A DNA stretch of 46,572 nucleotides from an uncultured Marivita sp. (GTDB lineage Bacteria; Pseudomonadota; Alphaproteobacteria; Rhodobacterales; Rhodobacteraceae): the NCBI GenBank assembly GCA_947503115.1, contig CANNCS010000016.1, positions 1 to 46,572 of the forward strand. The letters run 5' to 3'. Both the position numbers and the translations under genes were made by a program. This document shows positions 1-46,572 of the stretch, in pieces (the first letter of the stretch is position 1; every line of letters starts with the position of its first letter). A model generated the notes under the pieces. That model was not told the origin of the DNA and did no database searches. It saw only the letters and a program-made list of their open reading frames with translations.

Positions 1-430
<430 letters not shown>

Positions 431-434
431 GTCG

Positions 435-1520
435 ATGGCTTTGGACGTTGATCTGACCGTTCCCTTGGACGCCGGCATCTGGACAGACGGCGAACCACTG
501 GTCTGCTGTGCCGTTGTGCCCGAAGCACCAAACACTGCAACCTTCAGTTTTGTATCGCCCTCGGCAAAACAGTTTCGCTATGAACCCGGGCAGTTTCTGA
601 CGCTAGAATTGCCAGTGCCCGGAGGGACGTTGTGGAAAACCTACACGATTTCGTCCTCGCCCTCGCGCCCGCTGACCATTGCGGTGACGGTCAAGGCCCA
701 ACCGGGCAGCGTTGGCACCCGCTGGATGCTGGATCACCTAACCCCGGGAATGCAGATCAAGGCGATGGGACCTGCAGGCATTTTCACGTTGCCCCGCGCG
801 ACCACAAAAAAATTCCTGTTTATCTCTGCCGGGTCGGGCATCACGCCATCTCTGTCGATGACGACTTACCTGTATGATCGAGGCACTGACATTGACGTTG
901 TGTTCGTCAACTGCGCACAGCGCCCGCAGGACATCATCTGCCGCCAGCGGCTCGAGCAGATGGCAAGCCGGGTACCGTCGATTAAACTGTTCTTCATTGT
1001 GGAGGAAGACGACCCGTATCGTGTCTGGACTGGGCTTCGAGGACGGTTGAACCAGTTGATGATCGGTCTCATAGCGGGCGACTATCTGGATCGCGAGATC
1101 TACTGCTGTGGTCCAGAGCCCTTCATGGACGCCGTTCGCGACATGTTGATTGGTCTGGGCTACGACATGGAACGATACCATCAGGAAAGCTTTGTCGCGC
1201 CGGTCAAGAAAGAAGAGCAGCTACCCGAGCACGACGATGTCGTCCCAGATGACAGCGCCACGGCCAGCGTTTCCTTTGCCCGGTCCAATGTAATGGAGGA
1301 CTGCCATGAGACCGATACGGTTCTGGCCGTCGCTCGTGGTTCCGGGATCGTCATCCCGTCCGGCTGCACCTTTGGCGTCTGCGGCACCTGCAAGATCCGT
1401 AAAACCGCCGGAGAGGTACACATGGTTCACAATGGCGGTATCTCGGAAGAGGATATCGACGAAGGCTATATCCTTGCCTGTTGTTCGAAACCCATCGGGG
1501 CGGTCGAAGTCGACTTTTGA
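435..1520 (+). CDS. Hybrid flavin/[2Fe-2S] reductase, partner of the Rieske oxygenase (GbcB-like)
   Basis: A 361-residue electron-transfer protein of the phthalate-dioxygenase-reductase/GbcB type. An FAD/FMN-binding barrel comes first (YEPGQF near residue 50, WKTYTISSS near 75). The nucleotide-binding domain follows (FISAGSGITPS near 130, EIYCCGPEPFM near 220). A plant-type ferredoxin domain is at the C-terminus with ligands C311, C316, C319 and C349. It should pass electrons from NAD(P)H to the Rieske protein encoded just upstream. I chose the ATG at 435 because it starts 4 bases after the oxygenase stop; an in-frame upstream GTG at 390 would overlap the oxygenase by 41 bases. Function as a reductase is secure; the precise oxidised substrate is not. 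Confidence 0.88.
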   Translation: MALDVDLTVPLDAGIWTDGEPLVCCAVVPEAPNTATFSFVSPSAKQFRYEPGQFLTLELPVPGGTLWKTYTISSSPSRPLTIAVTVKAQPGSVGTRWMLDHLTPGMQIKAMGPAGIFTLPRATTKKFLFISAGSGITPSLSMTTYLYDRGTDIDVVFVNCAQRPQDIICRQRLEQMASRVPSIKLFFIVEEDDPYRVWTGLRGRLNQLMIGLIAGDYLDREIYCCGPEPFMDAVRDMLIGLGYDMERYHQESFVAPVKKEEQLPEHDDVVPDDSATASVSFARSNVMEDCHETDTVLAVARGSGIVIPSGCTFGVCGTCKIRKTAGEVHMVHNGGISEEDIDEGYILACCSKPIGAVEVDF

Positions 1521-1678
1521 CCGGGCCACTGGGGAGCGCAATCTTTGGCCAGACCCGCTCTGCGTTGTGTTTTGCACGCCAATAGTTACGAAGAGTGACT
1601 CGCGAGCTTCTCAAAAAACGCAATCACCCGCCGCCGGAATTCCGACAGCGGGTGAGCCAATGTCTAAACAATCTGTTG

Positions 1679-2365
1679 TCAGGTGACAGAGACCGTCAAA
1701 CTACCCAGGCCGTCGATGCTTAAAACCATCGTGTCCCCCTTAACGACCGGGCCTACGCCGGACGGAGTACCGGAAAGAATGATATCACCGGGGGCAAGTT
1801 CGAAATACTCGGATAGGTAGGAAATCATTTCTGGGACTTTCCAGATCATCTGGTTCAAGTCGCCTTCCTGCCGCAGCTCACCATTGACCGTAAGTTCCAC
1901 ACGCCCCTGATCGAGATGGCCCACCTCGTCTACAGTGTGAATTGGACCGCACGGAGCGGATTGTTCGAACGCTTTGCCGATTTCCCAAGGGCGCCCTGCC
2001 TTCTTGGCGATTCCCTGCAAGTCTCGGCGCGTCATGTCCAGTGCGAGACCGTAGCCGAAGACATGGTCCAGCGCGGACGACAAAGGAATATTCGTCCCAC
2101 CGGTTTTGAGCGCCACCAACATCTCTGCCTCATGGTGCACATCCGATGTGTGCGGAGGATAAGGAAACGCGTCGGACGTATTAAGGTTGTTTGGGTTTTT
2201 CTGAAAGAAGAAAGGGTCTTCGCGATCGGGATCATGACCCATCTCAATGGCATGGGCCGCATAGTTCCGGCCGATGCAATAAATCCGGCGGACCGGGAAT
2301 AACGTATCCTGCCCGGCCACGGGAAGTGCCACAATAGGCGGCGTTTCGATTGCGTACTGGGTCAT
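1679..2365 (-). CDS. Fumarylacetoacetate hydrolase (FAH) family protein
   Basis: A 228-residue single-domain FAH protein. Visible family features are CIGRNYAAH (residues 30-38), the metal ligands E79 and E81 in HHEAEML with D110 in LALDMTRRD, and the C-terminal SGTPSGVGPV. Members hydrolyse or decarboxylate ring-cleavage products such as fumarylpyruvate, acylpyruvates and 2-oxohept-3-enedioate. The length and N-terminus resemble fumarylpyruvate/acylpyruvate hydrolases, but specificity cannot be assigned. The start ATG (complement of 2363-2365) has a GGAGAA ribosome site. It is divergent from the GntR regulator, with a 179-base shared intergenic region that probably carries both promoters. Confidence 0.85.
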   Translation of the reverse strand: MTQYAIETPPIVALPVAGQDTLFPVRRIYCIGRNYAAHAIEMGHDPDREDPFFFQKNPNNLNTSDAFPYPPHTSDVHHEAEMLVALKTGGTNIPLSSALDHVFGYGLALDMTRRDLQGIAKKAGRPWEIGKAFEQSAPCGPIHTVDEVGHLDQGRVELTVNGELRQEGDLNQMIWKVPEMISYLSEYFELAPGDIILSGTPSGVGPVVKGDTMVLSIDGLGSLTVSVT

Positions 2366-2544
2366 GAAGTTCTCCGGATTTTTTCAAGCTAAAGGTGGAT
2401 TAACTCAGCGCTGTGCACAAATCAATTCAAGACCATCCAAAAAAATGCAAGAAAAATCATTGATTGATCACCCAATTTAGGCATAGCCTCGCAGTTATCC
2501 GCGCTATTTTGCGGAAATAGGTTGACCAATGTGAGGTCCAATTC
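2366..2544. promoter_or_regulatory. Divergent intergenic region FAH gene / GntR regulator
   Basis: This 179-base AT-rich gap separates the leftward FAH gene from the rightward GntR gene. It contains the near-palindrome TGATTGATCA (2461-2470) and, just before the regulator's start codon, GACC-N7-GGTC (2524-2538). Either could be an operator for the FadR-type regulator, which usually binds short inverted repeats next to its own gene. This is inference from position and symmetry only; no -10/-35 pair stands out. Confidence 0.4.
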
Positions 2545-3234
2545 ATGCTGATGAACTCTGTCACGGTCGATGCGGATGACGTCGTTTCAAAGCTGCGGTC
2601 TTACATCACCGAAGGTGGATACAAGCCCGGTGACCGGCTTGAATCTGAGCGCGATCTGATTGTCCGTTTGGATGTGACACGCGCCCGCCTCCGCAAAGCA
2701 TTGGACAGCCTTGAACATGAAGGCGTGATTTGGCGGCACGTTGGCAAGGGTACCTTTATCGCGTCGCCCAACGTTGCCTCCGGCCCCAGCAATCTTAAAC
2801 TGCTAAGCGAGCAGGTCACGCCAGTTCAACTGATGCGCGCCCGCGTGTCGCTAGAGCCAGCCATCGCACGAGAAGCAGCCCTGCACGCGTCGGAAGAGGC
2901 CGTGCGCCGATTGAAACATTCACGCGATCTGGCAACCGAAGCACCAAGCTGGGACGAGTACGAAGCACAAGACGACAATTTCCACCGGGTTCTGGCGGAA
3001 GCCACAGACAATGTGTTGCTGCTGTCGCTGTTTGATCACCTGAACGCAGTTCGACGCGCGGTTGCATGGAACATGGTCGTTCGTAGCTCGGTTCGACCAC
3101 CGCGCACGCATTCAAGCTTTGCCGAGCACGACACCATCGTTGCCGCAATTGTAGCACGCGACCCAAAGGCCGCCCATGACGCAATGCGCGCGCATCTCGG
3201 TTCAGTAACCGCGCGCCTGTTTGGGGAGGTTTGA
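2545..3234 (+). CDS. GntR family transcriptional regulator, FadR/FCD subfamily
   Basis: A 229-residue regulator. The N-terminal winged helix (residues 10-75) includes YKPGDRLESERDL and ends in VGKGTFIAS, typical of GntR. The C-terminal all-helical FCD ligand domain (about 95-225) carries the usual metal/ligand residues in DDNFH, FAEHD and MRAHL. FCD regulators normally sense an organic acid of the pathway they control and repress it. The gene sits between the FAH hydrolase and the ABC importer, on the same strand as the importer with an 82-base gap. It is therefore the likely local regulator of the catabolic locus. A second ATG at 2551 is possible as start. Confidence 0.87.
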   Translation: MLMNSVTVDADDVVSKLRSYITEGGYKPGDRLESERDLIVRLDVTRARLRKALDSLEHEGVIWRHVGKGTFIASPNVASGPSNLKLLSEQVTPVQLMRARVSLEPAIAREAALHASEEAVRRLKHSRDLATEAPSWDEYEAQDDNFHRVLAEATDNVLLLSLFDHLNAVRRAVAWNMVVRSSVRPPRTHSSFAEHDTIVAAIVARDPKAAHDAMRAHLGSVTARLFGEV

Positions 3235-3316
3235 CGACAAAAGAATAAATCGCGGGGAACAACGAAAACCAACACCCGCAATCACAACGATCAACACGAT
3301 CTCAGGGAGGAGACAC

Positions 3317-4294
3317 ATGTTTCGTTTTATCAAGGCAGCCGCAGTTGCGGCTCTCGTACTGCCCTCTGCAATCGGCCTAAGCGCCGGTCCGGCACAGGCT
3401 GAAAAAATCCGCATCGCGCTTGCGGAAACACCATCCGATGAACTTGCCGCATTCTTCGTGGCGCTGGATCGGGCCAAGGCCAACGGTCTTGACTACGAAT
3501 GGACTGCGTTCTCGGATGAAGAACTGGCAATTCAATCCGTTCTGAGCGGTCAGATGGACATCGGTTTCGGAACGCCCTACGCGGCCATGCAACGTTCCAA
3601 GGCGCCACTTCGGATCATCTTCCAGCTGTCCAAGCTCAAGTTTTTTCCGGTGACAACGACAAAGTACAGCTCTCTGGAAGACATGGACGGTGAGCCGATC
3701 CTTCTGCACTCTCGCGGTGGCGGCACAGACTCGATCGCAAATGTGATCGAAGACCGCGTCGGAATTACTTTTGGTGAGCGGTCATATGTGCCCGGTTCGT
3801 CCAACCGTGTTGCAGCACTTCTAGGCGGCCGTGCGGATGCCACCATCATCGACTTGTCCAACAAAAACAAATTGATGCGGAGCGAAGCTGGTTCAGACTT
3901 CAACGTACTCGAGATGTTCGAGGTTGAGGCCAGCGACGAAGCTCTTTTCGGCAACCTCAACTGGATTCAGGAAAACGAAAAAGACGTGTCGATCTTCGTG
4001 AACGCGTTGGTCAGCGTTTGGCAAGACATGGCCGAAGATCCGTCGATCATCCGTCGTGAAACCAACCCGGACGGTCCGATCGGCCAGCTTCCAGGCGAAA
4101 TTCTGGCTGAGCTTGACGGCTTCTACGCGGATGCGGTCGAAGGCGGTCTCTACGATCCGAATGGTGGCGGTCGCAAAGCAGCCATGGCCGATATGGAATG
4201 GTACTCGGCCGCGGGCCAGCTGGAAGGGTCGCCCGACGAATTGAACATCGAAGACTTCTGGTATCTCGCCCCGCTTGATGCCGCGATGAAGTAA
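3317..4294 (+). CDS. ABC transporter periplasmic substrate-binding protein (SsuA/TauA/NMT1-like)
   Basis: A 325-residue secreted protein with an N-terminal Sec signal peptide (hydrophobic residues 7-20, cleavage probably after AQA at about residue 28). The mature part begins EKIRIALAETPS and has the type II binding-protein pattern of the nitrate/sulfonate/thiamine-precursor family (SVLSGQMDIGFG, VAALLGGRADATIID). The start at 3317 is chosen for its strong GGGAGGAG site at 3305-3312 and because it gives a complete signal peptide. It is followed by a perfect 11-bp stem-loop, then permease, ATPase and a second permease. Ligand unknown; the context suggests a carboxylated organic compound. Confidence 0.88.
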   Translation: MFRFIKAAAVAALVLPSAIGLSAGPAQAEKIRIALAETPSDELAAFFVALDRAKANGLDYEWTAFSDEELAIQSVLSGQMDIGFGTPYAAMQRSKAPLRIIFQLSKLKFFPVTTTKYSSLEDMDGEPILLHSRGGGTDSIANVIEDRVGITFGERSYVPGSSNRVAALLGGRADATIIDLSNKNKLMRSEAGSDFNVLEMFEVEASDEALFGNLNWIQENEKDVSIFVNALVSVWQDMAEDPSIIRRETNPDGPIGQLPGEILAELDGFYADAVEGGLYDPNGGGRKAAMADMEWYSAAGQLEGSPDELNIEDFWYLAPLDAAMK

Positions 4295-4305
4295 GTCTTT
4301 GCGCT

Positions 4306-4334
4306 GCCGCTGCGCGATCCAAACGCGCAGCGGC
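4306..4334 (+). other. Stem-loop after the ABC binding-protein gene
   Basis: A perfect 11-bp inverted repeat (GCCGCTGCGCG at 4306-4316 against 4324-4334) with a 7-base loop starts 12 bases after the binding-protein stop and lies ahead of the first permease. It is followed by TTCTTATC rather than a clean T-run. It may be a leaky terminator or, more likely, an RNA-stabilising structure that raises binding-protein mRNA over the permease mRNA. Confidence 0.75.
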
Positions 4335-4367
4335 TTCTTATCATTGCAGTCCGAAAGACATCACCAA

Positions 4368-5129
4368 ATGCCAAACCGTGCCTTGCTTCTCAAACTGCTC
4401 TCTGCCGTGATCCTGTTCGGCGCGTGGGAGATCGCTGGCCGCGTGCCTGTGAGTTTCGCGTTCCCAACTTTCATAGAATCCATGAGCGCACTGATAGAGA
4501 TGACGCTCAACGGCATGATCTTCGAAGCTTATGCCGAAACACTCAAACCACTTGCGATTGGTGTCGCCATTTCTGCCGTTTTGGGCATCGCCGTAGGCCT
4601 GTGGGTCGGGCTGAGCAACACCTTCGACTGGCTGTTTTCGCCAATCTTCATCGTTATGCAAGCTGCCCCCTTGGCTGCGCTGATCCCGCTTCTTGTTCTC
4701 GCCTACGGCATTGGCCTGACATCAAAAGTTCTAGTGGTGTGCATTATGGCGATGCCTGTGATTGTGTTGAACACCAGCGGAGCTGTCCGTAACACGCCTG
4801 AATCGTTCAAGGAAATGGGTCGCTCATTTCTTGCGTCGGAATTTTCCATCATCCTTCGCATCGTCATTCCCGCCGCATCCCCTGTGATCTTTGCCGGCCT
4901 GCGCCTTGGGATCTCGGCCGGGTTCATCGGTGCGATCCTGTCAGAACTGAAAATCACACCTACGGGTGTTGGCGACATCATTACTTATAGCCGCTCCATC
5001 GCGGATTACCCCAGCATGTACGCCGCCATCTTCTCGATCATCCTGCTTGCCGTGCTGTTTTTGAACCTGCTCGAAAAGATCGAGATCACCCTCTTCAAAG
5101 GAAACCAACGTGACTATGTCTCCAACTAA
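4368..5129 (+). CDS. ABC transporter permease 1 (SsuC/TauC-like)
   Basis: A 253-residue inner-membrane protein with about six hydrophobic segments and the BPD_transp_1 fold. The ATPase-coupling region is recognisable around residues 140-185 (NTSGAVRNTPESFKEMGRS), the EAA-type loop of sulfonate/nitrate importers. The start at 4368 (MPNRALLLKLL) is preferred over an upstream in-frame ATG because that one would read through the stem-loop. Its last 20 bases overlap the ATPase gene. A second, different permease follows the ATPase, so the channel is probably a heterodimer. Confidence 0.87.
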   Translation: MPNRALLLKLLSAVILFGAWEIAGRVPVSFAFPTFIESMSALIEMTLNGMIFEAYAETLKPLAIGVAISAVLGIAVGLWVGLSNTFDWLFSPIFIVMQAAPLAALIPLLVLAYGIGLTSKVLVVCIMAMPVIVLNTSGAVRNTPESFKEMGRSFLASEFSIILRIVIPAASPVIFAGLRLGISAGFIGAILSELKITPTGVGDIITYSRSIADYPSMYAAIFSIILLAVLFLNLLEKIEITLFKGNQRDYVSN

Positions 5130-5916
5130 AGAAACGATCACGCCAGTCGCAGCAGCCGGGTTTGAAAGCGCGGTTTCCGCCCGGAACATCTCGAAGAACT
5201 ATGGAAACGTTGAGGCGCTTCGAGACATGTCGCTGGAATTCCCGCGCGGGCAACTGACCTCGCTTTTGGGCCCATCTGGCTGTGGCAAGACGACCTTGCT
5301 CAAGATCATTGCCGGTTTGCTCGAACCCACCTCGGGCGAGGTTGAGGTGAACGGCCAAAAGGTCACCGGCCCCGGCCCCGACCGCGCCTTCGTCTTTCAG
5401 GACTTCGCGCTACTGCCCTGGGCCACGGTTCTGCGTAACGTTGCGTTCGGCCTCGAAATGCGTGGCGTGGCTCCTTCGGAACGTGAAGCCCGCGCTGAGA
5501 AGTACATCAAAGAAGTTGGCCTTGCCGGATTTGAACACAGTTATCCGCACGAATTGTCCGGTGGCATGCGCCAACGGGTTGGCCTGGCTCGGGCGCTGGC
5601 GGTGGATGCGCAGGTTTTGTTAATGGACGAACCGTTCTCAGCCGTTGACGAACAAACCCGCCGCAAGTTTCAGGAGGATCTTCTGCAACTTGTTCAGAAC
5701 GAAAACAAAACCTTCATTTTCGTGACTCACTCTATCGAAGAGGCGGTTTACGTTTCCGACCAAATTGCGATCTTGTTGCCGCGTCCAAGCCGCGTATCCG
5801 AAATTATCCGCCCTTCGAGCTTCAGGAACAAAGGCGTCGACAACATCCGGCGTTATCCAGAGTACCTCGATATCGTCGACGAAATCTGGGCGTCGCTCAG
5901 AACCTACGTGGAATGA
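5110..5916 (+). CDS. ABC transporter ATP-binding protein (SsuB/TauB-like)
   Basis: A 268-residue nucleotide-binding subunit with all motifs intact: Walker A GPSGCGKTT (54-62), Q-loop Q97, signature LSGGM (149-153), Walker B LLMDE (170-174) and the H-loop in FVTHS. It powers the importer formed with the two flanking permeases. The GTG at 5110 is taken as start because AAAGGA at 5097-5102 is about 7 bases away; the ATG at 5116 would be 13 bases away. It overlaps permease 1 by 20 bases. The N-terminal 20 residues before the ABC domain are poorly conserved. Confidence 0.9.
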   Translation: MTMSPTKETITPVAAAGFESAVSARNISKNYGNVEALRDMSLEFPRGQLTSLLGPSGCGKTTLLKIIAGLLEPTSGEVEVNGQKVTGPGPDRAFVFQDFALLPWATVLRNVAFGLEMRGVAPSEREARAEKYIKEVGLAGFEHSYPHELSGGMRQRVGLARALAVDAQVLLMDEPFSAVDEQTRRKFQEDLLQLVQNENKTFIFVTHSIEEAVYVSDQIAILLPRPSRVSEIIRPSSFRNKGVDNIRRYPEYLDIVDEIWASLRTYVE

Positions 5917-5926
5917 GGCGCGCACT

Positions 5927-6679
5927 ATGACAATGTTTGGATACCGTCTTCCCGGGATGTCATCACTCTTGCTCTGGGGACTACTTTGGGAAATCGTCGG
6001 TCAAGGCGGCCTGACCTTCTTCGTCCCACCGCTAAGCGAAGTACTAGGCACACTGTTTGAAATACTGGGCACAACAGCGTTTCAGAAGGCCCTGTTCGAG
6101 ACCGCTTACGCTTTCTTGGCCGGGGTGTTTTTCGCCATCGCAATCGGCATCCCCACAGGCATCCTAATGGGCAAAAGCCGGCTTCTGGATGAACTGCTGT
6201 TGCCTTGGGTCAACGTGTTCCTAAGCGCACCTTTGACCGCGCTTGTACCGGTTCTGATGGTGCTTTTCGGGTTCGGCATGAAATCGATCATCATCACCAC
6301 CACACTTTTCGCAATCTGGATCATTATCCTGAATTCGCGCGCTGGGGTACGACAGATCAACAAATCACTGGTCGAAATGGCGCACAGTTTTGGCGCGTCC
6401 CCCACGGATGCGTTCTTCAAGATCTACTTCTGGGCGGCTTTGCCAGAGATCCTTGGTGGCGTCCGGATCGGCATCATCCGGGCGGTCAAAGGTGTGATCA
6501 TCGGACAGCTTCTTATCTCCATTGTGGGTTTTGGTGCGCTGTTCGAACTCTACTCGGCCAACTTTCTCATGGGTCATTTCTGGGCCGTGCTGATCGTACT
6601 TTTCGCATTGGCATTCTCGATCTCGGAATTCTTGGCCTATCTGGAACGACGCGTCTCTTACTACGCGGCAAAAAGATGA
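5927..6679 (+). CDS. ABC transporter permease 2 (SsuC/TauC-like)
   Basis: A 250-residue membrane protein with about six transmembrane segments, homologous in type to permease 1 but clearly not a recent duplicate. The coupling loop reads NSRAGVRQINKSLVEMAHSFGAS. The start at 5927 lies 10 bases after the ATPase stop. Sulfonate and nitrate importers of this family usually have a single permease gene forming a homodimer, so two permeases flanking one ATPase is less common. It is followed after 22 bases by the decarboxylase-like gene, which is probably co-transcribed. Confidence 0.87.
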   Translation: MTMFGYRLPGMSSLLLWGLLWEIVGQGGLTFFVPPLSEVLGTLFEILGTTAFQKALFETAYAFLAGVFFAIAIGIPTGILMGKSRLLDELLLPWVNVFLSAPLTALVPVLMVLFGFGMKSIIITTTLFAIWIIILNSRAGVRQINKSLVEMAHSFGASPTDAFFKIYFWAALPEILGGVRIGIIRAVKGVIIGQLLISIVGFGALFELYSANFLMGHFWAVLIVLFALAFSISEFLAYLERRVSYYAAKR

Positions 6680-6701
6680 TGAGATTGGAGGCATAAAGCG
6701 C

Positions 6702-7694
6702 GTGAGTCATTTGAAGCTGACACTGGCCACCTGGGATCACGATCGCATCATGGCTCTGCATGATGGGCGTGTGACGGTGCCCGGTGTCACGCTCGAAAGC
6801 CACATCCACCCGACATCCAAGCTGTTCCCCTGGGCCGTTCAAGAGGCACGGTTCGACATAACGGAAATGTCCGTGTCCAGTTATGTGCTTCAACTGTCCC
6901 GCGGCGGGTCGGACTACACGGCGATCCCAGCCTTCGTCAGCCGAGCATTCCGGCACAGCGGCTTCTTCGCCCGTGCCGGATCGGGCATCAAAAGCCCTGC
7001 CGATTTCGCAGGTCGCAAGATCGGCGTACCGGAATATCAGATGACAGCAGCTCTATGGATGAGGGGCATTCTGGCGGATGAATACGGCGTGGCCTGCGAC
7101 GATATCCACTGGCGGACTGGTGCCTTAGACGAAGGGGTGCGGCGCGAACGTCTGGAGTTGGCGTTGCCTAAAGGCATGATCGTCGAGCCCATAACCGAAG
7201 GTGACACGCTGCAAGATATGTTGTTGCGCGGTGAAATCGATGGATTGCTCGCCCCAAAACCCCCGCAGGCCTTTCTGGACGGCAACCCAGACCTTGTACG
7301 CCTGATCCCGGATTTCGAAAAAGCCGAACAAGCCTACCACGCCAAAACCGGTTTTTTTCCGATCATGCATCTGATTGGCATCCGAAAGCCCATCGCAGAC
7401 CAATATCCAGAGCTGCCCCGCGCTCTTTATGACGCCTTTGTTCAATCGCGGGATATTGCAATGGGACGGTTACGGTCGGTCTGGCTAGGCAATGCGAACC
7501 GCATGACTTTGCCTTGGCTCAACGCGGCCATGGAGCGGACACTGACCAATATGGGGCCGGACTATTGGAGCTATGGCTGCACTGCCAACATGGCCGAGAT
7601 TGATGCGATTTGCCGCTATTCTATCGATCAGCATCTGTCTGCGGCCACAGTCGCGCCCGAAGCTCTGTTTCACCCCTCGGTTTTGGACACATGA
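6702..7694 (+). CDS. 4,5-dihydroxyphthalate decarboxylase-family protein
   Basis: A 330-residue cytoplasmic protein (no signal peptide) with the Pht5-like pattern: an N-terminal LTLATWDHDRIMALHDGRVTV-type start, FDITEMSVSSYV, and KIGVPEYQMTAALWMRGIL near residue 110. The family has a periplasmic-binding-protein fold turned into a decarboxylase of dihydroxylated aromatic diacids. The start is a GTG at 6702 with GGAGG at 6687-6691. It sits between an ABC permease and a TauE-type permease in one run, so it could be the enzyme acting on the imported acid. A non-catalytic binding role cannot be excluded because the fold is shared with binding proteins. Confidence 0.75.
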   Translation: MSHLKLTLATWDHDRIMALHDGRVTVPGVTLESHIHPTSKLFPWAVQEARFDITEMSVSSYVLQLSRGGSDYTAIPAFVSRAFRHSGFFARAGSGIKSPADFAGRKIGVPEYQMTAALWMRGILADEYGVACDDIHWRTGALDEGVRRERLELALPKGMIVEPITEGDTLQDMLLRGEIDGLLAPKPPQAFLDGNPDLVRLIPDFEKAEQAYHAKTGFFPIMHLIGIRKPIADQYPELPRALYDAFVQSRDIAMGRLRSVWLGNANRMTLPWLNAAMERTLTNMGPDYWSYGCTANMAEIDAICRYSIDQHLSAATVAPEALFHPSVLDT

Positions 7695-7695
7695 G

Positions 7696-8481
7696 ATGAT
7701 GGAGATGTGGCATGCTGGATTGGGATGGCCGACTGCCGCAATACTACTGGCGGTCAGCTTTGCCAGTTCGTTCATAACCATTGCCTTTGGTATTGGGGGC
7801 GGTGCGGTGATGCTGGCAGTCTTAGCGACACTCTTGCCCGCGCCAGCCATCGTGCCGGTGCATGGCCTTGTACAGCTAGGGTCGAATGCCGGACGTGCTG
7901 CCATCATGACGCGGTACATGCGGTTCGATCTGCTTGGCCCCTTCGCCATCGGTGCACTGATCGGCATCCTGTTGGGTGGGTCGTTGGTGGTCCAACTCGA
8001 AGCGGGTTGGATACAGATCGGGGTCGGTCTTTTCATCCTGTGGTCCGTCGTGGCGAAACCCCCTGCCTTTCTACGCAAATCCGGCATGATCACTGGCGTG
8101 TTTTCTAGCTTTTTGACGATGTTCTTCGGTGGAACCGGACCGTTTGTTGCGACCTACATTAAGGCGCAAAATCTCGAACGACACGCCCATGTCGCCACTC
8201 ATGCAATGCTCATGACCTTGCAACATCTGCTCAAAACCGTGGCCTTCGGCATTCTGGGCTTTGCCTTCAGCATTTGGGCTGGGCTGATCTTGCTTCTGAT
8301 CGCCGCCGGAGTGCTGGGCACACTGGCGGGACGTGTCATGCTGGCCAAGATTGACGATCGGCGTTTTCGGATCGTGCTGAATGTCATTCTGAGCGTTTTG
8401 GCTGCGCGGCTGATCTACGCGGGGGCGAGCGACATCTTTTTTACGAATACGGCACAATTGCCGACTGGAGGACGTGACTAA
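7696..8481 (+). CDS. TauE/SafE family membrane permease
   Basis: A 261-residue protein with about eight hydrophobic segments. A glycine-rich segment near the start (ITIAFGIGGGAVMLA) and a second in the middle (MFFGGTGPFVA) are the paired repeats typical of the TauE/SafE (DUF81) family. Members export or import sulfite, sulfoacetate or other organic anions. The start ATG at 7696 begins one base after the decarboxylase stop, so the two are translationally coupled. Two further in-frame ATGs (7699, 7705) are possible. Its substrate is unknown; anion export from the catabolic pathway is one reading. Confidence 0.82.
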   Translation: MMEMWHAGLGWPTAAILLAVSFASSFITIAFGIGGGAVMLAVLATLLPAPAIVPVHGLVQLGSNAGRAAIMTRYMRFDLLGPFAIGALIGILLGGSLVVQLEAGWIQIGVGLFILWSVVAKPPAFLRKSGMITGVFSSFLTMFFGGTGPFVATYIKAQNLERHAHVATHAMLMTLQHLLKTVAFGILGFAFSIWAGLILLLIAAGVLGTLAGRVMLAKIDDRRFRIVLNVILSVLAARLIYAGASDIFFTNTAQLPTGGRD

Positions 8482-8509
8482 CCCGCAAAGCACAGCGCAC
8501 CTTTGCGGG
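8482..8509 (+). other. Stem-loop between TauE-type permease and TctC
   Basis: A perfect 9-bp inverted repeat (CCCGCAAAG at 8482-8490 against 8501-8509, 10-base loop) begins immediately after the permease stop. No T-run follows. It may mark the 3' end of the ABC-importer message by processing, or be a partial terminator ahead of the TctC gene at 8558. Confidence 0.65.
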
Positions 8510-8557
8510 CGACCATCATAAGCGCGTGTGAACTTGAACATGAAACGGGAGGAAACC

Positions 8558-9559
8558 ATGTCCATGAAACCAATGATCACTCGTCGGACGCTACTGGGAA
8601 CAGGGGCTGCGGCTGCGACACTCACACTTGCCGCGCCCGGCTTGGTCCGCGCCAGCACCTTTCCCGACCGGAATATCAGCGTCTACGTCCCGACATCGGA
8701 AGGTGGCGGCGCAGACCGCAACTTCCGCGCCTTCTCAAGCGTATGGAAAGAGAAACTAGGCACCGATTTCGAACCGGGTTTCTATCCGGGCGCATCGGGC
8801 CGTGTGGGCTACGAAATCTACATGGGGAAAGCTGACCCTGATTGCTACAATCTGATCTTTGGCAATATGGGCCCAGAAGTTCTGAATTGGGCCATGCAGA
8901 ATCCCAGCTTTGATGTGAACGACTACTTCTACTTCGGCCAGGTCGACAAAGACCCGTGCTGTCTTTTTGTGGGTGCTGAAAGCCCACTGCAAACGATGGA
9001 CGACATTATCGCGGCGTCCAAAACGCGAAAGTTGAACGTGGGAACCAGCCGCATGGCGCACCCGGCTTCTATTGGTCTGCTGGCCCTAGGTGAGAAGTTG
9101 GGTATCGAATTCAACCTGATCCCGCTGCAAGGCGGCAAAAGCACGGTAGCCGGCGCGGTCACTGGTGAAGTTGACTTCTCGGTTCTGACGTCAGGCTCGG
9201 TAATTGCAGCAGGCGATAGCGTGAAAACGCTCCTGGTCTTTGGCAACAATGTTGTGGGTGATCGCCTCGATAATGCACCAAGCATCAACGACGCATACGG
9301 CATGGATCTGCCGGAAATGCTATCGGCGCGTGCATTCGGCATACACAAGAAAGCGGCAGATGATCATCCCGACCGTTTTGAAACATTAAGCAAAACGTTC
9401 AAGGAAACCTTCGACGATCCCAAACTGATGGATGCGTATATCGCCAGCAAGGGAACCCCCGAATACCTGCAATATGCAGATGTCGAGGAATGCGAAGCCT
9501 TCAAGACCGCAATGCTCGAACTTGGCGCACGCTACAAGTCACTGCTCAGCGGAGCTTGA
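8558..9559 (+). CDS. Tripartite tricarboxylate transporter substrate-binding protein (TctC family)
   Basis: A 333-residue periplasmic binding protein of the Bug/TctC family. The N-terminus has a twin-arginine signal (TRRTLLGTG followed by a hydrophobic stretch and an APGLVRAS cleavage region), so it is probably exported by the Tat pathway. The mature domain shows FPDRNISVYVP, GASGRVGYE and the LQGGKSTVAGAVTGEVDF ligand region. The start at 8558 has a GGGAGGA site; an upstream in-frame GTG lacks one. TctB and TctA follow, completing a secondary high-affinity importer for a carboxylic acid. A strong stem-loop separates it from TctB. Confidence 0.9.
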   Translation: MSMKPMITRRTLLGTGAAAATLTLAAPGLVRASTFPDRNISVYVPTSEGGGADRNFRAFSSVWKEKLGTDFEPGFYPGASGRVGYEIYMGKADPDCYNLIFGNMGPEVLNWAMQNPSFDVNDYFYFGQVDKDPCCLFVGAESPLQTMDDIIAASKTRKLNVGTSRMAHPASIGLLALGEKLGIEFNLIPLQGGKSTVAGAVTGEVDFSVLTSGSVIAAGDSVKTLLVFGNNVVGDRLDNAPSINDAYGMDLPEMLSARAFGIHKKAADDHPDRFETLSKTFKETFDDPKLMDAYIASKGTPEYLQYADVEECEAFKTAMLELGARYKSLLSGA

Positions 9560-9568
9560 TGATGTAAC

Positions 9569-9599
9569 GGCCCGGCATCGCAGAGGCACATGCCGGGCC
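9569..9599 (+). other. Stem-loop between tctC and tctB
   Basis: A perfect 10-bp GC-rich inverted repeat (GGCCCGGCAT at 9569-9578 against 9590-9599) with an 11-base loop lies 9 bases after the TctC stop and 35 bases before the TctB start. It has no T-run. Its position is the same as the stem-loop after the ABC binding protein, which suggests protection of the binding-protein message or partial read-through control. Confidence 0.75.
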
Positions 9600-9634
9600 A
9601 CCACTTCCAATCCGCATACAGGGACGCAGACATC

Positions 9635-10147
9635 ATGTCATCGGAGCACCACAAACCACCACGCCAGTTGGGCGGCGAGCTGGTGATCCCCATCCTTGCG
9701 GTGGGCTTCACGGTCTACTTCTTCTCGACCATATGGAATTCACCTTGGACCGCTCAGGTCAGCGCCTTCATGGTCGGAGGCATTCTGATTTTGGTCTGCG
9801 CGATCTTCTTCGTGCGTTGCGCCGTCTGGCTTAGCAGAGGCGAAGCTAGTCTGGGATTCGGCAACCTGTTCACAATGGATGACATCCGGTCAGGTCGGAT
9901 CGGCCTTTTGGTCAGCACTGTAGGCTACGTCTTGCTCATTGACAGGCTGGGCTTCACGCTGACGACTTTTCTGTTTCTGGCACTCAGCATGTTAATCCTG
10001 TCCAAAGGCAAAAACGCGGCCTTTATTACGATGGTTTCAGCGGCAATGGCACTGACCGGATGGGCGGTGTTCATCTGGGCTTTTGACACACGGTTCCCAC
10101 GCGGATGGTTCGAGACCACTATGAAAGCGGTGCTAACAAATGGATAG
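9635..10147 (+). CDS. Tripartite tricarboxylate transporter small permease (TctB family)
   Basis: A 170-residue membrane protein with four predicted transmembrane segments (about residues 15-35, 42-65, 83-105 and 115-145), the standard TctB layout. It forms the integral membrane complex with TctA and has no known catalytic residues. The start at 9635 is preceded by AGGGA at 9620-9624. Its stop overlaps the TctA start by 8 bases, which supports coupled translation of the two membrane subunits. Similarity within this family is weak; the assignment rests mainly on context and topology. Confidence 0.85.
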   Translation: MSSEHHKPPRQLGGELVIPILAVGFTVYFFSTIWNSPWTAQVSAFMVGGILILVCAIFFVRCAVWLSRGEASLGFGNLFTMDDIRSGRIGLLVSTVGYVLLIDRLGFTLTTFLFLALSMLILSKGKNAAFITMVSAAMALTGWAVFIWAFDTRFPRGWFETTMKAVLTNG

Positions 10148-11654
10148 CAGCACAGCCTCCATCCTTGTCGAGGTGTTCTTTGATACACTTGGATATTGGT
10201 ACATCATCATACCAACGATTTTCCTTGGCCTGATCGTCGGTGGCATCCCCGGCTTTTCTGCGGCCAACACGATCATCATCCTAATGCCGCTGACACTTGC
10301 TCTAGACCTGCAATCGGGTCTGGTGTTCATGATTTCGCTCTATTGCGCCGCACGCATGGGCGCGGGTATCCCTGCCATTTTGGTCAACATCCCGGGAACC
10401 GCGGGTGCAGCCGCCACGCCGCTTGACGGTTACCCGATGGCCAAACAAGGCAAGGGCCAACAAGCCCTTGCCATCTCTTTTGTCGCGTCCTGCATTGGCG
10501 GATTGCTCACCACCATGATTGCACTGGCAACCATGCCCATCCTTGCGCGCGTTGGGTTCTATATGCACTCGGTCGAAATGATTGTGGTCATGCTCTTTGG
10601 CATTTCGCTGATCGCGTCAATTGCAGCCCAGGACATGGTGAAGGGCTTGATTGCGGGCTTTCTGGGCTTGATGATTGGATCGATCGGCACCGACGTGGTT
10701 TACGCCACTCCGCGCGGCACGTTCGGGTTCCTCGAACTTTATGACGGGGTGCCGTTGATCCCTGCCCTTGTCGGCCTCTTCGCGGTGTCCGAGGCGTTTG
10801 TCATCATCGAAAAGCGCGTGATCGTGAACCATGACGAAGAACCCAAGACGCCGAACTGGCACGACACGTTCGAAGGCGTGAAAATCGCCCTGAAACGCTG
10901 GACTCACATCGTCTGGACCTCAATCATCGGACTGGTTATTGGCGTGATCCCCGGTGCGGGCGCGTCGATCGCAAGCTTTGTCGCCTACCAGCAATCGCGC
11001 AGTTTCTCCAACACACCCGAAAAATACGGCTATGGCCATCCTGAAGGCCTGATCGCCCCCGAAGCAGCCAATAACGGCGTGACCTCGGGTACGCTTGTGC
11101 CGCTCCTGGTATTGGGCATTCCCGGCGGCGCAACCGCGGCGATCATGCTCGTCGTGATGCAGTTCCATGGCGTCAGCTTTGGCCCGTCGCTCTTCGAAAA
11201 CCAACCCAAGGTCGGCTATGGCATGTTCATGGCGATGGCGGTCAGCTATGTGCTCATGTTTCTGACCATCCTGCCGCTCAGTCGTTACATGAGCCATGTG
11301 ACTACAATCCCGACCATCTATCTTGCACCGATGATCATCAGCTTCACGCTGGTCGGTGGCTTTGTTCCGCGGGAATACATGTTCGACATGTATCTTGCGT
11401 TGGCCTTCGGGGTTTTGGGTTATATCGCACGGCGCACAGGGTATCATGTGGCAGCCATATTGATTGGTGTCATTCTTGGCCCCCTATTGGAAAAGTATTT
11501 CCTCTGGTCGCTCAAGAAATCCGACGGCGACATCATGGTTTTGTTCTCGTCCACGCTGGGCAACATCCTCTGGGTGGCGTTCGCGCTGTCCATTATCTTA
11601 CCCATCGTTTTTGGCATGCGACGCAAACGCAAACTTGAGGTGCCTGCAGAATGA
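10140..11654 (+). CDS. Tripartite tricarboxylate transporter large permease (TctA family)
   Basis: A 504-residue polytopic membrane protein with about 11-12 hydrophobic segments, full length for TctA. Family signatures are GGIPGFSAANTIIILMPLT near residue 37 and its internal repeat VIGVIPGAGASIASFVAYQ near 270, plus GSIGTD and VLGIPGGATAA. It is the ion-coupled translocation subunit that accepts substrate from TctC. The gene overlaps tctB at its start and the beta-propeller gene at its stop (ATGA). Substrate unknown; family members carry citrate, tartrate, aromatic acids and other carboxylates. Confidence 0.92.
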   Translation: MDSSTASILVEVFFDTLGYWYIIIPTIFLGLIVGGIPGFSAANTIIILMPLTLALDLQSGLVFMISLYCAARMGAGIPAILVNIPGTAGAAATPLDGYPMAKQGKGQQALAISFVASCIGGLLTTMIALATMPILARVGFYMHSVEMIVVMLFGISLIASIAAQDMVKGLIAGFLGLMIGSIGTDVVYATPRGTFGFLELYDGVPLIPALVGLFAVSEAFVIIEKRVIVNHDEEPKTPNWHDTFEGVKIALKRWTHIVWTSIIGLVIGVIPGAGASIASFVAYQQSRSFSNTPEKYGYGHPEGLIAPEAANNGVTSGTLVPLLVLGIPGGATAAIMLVVMQFHGVSFGPSLFENQPKVGYGMFMAMAVSYVLMFLTILPLSRYMSHVTTIPTIYLAPMIISFTLVGGFVPREYMFDMYLALAFGVLGYIARRTGYHVAAILIGVILGPLLEKYFLWSLKKSDGDIMVLFSSTLGNILWVAFALSIILPIVFGMRRKRKLEVPAE

Positions 11655-12910
11655 AACGCGAAGTCGAATATGAACTGTCTCGCAACATCCGGCGCCTAGG
11701 CCACTTGGACATAGAAGGTGGCGGCGAAGTTGTCGTGCGGGGAAACTATGCCTTTGTCGGCCACATGAAACCGCCCATGGGCACATCGATCATCGACGTG
11801 TCCGATCCCACAAACCCCAAGGTCGTGTCACACGTTGCTCCACCCGACGAATGGTCACACACCCACAAGGTAAAAGTGGTGGGCGATCTTATGATCACCA
11901 ATGTCGAAATGGATCGCCGACATTTCCTGCGCAAGGGCGACAAGATCGCCGGATTGCGTTCTGAAGGATTGACAGACGATCAGATCGCAGAACGTCTGGC
12001 GGTTAACCTGTCCGACATTGCGGTGTTGGAAGACGCACAAGAGCGTGGCTACACCAGCGGCGGGTTCCGCGTTTGGGACATCTCGGACAGAACCGCTCCA
12101 AAGTTGCTGTCCTATGTCATGACCCACGGCTTTGGCGTACACCGCTTCGATATGGACGCGAACTACGCCTATATCTCGACCGAGATGGAAGGCTATGTCG
12201 GCAACATTCTTGTCATCTACGACCTTTCAGACCCCACCAATCCAACCGAGGTGTCGCGCTGGAACATGCCGGGCCAGCATGTGGCGAACGGCGAAACCCC
12301 GACTGGTGTTGGCTACAGCCACCGTCTGCACCACGCCATGCGTTGTGGCGACGAACTTTGGGCGGCGGTCTGGCACGCCGGGTTCCGAGTGCTTGATGCT
12401 AGCGACATTACCAAGCCGACGGTTAAGGGAAGCTATCGCTTTCCTGCCGCGATCCCCGAACCGACACATACCGTCATGCCGCTGGAACAGACCATTAACG
12501 GAAAACGCTATGCGGTTGTCATCGACGAAGAACACGCCCACCAACCCGGTCGCCTGCATGGCTTTATCTGGATTGTGGACGTTACCGATCTGACCAACAT
12601 GGAACCCATCGCGGCATGGGATCTGTCCGAAAGGCTATGCCCGTGGGTCGGTGAAGAGGGTGTCAGGTTTGGTGGGCATCAGTTCCGCGAAAAGCTCGAC
12701 AGCACGCTTATCTATGCCACTTGGTTTGCTGGCGGAATTAGGGTGCTCGACATCGCGGATCCCTTTCTGCCCGTAGAGGTAGCGCATTTCATGGAGCCCG
12801 GCCCAAGCGGCGCTCCACCGCAATCTAATGATGTGGATGTGGATCACACCGGCCTCATTTACGTTCTAGATCGCAACCGTGGCCTTGATATTTTGGAGAT
12901 GACACTGTGA
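11651..12910 (+). CDS. LVIVD-repeat beta-propeller protein
   Basis: A 419-residue protein without a signal peptide, built from about six or seven repeats. Each has a strand such as FRVLD or SIIDV followed by SDPTNP or a variant (around residues 47, 139, 188, 246, 306 and 365). This is the LVIVD beta-propeller family; no reaction is established for it. Histidines recur once per blade (H70/H72, H164, H224/H227/H228, H273, H343), which suggests a metal site at the propeller axis. A helical insertion lies at 88-132. Start and stop overlap tctA (ATGA) and the OsmC gene (GTGA), so it is part of the catabolic operon and may be an enzyme of the pathway. That last point is inference. Confidence 0.78.
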   Translation: MKREVEYELSRNIRRLGHLDIEGGGEVVVRGNYAFVGHMKPPMGTSIIDVSDPTNPKVVSHVAPPDEWSHTHKVKVVGDLMITNVEMDRRHFLRKGDKIAGLRSEGLTDDQIAERLAVNLSDIAVLEDAQERGYTSGGFRVWDISDRTAPKLLSYVMTHGFGVHRFDMDANYAYISTEMEGYVGNILVIYDLSDPTNPTEVSRWNMPGQHVANGETPTGVGYSHRLHHAMRCGDELWAAVWHAGFRVLDASDITKPTVKGSYRFPAAIPEPTHTVMPLEQTINGKRYAVVIDEEHAHQPGRLHGFIWIVDVTDLTNMEPIAAWDLSERLCPWVGEEGVRFGGHQFREKLDSTLIYATWFAGGIRVLDIADPFLPVEVAHFMEPGPSGAPPQSNDVDVDHTGLIYVLDRNRGLDILEMTL

Positions 12911-13386
12911 GTAACACTGACCTTCTGCCCCCAAGCGTAGACCCTAACACGAAAGCGCTTGGAATCCGCCGAGTCAGCGCCCGGAACGAGGCCTCGACCC
13001 GGTCGGTGATGATGGTACGCGATCACATCGTCGTCACCGACGAGAAGGAGTCAAACACAGGCGTGACCCCGCTGGAGATGACGCTATCTTCGCTTCTTGG
13101 CTGTGAAGGCGTGATCATCAATCGGTGCGCAGAGGCAATGCAGTTTTCCTATACCGCGGTCGACATGGAAGCCGATGGCGAAGTCGACCAACGCGGCAGT
13201 CGTGGCGTGCAGGGCGTTCGGCCCTATTTTAACTGGGTCAAACTGCGCATCCGCGTTCACACAGATGAAACGCAGGACCGGTTTGACCGCCTGACACGCA
13301 ATGTAGAATACCGCTGCCCAGTGATGAACCTGTTCAAATCGGCGGATGTAGACGTGCAAATAATATGGGAGCGCGTTCAACCGTGA
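12907..13386 (+). CDS. OsmC family protein
   Basis: A 159-residue OsmC/Ohr-superfamily protein. The two family cysteines are visible in SLLGCEGVIINRCAEAM (about residues 60-75) and near the C-terminus in VEYRCPVMN. OsmC proteins reduce organic hydroperoxides or act on thiol-linked groups. The GTG start overlaps the propeller stop (GTGA) and the stop overlaps the Mo-hydroxylase small subunit (GTGA), so it is translated within the operon. Placement next to a molybdenum hydroxylase could mean protection against oxidative by-products, or handling of a redox or sulfur step. Neither is shown by the sequence. Confidence 0.83.
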   Translation: MSNTDLLPPSVDPNTKALGIRRVSARNEASTRSVMMVRDHIVVTDEKESNTGVTPLEMTLSSLLGCEGVIINRCAEAMQFSYTAVDMEADGEVDQRGSRGVQGVRPYFNWVKLRIRVHTDETQDRFDRLTRNVEYRCPVMNLFKSADVDVQIIWERVQP

Positions 13387-13838
13387 GCCTTAGATTGACG
13401 ATCAATGGAACACGGCACGAAATATTGTCGGAGCCGGACACACCGTTGATCTACGTTTTGCGCGATGAATTGAAGTTGAAGGGAACAAAACTAGGCTGCG
13501 GCTTAGAGCAATGCGGCGCCTGCGCTGTGATGATTGACGGCAAGGTCGCGCTGTCTTGCGCAACCCCGGTGGAAGTTTTCGACGGACAAGAAATCACGAC
13601 AATTGAAGGCATTGCCGACACCGAAATCGGAAAACGCGTGCAACAGGCGTTCATTGCCCAAACTGCTGCGCAATGTGGGTACTGCACGTCTGGCCTTGTG
13701 GTCGCCGCCACCGCGTTATTGTCGGAAACTCCATTTCCTGACGACGCGACAACGAGCACGGCGTTGACCCCGCATCTTTGCCGCTGCGGGTCGCATCCGC
13801 GTGTGCTCAGGGCGGTGAAGGAAGCCGCCGCAACATGA
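13383..13838 (+). CDS. Molybdenum hydroxylase [2Fe-2S] small subunit (IorA/NicA-like)
   Basis: A 151-residue iron-sulfur subunit of the xanthine-dehydrogenase family. The N-terminal plant-type cluster is held by C39, C44, C47 and C59 (GCGLEQCGAC). The C-terminal helical-domain cluster is held by C98, C101, C133 and C135 (QCGYC and CRCG). All eight ligands are present. It carries electrons away from the molybdenum centre of the next gene product. I prefer the GTG at 13383, which gives a GTGA overlap with osmC, over the in-frame ATG at 13365. As in isoquinoline 1-oxidoreductase and nicotinate dehydrogenase, no separate FAD subunit gene is present. Confidence 0.9.
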   Translation: MSLRLTINGTRHEILSEPDTPLIYVLRDELKLKGTKLGCGLEQCGACAVMIDGKVALSCATPVEVFDGQEITTIEGIADTEIGKRVQQAFIAQTAAQCGYCTSGLVVAATALLSETPFPDDATTSTALTPHLCRCGSHPRVLRAVKEAAAT

Positions 13839-15943
13839 GTCTTGATGCCCATCCGCGTGTCACGGATTGGATCACCATGGACGGCGAACGTCTTTTGGTT
13901 CACACAGGCAAAGTCGATATCGGGCAACGTATTTCCAATGCATTGTTGCGGATTGTTCAGGAAGAACTCGCGGTGCCGCCTTCAAAGGTAGGCTTTGCGC
14001 CGGTCCGCACCGGGACTGCACCGGACGAAGGGATCACCTCGGGTAGCAACTCGATCGAACAATCCGGTCGCGCTGTTGCTTTGGCCGCCGCAACCCTCCG
14101 CAAACACTTACTATGCCTTGCTGCAACCCAACATGGCGGCGACTATTCCGACTGGTCTTTGGTTGACGGCTATGTCCACCGGGCGGGCACCAACCTGCGC
14201 ATCGCTCTGACCGATCTTGCTCGCGCACTTCCCTTCGATCTACTCGTTGACGTCACCCTGCCCCGGCATGTTCCCGATAGCGCCCCGGTCCCCGCGATGC
14301 GTGGCATCACCAAGATGGTTGAGGGGCGTTTCACCTATGTGCATGACCTTGATCTGCCCGGCATGTGGCACGCCCGCCGCGTCAGCCCTCCGCACACGAA
14401 GGCCACTCTGCGTGAGATCGACCAGACCGCAATAGACCGGATCACCGCGAACGGGATGCGCATTATCCGTGATGGCAGTTTCCTTGCCGTGGCGGGTCCA
14501 AGCGAATGGAATGTGGTCAAAGCGGCCTCCAGCCTTGGCCTTGCCTGCACTTGGAACTCGGGCGGCGGATTGCCTGAAACCGATGTTTTCGCGCGTTTTA
14601 CTACTGAACACGCACAACGCTTCCCAGTGATCAGTGGCACGCCGCAAAAAGCCCCGGTGCCGGACCCACTGCTTGCACCCGACCTAAGCGCTCGTTTTGA
14701 ACGCCCCTACCAGATGCACGGCGCATTGGCGCCTTCGGCTGCATTGGCCGAATGGACGGGTGATCGGCTTTTCCTCAAAAGCCACAGCCAAGGCATCTAT
14801 CCACTGCGCGAGGCGATTGCCGACAGCCTTGATCTTTCGCCAGAGCAGGTCGAAATCACTCATGTCCCCGGTTCGGGCTGTTACGGTCACAACGGCGCCG
14901 ATGACACTGCATTTGAGGCTGCGCTGATCGCAATGGCGCATCCCGACACGCCGGTCTTACTAAAATGGTCGCGCGAGGATGAGCACGCATGGGAGCCCTA
15001 TGCCCCAGCAATGGCGGTTCAGGTCGACGCGATGCTCACAGATGGGCGCATCACCACCCTGTCCGCCGAAACCTATAGCGACACACACCGAGGGCGCCCA
15101 CGCCCCGGCCCCAACCGTGCTGGTCCGGCGAAACTGCTGGCCAACCGTTTTCGTACTGACGCGCTGGCTCCATACGTGTCGCCACCCAATATGGGCACCC
15201 ATGCCGGTATGCATCGGAACCTCGACCCCATCTACGACATTACAGAAACTCGTCTGGTCAAGAACCTTGTGCAAGGGCTGCCGCACCGAACCTCAGCGAT
15301 GCGGTGTCTTGGCGCTGTAACCAACATCTTTGCGCTTGAAAGCATGATGGACAAAGCCGCGCGATCTGCTGGTATTGACCCAATCACCTTCCGGCGTGCC
15401 CATCTAAGCGACACGCGCGCCATCGCCTTATTGGACGAATTAGAGCGACGACTTGCGACTTTACCGACTTTGGCCGACGACATGGGACGTGGGATCGCCT
15501 ACGCGCAGTACAAGAACGCCATGACCCGGGTTGGTCTTGCTGTCGACTTGACCGTGACTGACGCTGCCAAAGTGATACTCAACCGCGTGACACTTGTTGC
15601 TGATGCGGGTCGCGTAATCGACCCTGATGGACTAGTCGCACAACTTGAAGGCGGGGTTATGCAAGCGGCAAGCTGGGCGCTCTACGAAGAGGTTACATGG
15701 GACCGTGACGGCATCACTTCGCGGGATTGGGACAGCTACCCGGTGATCCGGTTCGACAACGTGCCTGACATTGACGTGACGGTACTAACCGACAACAGCC
15801 ACCGCTCGGTCGGTGCCGGCGAAGCATCCCCGGGGCCCACCGTCGCCGCCATCGCCAACGCAATCTTTGCGGCTACCGGACTGCGTCTGCAGCGAATGCC
15901 CTTTACCCCCAACACAATCACGCAAGCGGCGTTCGACCTATGA
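13835..15943 (+). CDS. Molybdenum hydroxylase large subunit (isoquinoline 1-oxidoreductase/nicotinate dehydrogenase type)
   Basis: A 702-residue molybdopterin-binding subunit. Recognisable elements are GITSGSNSIEQSG near residue 70, GSGCYGHNGADD near 350 (characteristic of the IorB/NicB branch), and VGAGEASPGPT with the likely catalytic base E663. Enzymes of this branch hydroxylate a carbon next to the ring nitrogen of N-heteroaromatics, or oxidise aldehydes, using water as oxygen source and a cytochrome as acceptor. No fused cytochrome domain is present. It starts with ATGA overlap to the small subunit. A Moco insertion chaperone (XdhC type) is not in the window. Substrate is open; aldehyde oxidation is the main alternative. 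Confidence 0.87.
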   Translation: MSLDAHPRVTDWITMDGERLLVHTGKVDIGQRISNALLRIVQEELAVPPSKVGFAPVRTGTAPDEGITSGSNSIEQSGRAVALAAATLRKHLLCLAATQHGGDYSDWSLVDGYVHRAGTNLRIALTDLARALPFDLLVDVTLPRHVPDSAPVPAMRGITKMVEGRFTYVHDLDLPGMWHARRVSPPHTKATLREIDQTAIDRITANGMRIIRDGSFLAVAGPSEWNVVKAASSLGLACTWNSGGGLPETDVFARFTTEHAQRFPVISGTPQKAPVPDPLLAPDLSARFERPYQMHGALAPSAALAEWTGDRLFLKSHSQGIYPLREAIADSLDLSPEQVEITHVPGSGCYGHNGADDTAFEAALIAMAHPDTPVLLKWSREDEHAWEPYAPAMAVQVDAMLTDGRITTLSAETYSDTHRGRPRPGPNRAGPAKLLANRFRTDALAPYVSPPNMGTHAGMHRNLDPIYDITETRLVKNLVQGLPHRTSAMRCLGAVTNIFALESMMDKAARSAGIDPITFRRAHLSDTRAIALLDELERRLATLPTLADDMGRGIAYAQYKNAMTRVGLAVDLTVTDAAKVILNRVTLVADAGRVIDPDGLVAQLEGGVMQAASWALYEEVTWDRDGITSRDWDSYPVIRFDNVPDIDVTVLTDNSHRSVGAGEASPGPTVAAIANAIFAATGLRLQRMPFTPNTITQAAFDL

Positions 15944-16015
15944 GCCGACCCACACGGCGGGTTGCACGACGCCTGCCAAGCTGGCACTGCTAGGGCATCA
16001 ACTGCGGAGCATCCC

Positions 16016-16453
16016 ATGTCCAAAACCGTCTTTCTGATCAACGGCCCCAACCTAAACCTTCTGGGCAAGCGGGAACCCGCAATCTATGGCGCGGACACGC
16101 TCGAGGATGTAGCGAAACGTTGTGAAGCTCTGGCCAAGCCTGCGCAAATCGATCTCAATTCGATGCAGTCAAACCACGAAGGCCAGATCATCGACTGGAT
16201 CCATCAAGCACGAGACGAGGCCGAAGCAATCATCATAAATCCCGGAGCCTTCACCCACACGTCAATCGCGATCTACGATGCGTTACAGGCTTATGAAGGC
16301 TTAGTGTTCGAAGTTCACATCTCGAATGTCCACAAACGCGAGGCATTCCGGCATCATTCCTATGTCTCCGCCCGTGCCGAAGGCGTGATCGCGGGTTTTG
16401 GAGTTGAAGGTTACGAATTGGCCCTGCGACGGGTGATCAGCCTTTTGGGTTAA
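16016..16453 (+). CDS. aroQ: 3-dehydroquinate dehydratase, type II
   Basis: A 145-residue type II dehydroquinase, full length. The N-terminus has the [13 protein letters not shown] motif with catalytic Y24, then NPGAFTHTS and [15 protein letters not shown] with the catalytic histidine. It dehydrates 3-dehydroquinate to 3-dehydroshikimate in the shikimate pathway, or in the reverse sense during quinate catabolism. It lies 72 bases after the Mo-hydroxylase gene on the same strand and could belong to the catabolic run or be an independent biosynthetic gene. The start at 16016 has GGAG about 8 bases upstream. Confidence 0.93.
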
Positions 16454-16456
16454 GTC

Positions 16457-17569
16457 CTAGAACGGGCCGTCCTCCAATACGCCATCTGCCGACATCTGAG
16501 CGTAAAGCAAACCTTCGCGCAGCCCCCGGTCCGCGACCGAAAGCCTATCCGTCGGCCAGCAACGCAACAACGCCTGAAGGATCGCGGCACCAGACATGAT
16601 CAGCGCCTGACGGTCCAAGCCGATACGTGGATCGGCGCGACGTCCTTCAGGGCCAAGTTGCAGATAGCCCGAGATCACTTTTTCGATCTGGTCAGACGTC
16701 ATGCGCAACCCGTCTACCTTGGTCCGGTCATAGCGCTTGAGACCAAGATGGCTGGCTGCCACTGTTGTGACGGTCCCGCTTGTCCCGACGATCTGAAACC
16801 CTTCGCGCGCTTGCTCGTCTTTATAAGGGGCGAATTCGGCAAGATTTTCTTCGAAAAACCAGCTCATTAGCGCATAGCGGGCTGAATCGCTTTCAACGTC
16901 CGAGAACTGATCGCGCAGTGTCGCAACGCCTAAAGGAACGCTGATCCAATCAACGACACGCGCGGCGGGAAAAGGGCTGTCCTTGGTGTGAAACCCGGCA
17001 TGCAGTCGCATGATGGCACGCGGGCGATCAAACGCGGGAACAGCCGTCAGATCGATCCAAACAAGCTCGGTGGAACCGCCACCGATGTCGACCACCAGCA
17101 ATTGTTCGGTCTTGGTGCTGACAAGAGGCGCACAGGAAATAACCGCCAGCCGGGCCTCTTCTTCGGGTTGTATGATTTCCAACGTAAGCCCGGTTTCGCG
17201 CTTCACCTGACGAATAAAATCTCGGGCGTTGTGTGCCCGACGACAGGCTTCGGTTGCGACCAACCGCATCCTTGTCACTTCGTGACGCCGGATCTTCTGC
17301 TGACACACCCGCAGCGCTGAAATTGTTCGGTTCATCGAGGCACGGCTCAGCCTTCCGGACTTTTCAAGTCCGGCGCCCAACTGAACTGACTTGGAAAAGC
17401 TGTCGACAACGTGAAATTGGTTGCCCTTGGGCTGGGCAATCAACATACGACAACTGTTTGTACCCAGATCCAGCGCGGCATAAAGCTCGGATGGATCGGG
17501 CCGTGACGGCGCGGGGCTCTCTACCGGTTTCGGGAATGCGCCCGCACCTTTGGGACGCTTTGGCGCCAT
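16457..17569 (-). CDS. Ppx/GppA family phosphatase
   Basis: A 370-residue member of the exopolyphosphatase/pppGpp phosphohydrolase family (ASKHA fold). Phosphate-binding motifs are YAALDLGTNSCRMLIA near residue 32 and LLVVDIGGGSTELVWID near 150, with GTSGTVTTVAA further on. Members hydrolyse polyphosphate or convert pppGpp to ppGpp; sequence alone does not separate the two. I chose the ATG at 17569 because GGAAGG lies 8-14 bases upstream of it; a longer in-frame start would add 28 atypical basic residues. It converges with aroQ, with only 3 bases between the stops, and no terminator is visible there. Confidence 0.85.
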   Translation of the reverse strand: MAPKRPKGAGAFPKPVESPAPSRPDPSELYAALDLGTNSCRMLIAQPKGNQFHVVDSFSKSVQLGAGLEKSGRLSRASMNRTISALRVCQQKIRRHEVTRMRLVATEACRRAHNARDFIRQVKRETGLTLEIIQPEEEARLAVISCAPLVSTKTEQLLVVDIGGGSTELVWIDLTAVPAFDRPRAIMRLHAGFHTKDSPFPAARVVDWISVPLGVATLRDQFSDVESDSARYALMSWFFEENLAEFAPYKDEQAREGFQIVGTSGTVTTVAASHLGLKRYDRTKVDGLRMTSDQIEKVISGYLQLGPEGRRADPRIGLDRQALIMSGAAILQALLRCWPTDRLSVADRGLREGLLYAQMSADGVLEDGPF

Positions 17570-17835
17570 GACTTCGCGCCTTCCGAATATGTAAGTTACC
17601 TCAACCCTAAGCGCGGTTTGCAATCGGCGCAAGTTTCGTGATTGCTTACCCAACAGTTATGAAACCCCTTCATGCAAAGCCTGAGAATTTTGGACCTGAT
17701 GTGGCATCGCCATACCCGCCGACCTGTCCTATTGTTGCCACGGGTCGCAGACGGAAGCGGACAAGTCGAAATTTGCACTTTGGTCGTGCATCGCCTCAAT
17801 TACGAAGACTCAAGTAGAGCAAAGGAATCACAGAC

Positions 17836-18132
17836 ATGCCGGACGTCACAATTGTCTATTGGCGGGATATCCCGGCGCAGGTGATCGTGGGAAAAGGCCG
17901 TCGTGGCGCCAAGGCGCAACTGCCCGAACGTTTTGAGCAGGCCATCGACCGCGCCGCCATGAAAATCGGCGCATCGGACACCGATAGCTATCTTGCCGAA
18001 TGGCGCAAAGCCGCGCCTTATACGCTGGATGGAGACCCCGAAGAGGTCTGCTCTGCCGAAGCGGCCCGCATTGATGCGGAATACGACAAAGAGCGCCTGA
18101 AAGCGCTGATTAATAACGAAGGCTGGGCATAA
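17836..18132 (+). CDS. Virulence-factor-family small protein
   Basis: A 98-residue soluble protein that I recognise as the short family labelled 'virulence factor' in databases (MPDVTIVYWRDIPAQVIVGKGR start). The name is historical; no activity is established. It starts a rightward operon with methylenetetrahydrofolate reductase (27 bases downstream), a HAD hydrolase and a corrinoid methyltransferase. This co-occurrence suggests a role in one-carbon or corrinoid-linked metabolism. AAAGG at 17820-17824 precedes the start. The 266 bases upstream, shared with the divergent ppx gene, show no riboswitch I can recognise. Confidence 0.75.
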   Translation: MPDVTIVYWRDIPAQVIVGKGRRGAKAQLPERFEQAIDRAAMKIGASDTDSYLAEWRKAAPYTLDGDPEEVCSAEAARIDAEYDKERLKALINNEGWA

Positions 18133-18159
18133 GCCCCCATGACCCTGAGGGAGGCCATC

Positions 18160-19086
18160 ATGGCATTGTTGAATTTCCGCAAGCGCGAAACTGTCGAAAC
18201 CGGCACCAGCCCCGAGATGCAGGCGTTCCTCAAGGGGTACTCCATTGAAGTGATGCCGCGCACCGCAGAAAAAGTCGAAGATTTCCGCACTCTGTTGGCC
18301 CCTGGCACCCGCGTTTACATTGCCCATATCGAAGGCACCCCGATCGAAGACATGGTGGCAACCGCAAAACGTCTGACGGATGAAGGCTACCCGGTCATGC
18401 CGCACTTTCCGGCACGGATCATCAAGGATTCCGCCACGCTAGCAGACTGGATCACACGGTATCAGGGTGAAGCCGGTGTCGATCAGGCGCTGCTGCTTGC
18501 GGGAGGTGTGACCAAACCGCATGGGGACTTCGACAGTTCCATGCAGCTGATGGAGACAGGCCTCTTCGACAAGGCAGGTTTCAAGCGCTTGCATGTCGCG
18601 GGACACCCCGAGGGCAACAAGGACATCGACCCGAATGGCGGTATGAAAAACGTCGAAGACGCGCTGCGCTGGAAGCAGGCATTTTCGGAACGCACTGACG
18701 CCAAGATGGCGCTGGCCACTCAATTCGCCTTTGACGCCGACCCGATCATCAAATGGGTCGACGACCTGTCCGCCGCAGGCATCAATCTTCCGGTGCATAT
18801 CGGCATCGCAGGTCCGGCCAAGCTCCAAACCCTGATAAAATTCGCCATCGCCTGTGGTGTTGGCCCGTCGCTCAAGGTTCTTCAGAAGCGCGCAATGGAC
18901 GTTTCGAAATTGCTCTTGCCCTACGAACCAACGGACGTGTTGACCAAACTCGCCGCGCACAAGGCAAAGAACCCGGGGTTCAACATCGAACAGGTACACT
19001 TCTTCCCACTGGGTGGCATTAAGACCAATGCGACCTGGGCCATCGAAAATGGCGGTTCCGGCACAGCTCCCGCCGCTTCGCACTGA
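18160..19086 (+). CDS. Methylenetetrahydrofolate reductase family protein
   Basis: A 308-residue MetF-type TIM-barrel flavoprotein. Visible features are GTRVYIAHIEGTPIEDMVATAKRL near residue 50, the PHFPAR strand near 80, and LLAGGVTKPHGDF near 115, corresponding to the folate/FAD-binding strands. It would interconvert 5,10-methylene- and 5-methyl-tetrahydrofolate. I selected the ATG at 18160 because GGGAGG sits 6-11 bases upstream; the earlier ATG at 18139 has no ribosome site. Its operon with a methyltetrahydrofolate:corrinoid methyltransferase suggests that the methyl group moves to or from a corrinoid protein, rather than only to methionine. Confidence 0.85.
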   Translation: MALLNFRKRETVETGTSPEMQAFLKGYSIEVMPRTAEKVEDFRTLLAPGTRVYIAHIEGTPIEDMVATAKRLTDEGYPVMPHFPARIIKDSATLADWITRYQGEAGVDQALLLAGGVTKPHGDFDSSMQLMETGLFDKAGFKRLHVAGHPEGNKDIDPNGGMKNVEDALRWKQAFSERTDAKMALATQFAFDADPIIKWVDDLSAAGINLPVHIGIAGPAKLQTLIKFAIACGVGPSLKVLQKRAMDVSKLLLPYEPTDVLTKLAAHKAKNPGFNIEQVHFFPLGGIKTNATWAIENGGSGTAPAASH

Positions 19087-19095
19087 TCTGATCTA

Positions 19096-19755
19096 ATGCC
19101 AGCCCTACTTTTTGATCTCGACGGCACAATGCTGAATTCGGACCCCATTCACGAGGCCGTGTTCACGGAACTCTGGACGGCGCGGGGTCTGCCCGTTCCC
19201 GAAGGGTTCTACATGAAACAGGTGCATGGCCGCCTGAATGTTGATGTCTTTGCAGATTACTTGCCGGATGAACCCGATCCGCAGGGGCTGAGCGAATGGA
19301 AAGAAGCGCAGTTTCGGGACCGTTTGCCATCGCCCTACCCCTCGACACCCGGACTTGAGGCGTTTCTCGACCACGCACAGGAGCACGGCTGGCAACTCGC
19401 CGTTGTGACCAACGCCATGCGCCTCAATGCCGAAGCGATGCTCGGTGCCATCGGATTGCGATACAGGTTCGAAGTGATTGTGATCGGCGAAGAATGCGCC
19501 CACGGGAAGCCGCACCCGCTACCTTACCTTACCGCGATGAAGCTTCTGGGCGAAGCGCCTGAGACCTGCATCGCGTTTGAGGACAGCCCCTCCGGCATGC
19601 GTGCCGCCGCCGCCTCGGGTGCCTATAGCATCGGCGTCCGGTCCGCGCTGGACGACACCCAACTGCGCGCGGTTGGCGCAAAGATGACAATAGACGATTT
19701 CACAGACCCCAAGCTGCCAGGCATACTGGCCCGCATTGAAGGAATAGCCGCATGA
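19096..19755 (+). CDS. HAD superfamily hydrolase (beta-phosphoglucomutase-like)
   Basis: A 219-residue HAD phosphatase with all four motifs: FDLDGT (I, near residue 5), VVTN (II), GKPHPLPY with the conserved lysine (III), and FEDSPSGM (IV). The helical cap after motif I places it among beta-phosphoglucomutase/phosphoglycolate-phosphatase-like enzymes. It lies 9 bases after the MTHFR gene and overlaps the methyltransferase gene by ATGA, so all three are co-translated. The substrate is unknown, and the link to one-carbon metabolism is by position only. Confidence 0.87.
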   Translation: MPALLFDLDGTMLNSDPIHEAVFTELWTARGLPVPEGFYMKQVHGRLNVDVFADYLPDEPDPQGLSEWKEAQFRDRLPSPYPSTPGLEAFLDHAQEHGWQLAVVTNAMRLNAEAMLGAIGLRYRFEVIVIGEECAHGKPHPLPYLTAMKLLGEAPETCIAFEDSPSGMRAAAASGAYSIGVRSALDDTQLRAVGAKMTIDDFTDPKLPGILARIEGIAA

Positions 19756-20834
19756 CCCGCACGATTGTCGAGTCCAAGACCAAAACCGCCATCATCGGAT
19801 TCGACCAGCCGTTCTGCGTCATTGGCGAACGGATCAATCCCACCGGACGCAAGATCCTGAATGAAGAACTGGAGCGCGGAGATTTCAGCCGGGTCGAAGC
19901 CGACGCTTTGGCGCAGGTCGCGGCTGGTGCCAACATACTCGATATCAATTCGGGCGCCGTGTTCTCGAACAAGATGGCCGAAGATCCGCGTTATGCCGAT
20001 AATAACTTTGTCGAACCGACGCTGATGAAGGAACTGGTCGAACGTGTGCAGGCGATCACCGATTGCCCGCTCTGCATCGACAGTTCTGTACCCGGTGCGC
20101 TTGAAAACGGGCTTGCCGCAGCCGAAGGCCGCCCACTTCTGAACTCGGTCACCGGTGAGGAAGAACGTCTTGAGATGGTGCTGCCGTTGGTCAAAAAATA
20201 CAACGTGCCGGTTGTGGCGATCTCGAACGATGACACAGGCATCTCGGAAGACCCCGACGTGCGCTTTGCAGTCGCTAAGAAAATCGTCGAACGCGCCGCC
20301 GATTTTGGCATCCCGGCACATGACATCGTGGTTGACCCGCTGGTCATGCCGATTGGCGCGATGGGTACAGCGGGCCTTCAAGTTTTCACTCTCGTCCGTC
20401 GCCTGCGCGAAGAGCTTGGGGTCAACACGACTTGCGGCGCGTCCAACATCAGCTTTGGCCTTCCGAACCGTCACGGCATTAACAATGCCTTCCTGCCTAT
20501 GGCGATGGGTGCTGGCATGACTTCTGCCATCATGAACCCGGTCGCCCTCCCCGTCGGCCCCACCAAGATCGCCGAAAAGCGCGCCGAAGTCGCCGCCGCA
20601 GGTATCATGCTGCCCGAAGACATGGACGACGAAGCCTTCTGTGCGCTCTTTGGACTTGGCTCGACTAAACCGCGCCCTGGGAAAGAAATGGAAGCGATCC
20701 GCGCGGCCAACTTTCTCACCAACAATGACGAAGGCGGCGGCGCATGGATTTCGTTCAATCGTCAACCACCGAAAGCCGGGCAGGAAGGTCGAGGCCGCGA
20801 AGGCCGCACCGGGGGCCGCCGTCGCCGCGCATAA
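19752..20834 (+). CDS. Methyltetrahydrofolate:corrinoid/cobalamin methyltransferase
   Basis: A 360-residue pterin-binding (dihydropteroate-synthase-like) TIM-barrel methyltransferase. Typical features are FCVIGERINPTGRK near residue 22, GANILDINSG near 58, CIDSS near 97 and GASNISFGLP near 230. Such enzymes move a methyl group between methyl-tetrahydrofolate and a corrinoid protein during methylamine, betaine or O-demethylation. No corrinoid-protein gene is in the window. The last 20 residues form an arginine/glycine-rich tail ending GGRRRRA, unusual for the catalytic fold. The gene is the last of its operon, with a terminator 15 bases downstream. Confidence 0.87.
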   Translation: MTRTIVESKTKTAIIGFDQPFCVIGERINPTGRKILNEELERGDFSRVEADALAQVAAGANILDINSGAVFSNKMAEDPRYADNNFVEPTLMKELVERVQAITDCPLCIDSSVPGALENGLAAAEGRPLLNSVTGEEERLEMVLPLVKKYNVPVVAISNDDTGISEDPDVRFAVAKKIVERAADFGIPAHDIVVDPLVMPIGAMGTAGLQVFTLVRRLREELGVNTTCGASNISFGLPNRHGINNAFLPMAMGAGMTSAIMNPVALPVGPTKIAEKRAEVAAAGIMLPEDMDDEAFCALFGLGSTKPRPGKEMEAIRAANFLTNNDEGGGAWISFNRQPPKAGQEGRGREGRTGGRRRRA

Positions 20835-20848
20835 TAGATTACGGACAC

Positions 20849-20880
20849 AACCGTGCCCTCATTGGGCACGGTTTTCTTTA
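20849..20880 (+). terminator. Rho-independent terminator of the one-carbon operon
   Basis: An 8-bp GC-rich stem (CCGTGCCC at 20851-20858 against 20864-20871), extended by two A-T pairs, has a 5-base loop and is followed by TTTTCTTTA. It ends the rightward operon from 17836. Confidence 0.9.
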
Positions 20881-20964
20881 TTCACATTACTGAACCGTCG
20901 GAGCAAAGCTTCGTCTCACCTGACCGACGAGTGCTTTGATTTGCGATTTTTTAACTTCGACGTT

Positions 20965-20990
20965 CCAGAATCTTCGTACGAAGATTCTGG
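20965..20990. repeat. Perfect 26-bp palindrome
   Basis: CCAGAATCTTCGT at 20965-20977 is followed without a loop by its exact reverse complement at 20978-20990. An 8-bp GGGGCCCC palindrome overlaps its right end (20989-20996). It lies between the terminator of the rightward operon and the 3' end of the leftward DUF815 gene. The symmetry is too perfect for chance. It may be a dispersed repetitive palindrome or a protein-binding site. There is no second copy in this window. Confidence 0.85.
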
Positions 20991-21048
20991 GGCCCCTCAA
21001 TAAAATTCCGGGGCGATCAACAAGACGCGGGGCGATGTCAAAAAGACC

Positions 21049-21885
21049 CTAGATTGCAACCCCGCGACGCCCAGCCAAATCAGTGAAATACTGCCAGGCC
21101 ACACGACCCGATCGCGCGCCGCGTGTCGCCTGCCATTCGATCGCTTCAGCCCGCAAAGTCGCATCGTCTATAACGACACCATAAGCGTCACAATAGCCCC
21201 GGATCATCGCAAGAAAATCGTCTTGGTCGCACGGATGAAAGCCTAGCCACAAGCCAAAGCGGTCCGACAAAGACACCTTTTCTTCGACCGCTTCAGACGG
21301 GTTGATTGCAGACGACCGTTCATTCTCGATCATGTCTCGCGGCATCAAGTGACGGCGGTTCGAAGTGGCGTAGAACACCACATTGTCAGGTCTGCCCTCG
21401 ACCCCGCCATCCAACACGGCTTTTAGCGATTTGTAATGCTGATCATCATGGCTGAAACTCAGATCATCGCAAAACAACAAAAAGCGTTTATCAGAAACCC
21501 GCAAAAGGTTGAGCAACCGAGCGACGCTTGGCAAATCCTCGCGTTGCAGCTCTACAAGTTTGACCGGCAAGCCTTCGGCCAGCACAGCGGCATGCACCGC
21601 TTTGACAAGGCTCGACTTGCCCATTCCCCGCGCCCCCCAAAGAAGCGCATTGTTGGCGGGTAGACCTCGCGCGAACTGGCGTGTATTGGCCAAAAGCGTA
21701 TCACGACTGCGGTCCACCCCGACAAGCAGGTCAATCGGCACTCGGCTGACCTTAGGTACGGGTTGCAAGTTGTCCGGATCGACGTGCCAGACGAAGGCAT
21801 CTGCCACGTCGTAATCCGGTGCAGGCTGCGGCGCCGGGGCAAGCCGCTCCAGCGCGGCGGCGATCCGCTCCATCGGATCGCTCAC
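21049..21885 (-). CDS. DUF815 family ATPase
   Basis: A 278-residue AAA-like ATPase. Walker A is GARGMGKSS (about residues 84-92); Walker B is FLLFCDDLSF near 135, followed by FYATSNRRHLMPRD, a sensor-1-like segment. This is the DUF815 family, of unknown cellular role. The start overlaps the tatC stop by 4 bases (ATGA), making it the last gene of a leftward tatA-tatB-tatC-DUF815 unit. Coupling to tatC suggests a link with protein export or membrane quality control, but that is inference only. Confidence 0.87.
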   Translation of the reverse strand: MSDPMERIAAALERLAPAPQPAPDYDVADAFVWHVDPDNLQPVPKVSRVPIDLLVGVDRSRDTLLANTRQFARGLPANNALLWGARGMGKSSLVKAVHAAVLAEGLPVKLVELQREDLPSVARLLNLLRVSDKRFLLFCDDLSFSHDDQHYKSLKAVLDGGVEGRPDNVVFYATSNRRHLMPRDMIENERSSAINPSEAVEEKVSLSDRFGLWLGFHPCDQDDFLAMIRGYCDAYGVVIDDATLRAEAIEWQATRGARSGRVAWQYFTDLAGRRGVAI

Positions 21886-22835
21886 TTCTTAGCGTCCTCG
21901 TCGAATTCGCGCATTAGCGGGTCATCATCCATACCCTCGGCCGGATCTTCCTCAAACCAGAGACCTTGGGCCTTCAACTCTTTCTCGCGCTTTTTCTCAA
22001 CGCGACGGACAAGAATGATCGACACCTCATACAGCCCATATACCACTGTAAAGAGGATCAACTGCGTGACGACATCAGGCGGTGTCACCAAGGCTGCAAG
22101 CACCAGAATGCCCACCATGGCGTATTTCCGAACGCTGCCCAGACCATCGGCAGAGACCAGCCCCGCCTTGCCCATCAGCGTAAGAAGGACCGGCAGTTGG
22201 AAACACAGTCCAAACGCCATGATAAAAACCAGCGAGGTTTGCAAACTCTCGTTCACCTTTCCGAAGAAGGTGATCTTCAGACCATCATTGGTTGCAGGCA
22301 CGACCGCCGTTGGGTCCACTTCGACGGAATCTGACAAGAGGTTCGCAAACAGCGAGGGCGCGTCGGTGAAGCCCAAGAAGAACGACATCGCAAGCGGCGT
22401 TACAACGAAATGCGCGAAAGCGGCACCGGCCAGAAACATCACCGGTGAGGCAATGATGAACGGCAAAAAGGCGGATTTCTCGGATTTATAAAGGCCCGGT
22501 GCAATGAACCGCCACATTTGGTGCGCGATCACCGGAAATGACAAAGCGAAGCCAAACACTAGCCCGATACGGAACAGCACAAACAGGTATTCCTGGGGGC
22601 TGGTGTATTGCAACGTCGGAGCGGGATCCCCCAAAGCGCGCAGTGTTTGCTCGATCGGAACTAGCAAAAAGCGCAGTACATGCTCGGCCAGGAAATCGCC
22701 TTGAAACGGGATGAACAGCACACAAATGCCAACAAACAAAGCTAGAACCGACCGGATCAGTCGGGTACGCAGCTCCGCCAGATGTTCGATCAGCGGCGCG
22801 CTGCTGTCCTCGATATCTTCGTCCCCGGCACTCAT
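21882..22835 (-). CDS. tatC: Sec-independent protein translocase TatC
   Basis: A 317-residue polytopic membrane protein, the twin-arginine signal receptor. The diagnostic N-terminus is PLIEHLAELRTRLIRS (residues 13-28), followed by six hydrophobic segments. It is longer than the roughly 258-residue Escherichia coli protein because of a loop near residues 140-190 and an acidic C-terminal tail (WFEEDPAEGMDDD). Neighbours tatB (1 base upstream of its start) and tatA complete the translocase. At least one likely substrate, the TctC protein at 8558, is encoded nearby. Confidence 0.95.
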   Translation of the reverse strand: MSAGDEDIEDSSAPLIEHLAELRTRLIRSVLALFVGICVLFIPFQGDFLAEHVLRFLLVPIEQTLRALGDPAPTLQYTSPQEYLFVLFRIGLVFGFALSFPVIAHQMWRFIAPGLYKSEKSAFLPFIIASPVMFLAGAAFAHFVVTPLAMSFFLGFTDAPSLFANLLSDSVEVDPTAVVPATNDGLKITFFGKVNESLQTSLVFIMAFGLCFQLPVLLTLMGKAGLVSADGLGSVRKYAMVGILVLAALVTPPDVVTQLILFTVVYGLYEVSIILVRRVEKKREKELKAQGLWFEEDPAEGMDDDPLMREFDEDAKK

Positions 22836-22836
22836 C

Positions 22837-23289
22837 TTACGCGTCCTTTTCTGGCGCGGCGTCGGCTTTCAACGCCGCTTCCATCTCTTCGGCCTTCTTT
22901 AGCGCGTCTTCCGCCTCGCGTTTCTTGCGGTCTGCGGCAGCGCGCGCAGCGCTTGCTTCGATCTTTTTCTTGGCGGCTTCGCGTTCTGCCGACAACTTCC
23001 CGGTGTTGCTCTCGGGATTTATATTGGTCATCGACTTTGCTGCGTCCTTCACCCCATCCATGGCACTGCCGACCGGGTTGGTGGCCGCCTTAAAGGTCTT
23101 TTGAACATCGCGCACACCAGATTCGTCCGCCGCGTCATTCATCGCTCGGGAAAAATCACGGGCCATGCCACGGGCTTTGCCCATGAAATTTCCCACCTTC
23201 CGAAAGAGCACCGGCAAATCTTTGGGGCCAACGACGATCAACGCCACCACCCCGATCACCAAAAGCTCGGCAAAGCCAAGATCGAACAT
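22837..23289 (-). CDS. tatB: Sec-independent protein translocase TatB
   Basis: A 150-residue protein with one N-terminal membrane helix ([21 protein letters not shown]), a hinge PKDLP, an amphipathic helix and a long charged, alanine/lysine/glutamate-rich C-terminal region (about residues 85-150) likely to be helical or coiled. This is standard TatB architecture; with TatC it forms the signal-peptide receptor complex. It lies between tatA and tatC, with 5 bases to the tatA stop. Confidence 0.93.
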
Positions 23290-23294
23290 CTGCG

Positions 23295-23516
23295 TTAGAC
23301 CTTGTCTTTCTCTTCGGTTTCCGGCGTCACGTCCTTGGCATTTTCAGCTTGCTGTTCTTCAAGTTCTTGCTTGCCTTCGTCCACGCCTTTTTTGAACGCT
23401 GTGATGCCTTTGCCCACTTCGCCCATTAGCGACGAAATTTTGCCACGACCAAACAGCACCAGCACCACGACGGCGATGAGCAAAAGGCCCGGCAGACCGA
23501 TATTTCCGATACCCAT
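23295..23516 (-). CDS. tatA: Sec-independent protein translocase TatA
   Basis: A 73-residue pore-forming Tat subunit: N-terminal helix ([20 protein letters not shown]), [16 protein letters not shown] amphipathic segment, and a charged tail. The ATG at 23516 is taken as start because it gives the canonical TatA N-terminus and has AAGGAG upstream; a longer frame would add 15 non-conserved residues. It is the first gene of the leftward tat operon, divergent from the WYL regulator across 174 bases. Confidence 0.93.
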
Positions 23517-23626
23517 GAAGTTTCTCCTTACCAGCAGGCCGCAGCCTGCATTGAATTCCACTGCGGTTGTTTAATGGCTCGTGCCCCGCTGCGAAAGCAC
23601 GAAAACACGCCAATTCATGCCGTTTT

Positions 23627-23660
23627 TGTCAAGAGCTTGTCAGTTGACAGCTTTTTGTCA
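23627..23660. promoter_or_regulatory. Phased TGTCA array, candidate operator of the WYL regulator
   Basis: Four copies of the pentamer occur in 34 bases: TGTCA at 23627-23631 and 23638-23642, TGACA (inverted) at 23645-23649, and TGTCA at 23656-23660. Spacings are 11, 7 and 11 bases, so two pairs lie one helical turn apart. The central two make the palindrome TGTCA-GT-TGACA. The array ends 30 bases before the WYL regulator start, where an autoregulatory operator is expected. The function is inferred. Confidence 0.6.
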
Positions 23661-23690
23661 GTATCCACCCAGTGCGGCACGGAGAATCAC

Positions 23691-24356
23691 ATGAAACGAA
23701 GCGACCGGCTATTTGCTCTGATGCAGCGCCTGAAGGATGGCCGCCTGCACACTGCCGAGGCGATGGCGCAGGATCTGGGTGTGTCTGTACGCACGATCTA
23801 CCGCGACATGGATACGCTTGCGGCCTCTGGCGTGCCCGTCGAAGGCGCGCGCGGGTCTGGCTATACCGCACAAGAGATGATCACCCTGCCACCCTTGAAC
23901 CTGACGCAGACAGAACTCGAAGCGCTCCATATCGGTCTTGCCACTATTGGAGCCTCTGACACAGAAGATCTTGCCAGTGCCGCCCGCGCCCTTTCCGACA
24001 AGATCGACGCCGTATTACCCGAAGACGTGGGCACGCCGACCGGTAAGTTTGGCTTTGCCACCTACCCCTTTGCCGAGGCCGCACAGGGTTTTCGGCACAT
24101 GCCAGCCTTCCGCAAGGCGATCCGCGCCCGCCAGAAGCTGCGCCTTCGGCTGGAGGAAGAAACAAAGATCCATGTCGTCCGCCCGCTGCACCTTGATTAC
24201 TGGGGCCGCATCTGGACCTGCGTCGTTTGGGACGAAACCGACGACACCTTTGCGACCTTCCGCATGGATCGGGTGACCGACCTCACACTAATGCCGGGGC
24301 TGTTTGTCGATGAGGCTGGCAAAACACTTAAGGATTTTCATGCCTTGCAGTCTTGA
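23691..24356 (+). CDS. YafY-type transcriptional regulator (HTH_11 + WYL-like)
   Basis: A 221-residue regulator. The N-terminal HTH (residues 1-60) has the YafY pattern: RLFALMQRLKDGR, then VSVRTIYRDMDTL as recognition helix, then GARGSGY in the wing. The C-terminal half (about 130-215) resembles a WYL ligand-sensing domain; a tryptophan-rich strand DYWGRIWTCVVWDE is visible but a canonical WYL triad is not. The ATG at 23691 has GGAG upstream. The reductive dehalogenase gene follows after 56 bases with no terminator, so the two are likely one transcription unit, and this protein is the probable sensor for its substrate. The upstream TGTCA array is its candidate operator. Confidence 0.85.
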   Translation: MKRSDRLFALMQRLKDGRLHTAEAMAQDLGVSVRTIYRDMDTLAASGVPVEGARGSGYTAQEMITLPPLNLTQTELEALHIGLATIGASDTEDLASAARALSDKIDAVLPEDVGTPTGKFGFATYPFAEAAQGFRHMPAFRKAIRARQKLRLRLEEETKIHVVRPLHLDYWGRIWTCVVWDETDDTFATFRMDRVTDLTLMPGLFVDEAGKTLKDFHALQS

Positions 24357-24412
24357 GCGCAGAGTGCTGCACTTGGCGAGGACGCGGAACACCGCGCCAA
24401 TGGGAGGACATA

Positions 24413-27400
24413 ATGGGTTTGCGGTTCTTTTCCGATAAAAATCGGCCAGTTCACATGGGGCCGTTTCCGCTCGAACGTGCGATACGCGGACCGATGCCGG
24501 ACCCGGCGTCGATTCCTCCGCATCTCGGCCTCAGCTTTCACCGCCCCGACAACCCCGCTTCAATCGTCAATGCGATGGGCGAATACCAGGCGATGATGGA
24601 TGCCATTCGCGACGGGTTCGTGAACAAGGTTAAGTCCACATGCCCAGATGATGTAACGGAACGCGCGAACCATTTGAAAGCGTTTGGATATTTCTCGGAT
24701 GCGACCATGGTGGGAATAGGCCCGTTAGTGCCCCAAGCCCACCTGCCTGAACCGCGTCTGAACCCAGACATCGACCGATTGTCCAACGATCTAAAAACCC
24801 GTCAAACCAAGACACTCGCGTCTGGCATCGACATGATCATGGCCGACCTGAAAGAGTCGATGGAGGCGCCACCCAGCACCATTGACGGTCATCACACCAC
24901 ACTGGTGTTCCTCTACGAAATACCCCGAGATCCCAAACCCCGCGAAACCGGGACTGACTGGATCACGGACGCACAAGCCCACCGCGCCTGCCTAAGGGCA
25001 ACCGAAACCGCTGTTGTAATCGCCAATTACATCCGCCTGTTGGGTTGGGACGCCAAAGCACATTCCGCCACCAGCACAGATGTTGACCTCAACACCTGCA
25101 CCGTTGCCGCCGGATTGGCCTCACTTCAAGACGGACAGCTGCGGAATCCTTGGCTGGGCGACCGCTTTGGCGTGGCAGTGGTTACGACAACCCTGGAACT
25201 TGCGCATGACGCGCCGCTGGCAACAACGCAGCCGACATCCCTGACTCAAGGCTTGGCGTGGAAGCTTGGCACAGCCTCGGCACGCTCTGGATTGAACACC
25301 AATCCGTTCGACAACCGCCGTTATGTAGATGGCCCACATCCGTTCGAGACCCTCAAACGGGTTGATGTGCCGACCACATACATCGATGAACTTAACGTCG
25401 CCCGAGTTCCAAAACGCACTGACATGTTTGCCCGTGCGCAGTTTGGCGACATGGGAAAAAAACTTCAGGACGGTGCAAAAGGCGGCTACTACGCTCGCAA
25501 AGCCGCACCCTCATCGGCGCAACGCCGGATGCTTGGCGCGTTTGTGCTTTTGCAAGACGGCCCGCCCTGCTCTGATCCGGTCACGCCGAACCCCAAAGCC
25601 CATGCCGATGCGATCAAGGCAACCGCGTACTGGCTGGGTGTCGATGCTCTTGGGATCAGTCGCTGCCCGGATTGGACGTGGTATAGTCACGATGCGCGCG
25701 GCGACGTGATTGATCCGCCGCACGATCAGGCGATCAGCATCATCATAGACCAAGGCTACGAGACCATGGACGGCGCATCCGGCGACGACTGGATCAGCGT
25801 GGCGCAATCCATGCGCGCCTATCTGCGATTTTCGCTTCTGGGCGGCGTGCTGGCCAAACAAATCCGCAATCTTGGATACAGTGCCAAGGCGCACACGGTC
25901 CTTGATGGCGAAGTGCTGCAACCGCCGCTGCTTCTGCTGTCTGGTTTGGGCGAGGTCAGCCGCATCGGTGAAGTGATCCTCAACCCGTTCCTTGGTCCGC
26001 GCCTCAAGTCCGGCGTCGTGACCACCGACATGCCGCTGGCGCATGACAAACCCATCGACTTCGGTCTGCAAACGTTCTGCGAAAGCTGCAACAAATGTGC
26101 CCGCGAATGCCCGTCGGGCGCGATCACGGCCGGACCAAAATTGATGTTCAATGGCTACGAGATCTGGAAATCCGACAGCCAGAAGTGCGCCACCTACCGC
26201 ATCACCACTGAGGGCGGCGCGATGTGCGGGCGCTGCATGAAAACCTGCCCGTGGAACCTTGAAGGGTTGTTTGCCGAAAAGCCGTTCCGCTGGGCGGCAA
26301 TGACCCTACCACAAGCGGCCCCGCTGTTGGCCAAACTGGACGACGCAGCCGGGCGCGGCGGGCTGAACCCTGCCAAGAAATGGTGGTGGGATCTGGAGTT
26401 GCAGGACAACGGCAGCTATGCGCCCACCAACCATCCGGTGAACGCGCGTGATCTGCAAAAAGAGCTCGACCTGAAATACGAGGACCAGACGCTTGCCGTC
26501 TACCCTGCCCCGCTTGCTCCGCACCCCTACCCATACCCTGACCCGATGGACCGCGAGGCCGGGATTGACGCCTATACCAAGATGGTCAGCGCGGACGAAC
26601 ACAAGACGCGGCTGGCTAGGGGCGACACATCTCACCTTCACCGACCCAAGGACACCACGGAAAGCCCAGTGGTGCCCGTGGTGGTTAGCAAGGTCGAAAA
26701 GATGTCGCCCTCGGTCACCAAATACGAATTCCGCCACGTCGACGGGCATGACCTTCCAGAATGGACCGCGGGCGGGCATCTGGATCTGGTCGTGGCACCG
26801 GAATTCTTACGCCAATACTCTATGTCCGGCGATCCCGCAGATCGGTCCGTCTACCAAATCGGCGTGCTACGCGAGGATCAGGGGCGTGGTGGTTCAGCAC
26901 TGCTGCATCGCATCTTTGCCGAAGGGCGAAGGGTCTTTGTGTCGAAACCCATCAATCATTTCCCACTGGTTGAAGACGCGACATTCACATGGCTCATGGG
27001 CGGTGGCATCGGCGTCACCCCGATGATTGCCATGGCGCATCGCTTGAACGCTTTGGGGCGGCCCTTTGCGTTGCATTATTCGCTCAAGACACGCGCCGAG
27101 GCCGGGTATCTTGACGATCTAGCCAATGTGCCGTGGGCCGACAAAGTGCATATCCATATCAGCGATGAAGGCGCGCGCGCCGATCTGAACGCGCTGATAA
27201 CGGACTACAAGGACGGTCAGCACATCTACACCTGCGGCCCTGATCTTTACATGAACTCTGTAATGGAAGTCGCTGAACAAAAACGCTTTCCAGACGAAGC
27301 GAAACATCTGGAATACTTTGCCGTGCCGGAATTGCCCGAGTACGAAAACCACCCATTCACGCTCAACCTAACCGACGGACGCAGCTTCCATGTGCCCGCC

Positions 27401-27613
27401 GATAAGACGGCTACAGACGTGCTGAACGAAAACGGGGTGTCGGTGGATGTGAAGTGCTCGGACGGGATCTGCGGTGTGTGCAAAGCGCGGATCGTCAGTG
27501 GCGCGGTCGAGCATCGGGATTTTGTCCTGTCCAAAGCGCAACGCACTGACCAGATCATCCTGTGCCAATCGCGTGCCGCCGAGCCGGATGGAGAGATCAC
27601 GATCGACTTGTAA
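24413..27613 (+). CDS. Self-sufficient reductive dehalogenase (RdhA-reductase fusion, BhbA/NpRdhA type)
   Basis: A 1066-residue fusion. Residues 1 to about 690 form a cobalamin-dependent reductive dehalogenase, with two [4Fe-4S] clusters from C556/C559/C562/C566 (CESCNKCARECP) and C592/C605/C608/C612 (CGRCMKTCP). Residues about 700-960 are a flavin/NAD(P)H reductase (RQYSMS, MGGGIGVTPM, YTCGPDLYM), and 975-1066 a [2Fe-2S] ferredoxin with C1015, C1020, C1023 and C1051. Y424 and K482 may match the catalytic Tyr426/Lys488 of NpRdhA; an alignment is needed. There is no twin-arginine signal and no RdhB anchor gene, so it is cytosolic and catabolic, not respiratory. The start has GGGAGGA at 24402-24408. 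Family members debrominate or dechlorinate halophenols aerobically; the substrate here is unknown. Confidence 0.9.
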   Translation: MGLRFFSDKNRPVHMGPFPLERAIRGPMPDPASIPPHLGLSFHRPDNPASIVNAMGEYQAMMDAIRDGFVNKVKSTCPDDVTERANHLKAFGYFSDATMVGIGPLVPQAHLPEPRLNPDIDRLSNDLKTRQTKTLASGIDMIMADLKESMEAPPSTIDGHHTTLVFLYEIPRDPKPRETGTDWITDAQAHRACLRATETAVVIANYIRLLGWDAKAHSATSTDVDLNTCTVAAGLASLQDGQLRNPWLGDRFGVAVVTTTLELAHDAPLATTQPTSLTQGLAWKLGTASARSGLNTNPFDNRRYVDGPHPFETLKRVDVPTTYIDELNVARVPKRTDMFARAQFGDMGKKLQDGAKGGYYARKAAPSSAQRRMLGAFVLLQDGPPCSDPVTPNPKAHADAIKATAYWLGVDALGISRCPDWTWYSHDARGDVIDPPHDQAISIIIDQGYETMDGASGDDWISVAQSMRAYLRFSLLGGVLAKQIRNLGYSAKAHTVLDGEVLQPPLLLLSGLGEVSRIGEVILNPFLGPRLKSGVVTTDMPLAHDKPIDFGLQTFCESCNKCARECPSGAITAGPKLMFNGYEIWKSDSQKCATYRITTEGGAMCGRCMKTCPWNLEGLFAEKPFRWAAMTLPQAAPLLAKLDDAAGRGGLNPAKKWWWDLELQDNGSYAPTNHPVNARDLQKELDLKYEDQTLAVYPAPLAPHPYPYPDPMDREAGIDAYTKMVSADEHKTRLARGDTSHLHRPKDTTESPVVPVVVSKVEKMSPSVTKYEFRHVDGHDLPEWTAGGHLDLVVAPEFLRQYSMSGDPADRSVYQIGVLREDQGRGGSALLHRIFAEGRRVFVSKPINHFPLVEDATFTWLMGGGIGVTPMIAMAHRLNALGRPFALHYSLKTRAEAGYLDDLANVPWADKVHIHISDEGARADLNALITDYKDGQHIYTCGPDLYMNSVMEVAEQKRFPDEAKHLEYFAVPELPEYENHPFTLNLTDGRSFHVPADKTATDVLNENGVSVDVKCSDGICGVCKARIVSGAVEHRDFVLSKAQRTDQIILCQSRAAEPDGEITIDL

Positions 27614-27651
27614 GCGATTGAAACAAAATACATTAATTTACAAATCCCTTC

Positions 27652-27695
27652 AAAGATTTTGGCTGCGCGACCCCCTAAAGGATCGCGCAATCTTT
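27652..27695. terminator. Bipartite hairpin between rdhA-type gene and EF-hand gene
   Basis: A 7-bp GC-rich stem (TGCGCGA at 27664-27670 against 27683-27689, 12-base loop) is flanked by an outer 6-bp stem (AAAGAT at 27652-27657 against 27690-27695) with a one-sided bulge. It lies 38 bases after the dehalogenase stop and touches the stop of the converging EF-hand gene. It could end both transcripts; T-tracts are short. Confidence 0.6.
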
Positions 27696-27697
27696 CA

Positions 27698-27949
27698 TCA
27701 GCTGTCGGCTTCGGGCATCAACCCTTCGGTCTGCGCTACCGCCAGCTCATCAGCGTTGATAAGTCCGTCGCCATCAGCATCCACCGCCAAGAACGTGTCT
27801 GTTGTCACTTCCGGAAGGATGGCCTGCACCTCTTCAAAAGACAGCATACCATCCTGATTGGCATCAGCGGCCATGTAGTCGGCGGCGACTGCCGCCATAG
27901 GCAGGGTGATCAGGCTTGCTGCGATCAATCGGGTCAATGTCAGTTTCAT
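27698..27949 (-). CDS. Secreted EF-hand calcium-binding protein
   Basis: An 83-residue protein with a Sec signal peptide (hydrophobic residues 6-22, cleavage probably after VAA). Two EF-hand loops follow: D29-N31-D33-M35-S37-E40 and D57-D59-D61-L63-N65-E68. Both have the standard ligand pattern, so calcium binding in the periplasm is likely. The ATG at 27949 is chosen because GGGAG precedes it and a complete signal peptide results. It is divergent from a small ECF sigma factor across 225 bases, an arrangement that may mean sigma-controlled expression. I cannot name a specific function. Confidence 0.82.
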   Translation of the reverse strand: MKLTLTRLIAASLITLPMAAVAADYMAADANQDGMLSFEEVQAILPEVTTDTFLAVDADGDGLINADELAVAQTEGLMPEADS

Positions 27950-28174
27950 TTTGGTCTCCCATTCGGCCATGTTGATGAAGCACCGCGTTTTGCGGCCTTC
28001 ACGAGGTATGAGTACGAAACCGGTGCTGGCGTCCCGCCCCCCCAGCGCTGCGGCACAGTCCTGCTCAAACTCGCCCACGAACTGCGCAATCCGCCGCGCA
28101 AAACAAGCCGCGTTTTGCCATCGGCGGAATCCCCCGGGATGGTCGGGGATTTTCACGCTGTCATAACTTTCAGT

Positions 28175-28633
28175 ATGGACACATTTCACCTCATCCGCCT
28201 GCGTGCGCGCGCCCGCCGCCTGACACGCAGCCCCCAGGATGCCGAGGATCTTTGCCACGAGGTCTGTCTGGCGGTTTTGGAACAAGAGAAATCAGGCGCG
28301 CGGATCACGCGCCCCTTACCATATATGATGACTGCCCTGCGCCATGCCGCAGCTGCGCGATCCCGTAGAACGGTCCGTGAAACGCTGATTCAGGAGGAGC
28401 ACGAACCACAGGTCGCGGATGCGGAGCTGGCTTGTCTATGTTCCCAGGTTTTGGCGCGCATGGAGTCTCTGCCTGCCCCAGACCGCGCCCTGTTGCGGCG
28501 CGTGGCTTTTGAGGGACTCACCCCGTCAGAGCTTGCAGAAGAAATGGACGTGCCCGTCGGTACAATCATGTCCCGCCTCGCCCGCGCCCGTGCGCGGCTC
28601 CGCAAGGCGGTGGGGATCGCATCGGTGTTCTGA
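28175..28633 (+). CDS. ECF-type RNA polymerase sigma factor
   Basis: A 152-residue small sigma factor. Region 2 is compact (LTRSPQDAEDLCHEVCLAVLEQE, residues about 15-40). Region 4 has the helix-turn-helix LTPSELAEEMDVPVGTIMSRLARARARL near residues 115-145. It is slightly shorter than most ECF factors because the N-terminal part of region 2 is trimmed; an upstream non-ATG start is possible since the frame stays open to the left. No anti-sigma gene is adjacent. The divergent EF-hand gene is the obvious candidate target. No -35 GGAAC-type motif with correct spacing was found in the 225-base gap. Confidence 0.82.
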   Translation: MDTFHLIRLRARARRLTRSPQDAEDLCHEVCLAVLEQEKSGARITRPLPYMMTALRHAAAARSRRTVRETLIQEEHEPQVADAELACLCSQVLARMESLPAPDRALLRRVAFEGLTPSELAEEMDVPVGTIMSRLARARARLRKAVGIASVF

Positions 28634-28683
28634 TTGGGCTCGGCCTCTGATCTTCTCCAAGGCAGTTTAAGATACAGAAAGTT

Positions 28684-28715
28684 AACAAAAAAAGGGGGCC
28701 GCAGTGGCCCCCTTT
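28684..28715 (-). terminator. Rho-independent terminator of nrdJ
   Basis: A perfect 10-bp stem (28691-28700 against 28706-28715; core GGGGGCC/GGCCCCC) has a 5-base loop. Read on the minus strand, it is followed by seven or more T's (28687-28693 are all A on the plus strand). It lies 107 bases after the nrdJ stop and could also stop the sigma-factor transcript from the other side. Confidence 0.88.
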
Positions 28716-28822
28716 GTAGTTTCGCTCGTCAAGCTCTCAAGTTGTACACCGCTCGGAATAATCTTGCCTGCGGCCCGACGCGCGTCAGAGGCGGGCGCAC
28801 CCGCCCCGTGACTGGTTAGGGC

Positions 28823-31800
28823 TTAGCTACAGCCCGATGTCGCGCCACATGTGTTGCACTTCATGCAGGTGCCATTACGCACCAGCGTGTAGTTACCGCA
28901 GTCGCCACAAGCTTCGCCTTCGTAGCCCTGCATCTTCGCCCGTGTGACCGCCGTCATAGCAGGCACCGACGCGCTGGACTTGGCAGTTGCCACCGCGGTT
29001 GCGACGCCGCCCGTTTCCGGCACCAGCGTGTTCAATGCAGCAACCGCATCAACACTACCGCCAAAGGCTGCGCCCCCGTTTTGGCCGCCTTGCAGAACGA
29101 TCAGTTCCTGCGGCAGACGCTTGCGAAGATAGCCGGTAGAGCTGATCTGCTTGAGCACTTCAAGCGACCGCGAGGCTGCCGTATCCGAGAGTTCCTTGAC
29201 GTTGGACACTCCCTCTTCTTCACCGCGACCAAGATCATCAAAGGACGCGCCTTCCGGCTTTACATGCGCCAGATCGGTACGGTCGAGATAGGACACAGCC
29301 AGTTCGCGGAAGATGTAGTCAAGGATCGAGGTCGCGTTCTTGATGCTGTCATTGCCCTGAACCATGCCCGCTGGTTCGAACTTGGTGAAGGTGAATGCAT
29401 CGACGAACTCTTCCAGCGGCACACCGTATTGAAGACCAACCGACACCGCGATGGCGAAGTTGTTCATCATAGCGCGGAAGCCCGCACCTTCCTTGTGCAT
29501 ATCGATGAAGATCTCGCCAAGCGATCCGTCCTGATATTCGCCTGTCCGCAGATAGACCTTGTGACCGCCGACAACCGCCTTTTGAGTATAGCCTTTGCGG
29601 CGCTCCGGCATCTTTTCCCGGTGCGACTTCTGGATTTCCTTGATAATCACCTTTTCGACGATCTTCTCGGCCAGCACTTGTGCCTTTTCGGGCATGGTCC
29701 CGGATTCCAACGTCTCGGCCGCGTCTTCGTCATCTTCGACCAGTGCCGCAGCCAATGGCTGGGACAGTTTTGAGCCATCACGGTAAAGCGCATTGGCTTT
29801 GGTGCCCAAGGACCAGCTTAGTTCATAGGCCTTCTGGCAATCCTCAATGGTCGCATCGTTCGGCATGTTGATCGTCTTCGAGATCGCGCCAGAGATGAAG
29901 GATTGTGCCGCCGCCATCATTGTGATGTGCGATTGCACTGACAGGAAGCGCTTGCCCTTCTTGCCGCACGGGTTGGCGCAGTCGAAGACCGAGTAGTGTT
30001 CGACCTTGAGATGCGGCGCACCTTCTAGTGTCATCGTCCCGCAGACATGGTCGTTCGCGGCGTCGATTTCCGACTTGGTGTAGCCTAGGCTACGCAGCAG
30101 GTCGAAGGTCGGGTCGGTCAGCTTTTCGGCAGGAATACCGAGTACTTCGCGGCAGAACTCTTCGCCCAGTGTCCATTGGTTGAACACAAAGCGGATGTCG
30201 AAGGCCGAGGCCAGAGCTTTGTCGACCTTTTCAAGCTGTGCCGGACCAAAGCCGTGACCCGCAAGTGAGGTATGGTTGATGCCCGGCCCATTCCCGATTG
30301 TTCCGTGTCCAACGGCATAGGACACGATCTCTTCGATCTGCGCACTGCCATAGCCAAGCTTTTCGAGCGCGGCCGGAACCGACTGGTTGATGATCTTAAA
30401 GTAACCGCCACCGGCGAGCTTTTTGAACTTCACCAGAGCAAAGTCCGGCTCAATGCCAGTCGTGTCGCAATCCATGACCAGACCGATTGTGCCCGTGGGC
30501 GCGATAACCGTGGCTTGCGCATTGCGGTAGCCATGCTTTTCGCCAAGGCGCAGCGCTTCATCCCAGCTTGCAATCGCCAGATCGACCAGTCGGCTGTCTG
30601 GGCAATTGGCGTGATCAAGAGCAACAGGCTTAACAGACAGGCCTTCATAGCCATCCGTCGCACCATACGCCGCGTTGCGGTGGTTGCGGATCACGCGGAG
30701 CATATGATCAGCGTTCTTCTTGTAGCCCGGGAACGAACCCAACTCTCCGGCGATTTCAGCCGATGTGGCGTAGGACACGCCCGTCATAACAGCCGTCAAA
30801 GCACCGCAGAGTGCGCGACCCTCGTCACTGTCATAGCTGAAACCGAGGTTCATCAGCAGGCCGCCGATGTTGGCATAGCCCAGACCCAGCGTACGGAAGT
30901 CATAGGACCGCTGGGCGATTTCCTTGGACGGGAACTGCGCCATCATAACCGAGATTTCCAGCGTCAACGTCCACAGACGGGTGGCGTGCATGTAGTCTTC
31001 TGACTGGAACTCACCGTCCTTGAGGAATGTCAGCAGGTTCATCGACGCGAGGTTACACGCTGTGTCGTCAAGGAACATGTATTCCGAGCACGGGTTCGAG
31101 CCGCGAATTTCGCCATCCGCCGGGCACGTGTGCCACTCGTTGACAGTATCATGGAACTGGATGCCCGGATCAGCACAAGCCCATGCGGCGTGGCCTACAT
31201 CCTCCCACAGGTCGCGCGCCTTGATCGTTTTGGCGACGCTGCCATCGGTGCGGCGGATCAGTTCCCAATCGGCGTCATCCTTGACGGCTTTGAGGAACGC
31301 ATTCGTGACGCGGATGGAGTTGTTCGAATTCTGGCCCGAGACACTCGCATACGCCTCAGAGTCCCAATCGGTGTCATAAGTCGGGAATTCGATCGACGCA
31401 TAGCCTTGCCGTGCGTAATCCAGCACGCGCTTGATATAGGTCTCGGGGATCATCACGCCCTTCGCGGCGCGCACTGCATCTTTCAATGCACTGTTTTTCT
31501 TGGGATCGTAGGCATCTTCTTCCAGACCGTCCCACGTACTGATCGCGTTGAAGATCGCGTTGAGCATTTTCTCGTGCATCTTCGAGCCGGCGACGATGCT
31601 TGCGACCTTCTGCTCTTCCTTGACCTTCCAATTGATGAATTCTTCGATATCCGGGTGGTCGGCATCACAGATCACCATCTTGGCCGCGCGACGTGTGGTG
31701 CCGCCCGACTTAATCGCACCAGCTGCGCGGTCACCGATCTTGAGGAAACCCATTAAGCCAGACGATTTGCCGCCACCTGACAGTGGTTCATTGGCCGCGC

Positions 31801-32494
31801 GGAGCGAGGAGAAGTTGGTGCCAGTGCCCGAGCCATACTTGAACAGACGCGCCTCGCGGACCCAAAGGTCCATGATCCCACCATCGCCGACCAGATCGTC
31901 TGCCACGGACTGGATGAAACACGCGTGGGGCTGCGGGTGTTCATAAGCGGAGGAAGACTTGGTGAGCTCACCTGTCTTGTAATCCACGTAGAAGTGGCCC
32001 TGGCTTGGGCCGTCGATGCCATAAGCCCAGTGAAGACCGGTGTTGAACCACTGGGGGCTATTTGGCGCGGCTTTCTGCGTAGCCAGCATAAAGCGCATCT
32101 CGTCGTAATAGGCCTGCGCGTCTTCTTCGGTTGTAAAGTAACCGCCCTTCCAGCCCCAATAGGCCCACGCACCCGCCAGACGGTCAAAAACCTGCTTGGA
32201 AGACGCTTCACCGGTACGAGGCGTGTCTTCCTCAGCGGGAACCGAACGCCACAGGAAGCTTGGCACGTTCTTTTCTTTTACCTTCTTCAACGAAACCGGA
32301 ACGCCGGCCTTGCGAAAGTACTTTTGTGCGATGACATCGCTGGCAACCTGGCTCCAGCTTGACGGAACCTCTACGTTGTCCAGTTTGAAAACCACGGACC
32401 CGTCAGGATTCCGAATCTCCGAGGTGGTCGAAACGAAGTCGATCCCCGCGTATGCGTCCTGCCCAGTCTTCGTAAACTTTCTTTCGATTTTCAT
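28823..32494 (-). CDS. nrdJ: Vitamin B12-dependent ribonucleotide reductase (class II)
   Basis: A 1223-residue adenosylcobalamin-dependent ribonucleotide reductase, full length for the alphaproteobacterial NrdJ. It makes deoxyribonucleotides without oxygen or a tyrosyl radical subunit. The active-site NPCSE motif with following [11 protein letters not shown] is present in the middle of the protein; [19 protein letters not shown] lies earlier. The C-terminus is a cysteine-rich zinc-ribbon-like segment (CGDCGNYTL...[14 protein letters not shown]) that probably includes the redox-active shuttle cysteines. The upstream 525-base region carries a NrdR-like box and DnaA boxes. No nrdAB or nrdE genes are in the window, so this may be the main reductase of the cell. 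Confidence 0.96.
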
Positions 32495-32639
32495 CGCACC
32501 GGTCTCTTTTGTCTATGTCTACCCCAATGGCCCCGAGAGGCCGCGATAGGCACGAGTTTTCCGGGCCCGCGCGTCGTTCGCACGGGCAAAGCGCCTCAAA
32601 AGCTGTTATCCGGTATTCCCGTCCCTGTTGTCGGCTCAG

Positions 32640-32655
32640 ACACTATATGTTTTGT
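32640..32655. promoter_or_regulatory. NrdR-like box upstream of nrdJ
   Basis: ACACTATATGTTTTGT matches 14 of 16 positions of the NrdR consensus (ACAC-W-ATAT-M-T-W-GTGT, from memory). NrdR represses ribonucleotide reductase genes from paired boxes about 31 bases apart. A sequence starting at 32671 is at exactly that spacing but matches poorly. Read on the minus strand, the box includes TATAGT, which could be the -10 element of the nrdJ promoter. Confidence 0.65.
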
Positions 32656-32776
32656 TGATCGAACCGACCCGCACAAATTGGCGGAAATACCCGAGAGTCG
32701 TCAACACGTTTTTTACACTTTTTGTCATACATTTTGGGTTGACCCACCCAGAAGACACAACGGGTAGCGATTCAAC

Positions 32777-32850
32777 TGTGGATCACCCATGTATAGCCCT
32801 GTGGATAACTCGACCTGCAAAAAGTCAATGGTCCCAGAAAGTTATCCACA
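32777..32850. promoter_or_regulatory. DnaA-box cluster upstream of nrdJ
   Basis: Two perfect DnaA boxes are visible: TGTGGATAA at 32800-32808 and TTATCCACA at 32842-32850, in opposite orientation. A third with one mismatch, TGTGGATCA, is at 32777-32785. They lie 280-350 bases upstream of the nrdJ start. DnaA is known to regulate nrdAB in Escherichia coli; a similar link to replication is plausible here. Confidence 0.75.
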
Positions 32851-33019
32851 GGCATTTATTGCATGGATCAAGGGCCTCAAACTCGGGGCCTGCGCACCAA
32901 AGGTCGTCGCAACCGAATCTCATCCTGTGATCCCTGTGGCAGAGATCCCACGGACAAGTCCATCAAGCCAGAACCCAGTCAGTAACCGGGCTTAAGCTTT
33001 ATCCAGCAGATTTTTGAAA

Positions 33020-33096
33020 TGGTCGGGACGGCAAGATTCGAACTTGCGACCTACGGTACCCAAAACCGTCGCGCTACCAGGCTGCGCTACGCCCCG
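33020..33096 (-). tRNA. tRNA-Pro (anticodon TGG)
   Basis: Read on the minus strand, a 77-base cloverleaf with encoded CCA (33020-33022). The acceptor stem is CGGGGCG paired with CGTCCCG, with one G-T pair. The anticodon stem is ACGGT/ACCGT around loop TTTGGGT, giving anticodon TGG (complement of 33060-33062). The T-arm is GCAAG-TTCGAAT-CTTGC. All stems close. Confidence 0.95.
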
Positions 33097-33156
33097 ACTG
33101 AGGCGTCGTTTATCGACCAACGTCTGATTTGGAAAGCAGTTTTTTCAGACAATCGT

Positions 33157-33636
33157 TCAGGACGCGCAGGACCACACCGCAACCTCATCAGGAATTGCGG
33201 GATGCCGCATCTCACTACCCACGCCGATCCCCAAGCGATCGGCCATCCCGCCGTTGATTTCGAGTACAAACTGAATGTTAGCCCCACCGGGAATTCCCGT
33301 GAGATCGCCAGGAATCGCATTCTCATGAACCCGTTGCACGACACCTGCGCCATCGGCAAACACCATATCCAAAGGTATGAGTGTATTTTTCATCCAGAAC
33401 GACACTGTCTGCTCTCGTTCGTAAACAAACAGCATGCCCGTCATGGTCGGCATATCATCCACAAACATGAGCCCACGGCTGCGCTGATCCGGTGTGTCAG
33501 CCACGTCGACGGCGAACTGGGCATTACCCCAATCACCTCGCAGAAATATCAGGTCTTCCTTACAAGGCGCATCTGCCGCAAAGGCGGATGACGCCATACA
33601 AGAAAAAATAATGCTTAGGACAGACCACTTTCCCAC
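33157..33636 (-). CDS. DUF192 family secreted protein
   Basis: A 159-residue protein with an N-terminal signal peptide (residues 1-20, ending SSAFA-AD) and the DUF192 domain after it. Family features are DTPDQRSRGLMF near residue 48, TVSFWMKNTLIPLDMVF near 77 and ALEINGG-like FVLEINGGMADR near 122. The fold is known but the function is not; extracytoplasmic localisation is likely. The start is a GTG at 33636 that overlaps the 3' end of the cold-shock gene by 22 bases; the ATG at codon 14 would remove the signal peptide. It is co-transcribed with the cold-shock-domain gene. Confidence 0.87.
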   Translation of the reverse strand: MGKWSVLSIIFSCMASSAFAADAPCKEDLIFLRGDWGNAQFAVDVADTPDQRSRGLMFVDDMPTMTGMLFVYEREQTVSFWMKNTLIPLDMVFADGAGVVQRVHENAIPGDLTGIPGGANIQFVLEINGGMADRLGIGVGSEMRHPAIPDEVAVWSCAS

Positions 33637-34154
33637 GGGAGCACCTCAACCGCCATGCGCCCTCGGCTGCTCTCAATTGAGCGCAGCGCAAGCGCTTCAC
33701 CCGGCAGCAAATCCGAAAGACCTGAACGGCGCAAGACCTCAACATGGATAAAGATATCTTCAGGTCGGCCAAAAACATTGGCGAACCCAAAACCTTTTGC
33801 CTTGTCGAACCACTTCACCCGAGCGGGCTCCAAAGTCGCCGATGCGATGTCTTCCACAGACACACCACTAAAATCTTCAAGTGGTGCAATGCCGGGTTGA
33901 ACGGGTGGCGTTATACTCAGGACTTCCACGGCTTGCGTTCCGCGCGTTGTGGTCTGAACGACGACTTCGATCCTCGCACCATCTGCCACAGAGCCCTGGC
34001 CATAGTTGCGAAGTACATTTGCATGCAGCAAAATATCCGGACCACCCTCATCAGAGACCAGAAATCCGAAACCTTTGGCTGGGTCAAACCACTTCACGTG
34101 TCCAGCAATGCGCGCGTCAGGCTGTTGTGACTGTTCCACGATTTTTTCCAACAT
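33615..34154 (-). CDS. Double cold-shock-domain protein
   Basis: A 179-residue protein with two cold-shock domains. The first (about residues 16-80) has GHVKWFDPAKGFGF and DILLHANVL; the second (about 108-175) has ARVKWFDKAKGFGF and DIFIHVEVL. Both keep the RNP1 (KGFGF) and RNP2-like nucleic-acid-binding motifs, so it should bind single-stranded RNA or DNA. Two-domain proteins of this size are common in alphaproteobacteria. The ATG at 34154 is preferred because it begins close to the first domain. An inverted repeat lies 78 bases upstream and may be regulatory. Confidence 0.9.
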   Translation of the reverse strand: MLEKIVEQSQQPDARIAGHVKWFDPAKGFGFLVSDEGGPDILLHANVLRNYGQGSVADGARIEVVVQTTTRGTQAVEVLSITPPVQPGIAPLEDFSGVSVEDIASATLEPARVKWFDKAKGFGFANVFGRPEDIFIHVEVLRRSGLSDLLPGEALALRSIESSRGRMAVEVLPWESGLS

Positions 34155-34231
34155 CAAATTCCCGAAACACTGTGCGGCTCCCAAACCTCAGTTGCAAGTA
34201 TAAGAAAGAATATTGCTTTTTCACCCCCGCA

Positions 34232-34248
34232 ATTCACGTGACGTGAAT
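34232..34248. promoter_or_regulatory. Inverted repeat between pdxH and the cold-shock gene
   Basis: ATTCACG-TGA-CGTGAAT is a perfect 7-bp inverted repeat with a 3-base centre. No T-run follows on the minus strand, so it is a poor terminator for pdxH. It is more likely an operator or promoter element of the cold-shock gene. Confidence 0.45.
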
Positions 34249-34249
34249 G

Positions 34250-34855
34250 TCAAGGATGTAACCGATTGATTTCCCACACTACTTTTTTATCTGACCTTAC
34301 CCACCTGAACCGATCATGAAGTCTGAAGGCGCCGTCCGCCCAGAATTCGATCTCGGTAGGATGAATGCGGAATCCCCCCCAGAACTCGGGTCGAGGCGGG
34401 TTCGGCCCCAGCTTTGCCGTCACCTTTGCGACGTCTGCCATAAGCTCCATGCGCGATCCAAGCGGTTGCGACTGCATGGACGCCCAAGCGCCAAGCCGGC
34501 TTTTCAGCGACCGAGACGCGTAATAGGCATCTGCCTTTTCACCTTCTTCACGGGTGACCGTCCCCCGGACCCGGATCTGACGATGCAATGATTTCCAGTG
34601 CAAGACAAAAGCAGCTTTTCCAGCCGCCTGTATTTCCTGCCCCTTGCGGCTATCGTAATTCGTGTAAAACACAAATGCGTCGGCTTCGATTTCTTTTAAC
34701 AGAACCATCCGCACGTTCGGCATGCCTTCGGCGTCCACCGTAGACAGCGCGATGGCGTTTGGATCGTAGATTTCCGAAGCCTCCGCTTCAGAAAGCCAGC
34801 GGCGCGCGATCTCAAACGGATCATCACCAGCAAATATTCCCGTGCGATCACTCAT
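34250..34855 (-). CDS. pdxH: Pyridoxamine 5'-phosphate oxidase
   Basis: A 201-residue FMN enzyme that oxidises pyridoxamine or pyridoxine 5'-phosphate to pyridoxal 5'-phosphate. Typical segments are [26 protein letters not shown] (FMN and substrate binding, residues 47-72), [15 protein letters not shown] near 85, and the C-terminal [20 protein letters not shown]. The ATG at 34855 (MSDRTGIF) has GGAG upstream; an earlier in-frame TTG is less likely. It is separated by 95 bases from the cold-shock gene on the same strand and is divergent from fabI. Confidence 0.94.
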
Positions 34856-35024
34856 CGTAAACTCCAACTAAGATTCGCGGCTTATTGGACAACATGGGGG
34901 AATGTCCACGAGTTCTTTAGTGTCACATCCAAACCAGCATTGCCCGAGCAGTATTCACAGCCTTGCCGGGCAAGCATCCATCGCCTAAACGAAAGACACA
35001 CTGAACAGCAAAGGGCACGGCACC

Positions 35025-35831
35025 ATGAAAAGCGAAATTATGGCTGGAAAGCGCGGGCTTATCATGGGCCTCGCCAACGACAAATCTATTGCCTGGGGCA
35101 TCGCGCGGGCGCTTGCGGACGCAGGTGCCCAGTTGGCGTTCTCGTATCAGGGCGATGCACTGAAAAAACGTGTTGATCCTCTGGCCGCCCAACTTGGCTC
35201 AGACATTGTCCTTCCTTGCGATGTCAGCGACGGCGCGTCGATTGATTCGCTTTTTGACGGCCTGAAAGACCGTTGGGACAACCTCGACTTCATTGTCCAT
35301 GCCATCGGATTTTCCGACAAGAATGAATTGCGCGGGCGCTACGTCGACACCAGCCGCGACAACTTCATGATGACAATGGACATCTCGGTCTATTCCTTCA
35401 CTGCAGTGATGCAACGCGCAGAGAAGATGATGACCAACGGCGGCTCGGCTCTGACGATGACCTACTACGGCGCCGAACGGATCATGCCGCATTATAATGT
35501 GATGGGCGTCGCCAAAGCGGCTCTGGAATCTTCGGTGCGCTACCTTGCCGAAGATCTTGGCAAAGACGGCATCCGCGTCAACGCCATCAGCGCAGGCCCG
35601 ATCAAGACGCTGGCCGCTTCTGGCATAGGTGACTTCCGCTACATCATGAAATGGAACGAATACAATTCGCCGCTGCGCCGCAACGTGACCATCGATGACG
35701 TGGGCAAATCCGCACTTTACCTGCTGTCCGATCTCGGCTCCGGCGTGACAGGCGAAACCCACCACGTCGACGCAGGTTACCACGTCGTCGGGATGAAGGC
35801 GGTCGATGCACCGGACATGAGCAAAGAGTAA
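35025..35831 (+). CDS. fabI: Enoyl-ACP reductase (NADH)
   Basis: A 268-residue short-chain dehydrogenase-type enoyl reductase that completes each fatty-acid elongation cycle. It has the FabI N-terminal GKRGLIMGLANDKSIAWGIA with the NADH-binding glycine pattern and the catalytic YNVMGVAKAALE (Y-x6-K). SAGPIKTLAASGIGDF follows, a FabI-specific stretch. The start at 35025 has AAGGG at 35011-35015. A lysE gene begins 3 bases after the stop. The upstream 170 bases shared with pdxH contain the dyad CTTGCC-G-GGCAAG at 34962-34974, which may be an operator. Confidence 0.95.
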   Translation: MKSEIMAGKRGLIMGLANDKSIAWGIARALADAGAQLAFSYQGDALKKRVDPLAAQLGSDIVLPCDVSDGASIDSLFDGLKDRWDNLDFIVHAIGFSDKNELRGRYVDTSRDNFMMTMDISVYSFTAVMQRAEKMMTNGGSALTMTYYGAERIMPHYNVMGVAKAALESSVRYLAEDLGKDGIRVNAISAGPIKTLAASGIGDFRYIMKWNEYNSPLRRNVTIDDVGKSALYLLSDLGSGVTGETHHVDAGYHVVGMKAVDAPDMSKE

Positions 35832-35834
35832 CGG

Positions 35835-36437
35835 ATGACCACGGCCCAGCTCATCGCGTTCAACCTGACCCTGCTGGCCGCAATGGCGGCCCCCGGCCCA
35901 GCCCTGCTTTATGCACTGCGTCAGTCGGTTGCAGGCGGGTTTGTTGCGGGTGTCGCCACCGGCGCGGGCCTCGGGCTGATGGCGGCGCTCTGGACCGCCG
36001 CCGCGCTTCTGGGGCTGAACGCCGTCTTTGCGCTGGTGCCTTGGGCCTACCTTGTACTCAAGACCGTAGGCGCGCTTTACCTGATATGGATCGCGGTTCA
36101 ACTCTGGCGCAACGCGCACACTCCCGTCACCGATAGCTCCCATCCCGGCGCACGAGCCTTCATCGGCGGTCTTCTTGTAAATCTCGCCAATCCCAAATCC
36201 GTGCTCTTCGCCGGGGCCGTGCTAGTGGTGCTCTTCCCCCCCGATCTTAGCCTAGGCGCCAAGGCCTTGATTGTCGCCAACCATTTCGTTGTCGAATTCA
36301 TTGTCTACACCCTCTTCGCCGCATTCCTTTCCAGCGCCCCTGCCCGCGCCGGTTATCTGCGGCTGAAACCGATCATCGATCGCACCGCTGCCGTGATCCT
36401 TGGCGCACTTGGCCTGCGCCTGCTCTTCGGCCGCTGA
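35835..36437 (+). CDS. LysE family translocator
   Basis: A 200-residue inner-membrane protein with about six transmembrane segments and the LysE/RhtB pattern: [29 protein letters not shown] near the start, [11 protein letters not shown]-like [17 protein letters not shown], and [21 protein letters not shown]. Family members export amino acids or related metabolites; the substrate is not predictable. It begins 3 bases after fabI and is followed after 19 bases by gpt, so the three genes are probably one transcript. Confidence 0.9.
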
Positions 36438-36456
36438 CCCTATAAAGGAGCCAATT

Positions 36457-36960
36457 ATGACCGACCGCTTGCCCCACGAAAAAGGCTTCCACGTGAGCTG
36501 GGACCAACTGCACCGCGATGCCCGCGCTTTGGCATGGCGGCTTCAGGGCGAAGGCCCTAACGATGGTGGCTGGCGTGCCGTGGTGGCCATCACGCGCGGC
36601 GGTATGGCCCCTGCGATGATCGTCGCTCGCGAATTGGACATCCGCATGGTCGATACGATCAGCGTCAAAAGCTACAACCACCAAACACAGGCCGAACCCA
36701 AGGTCATCAAATCCCCCGACATGGACGTGGTTGGAGACGGCGACGGCGTGTTGGTCGTGGATGATCTGGTCGACACGGGCAAAACGCTCGAAGTTGTGCG
36801 CAAACACATGCCAAAGGCCCATATCGCCACGGTTTATGCCAAGCCGATGGGCCGCCCACAGGTTGACACTTTCATCACTGAAGTAAGCCAGGACACTTGG
36901 ATCTTCTTCCCCTGGGACATGGCACTGCAATACGTCGAGCCTTATCGCGGCAAAGACTGA
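36457..36960 (+). CDS. gpt: Xanthine phosphoribosyltransferase
   Basis: A 167-residue type I phosphoribosyltransferase close in length to Escherichia coli Gpt. The PRPP-binding loop [14 protein letters not shown] (about residues 88-101) and [11 protein letters not shown] near 44 are intact. The C-terminal [10 protein letters not shown] is the base-binding region of Gpt-type enzymes. It salvages xanthine and guanine to their nucleotides. AAAGGAG at 36444-36450 supports the start. A GC-rich double-hairpin element follows directly. Confidence 0.9.
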
Positions 36961-36988
36961 CGGTACCGGCTTCTTCGGTTTTCAAATA

Positions 36989-37027
36989 TCCCGGGGAGGC
37001 CGCCGCAGGCGGACGGGGCAGAGCCCC
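36989..37027. repeat. GC-rich double-hairpin intergenic element
   Basis: Between gpt and the aminotransferase gene lie TCCC-GGGGA (36989-36997), CCGCC-GCA-GGCGG (37000-37012) and GGGGC-AGA-GCCCC (37015-37027) in close succession. From memory, elements of this shape recur in intergenic regions of Rhodobacterales genomes. It may act as a transcript end or processing site. There is only one copy in the window. Confidence 0.6.
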
Positions 37028-37079
37028 CAAAACAGAGTTCGAAAAGCGCGCCACAGGCGCTCAATGTGGAAAGACCGGC

Positions 37080-38276
37080 ATGACTTCACGCACCCAGACC
37101 ACATTCGCCCCTCCGGTGATGGAAGCTCGTCGCTGGCTTGAAGGCGTCACGTTTCCCGACAACCAGCCTTTGATCAACGTCAGCCAGGCTGCACCTGTCG
37201 ATCCGCCCCCCGCGCCTCTGCGCGCCGCAATGGCCGATGCACTGGAGCTTCCCGAAACCCATCTCTACGGCCCGGTACTTGGTCTGCCCGCCCTACGTGC
37301 CGAACTCAGTGCACAATGGTCGGCGCATTATCAAGGTACAGCAACACCAGATCAGATCGCCATCACATCAGGCTGCAATCAGGCCTTTGCTGCAACAATC
37401 ACCGCGATTTGCAGTGAAGGGGATGAGGTTATCCTGCCAACCCCTTGGTACTTTAATCATAAGATGTGGCTCGACATGTGTGGCGTCACAGCTGTCGCGC
37501 TGTCCGCTGGCGCAGACCTGATCCCCGACGCCGAGGCTGCCCGCGCTCTGATCACCCCACGTACCCGCGCGATTTCTTTGGTCACACCAAACAATCCCGG
37601 TGGCGTAGAATACCCGGCAGAGACGCTTTCCGATTTCCTCGCATTGACGCGTGAAACCGGCATCAAGCTGATTGTCGATGAAACTTATCGCGATTTCGAC
37701 AGCCGCTCCAATCCGCCACACAACCTTTTGGCGGACCCCAACTGGGACGACACGCTGATACAGCTCTATTCCTTTTCAAAAGCGTATCGCCTCACAGGCC
37801 ACCGCGTCGGTGCAATCGTCGCAAACGCGGCGCTCTTGGCCGAGGTCGAGAAATTCCTCGACACCGTGGCAATCTGCCCCTCGCAACTTGGTCAACGCGC
37901 CGCTCTTTGGGGGCTGCAAAACTTGCGCGAATGGCTCGCTGGGGAACGCGACGAAATCCTAGACCGCCGCGCGGCAATCAACGACTACATGCCTCTGATT
38001 GCCGCAAAGGGTTGGAAGCTTATGGGCTGCGGCGCGTATTTCGCTTATCTGGAACACCCTTTCGCTGAAAGCAGCACAACCCTCGCCCCAAAATTCGTAC
38101 AAGAAATCGGCGTGCTAGCCTTGCCCGGTACGATGTTCATGCCCGAGACCGACCCCAGCGGCGCACGTCAGTTCCGTGTCGCGTTCGCCAATGTCGACCG
38201 GGCCGGGATCGAGACGCTGTTCACACGTCTCGCCAGCCTCGACTGGCCTCTTGCGACCCCTGTCCACGCCGCGTAG
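37080..38276 (+). CDS. PLP-dependent aminotransferase, class I/II
   Basis: A 398-residue fold-type I aminotransferase. The internal-aldimine lysine is in SFSKAYRLTGHRVG (near residue 228). NNPGG (about 172), DETYRDF (about 202) and the substrate-binding FRVAFAN near the C-terminus are also visible. It transfers an amino group between an amino acid and a 2-oxo acid; the pattern fits aspartate/aromatic-type enzymes but not one substrate. The ATG at 37080 is preceded by GGAAAG. It lies 120 bases after gpt, separated by the GC-rich hairpin element, so it may have its own promoter. Confidence 0.9.
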   Translation: MTSRTQTTFAPPVMEARRWLEGVTFPDNQPLINVSQAAPVDPPPAPLRAAMADALELPETHLYGPVLGLPALRAELSAQWSAHYQGTATPDQIAITSGCNQAFAATITAICSEGDEVILPTPWYFNHKMWLDMCGVTAVALSAGADLIPDAEAARALITPRTRAISLVTPNNPGGVEYPAETLSDFLALTRETGIKLIVDETYRDFDSRSNPPHNLLADPNWDDTLIQLYSFSKAYRLTGHRVGAIVANAALLAEVEKFLDTVAICPSQLGQRAALWGLQNLREWLAGERDEILDRRAAINDYMPLIAAKGWKLMGCGAYFAYLEHPFAESSTTLAPKFVQEIGVLALPGTMFMPETDPSGARQFRVAFANVDRAGIETLFTRLASLDWPLATPVHAA

Positions 38277-38318
38277 ACACGTCGCACGAAATCACACCTA
38301 AGCAAGGGGCACACCTGC

Positions 38319-40163
38319 ATGGCCATGGGCAAAGGCAAGCTGTCGAAGACCTTCATCTGGATTCTGATGGGGCTTCTAATTATCGGCCTTGCGGGGTTTG
38401 GCGCGACCAGCCTTTCAGGCAGCGCGCGCAGCGTCGCCACTATCGGCGAAAAAGAAGTTGCAACTGACGCTTACCTGCGCAGCCTACGCACCGAGATCAA
38501 TGCGTTCTCGGCGCAAGCAGGCCGCGCCGTTCCATTGTCCGAGGCGCAATTGCTCGGCATTGACCGTCAGGTACTGGCACAGCTTATTACGGCCCGCGGA
38601 CTCGACAACGAAGCAGCGCGCATTGGAATTTCGGTTGGCGATGCTGTTGTCGCAGATCAACTTTTGCAAGTACCCAGCTTTCAAGGCGCCGACGGCAGCT
38701 TCAACCGCGAAGCCTATAGTTTTGCCCTGCGCAACCAAGGTTTGTCGGAAGCAGATTTCGAAGAGCAATTGCGCGACGACACATCGCGAACTGTCCTGCA
38801 AAGCGCTTTGATCGCTGGCAACACCCTGCCCGACACGTATATCGACACTCTGCTGGCCTATACCGGCGAAACCCGCGATTTTACATGGGCGCGCCTGACC
38901 GGCTCGAACCTGCAGACCGGCCTTCCAGAACCGTCAGAGACCGATCTGCAGGCCTATTACGAAGACAATATCGGCAATTACACACTGCCCGAACTGCGCG
39001 ACATTACTTATGCTTGGATCACCCCCGAGATGATCGTCGACACGGTCGAAGTCGATGAGGCCACACTACGTGCGTCCTACGAGGAACGGATCGACGACTT
39101 CAATCTACCCGAACGCCGCCTGGTCGAACGACTGGTCTTTAGTAGCGAAGAATCCGCCTCCGAAGCTCTGGCGCGTCTCAACGATGATTTTGCGTTTGAA
39201 GATCTCGTCGCAGAACGCGGTCTTGCGCTGCCGGATGTCGACATGGGTGATGTCACCAGAGACACGCTTGAAGGTGCCGCTGACGGCGTGTTCGGCGCAA
39301 ACACAGGAGACGTGGTTGGCCCGCTTCCCTCAAATCTCGGGCCTGCACTCTTCCGCATCAACGCCGTGCTCGACGCCCAATCCACATCTTTTGAGGACGC
39401 CCGTCCAGACCTGCGCGGTGAACTGGCCCTCGACCGCGCCCGCCGCGTGATTGAAACACTGGCGCAAACGATCGACGATGAACTAGCCGCTGGTGCCACA
39501 TTGGAAGAAGTCGCCGACACCACCGAAGCCCAGCTTGGCCAGATCGACTGGTTCCCCGGCGCCGATGGCCAGATTGCCGGTCATGACGCCTTCCGTGAAG
39601 CCGCCGAGCAGCTTGGCGAAGGGGACTTCCCCGAAGTGATGCAACTTGGTGATGGTGGCGTTTTCGCGATGCGTCTCAACCGCATACAACCGCCTGCACC
39701 ACAACCCATCGAAGACGTAATCGACCAAGTGCGCCAAGGATGGGACACCCGCGAACAAACTGCACAGCTTATGGCGCAAGCCGAAGACCTGGCCGCGACT
39801 CTGTCAAATGGCAGCAGCTTCGAAGACCTGAGCCTTACACCTCAGACCGAAGCCGGTCTTGGACGCAACGCGCAGATTGCAGACCTGCCGTCCGGCCTGC
39901 TTACCGCTGTGTTCGAAATGGAGATAGGCGACACGCGCGCTATCGCAGGAATCGGGGACGTGATTCTGATGCGTCTTGATACAATCACCGCAGTTGATCG
40001 CAACGATGGCGACGTCGAAATGCTGGCACAGGCACTACGAAATCAAGCGTCGAACAGCATCGCAGAAGACCTCTTTCGTGCCTTTGCCGCCGACGTGCAA
40101 CAGCGTGCCGGGGTCGAAATCAATCAACCCGCGATCAACGCGGTCCACGCCTTGATCCAGTAA
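38319..40163 (+). CDS. Peptidyl-prolyl cis-trans isomerase (PpiD-like periplasmic foldase)
   Basis: A 614-residue membrane-anchored chaperone with a single N-terminal membrane helix (KTFIWILMGLLIIGLAGFGA, residues 10-29), a SurA_N-like region (about 40-165), and a parvulin-type rotamase region (about 230-370). The parvulin domain is degenerate, as in many PpiD proteins. It helps fold outer-membrane and periplasmic proteins and faces the periplasm. AAGGGG precedes the start. trpE begins 5 bases after its stop, a pairing I recognise from other alphaproteobacteria. Confidence 0.87.
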   Translation: MAMGKGKLSKTFIWILMGLLIIGLAGFGATSLSGSARSVATIGEKEVATDAYLRSLRTEINAFSAQAGRAVPLSEAQLLGIDRQVLAQLITARGLDNEAARIGISVGDAVVADQLLQVPSFQGADGSFNREAYSFALRNQGLSEADFEEQLRDDTSRTVLQSALIAGNTLPDTYIDTLLAYTGETRDFTWARLTGSNLQTGLPEPSETDLQAYYEDNIGNYTLPELRDITYAWITPEMIVDTVEVDEATLRASYEERIDDFNLPERRLVERLVFSSEESASEALARLNDDFAFEDLVAERGLALPDVDMGDVTRDTLEGAADGVFGANTGDVVGPLPSNLGPALFRINAVLDAQSTSFEDARPDLRGELALDRARRVIETLAQTIDDELAAGATLEEVADTTEAQLGQIDWFPGADGQIAGHDAFREAAEQLGEGDFPEVMQLGDGGVFAMRLNRIQPPAPQPIEDVIDQVRQGWDTREQTAQLMAQAEDLAATLSNGSSFEDLSLTPQTEAGLGRNAQIADLPSGLLTAVFEMEIGDTRAIAGIGDVILMRLDTITAVDRNDGDVEMLAQALRNQASNSIAEDLFRAFAADVQQRAGVEINQPAINAVHALIQ

Positions 40164-40168
40164 AACAG

Positions 40169-41683
40169 ATGGCCACTCTAACACCCGATTTCGATACCTT
40201 CGCCCGTGCCTTTGAGGCTGGTGAGAACCAGATCGTCTACGCCCGCCTCGCCGCCGATCTCGACACACCAGTGTCGCTGATGCTCAAACTCACGGGAGCG
40301 GCCAAAGACGCCTTCGTGCTTGAAAGCGTCACCGGCGGTGAAGTGCGCGGTCGCTATTCGATCATCGGCATGAAACCCGATGTGATCTGGCAGTGCCACG
40401 GCACTGAAAGCCGGATCAACCGCGCTGCACGCTACGACTCTGATGCGTTCGAGCCGCAGGACGGAGATCCGCTGACTACGCTTCGCGCATTGATTGCGGA
40501 ATCTAAGATCGACTTACCCGACGATCTGCCGCAAGCCGCCGCAGGTCTTTTTGGGTATCTCGGCTATGATATGATCCGGCTGGTCGAACACCTGCCCAAC
40601 ATCAATCCAGATCCGCTTGGTCTGCCAGATGCAGTGATGATGCGTCCTTCGGTGGTCGCCGTGTTGGATGGCGTCAAAGGCGAAGTGACGGTTGTCTCTC
40701 CCGCTTGGGTCACCGACGGACTGAGCGCCCGCGCAGCCTATGCACAGGCAGCAGAACGCGTGATGGACGCTGTACGCGACCTTGAACGTGCTTTGCCACA
40801 ACAGGCCCGTGAAATGGGCGATGCCGCTGACATTCCGGCCCCGGTGTCAAACTTCACCCATGACGGTTACAAACAGGCGGTCGAAAAGGCCAAGGACTAT
40901 ATCCGCGCGGGCGATATCTTTCAGGTGGTCCCGGCGCAGCGCTGGACGCAAGAATTCCCTCTCCCGCCCTTTGCGCTCTACCGGTCGCTGCGGCGCACCA
41001 ATCCGTCGCCATTCATGTTCTACTTTAACTTCGGTGGTTTTCAGGTCGTCGGCGCAAGCCCCGAAATCCTTGTCCGGGTGTTCGGCGATGAAGTCACCGT
41101 GCGCCCAATCGCAGGTACCCGTCCCAGAGGTGCAACCCCAGCCGAGGACAACGCACTTGAAAAAGACCTTCTGGCCGATGCCAAAGAATGCGCCGAACAC
41201 TTGATGCTTCTTGATCTCGGTCGCAACGATGTAGGCCGCGTGGCCAAGATCGGGACCGTCCAACCCACCGAGAAGTTCATTATCGAACGCTACAGCCATG
41301 TAATGCATATTGTGTCAAACGTGGTTGGTGAACTCAGCCCGGAACATGACGCGCTGTCAGCCTTATTGGCCGGCCTGCCGGCAGGCACGGTGTCCGGCGC
41401 CCCCAAGGTGCGCGCGATGCAAATCATTGACGAGCTGGAGCCAGAAAAGCGCGGCATCTATGGTGGCGGCGTTGGCTATTTCAGCGCTGGCGGCGACATG
41501 GACATGTGTATCGCCCTGCGCACCGCACTGGTGAAAGACAAAAAGCTATATATTCAGGCTGGCGGCGGCGTTGTCTATGACAGCGATCCCGAGGCCGAAT
41601 ATCAGGAAACCGTCCATAAATCGAACGCCATTCGCCGTGCGGCTGCCGACGCCGCGCGCTTTACCGGGAACGGGAATTCCTGA
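40169..41683 (+). CDS. trpE: Anthranilate synthase component I
   Basis: A 504-residue chorismate-binding enzyme. The N-terminal regulatory domain includes LESVTGGEVRGRYSIIG (about residues 49-65), part of the tryptophan-sensing region. The catalytic domain has RPIAGTRPRG (about 313), LLADAKECAEHLMLLDLGRNDVGRV (about 332-356), and the C-terminal GGGVGYFS and IQAGGGVVYDSDPEAEYQE motifs. It converts chorismate and ammonia to anthranilate. The usual glutaminase partner trpG is not downstream; instead sufE lies on the other strand. It follows the PpiD gene by 5 bases and is probably co-transcribed with it. Confidence 0.95.
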   Translation: MATLTPDFDTFARAFEAGENQIVYARLAADLDTPVSLMLKLTGAAKDAFVLESVTGGEVRGRYSIIGMKPDVIWQCHGTESRINRAARYDSDAFEPQDGDPLTTLRALIAESKIDLPDDLPQAAAGLFGYLGYDMIRLVEHLPNINPDPLGLPDAVMMRPSVVAVLDGVKGEVTVVSPAWVTDGLSARAAYAQAAERVMDAVRDLERALPQQAREMGDAADIPAPVSNFTHDGYKQAVEKAKDYIRAGDIFQVVPAQRWTQEFPLPPFALYRSLRRTNPSPFMFYFNFGGFQVVGASPEILVRVFGDEVTVRPIAGTRPRGATPAEDNALEKDLLADAKECAEHLMLLDLGRNDVGRVAKIGTVQPTEKFIIERYSHVMHIVSNVVGELSPEHDALSALLAGLPAGTVSGAPKVRAMQIIDELEPEKRGIYGGGVGYFSAGGDMDMCIALRTALVKDKKLYIQAGGGVVYDSDPEAEYQETVHKSNAIRRAAADAARFTGNGNS

Positions 41684-41695
41684 CCGATGGTCACA

Positions 41696-41741
41696 TTGCA
41701 TATTTGCAAAAAGAAGAAGGGTTGGACGGCACTCCGACCCT
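41696..41741. other. Inverted repeats between trpE and sufE
   Basis: The 133-base gap between the convergent trpE and sufE genes contains TTGCA-TATT-TGCAA (41696-41709) and an 8-bp stem with one G-T pair (AGGGTTGG at 41718-41725 against 41734-41741). No T-run follows, so termination is uncertain. Confidence 0.4.
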
Positions 41742-41816
41742 AGTAAACCTCGAGTGCGCACAACGGCCCATTACTAGCGCGGACTGAGTGCAAACTGGTC
41801 CGCCAAAGCGCATAGG

Positions 41817-42230
41817 TTAACTTAAAGATGCGCGCGCAAATCCTTGCAAACGCTCGATCATTGCACGTAGCCCATTGGACCGCTGTGCGGACAAATGATC
41901 GTTCAATCCCAGCCGCCCAAGTTCTGCGCGCGCATCGATTGCGGCCACGTCTGCGGGGGGCAATCCGTTGTACAGTTTGCGAAGCACCGCGATTAAACCG
42001 TTTACGATCATTGCATCCGACTCACCGTCGAACATCACCAAATCACCCTCGATCTGCGGATGCAGCCAAACCTGACTCGCGCAGCCTTCGACCTTGGTCG
42101 CAGGCACCTTAAGCACATCGGGCAGCGGCTCCATGGCTTTGCCCAGTTCGATCACCATCCGGTAGCGGTCTTCCCAATCGTCCAGAAATTCGAAATCCTC
42201 GACAATCTCTTCAAAAGCGGCGCTCGCCAT
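41817..42230 (-). CDS. SufE family sulfur acceptor
   Basis: A 137-residue SufE protein. It accepts persulfide sulfur from a SufS-type cysteine desulfurase through the cysteine in VEGCASQVWLHP (near residue 53). The family's N-terminal FEEIVEDFEFLDDWEDRYRMVIELG and C-terminal LGRLGLNDHLSAQRSNGL are both present. The ATG at 42230 gives a normal N-terminus; an upstream GTG would add 12 residues. No suf operon genes are adjacent. It is divergent from the lipoprotein gene across 134 bases. Confidence 0.92.
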   Translation of the reverse strand: MASAAFEEIVEDFEFLDDWEDRYRMVIELGKAMEPLPDVLKVPATKVEGCASQVWLHPQIEGDLVMFDGESDAMIVNGLIAVLRKLYNGLPPADVAAIDARAELGRLGLNDHLSAQRSNGLRAMIERLQGFARASLS

Positions 42231-42364
42231 GGCGGTCTCCGGATGCGGTTTGTGTTCCCCGCACACCTAGGCAGGGACGGCGCAAAGGTCCAGCCCGGGC
42301 TTGACGCTTTTCAACGGCGGCGCAATCGGTTACGTCGAATATACCAGAGCCGAAGGGACCGACC

Positions 42365-42871
42365 ATGCGCAAGCTTCTGATCCTCGCAACCGTCGCGCTG
42401 ACAGGATGCGCCGCGATAAACGAGTCGCGCTTTAACCCACTCAACTGGTTTGGATCAAGCCAACCAGACCCGGCCGCTTTGGATGTTGCCAACGCCGAGG
42501 TCAATCCGCTGATTCCGCGCCGCCGCGTGTCGTTCTTCATCAACAACCAACCCGAAGCATTTGCCGGACGTCCCATCGCTGAGATAACCGAATTGCTGGT
42601 CGAACGCCGCCCCGGCGGGGCCATTATTCGCGCCACCGGTCAAGCCAATCGCGTCGGCCCGTTTGATGTACGCCTGATCGCCGATGAGACAGCTAGCGTC
42701 GATGGTGCGCTGGTTTTTGATCTCAAGGCACTGCAACAACCCGGTCCACGCAGCACCAACCCGCGCGCGCGACAGGTCACTGTAGGGCGCTGGATCACAG
42801 ATCAGGATTTGGCAGGCATCCGCACAGTCACAGTACGCGGTGCTAATAACGCCCGCAGCGTCCGCCGATAG
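42365..42871 (+). CDS. Predicted lipoprotein of unknown function
   Basis: A 168-residue protein with a lipoprotein signal peptide (MRKLLILATVALTGC; lipobox LTGC with lipidation at C15). The mature part has no family I can name. It contains RRRVSFFINNQPEAFAGRPIAEITELLVERRPGG-type beta-rich sequence and a basic C-terminus. It is probably anchored in the inner or outer membrane facing the periplasm. AAGGGA lies before the start. It converges with rnd (7 bases between the stops). Confidence 0.75.
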   Translation: MRKLLILATVALTGCAAINESRFNPLNWFGSSQPDPAALDVANAEVNPLIPRRRVSFFINNQPEAFAGRPIAEITELLVERRPGGAIIRATGQANRVGPFDVRLIADETASVDGALVFDLKALQQPGPRSTNPRARQVTVGRWITDQDLAGIRTVTVRGANNARSVRR

Positions 42872-42878
42872 GCGGGGT

Positions 42879-44036
42879 TCACAGTTCGATAATTTGAACC
42901 TGCTTGCCCTTTGCGGCAAGGGCGACACGCCCGTCGCACAAGCGCAATGCATCATCGCCGAACACTTCGCGCCGCCACCCCTGCAAAGCGGGCACGTTAC
43001 GTTCCCCTGAGGCCAGTGCATCTAGCTCTGCTGACGTTGCGATCAGTTTTGATGCAACACCCGAGGCTTCTGTCTTGGCCTTGAGCAGTACCCGCATAAG
43101 ATCCGCCAGCGCTGGGTTCACCTGCGGTGATGGGCGGCCACTTTCCTGTGCTGGCAAGAGTTCTTTCGGCATACTTTGCGCGCGATGCACCGCCTCGAGG
43201 ATGCCATTGGCAATCTCGCCTTTACGGGCGTCGCGCAACAACAGCCGCGACCGGCCAAGATCGGCCATATCCTTGGGTTTGGTTGACGCCAGTTCGACAA
43301 GCGCATCGTCTTTAAACACCCGACTGCGCGGAACGTTGCGCTCTTGCGCATAGCTTTCACGGAATTGCGCCAGTTCTTTCACAAGCGCCAGAAAACGCGG
43401 TGCGTTGGACCGTGTTTTGACCCGCATCCACGCATCCTCAGGTCGGGTGACATAGGTTTCCGGAGCAAGCAGAGTGGCGATTTCTTCTTCGACCCAACGG
43501 TCGCGCCCCGTTTCCGCCAGTTTCTTTCGCAAGAATTCGTAGATCACCCGCAGATGTGTCACATCGGCAAGGGCGTAAGATGTCTGGTTGTCCGACAACG
43601 GCCTGCGTGACCAATCGGTAAAGCGCGAGGATTTGTCCAGCGCTTGCTTTGCAATTTTGCGCACAAGAGTTTCGTAGCCGACCTGCTCACCAAATCCGGC
43701 CACCATCGCCGCGACCTGACTGTCGAACAGCGGCTCAGGAATGACACCGTGGTCAATGTAAAAGATCTCGAGATCCTGTCGCGCCGCATGGAACACCTTG
43801 ACCACATCCCGGTTGCGGAACAGCTCCAGAAGCGGTTCCAACGACAGCCCCTCAACCAATGGGTCGACCAGAACCGCATCGGTTTTGCCGTCGCCCCGAT
43901 ATGCCAACTGGATCAGGCACAGCTTGGAATAGTAGGTCCGCTCTCGCAGGAACTCGGTGTCGACAGTGACATAAGACGTCTGGGCGGCGCGCTCGCAGAA
44001 CGCGGCAAGTTCGGTCGTGGTCGTGATGATGTGCAT
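42879..44036 (-). CDS. rnd: Ribonuclease D
   Basis: A 385-residue 3'-5' exoribonuclease of the DEDDy family. Motif I is VDTEFLRERTYY (D26/E28 region), motif II FHAARQDLEIFY near residue 83, and motif III YALADVTHL near 155. An HRDC-type domain follows (about 200-280, then a degenerate second). It trims tRNA and other small RNA 3' ends. The start lies 92 bases after purN on the same strand, with no strong ribosome site visible. Length is normal for the family. Confidence 0.93.
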   Translation of the reverse strand: MHIITTTTELAAFCERAAQTSYVTVDTEFLRERTYYSKLCLIQLAYRGDGKTDAVLVDPLVEGLSLEPLLELFRNRDVVKVFHAARQDLEIFYIDHGVIPEPLFDSQVAAMVAGFGEQVGYETLVRKIAKQALDKSSRFTDWSRRPLSDNQTSYALADVTHLRVIYEFLRKKLAETGRDRWVEEEIATLLAPETYVTRPEDAWMRVKTRSNAPRFLALVKELAQFRESYAQERNVPRSRVFKDDALVELASTKPKDMADLGRSRLLLRDARKGEIANGILEAVHRAQSMPKELLPAQESGRPSPQVNPALADLMRVLLKAKTEASGVASKLIATSAELDALASGERNVPALQGWRREVFGDDALRLCDGRVALAAKGKQVQIIEL

Positions 44037-44128
44037 AATACGGGTCGTTCGTTATTCTTGTTCTGGCGGCACCCCAGCACGCGTATAGACCAAAAGCCAC
44101 GCTTTGCCTAGCGGGGGCTCTTACGTCG

Positions 44129-44722
44129 TCACGGCAAGTCGATCCGCGACCGATTGCCCTCTGCAAAACGGCGTAGGATCAGCGGGTAAAGCATGTGTTC
44201 CTGAACCAAAACCTTGGCCGCAAGGCTGTCGGCGGTATCCGCGGGGACGATGGGTACGCGAACCTGTCCAAGCACCTGTCCACCGTCTAGCTCTGCCGTT
44301 ACCTCGTGTACGGAACAGCCGGCCTCGGTATCGCCCGCGTCGATGGCACGCTGGTGGGTGTGCAGCCCCTTGTACTTGGGCAGCAAAGACGGATGGATGT
44401 TGAGCATCTTGCCCTGCCAGCGCGACACGAAGCCTTCGGTCAGCACGCGCATGAAACCAGCAAGACAAATAATGTCAGGACGCGCCTGGTCTAGGACAAG
44501 GTTTAGCGCATCCTCAAACGCCGGACGGTCCGCACCAAACGGTCGGTGATCGACGACTGCGGTGGGAATGCCCTGTGCCTTGGCCTTCTCTAGACCGCCT
44601 GCATCTGCCCGGTTCGACAACACCAACACCGGCTGTGCCGGGTGATCTCCGGTCATGTCCTCGACCAGCGACACCATGTTGGAGCCGCCACCAGAGATCA
44701 AGATCGCAACCCGTTTCGTCAA
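44129..44722 (-). CDS. purN: Phosphoribosylglycinamide formyltransferase
   Basis: A 197-residue GAR transformylase for the third step of purine synthesis. It has [13 protein letters not shown] at the N-terminus, the catalytic region [11 protein letters not shown] and [12 protein letters not shown] with the active-site histidine, and [16 protein letters not shown] take the TTG at 44722 as start: it overlaps the purM stop (TTGA) and gives the conserved MTKRVAIL N-terminus. A longer in-frame start would add 73 residues lying antisense-like within purM coding sequence. It is translationally coupled to purM. Confidence 0.93.
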
Positions 44723-45765
44723 AGCAACGTGCCTGTATACGCCACACCCGAAGCCCCAGTCACAACGCCGATCCGCGACACGGTCTCGCCTGCGTCTTCC
44801 AGCACTGTCGTCACGGCGTCGGCTTGATCTGCAGCCACAACAACAATCATGCCGATACCACAGTTGAATGTCTTGAGGAGTTCCGCCTCGGACATCCCGC
44901 CAGTTGCCGCCAACCATTTGAAGACGGCAGGCAAATCCCATGCAGCTAGATCGATCTCTGCACCCATGCCCTCGGGCAGAACACGCGGCAGGTTTTCAGT
45001 CAAGCCACCGCCAGTGATATGCGCCAGCGCATGCACACCGCCCGCCTTCACCGCAGCCAGTGCCTGCGTCACGTAAAGCCGCGTCGGTGTCAAAAGTGCT
45101 GCGCCCAGCGATCCTTCGGCCCACGGGCAGTCGGCGTCCCAGCCAAGGCCAGACACCTCAACCAGTTTGCGCACAAGGCTGTAGCCGTTGGAATGAACGC
45201 CATCCGACGCCAACCCCAGCAGCACATCGCCCTCGGCCACGCCAGCGGGCAAATCTGAGCCCCGTTCCATCGCGCCTACAGCAAAACCCGCCAGATCAAA
45301 ATCGCCAGCCGGATACATGCCCGGCATCTCGGCTGTCTCACCACCGATCAGCGCACAGCCTGACCGCGCGCAGCCTTCCGCAATGCCCTCGATCACCCGA
45401 GCCGCCGTATCAGTGTCTAGTTTTCCTGTCGCAAAGTAATCGAGGAAAAACAGAGGCTCCGCGCCCTGACAGACCAGGTCGTTCACACACATGGCCACAA
45501 GGTCGATGCCCACGCCATCCACATGTCCAGTATCAATTGCGATGCGCAGCTTGGTTCCCACACCATCGGTCGCCGCCACCAGCACCGGATCGGTGAACCC
45601 TGCGCCCTTGAGGTCAAACAAAGCGCCAAAGCCGCCCAGTCCAGACATCACACCGGGCCGCGCTGTGCGCTTGGCCGCCGGTTTGATCCGCTCCACCAGC
45701 GCGTTGCCCGCGTCGATATCTACACCCGCATCCGCATAGGTGATGCCGTTCTTGCCGTCTGTCAT
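44719..45765 (-). CDS. purM: Phosphoribosylformylglycinamidine cyclo-ligase
   Basis: A 348-residue AIR synthetase for the fifth step of purine synthesis. Typical segments are [19 protein letters not shown] at the N-terminus, [15 protein letters not shown] near residue 62, the ATP/phosphate loop [15 protein letters not shown] near 140, and [16 protein letters not shown] near 250. GGAGGG precedes the start. It is the first gene of a purM-purN pair, with rnd downstream on the same strand. No other pur genes are in the window. Confidence 0.95.
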
Positions 45766-45879
45766 TCTGCACCCTCCGAAGGTCGCGCGTGCCTTAGCGC
45801 AGGCAGGAACACGAGTCCATCATCCGTGTGCTGCACCTCTTGACGCGCCCCCGGTGTCTGCTACTGAAACACACATGGC

Positions 45880-45956
45880 GGGCCTGTAGCTCAATTGGTT
45901 AGAGCAGAGCGCTCATAACGCTTTGGTTGCGGGTTCAAGTCCTGCCGGGCCTACCA
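45880..45956 (+). tRNA. tRNA with CAT anticodon, probably tRNA-Ile2 (lysidine-modified)
   Basis: A 77-base cloverleaf with encoded CCA. The acceptor is GGGCCTG paired with CGGGCCT (two G-T pairs). The anticodon stem is GAGCG/CGCTT around loop CTCATAA, anticodon CAT at 45914-45916. The loop and variable region (CTCATAA...TTGGTTGC) and the C4-G69 pair look like tRNA-Ile2, read AUA after lysidine modification, more than elongator or initiator tRNA-Met. It is a tRNA for certain; isoacceptor identity is likely, not proven. Confidence 0.85.
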
Positions 45957-45993
45957 TCTCGCCTGAACGTCCGTCCTTGATCAAACGACGGGG

Positions 45994-46470
45994 CTATCGG
46001 GTGGCTTTCAGCCCAGTACCAACGATCTTACCGACAGTGGTGCTAAACGCCTTACGAACAATAATATTTTTGACCAGCGAAGTTGTTATCGCGTTGGCGA
46101 CAACACCGCCAGCGGCGCCGACGCCCCGCATGAAATAGACCTTGAACGCAGCGTCCAGCATCAGCTCTCGCGCAAAAAGCGCAAAGGTTTCTTTCTGGAC
46201 AAGCATTATGTCCTCAGGGCATCGCTTCAAAAGATCTCGGTTCAACGGTGCCGCCCGCGCAACAAGGGCCGCCTGAATGCCTGTCTGACCCCAACCGAAA
46301 ACGTATTCTCCAGTGCTCACTGAACCATCGTGATTGGCGTCAAGATCATCAAAGAAAGTGACGATCACCGCGATCTTGTTATTGAGAAGCCCCATTGCGC
46401 CAATATCGTAGTCTTGGCCTTTAGAATTCGTGGTGGGGCTGGGAACAAAATACCATTTCAAATCAGACAC
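45994..46470 (-). CDS. Uncharacterised protein with one EF-hand loop
   Basis: A 158-residue protein that I do not recognise. One canonical EF-hand loop is visible (D44-N46-D48-S50-S52-E55). C-terminal residues about 120-158 contain a glycine/alanine-rich hydrophobic segment (RGVGAAGGVVANAITTSLV) that could contact membrane. The GTG at 46470 is chosen for its GAGGAGG ribosome site. There is no signal peptide. Codon use appears more AT-tolerant than in neighbours (a judgement by eye), and the gene lies 37 bases from a tRNA, a common position for acquired DNA. Confidence 0.6.
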   Translation of the reverse strand: MSDLKWYFVPSPTTNSKGQDYDIGAMGLLNNKIAVIVTFFDDLDANHDGSVSTGEYVFGWGQTGIQAALVARAAPLNRDLLKRCPEDIMLVQKETFALFARELMLDAAFKVYFMRGVGAAGGVVANAITTSLVKNIIVRKAFSTTVGKIVGTGLKATR

Positions 46471-46572
46471 AAACGCCTCCTCGTAATAAACTTTGCACAC
46501 TACGCGACTCTGATCCTCAATTGCTTCTTGATGGCTAATTTCCTACCGAAGAATGGTATGCCCTCAATTGTT

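Follow-up and report, generated by a model that had tools for sequence, protein, structure and literature searches.

The window, by which we mean the whole 46,572-nucleotide stretch of Marivita sp. DNA analysed here, contains an open reading frame, rdhA, that starts with ATG, is preceded by a GGAGG ribosome-binding site at 24403-24407, and runs without an internal stop to encode a predicted reductive dehalogenase of 1066 amino acids (aa). A gene for a WYL-type regulator lies directly upstream on the same strand. The locus comprises the following features:

23625..23664, plus strand: candidate 40-bp cis element containing four TTGTCA-like units, immediately preceding the WYL gene; putative function
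23691..24356, plus strand: HTH_11/WYL (YafY-type) regulator (221 aa), on the same strand as rdhA and separated from its start by 56 bp
24413..27613, plus strand: rdhA, predicted self-sufficient catabolic reductive dehalogenase of 1066 aa, assigned from the RDH model, the NpRdhA match, identity to BhbA and conserved residues
24413..25555, plus strand: N-terminal RdhA half, presumably vestigial (aa 1 to ~381, boundary estimated; NpRdhA alignment)
25556..26680, plus strand: cobalamin and two-[4Fe-4S] core, the functional half (aa ~382-756, boundaries estimated), with Y470, K532, R596 and cluster cysteines 556-612
26681..27322, plus strand: flavin- and NAD(P)H-binding reductase part (aa ~757-970, boundaries estimated), matching 2pia
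27323..27610, plus strand: [2Fe-2S] ferredoxin domain (aa ~971-1066), with a Fer2 match and cysteines 1015, 1020, 1023 and 1051

The best solved relatives of the rdhA product are NpRdhA, which covers aa 3-108 and 159-742 (PDB 4ras, E 4.5e-151), and proteins of the phthalate dioxygenase reductase type, which cover aa 755-1066. Phthalate dioxygenase reductase itself (2pia) matched aa 757-1065 with an E-value of 7.2e-52, and the C-terminus matched Fer2 at 40.1 bits against a cut-off of 21. The motifs RQYS, GGGIGVTP and CGP in the reductase part are presumably involved in flavin and NAD(P)H binding. The flavin/NAD(P)H/[2Fe-2S] reductase is therefore carried at the C-terminus of the dehalogenase's own chain, as in self-sufficient RdhA-PDOR fusions, and the intact frame at 24413-27613 confirms a preliminary description of this DNA as encoding a cobalamin/two-[4Fe-4S] dehalogenase fused to its own flavin, NAD(P)H and [2Fe-2S] modules. 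The match to NpRdhA predicts that the enzyme is cobalamin-dependent. A chance open reading frame was ruled out, as the nearest relative is 94% identical end to end and the catalytic residues are conserved in 84 of 84 sequences. The vestigial role of the N-terminal half is taken from a published account (PMC10463259). Within this half, aa 109-158 (~50 aa) have no counterpart in NpRdhA and fall in an alignment gap between its residues 103 and 112.

With respect to family, the rdhA product passed the NCBIfam reductive dehalogenase model TIGR02486 at 198.1 bits (curated cut-off 160.35), on which BhbA scored 203.3 bits. The Pfam model PF13486 (Dehalogenase) had no match to rdhA at E<=0.1 and none genome-wide, with the control likewise silent everywhere; since BhbA, its Nitratireductor homologue and the fused copy L031 are also missed, this model is not a marker of the rdhA/BhbA subfamily. 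It is highly improbable that the product resembles epoxyqueuosine reductase and is unable to dehalogenate, the outcome that the preliminary description had named as fatal to its proposal. The match to the QueG model TIGR00276 is weak (23.2 bits, cut-off 200), as expected from the common ancestry of QueG and RdhA, and a true QueG scoring 440 bits is encoded elsewhere in the same genome; these scores, together with the RDH model being passed, led us to reject QueG-like activity, against which the presence of the NpRdhA active-site Tyr/Lys/Arg/Ser also argues. As had been claimed, there is no sign of export: residues 1-60 contain no RR (Tat-type) pair, so the TAT signal of respiratory RdhAs is missing, and no RdhB was found among the window proteins scanned. 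The lack of a TAT signal and an NpRdhA alignment that spans the duplicated, vestigial N-terminal half place rdhA with the catabolic (cytoplasmic) RdhAs.

Alignment with BhbA and NpRdhA, the check originally proposed, showed that the catalytic Tyr/Lys/Arg are conserved, with Y470, K532 and R596 corresponding to NpRdhA Y426, K488 and R552, whose catalytic roles have been published. Two [4Fe-4S] motifs (cysteines 556, 559, 562, 566 and 592, 605, 608, 612) accompany these residues, the combination that marks a reductive dehalogenase, and cysteines 1015, 1020, 1023 and 1051 form the [2Fe-2S] site. We compared 84 sequences, consisting of the window protein, 78 of 80 fetched loci and 5 plasmid copies; the catalytic residues, S466, M467, F339 and all 12 cluster cysteines, which had been described as in place, were identical in every one. 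The two remaining loci, L025 and L074, were dropped by the gene caller; on separate inspection both proved free of internal stops and retained the SMRAY, GPRxKS, KCxTYR, CxxCxxCxxxCP and [2Fe-2S] motifs.

Among known dehalogenases, BhbA, a bromoxynil debrominase (Comamonas sp. 7D-2 plasmid pBHB, WP_015585978, L115), resembles the rdhA product in end-to-end architecture, cluster cysteines and catalytic residues, with 49% identity over the full length and 58% in the catalytic core. It differs in the sequence of the stretch equivalent to aa 109-158 and in its setting, as bhbA sits on a plasmid, next to genes for protocatechuate 4,5-dioxygenase and a truncated frame of pobA. NpRdhA (Nitratireductor pacificus, PDB 4RAS and 6ZXU) shares the RdhA region, including the N-terminal half, and the catalytic residues, but has neither the reductase module nor stretch 109-158. 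Thus, of the initial assignment to a self-sufficient BhbA/NpRdhA type, the BhbA-type complete fusion with an intact active site stands, while NpRdhA was wrongly grouped because it is without a reductase module (PMC10463259).

A further close parallel by published description is JtRdhA (Jhaorihella thermophila, WP_104007082; PMC10463259), a marine RdhA-PDOR fusion for which that account gives no TAT signal, a duplicated cobalamin domain and conserved Tyr/Lys/Arg, as in rdhA. Enzyme activity has been demonstrated for JtRdhA and is predicted for rdhA. Purified JtRdhA is NADPH-driven, coupled 1:1 and active in air; it debrominates and deiodinates but does not dechlorinate, and its debromination substrates include 3,5-dibromo-4-hydroxybenzoate and 3-bromo-4-hydroxyphenylacetate, the latter turned over at 99% of the best rate and 2,6-dibromophenol at 7% (PMC10463259). 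Another marine roseobacter RDase without a TAT signal, Ros_A3X954 of Roseobacter sp. MED193, debrominates 2,6-dibromophenol and is reported to be oxygen-sensitive; we take it to be of the short, unfused type given the position of its cluster motifs, at residues 283-345 (PMC13101508). MED193 also has a fused copy (L031) that is 72% identical to the rdhA protein.

Whole rdhA genes were found in 14 of 17 genomes of the genus, and a strong match in 115 of 295 family genomes (one per genus); the phylogeny was a quick tree only. Given this distribution and the marine homologue already purified (PMC10463259), rdhA is not unusual, and its portrayal as a surprise in an aerobic marine-type genome was not upheld: it is a sound further example of an enzyme type known from other marine bacteria.

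We then considered the substrate. Pocket positions 338, 463 and 496 of rdhA (M, V and V) are unlike those of both NpRdhA (F290, A419, N452) and BhbA (F/S/A), and NpRdhA K307, F310 and P311 align to A355, Y360 and A361 within a loop interrupted by gaps, differences that make it uncertain to transfer substrates from either enzyme. Of the 84 sequences, 81 have the same pocket (M or L338, V463, V496), which differs from the BhbA pocket. Gene neighbourhood as a general guide was rejected, since no pathway is common to the loci: outside the genus, no gene family within ~8 kb of rdhA was common to more than 12 of 84 loci, and the commonest annotated recurring neighbours were aldehyde dehydrogenase (12 loci), CT_A_B and LamB_YcsF (11 each) and TRAP permease (10).

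Of the 80 fetched loci, only 4 showed PobA in the flanks examined, and two of these 4 (L049 and L062) are closely related. The gene overlaps or abuts rdhA in L023, L049 and L062 and lies 5.7 kb away in L076; it is also found 3.4 kb from the rdhA homologue on a Nitratireductor plasmid (L118), and bhbA is preceded, at a distance of 2.3 kb, by a 5'-truncated pobA frame. This adjacency of pobA and rdhA is a new detail. The nine active-site residues examined in rdhA are identical in L023, L062 and L076, with L049 differing at one (A463). The Marivita genome has its own pobA with pcaQ, D, C, H, G and B; it lies on contig C14 and rdhA on C16, unlinked, in agreement with the earlier remark that no halophenol pathway genes adjoin rdhA.

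Because pobA adjoins rdhA in relatives and the genome has its own pobA-pca cluster, the substrates are likely brominated or iodinated 4-hydroxybenzoate-like phenols. The preliminary description had left the substrate unknown, a choice now narrowed by this cluster and by the three relatives with a near-identical pocket in which pobA abuts rdhA; of its suggested brominated or chlorinated natural products, the brominated are favoured and the chlorinated less likely, as JtRdhA did not dechlorinate (PMC10463259). Our main reading, to which we assign a probability of roughly 75%, is that rdhA specifies a BhbA/JtRdhA-type dehalogenase, cobalamin-dependent, self-sufficient and located in the cytoplasm, that would act on bromo- or iodo-4-hydroxybenzoate-like substrates and feed the PobA/protocatechuate pathway. 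It is possible, if rather unlikely, that the same enzyme and mechanism serve to detoxify or scavenge a different bromophenol of marine origin, for instance 2,6-dibromophenol or bromotyrosine-derived 3-bromo-4-hydroxyphenylacetate, instead of feeding PobA. The JtRdhA rates on these two compounds (PMC10463259), the 76 of 80 fetched loci with no pobA in the examined flanks, and the unlinked pobA here are consistent with such a role, but pobA-rdhA adjacency recurs across separate lineages. The genome also gave no match to a profile model of the Fe-type homoprotocatechuate dioxygenase, a negative of little weight, as no genome gave a control match above the cut-off.

By analogy, the predicted product is very likely to remove bromine or iodine from phenols. 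In the proposed mechanism, NAD(P)H would reduce the bound flavin, and electrons would then reach cobalamin via the [2Fe-2S] domain and both [4Fe-4S] clusters. As the cobalt takes the halogen from an ortho-halophenol, Tyr470 would donate a proton, with Lys532 tuning this tyrosine and Arg596 holding the phenol oxygen; halide and the dehalogenated phenol would be released. The likeliest substrate class would be 4-hydroxybenzoates, or close relatives, with 3-bromo, 3,5-dibromo or iodo substituents, with 4-hydroxybenzoate passing via PobA to the protocatechuate pathway; the gain would therefore be carbon and detoxification, not respiration. The genome also has a 1227-aa CobN-type frame, in which the CobN match falls in two pieces, each below the curated cut-off.

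The WYL protein may control rdhA. Its gene lies directly upstream, on the same strand, in all 15 rdhA-bearing genomes of the genus (this one included), so the pairing originally described is real; it is not exclusive, since one congener (G302) keeps the WYL gene, the upstream element and the tatBC-nrdJ neighbourhood without rdhA. The 40-bp element is identical at all positions but one in 9 of 9 genus loci. The pattern TGTCANNTGACA had 5 genome sites versus 3 for the reversed control; a longer element pattern found no further site in the genome at <=1 mismatch besides its own overlapping reverse match, and at 2 mismatches found 6 more sites versus 4 control matches in all. With counts this near those of the controls, no WYL regulon was found. 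It is quite plausible, though somewhat short of an even chance, that the WYL gene merely neighbours rdhA and answers a signal other than halophenols, such as the DNA damage or nucleic acid sensed by other WYL regulators. The congener that retains the regulator without the enzyme points this way, as do several WYL papers found in a literature search that concern DNA damage or phage defence; the invariant pairing, and a second congener (G305) with neither gene, argue for a connection. Our literature search found no paper combining 'reductive dehalogenase' and 'WYL'.

Collectively, these data allow a broader, tentative proposal, which we consider doubtful in its full form: that the fused enzyme represents widespread organobromine scavenging in marine Rhodobacteraceae, with bromo- and iodo-4-hydroxybenzoates as substrates feeding PobA, controlled in this genus by the WYL protein through a unique four-unit TTGTCA element. 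The pobA-rdhA neighbours offer a direct route to a substrate test, and the genus locus a natural comparison in the congener that has the regulator but lacks the enzyme. If rdhA works as predicted, roseobacter-type bacteria across a large part of the family would debrominate and deiodinate natural marine phenols in air with a single protein, and the dehalogenated ring would enter ordinary aromatic metabolism.

The enzyme is encoded by one gene:

24413-27613, + strand: rdhA, a single open frame of 1066 residues

Immediately 5' of its ATG lies a GGAGG ribosome-binding site. The sequence of the product divides into two main parts: residues 3-108 and 159-742 can be aligned to the crystal structure of NpRdhA (4ras, overall E 4.5e-151), the core scoring 198.1 bits against the NCBIfam reductive dehalogenase model (cut-off 160.35), and residues 757-1065 match phthalate dioxygenase reductase (2pia, E 7.2e-52), with the [2Fe-2S] domain at the C-terminal end. 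The Pfam Dehalogenase model PF13486 did not match the product, but as BhbA, the bromoxynil debrominase, and two other relatives are likewise missed, this failure says nothing against membership. The intact gene reported in the preliminary description was correctly observed, and we place the probability that its class, a self-sufficient reductive dehalogenase, is also correct at about 0.95. The same description had counted NpRdhA as self-sufficient, which does not hold, as NpRdhA carries no reductase module according to PMC10463259.

We aligned 84 proteins, comprising the window protein, 78 of the 80 homologue loci and five plasmid copies including BhbA; two loci dropped by the gene caller (L025 and L074) were checked separately; both retain the motifs and are free of internal stops. 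NpRdhA Y426, K488 and R552 correspond to Y470, K532 and R596, and this Tyr/Lys/Arg set, whose conservation with BhbA and NpRdhA had been proposed as a check, is identical in 84/84, as are all 12 cluster cysteines. NpRdhA S422, M423 and F291 are likewise kept throughout (S466, M467 and F339; 84/84). According to PMC7565698, K488Q abolished NpRdhA activity, R552L compromised it and A419M shifted specificity. Three other pocket positions of the window protein are unlike both NpRdhA and BhbA:

M338: F290 in NpRdhA, F in BhbA; M in 78/84
V463: A419 in NpRdhA, S in BhbA; V in 81/84
V496: N452 in NpRdhA, A in BhbA; V in 82/84

NpRdhA K307, F310 and P311 align to A355, Y360 and A361 within a gapped loop, so this part of the pocket is either not conserved or not reliably aligned. 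Residues 109-158 are absent from NpRdhA and contain no invariant column (0/50) across the 84 proteins; in BhbA the region is nearly equal in length but differs in sequence. We tentatively take it to be the insert in RdhA-PDOR fusions, those joined to a phthalate-dioxygenase-reductase-type module, that is mentioned in PMC10463259.

The same fusion is found in JtRdhA from the marine bacterium Jhaorihella thermophila. As described in PMC10463259, JtRdhA is coupled 1:1 to NADPH, is active in air, acts best on 3,5-dibromo-4-hydroxybenzoate and 3-bromo-4-hydroxyphenylacetate, turns over iodophenols and is inhibited by chlorophenols; E. coli W carrying it can grow on 3-bromo-4-hydroxyphenylacetate, and copies from Ruegeria pomeroyi, Tropicibacter and Pseudovibrio appear in the accompanying tree.

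Translated searches for a PobA-type 4-hydroxybenzoate hydroxylase covered 85 loci (80 homologue and five plasmid), 52 of them at least 20 kb long. Matches were found in 4/80 homologue loci and 2/5 plasmid loci, five of the six passing the PobA equivalog cut-off; the flanks examined in the remaining 76 homologue loci held none. The exception is on the BhbA plasmid, where only model positions 119-390 were matched (434.6 bits against 538.7) and the frame of 281 aa is therefore 5'-truncated. At positions 1822-4669 of that locus (L115), the pobA frame lacks a start and lies downstream of another frame, presumably transposase-like. In L023 the genes overlap, pobA sharing one base with the start of rdhA; pobA begins 9 bp past the rdhA end in L049 and L062, probably one event, these being sister rows in the tree; and in L076 it is 5.7 kb away. 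Nine active-site residues of L023, L062 and L076 are those of the window protein, and L049 differs at one. The window's own genome carries pobA, pcaQ, pcaD, pcaC, pcaH, pcaG and pcaB together on one contig, unlinked to rdhA, and a search of it for an Fe-type homoprotocatechuate dioxygenase, for which the control was weak, gave no match. Given the pobA linkage, the shared active-site residues, the pobA-pca cluster and the missing dioxygenase match, we favour bromo- or iodo-4-hydroxybenzoates as the substrate class, which for the window copy is carried over from its relatives and is slightly more probable than not.

The genome (4.5 Mb, 344 contigs) encodes one such fused protein. The closest named relatives, at 81-92% identity, come from Marivita species and Marivita MAGs; a MAG titled only 'Rhodobacteraceae bacterium' (L001) reaches 94%. 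A quick tree places the nine genus loci on one branch, and L001 and L002, neither named Marivita, were assigned by it. Full-length rdhA is present in 14/17 genus genomes, our own included; it is in two pieces on two contigs in G300, and was not found in G302 or G305. The family was sampled from a larger group at one genome per genus; of these 295 genomes, 115 have a match at E<=1e-100, of which, by reading of rows, 109 run nearly full length and six are partial or split. The preliminary contrast with an otherwise aerobic marine-type genome consequently describes a state common in the family. Five plasmid records carry copies 60-80% identical to the window protein. Several family genomes encode, beside the fused protein of ~1070 aa, a second short dehalogenase (frame ~390-460 aa) over the model cut-off; among the matches listed for the window's genome, no second one of comparable strength occurs. 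Roseobacter sp. MED193, in which PMC13101508 describes a different dehalogenase that we take to be of the short type, additionally encodes a fused copy (L031) that shares 72% identity with the window protein. Judged by its listed entries, which include the Marivita genome paper PMC8774927, our literature search gave no publication on rdhA in Marivita.

The gene for a WYL regulator precedes rdhA by 56 bp. Coordinate comparison shows it immediately ahead of rdhA, in the same orientation, in all 15 rdhA-bearing genus genomes (own and split G300 counted). From this position, the WYL protein would likely control rdhA. Upstream of the WYL gene is a further feature:

23625-23664: 40-bp element built from TTGTCA-like units, invariant in 9/9 genus loci except at one position

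It comprises identical blocks of 26 and 13 bases around one variable base, while nearby bases vary, and no second copy was found in the genome at <=1 mismatch, an overlapping reverse match aside. We read it as a candidate operator of the WYL protein itself. G302 keeps the element with one central change (a TTGACAG unit becomes another TTGTCAG), and its WYL gene (83% identical) has tatBC on one side (TatC and TatA/B/E families, assigned by Pfam) and nrdJ on the other, ~220 bp past the WYL stop; the regulator is retained here in the absence of the enzyme. This tatBC-WYL-nrdJ synteny, without rdhA between the latter two, spans G302:C14:82000-97000. In the window, 27698-28633, between rdhA and nrdJ, holds two genes on opposite strands, for a small EF-hand protein (-) and an ECF-like factor of the sigma-70 family (+), for which the G302 gap is too short. 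No publication combining 'reductive dehalogenase' and 'WYL' was found in the literature search.

Because NrdJ belongs to the B12-dependent ribonucleotide reductase class, the host very probably uses cobalamin irrespective of rdhA; the cobalamin pocket of the rdhA product was judged from sequence. A 1227-aa CobN-type frame is present in the genome, neither piece of its match reaching the model cut-off. Elsewhere in the window, a run ~8-16 kb upstream of rdhA (8528-15943) contains tripartite tricarboxylate transporter genes (TctC, TctB, TctA) and encodes LVIVD-repeat, OsmC-like and molybdopterin-binding proteins; a TctC-type gene also adjoins rdhA on the BhbA plasmid. A HAD hydrolase and then a pterin-binding, methyltransferase-like protein are encoded at 19096-20834.

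The fused enzyme type is already known from JtRdhA and BhbA, and the window rdhA is a further example. What the present analysis adds is the pobA linkage, a clade-wide pocket difference from BhbA and NpRdhA, a figure for prevalence, and the regulator element.
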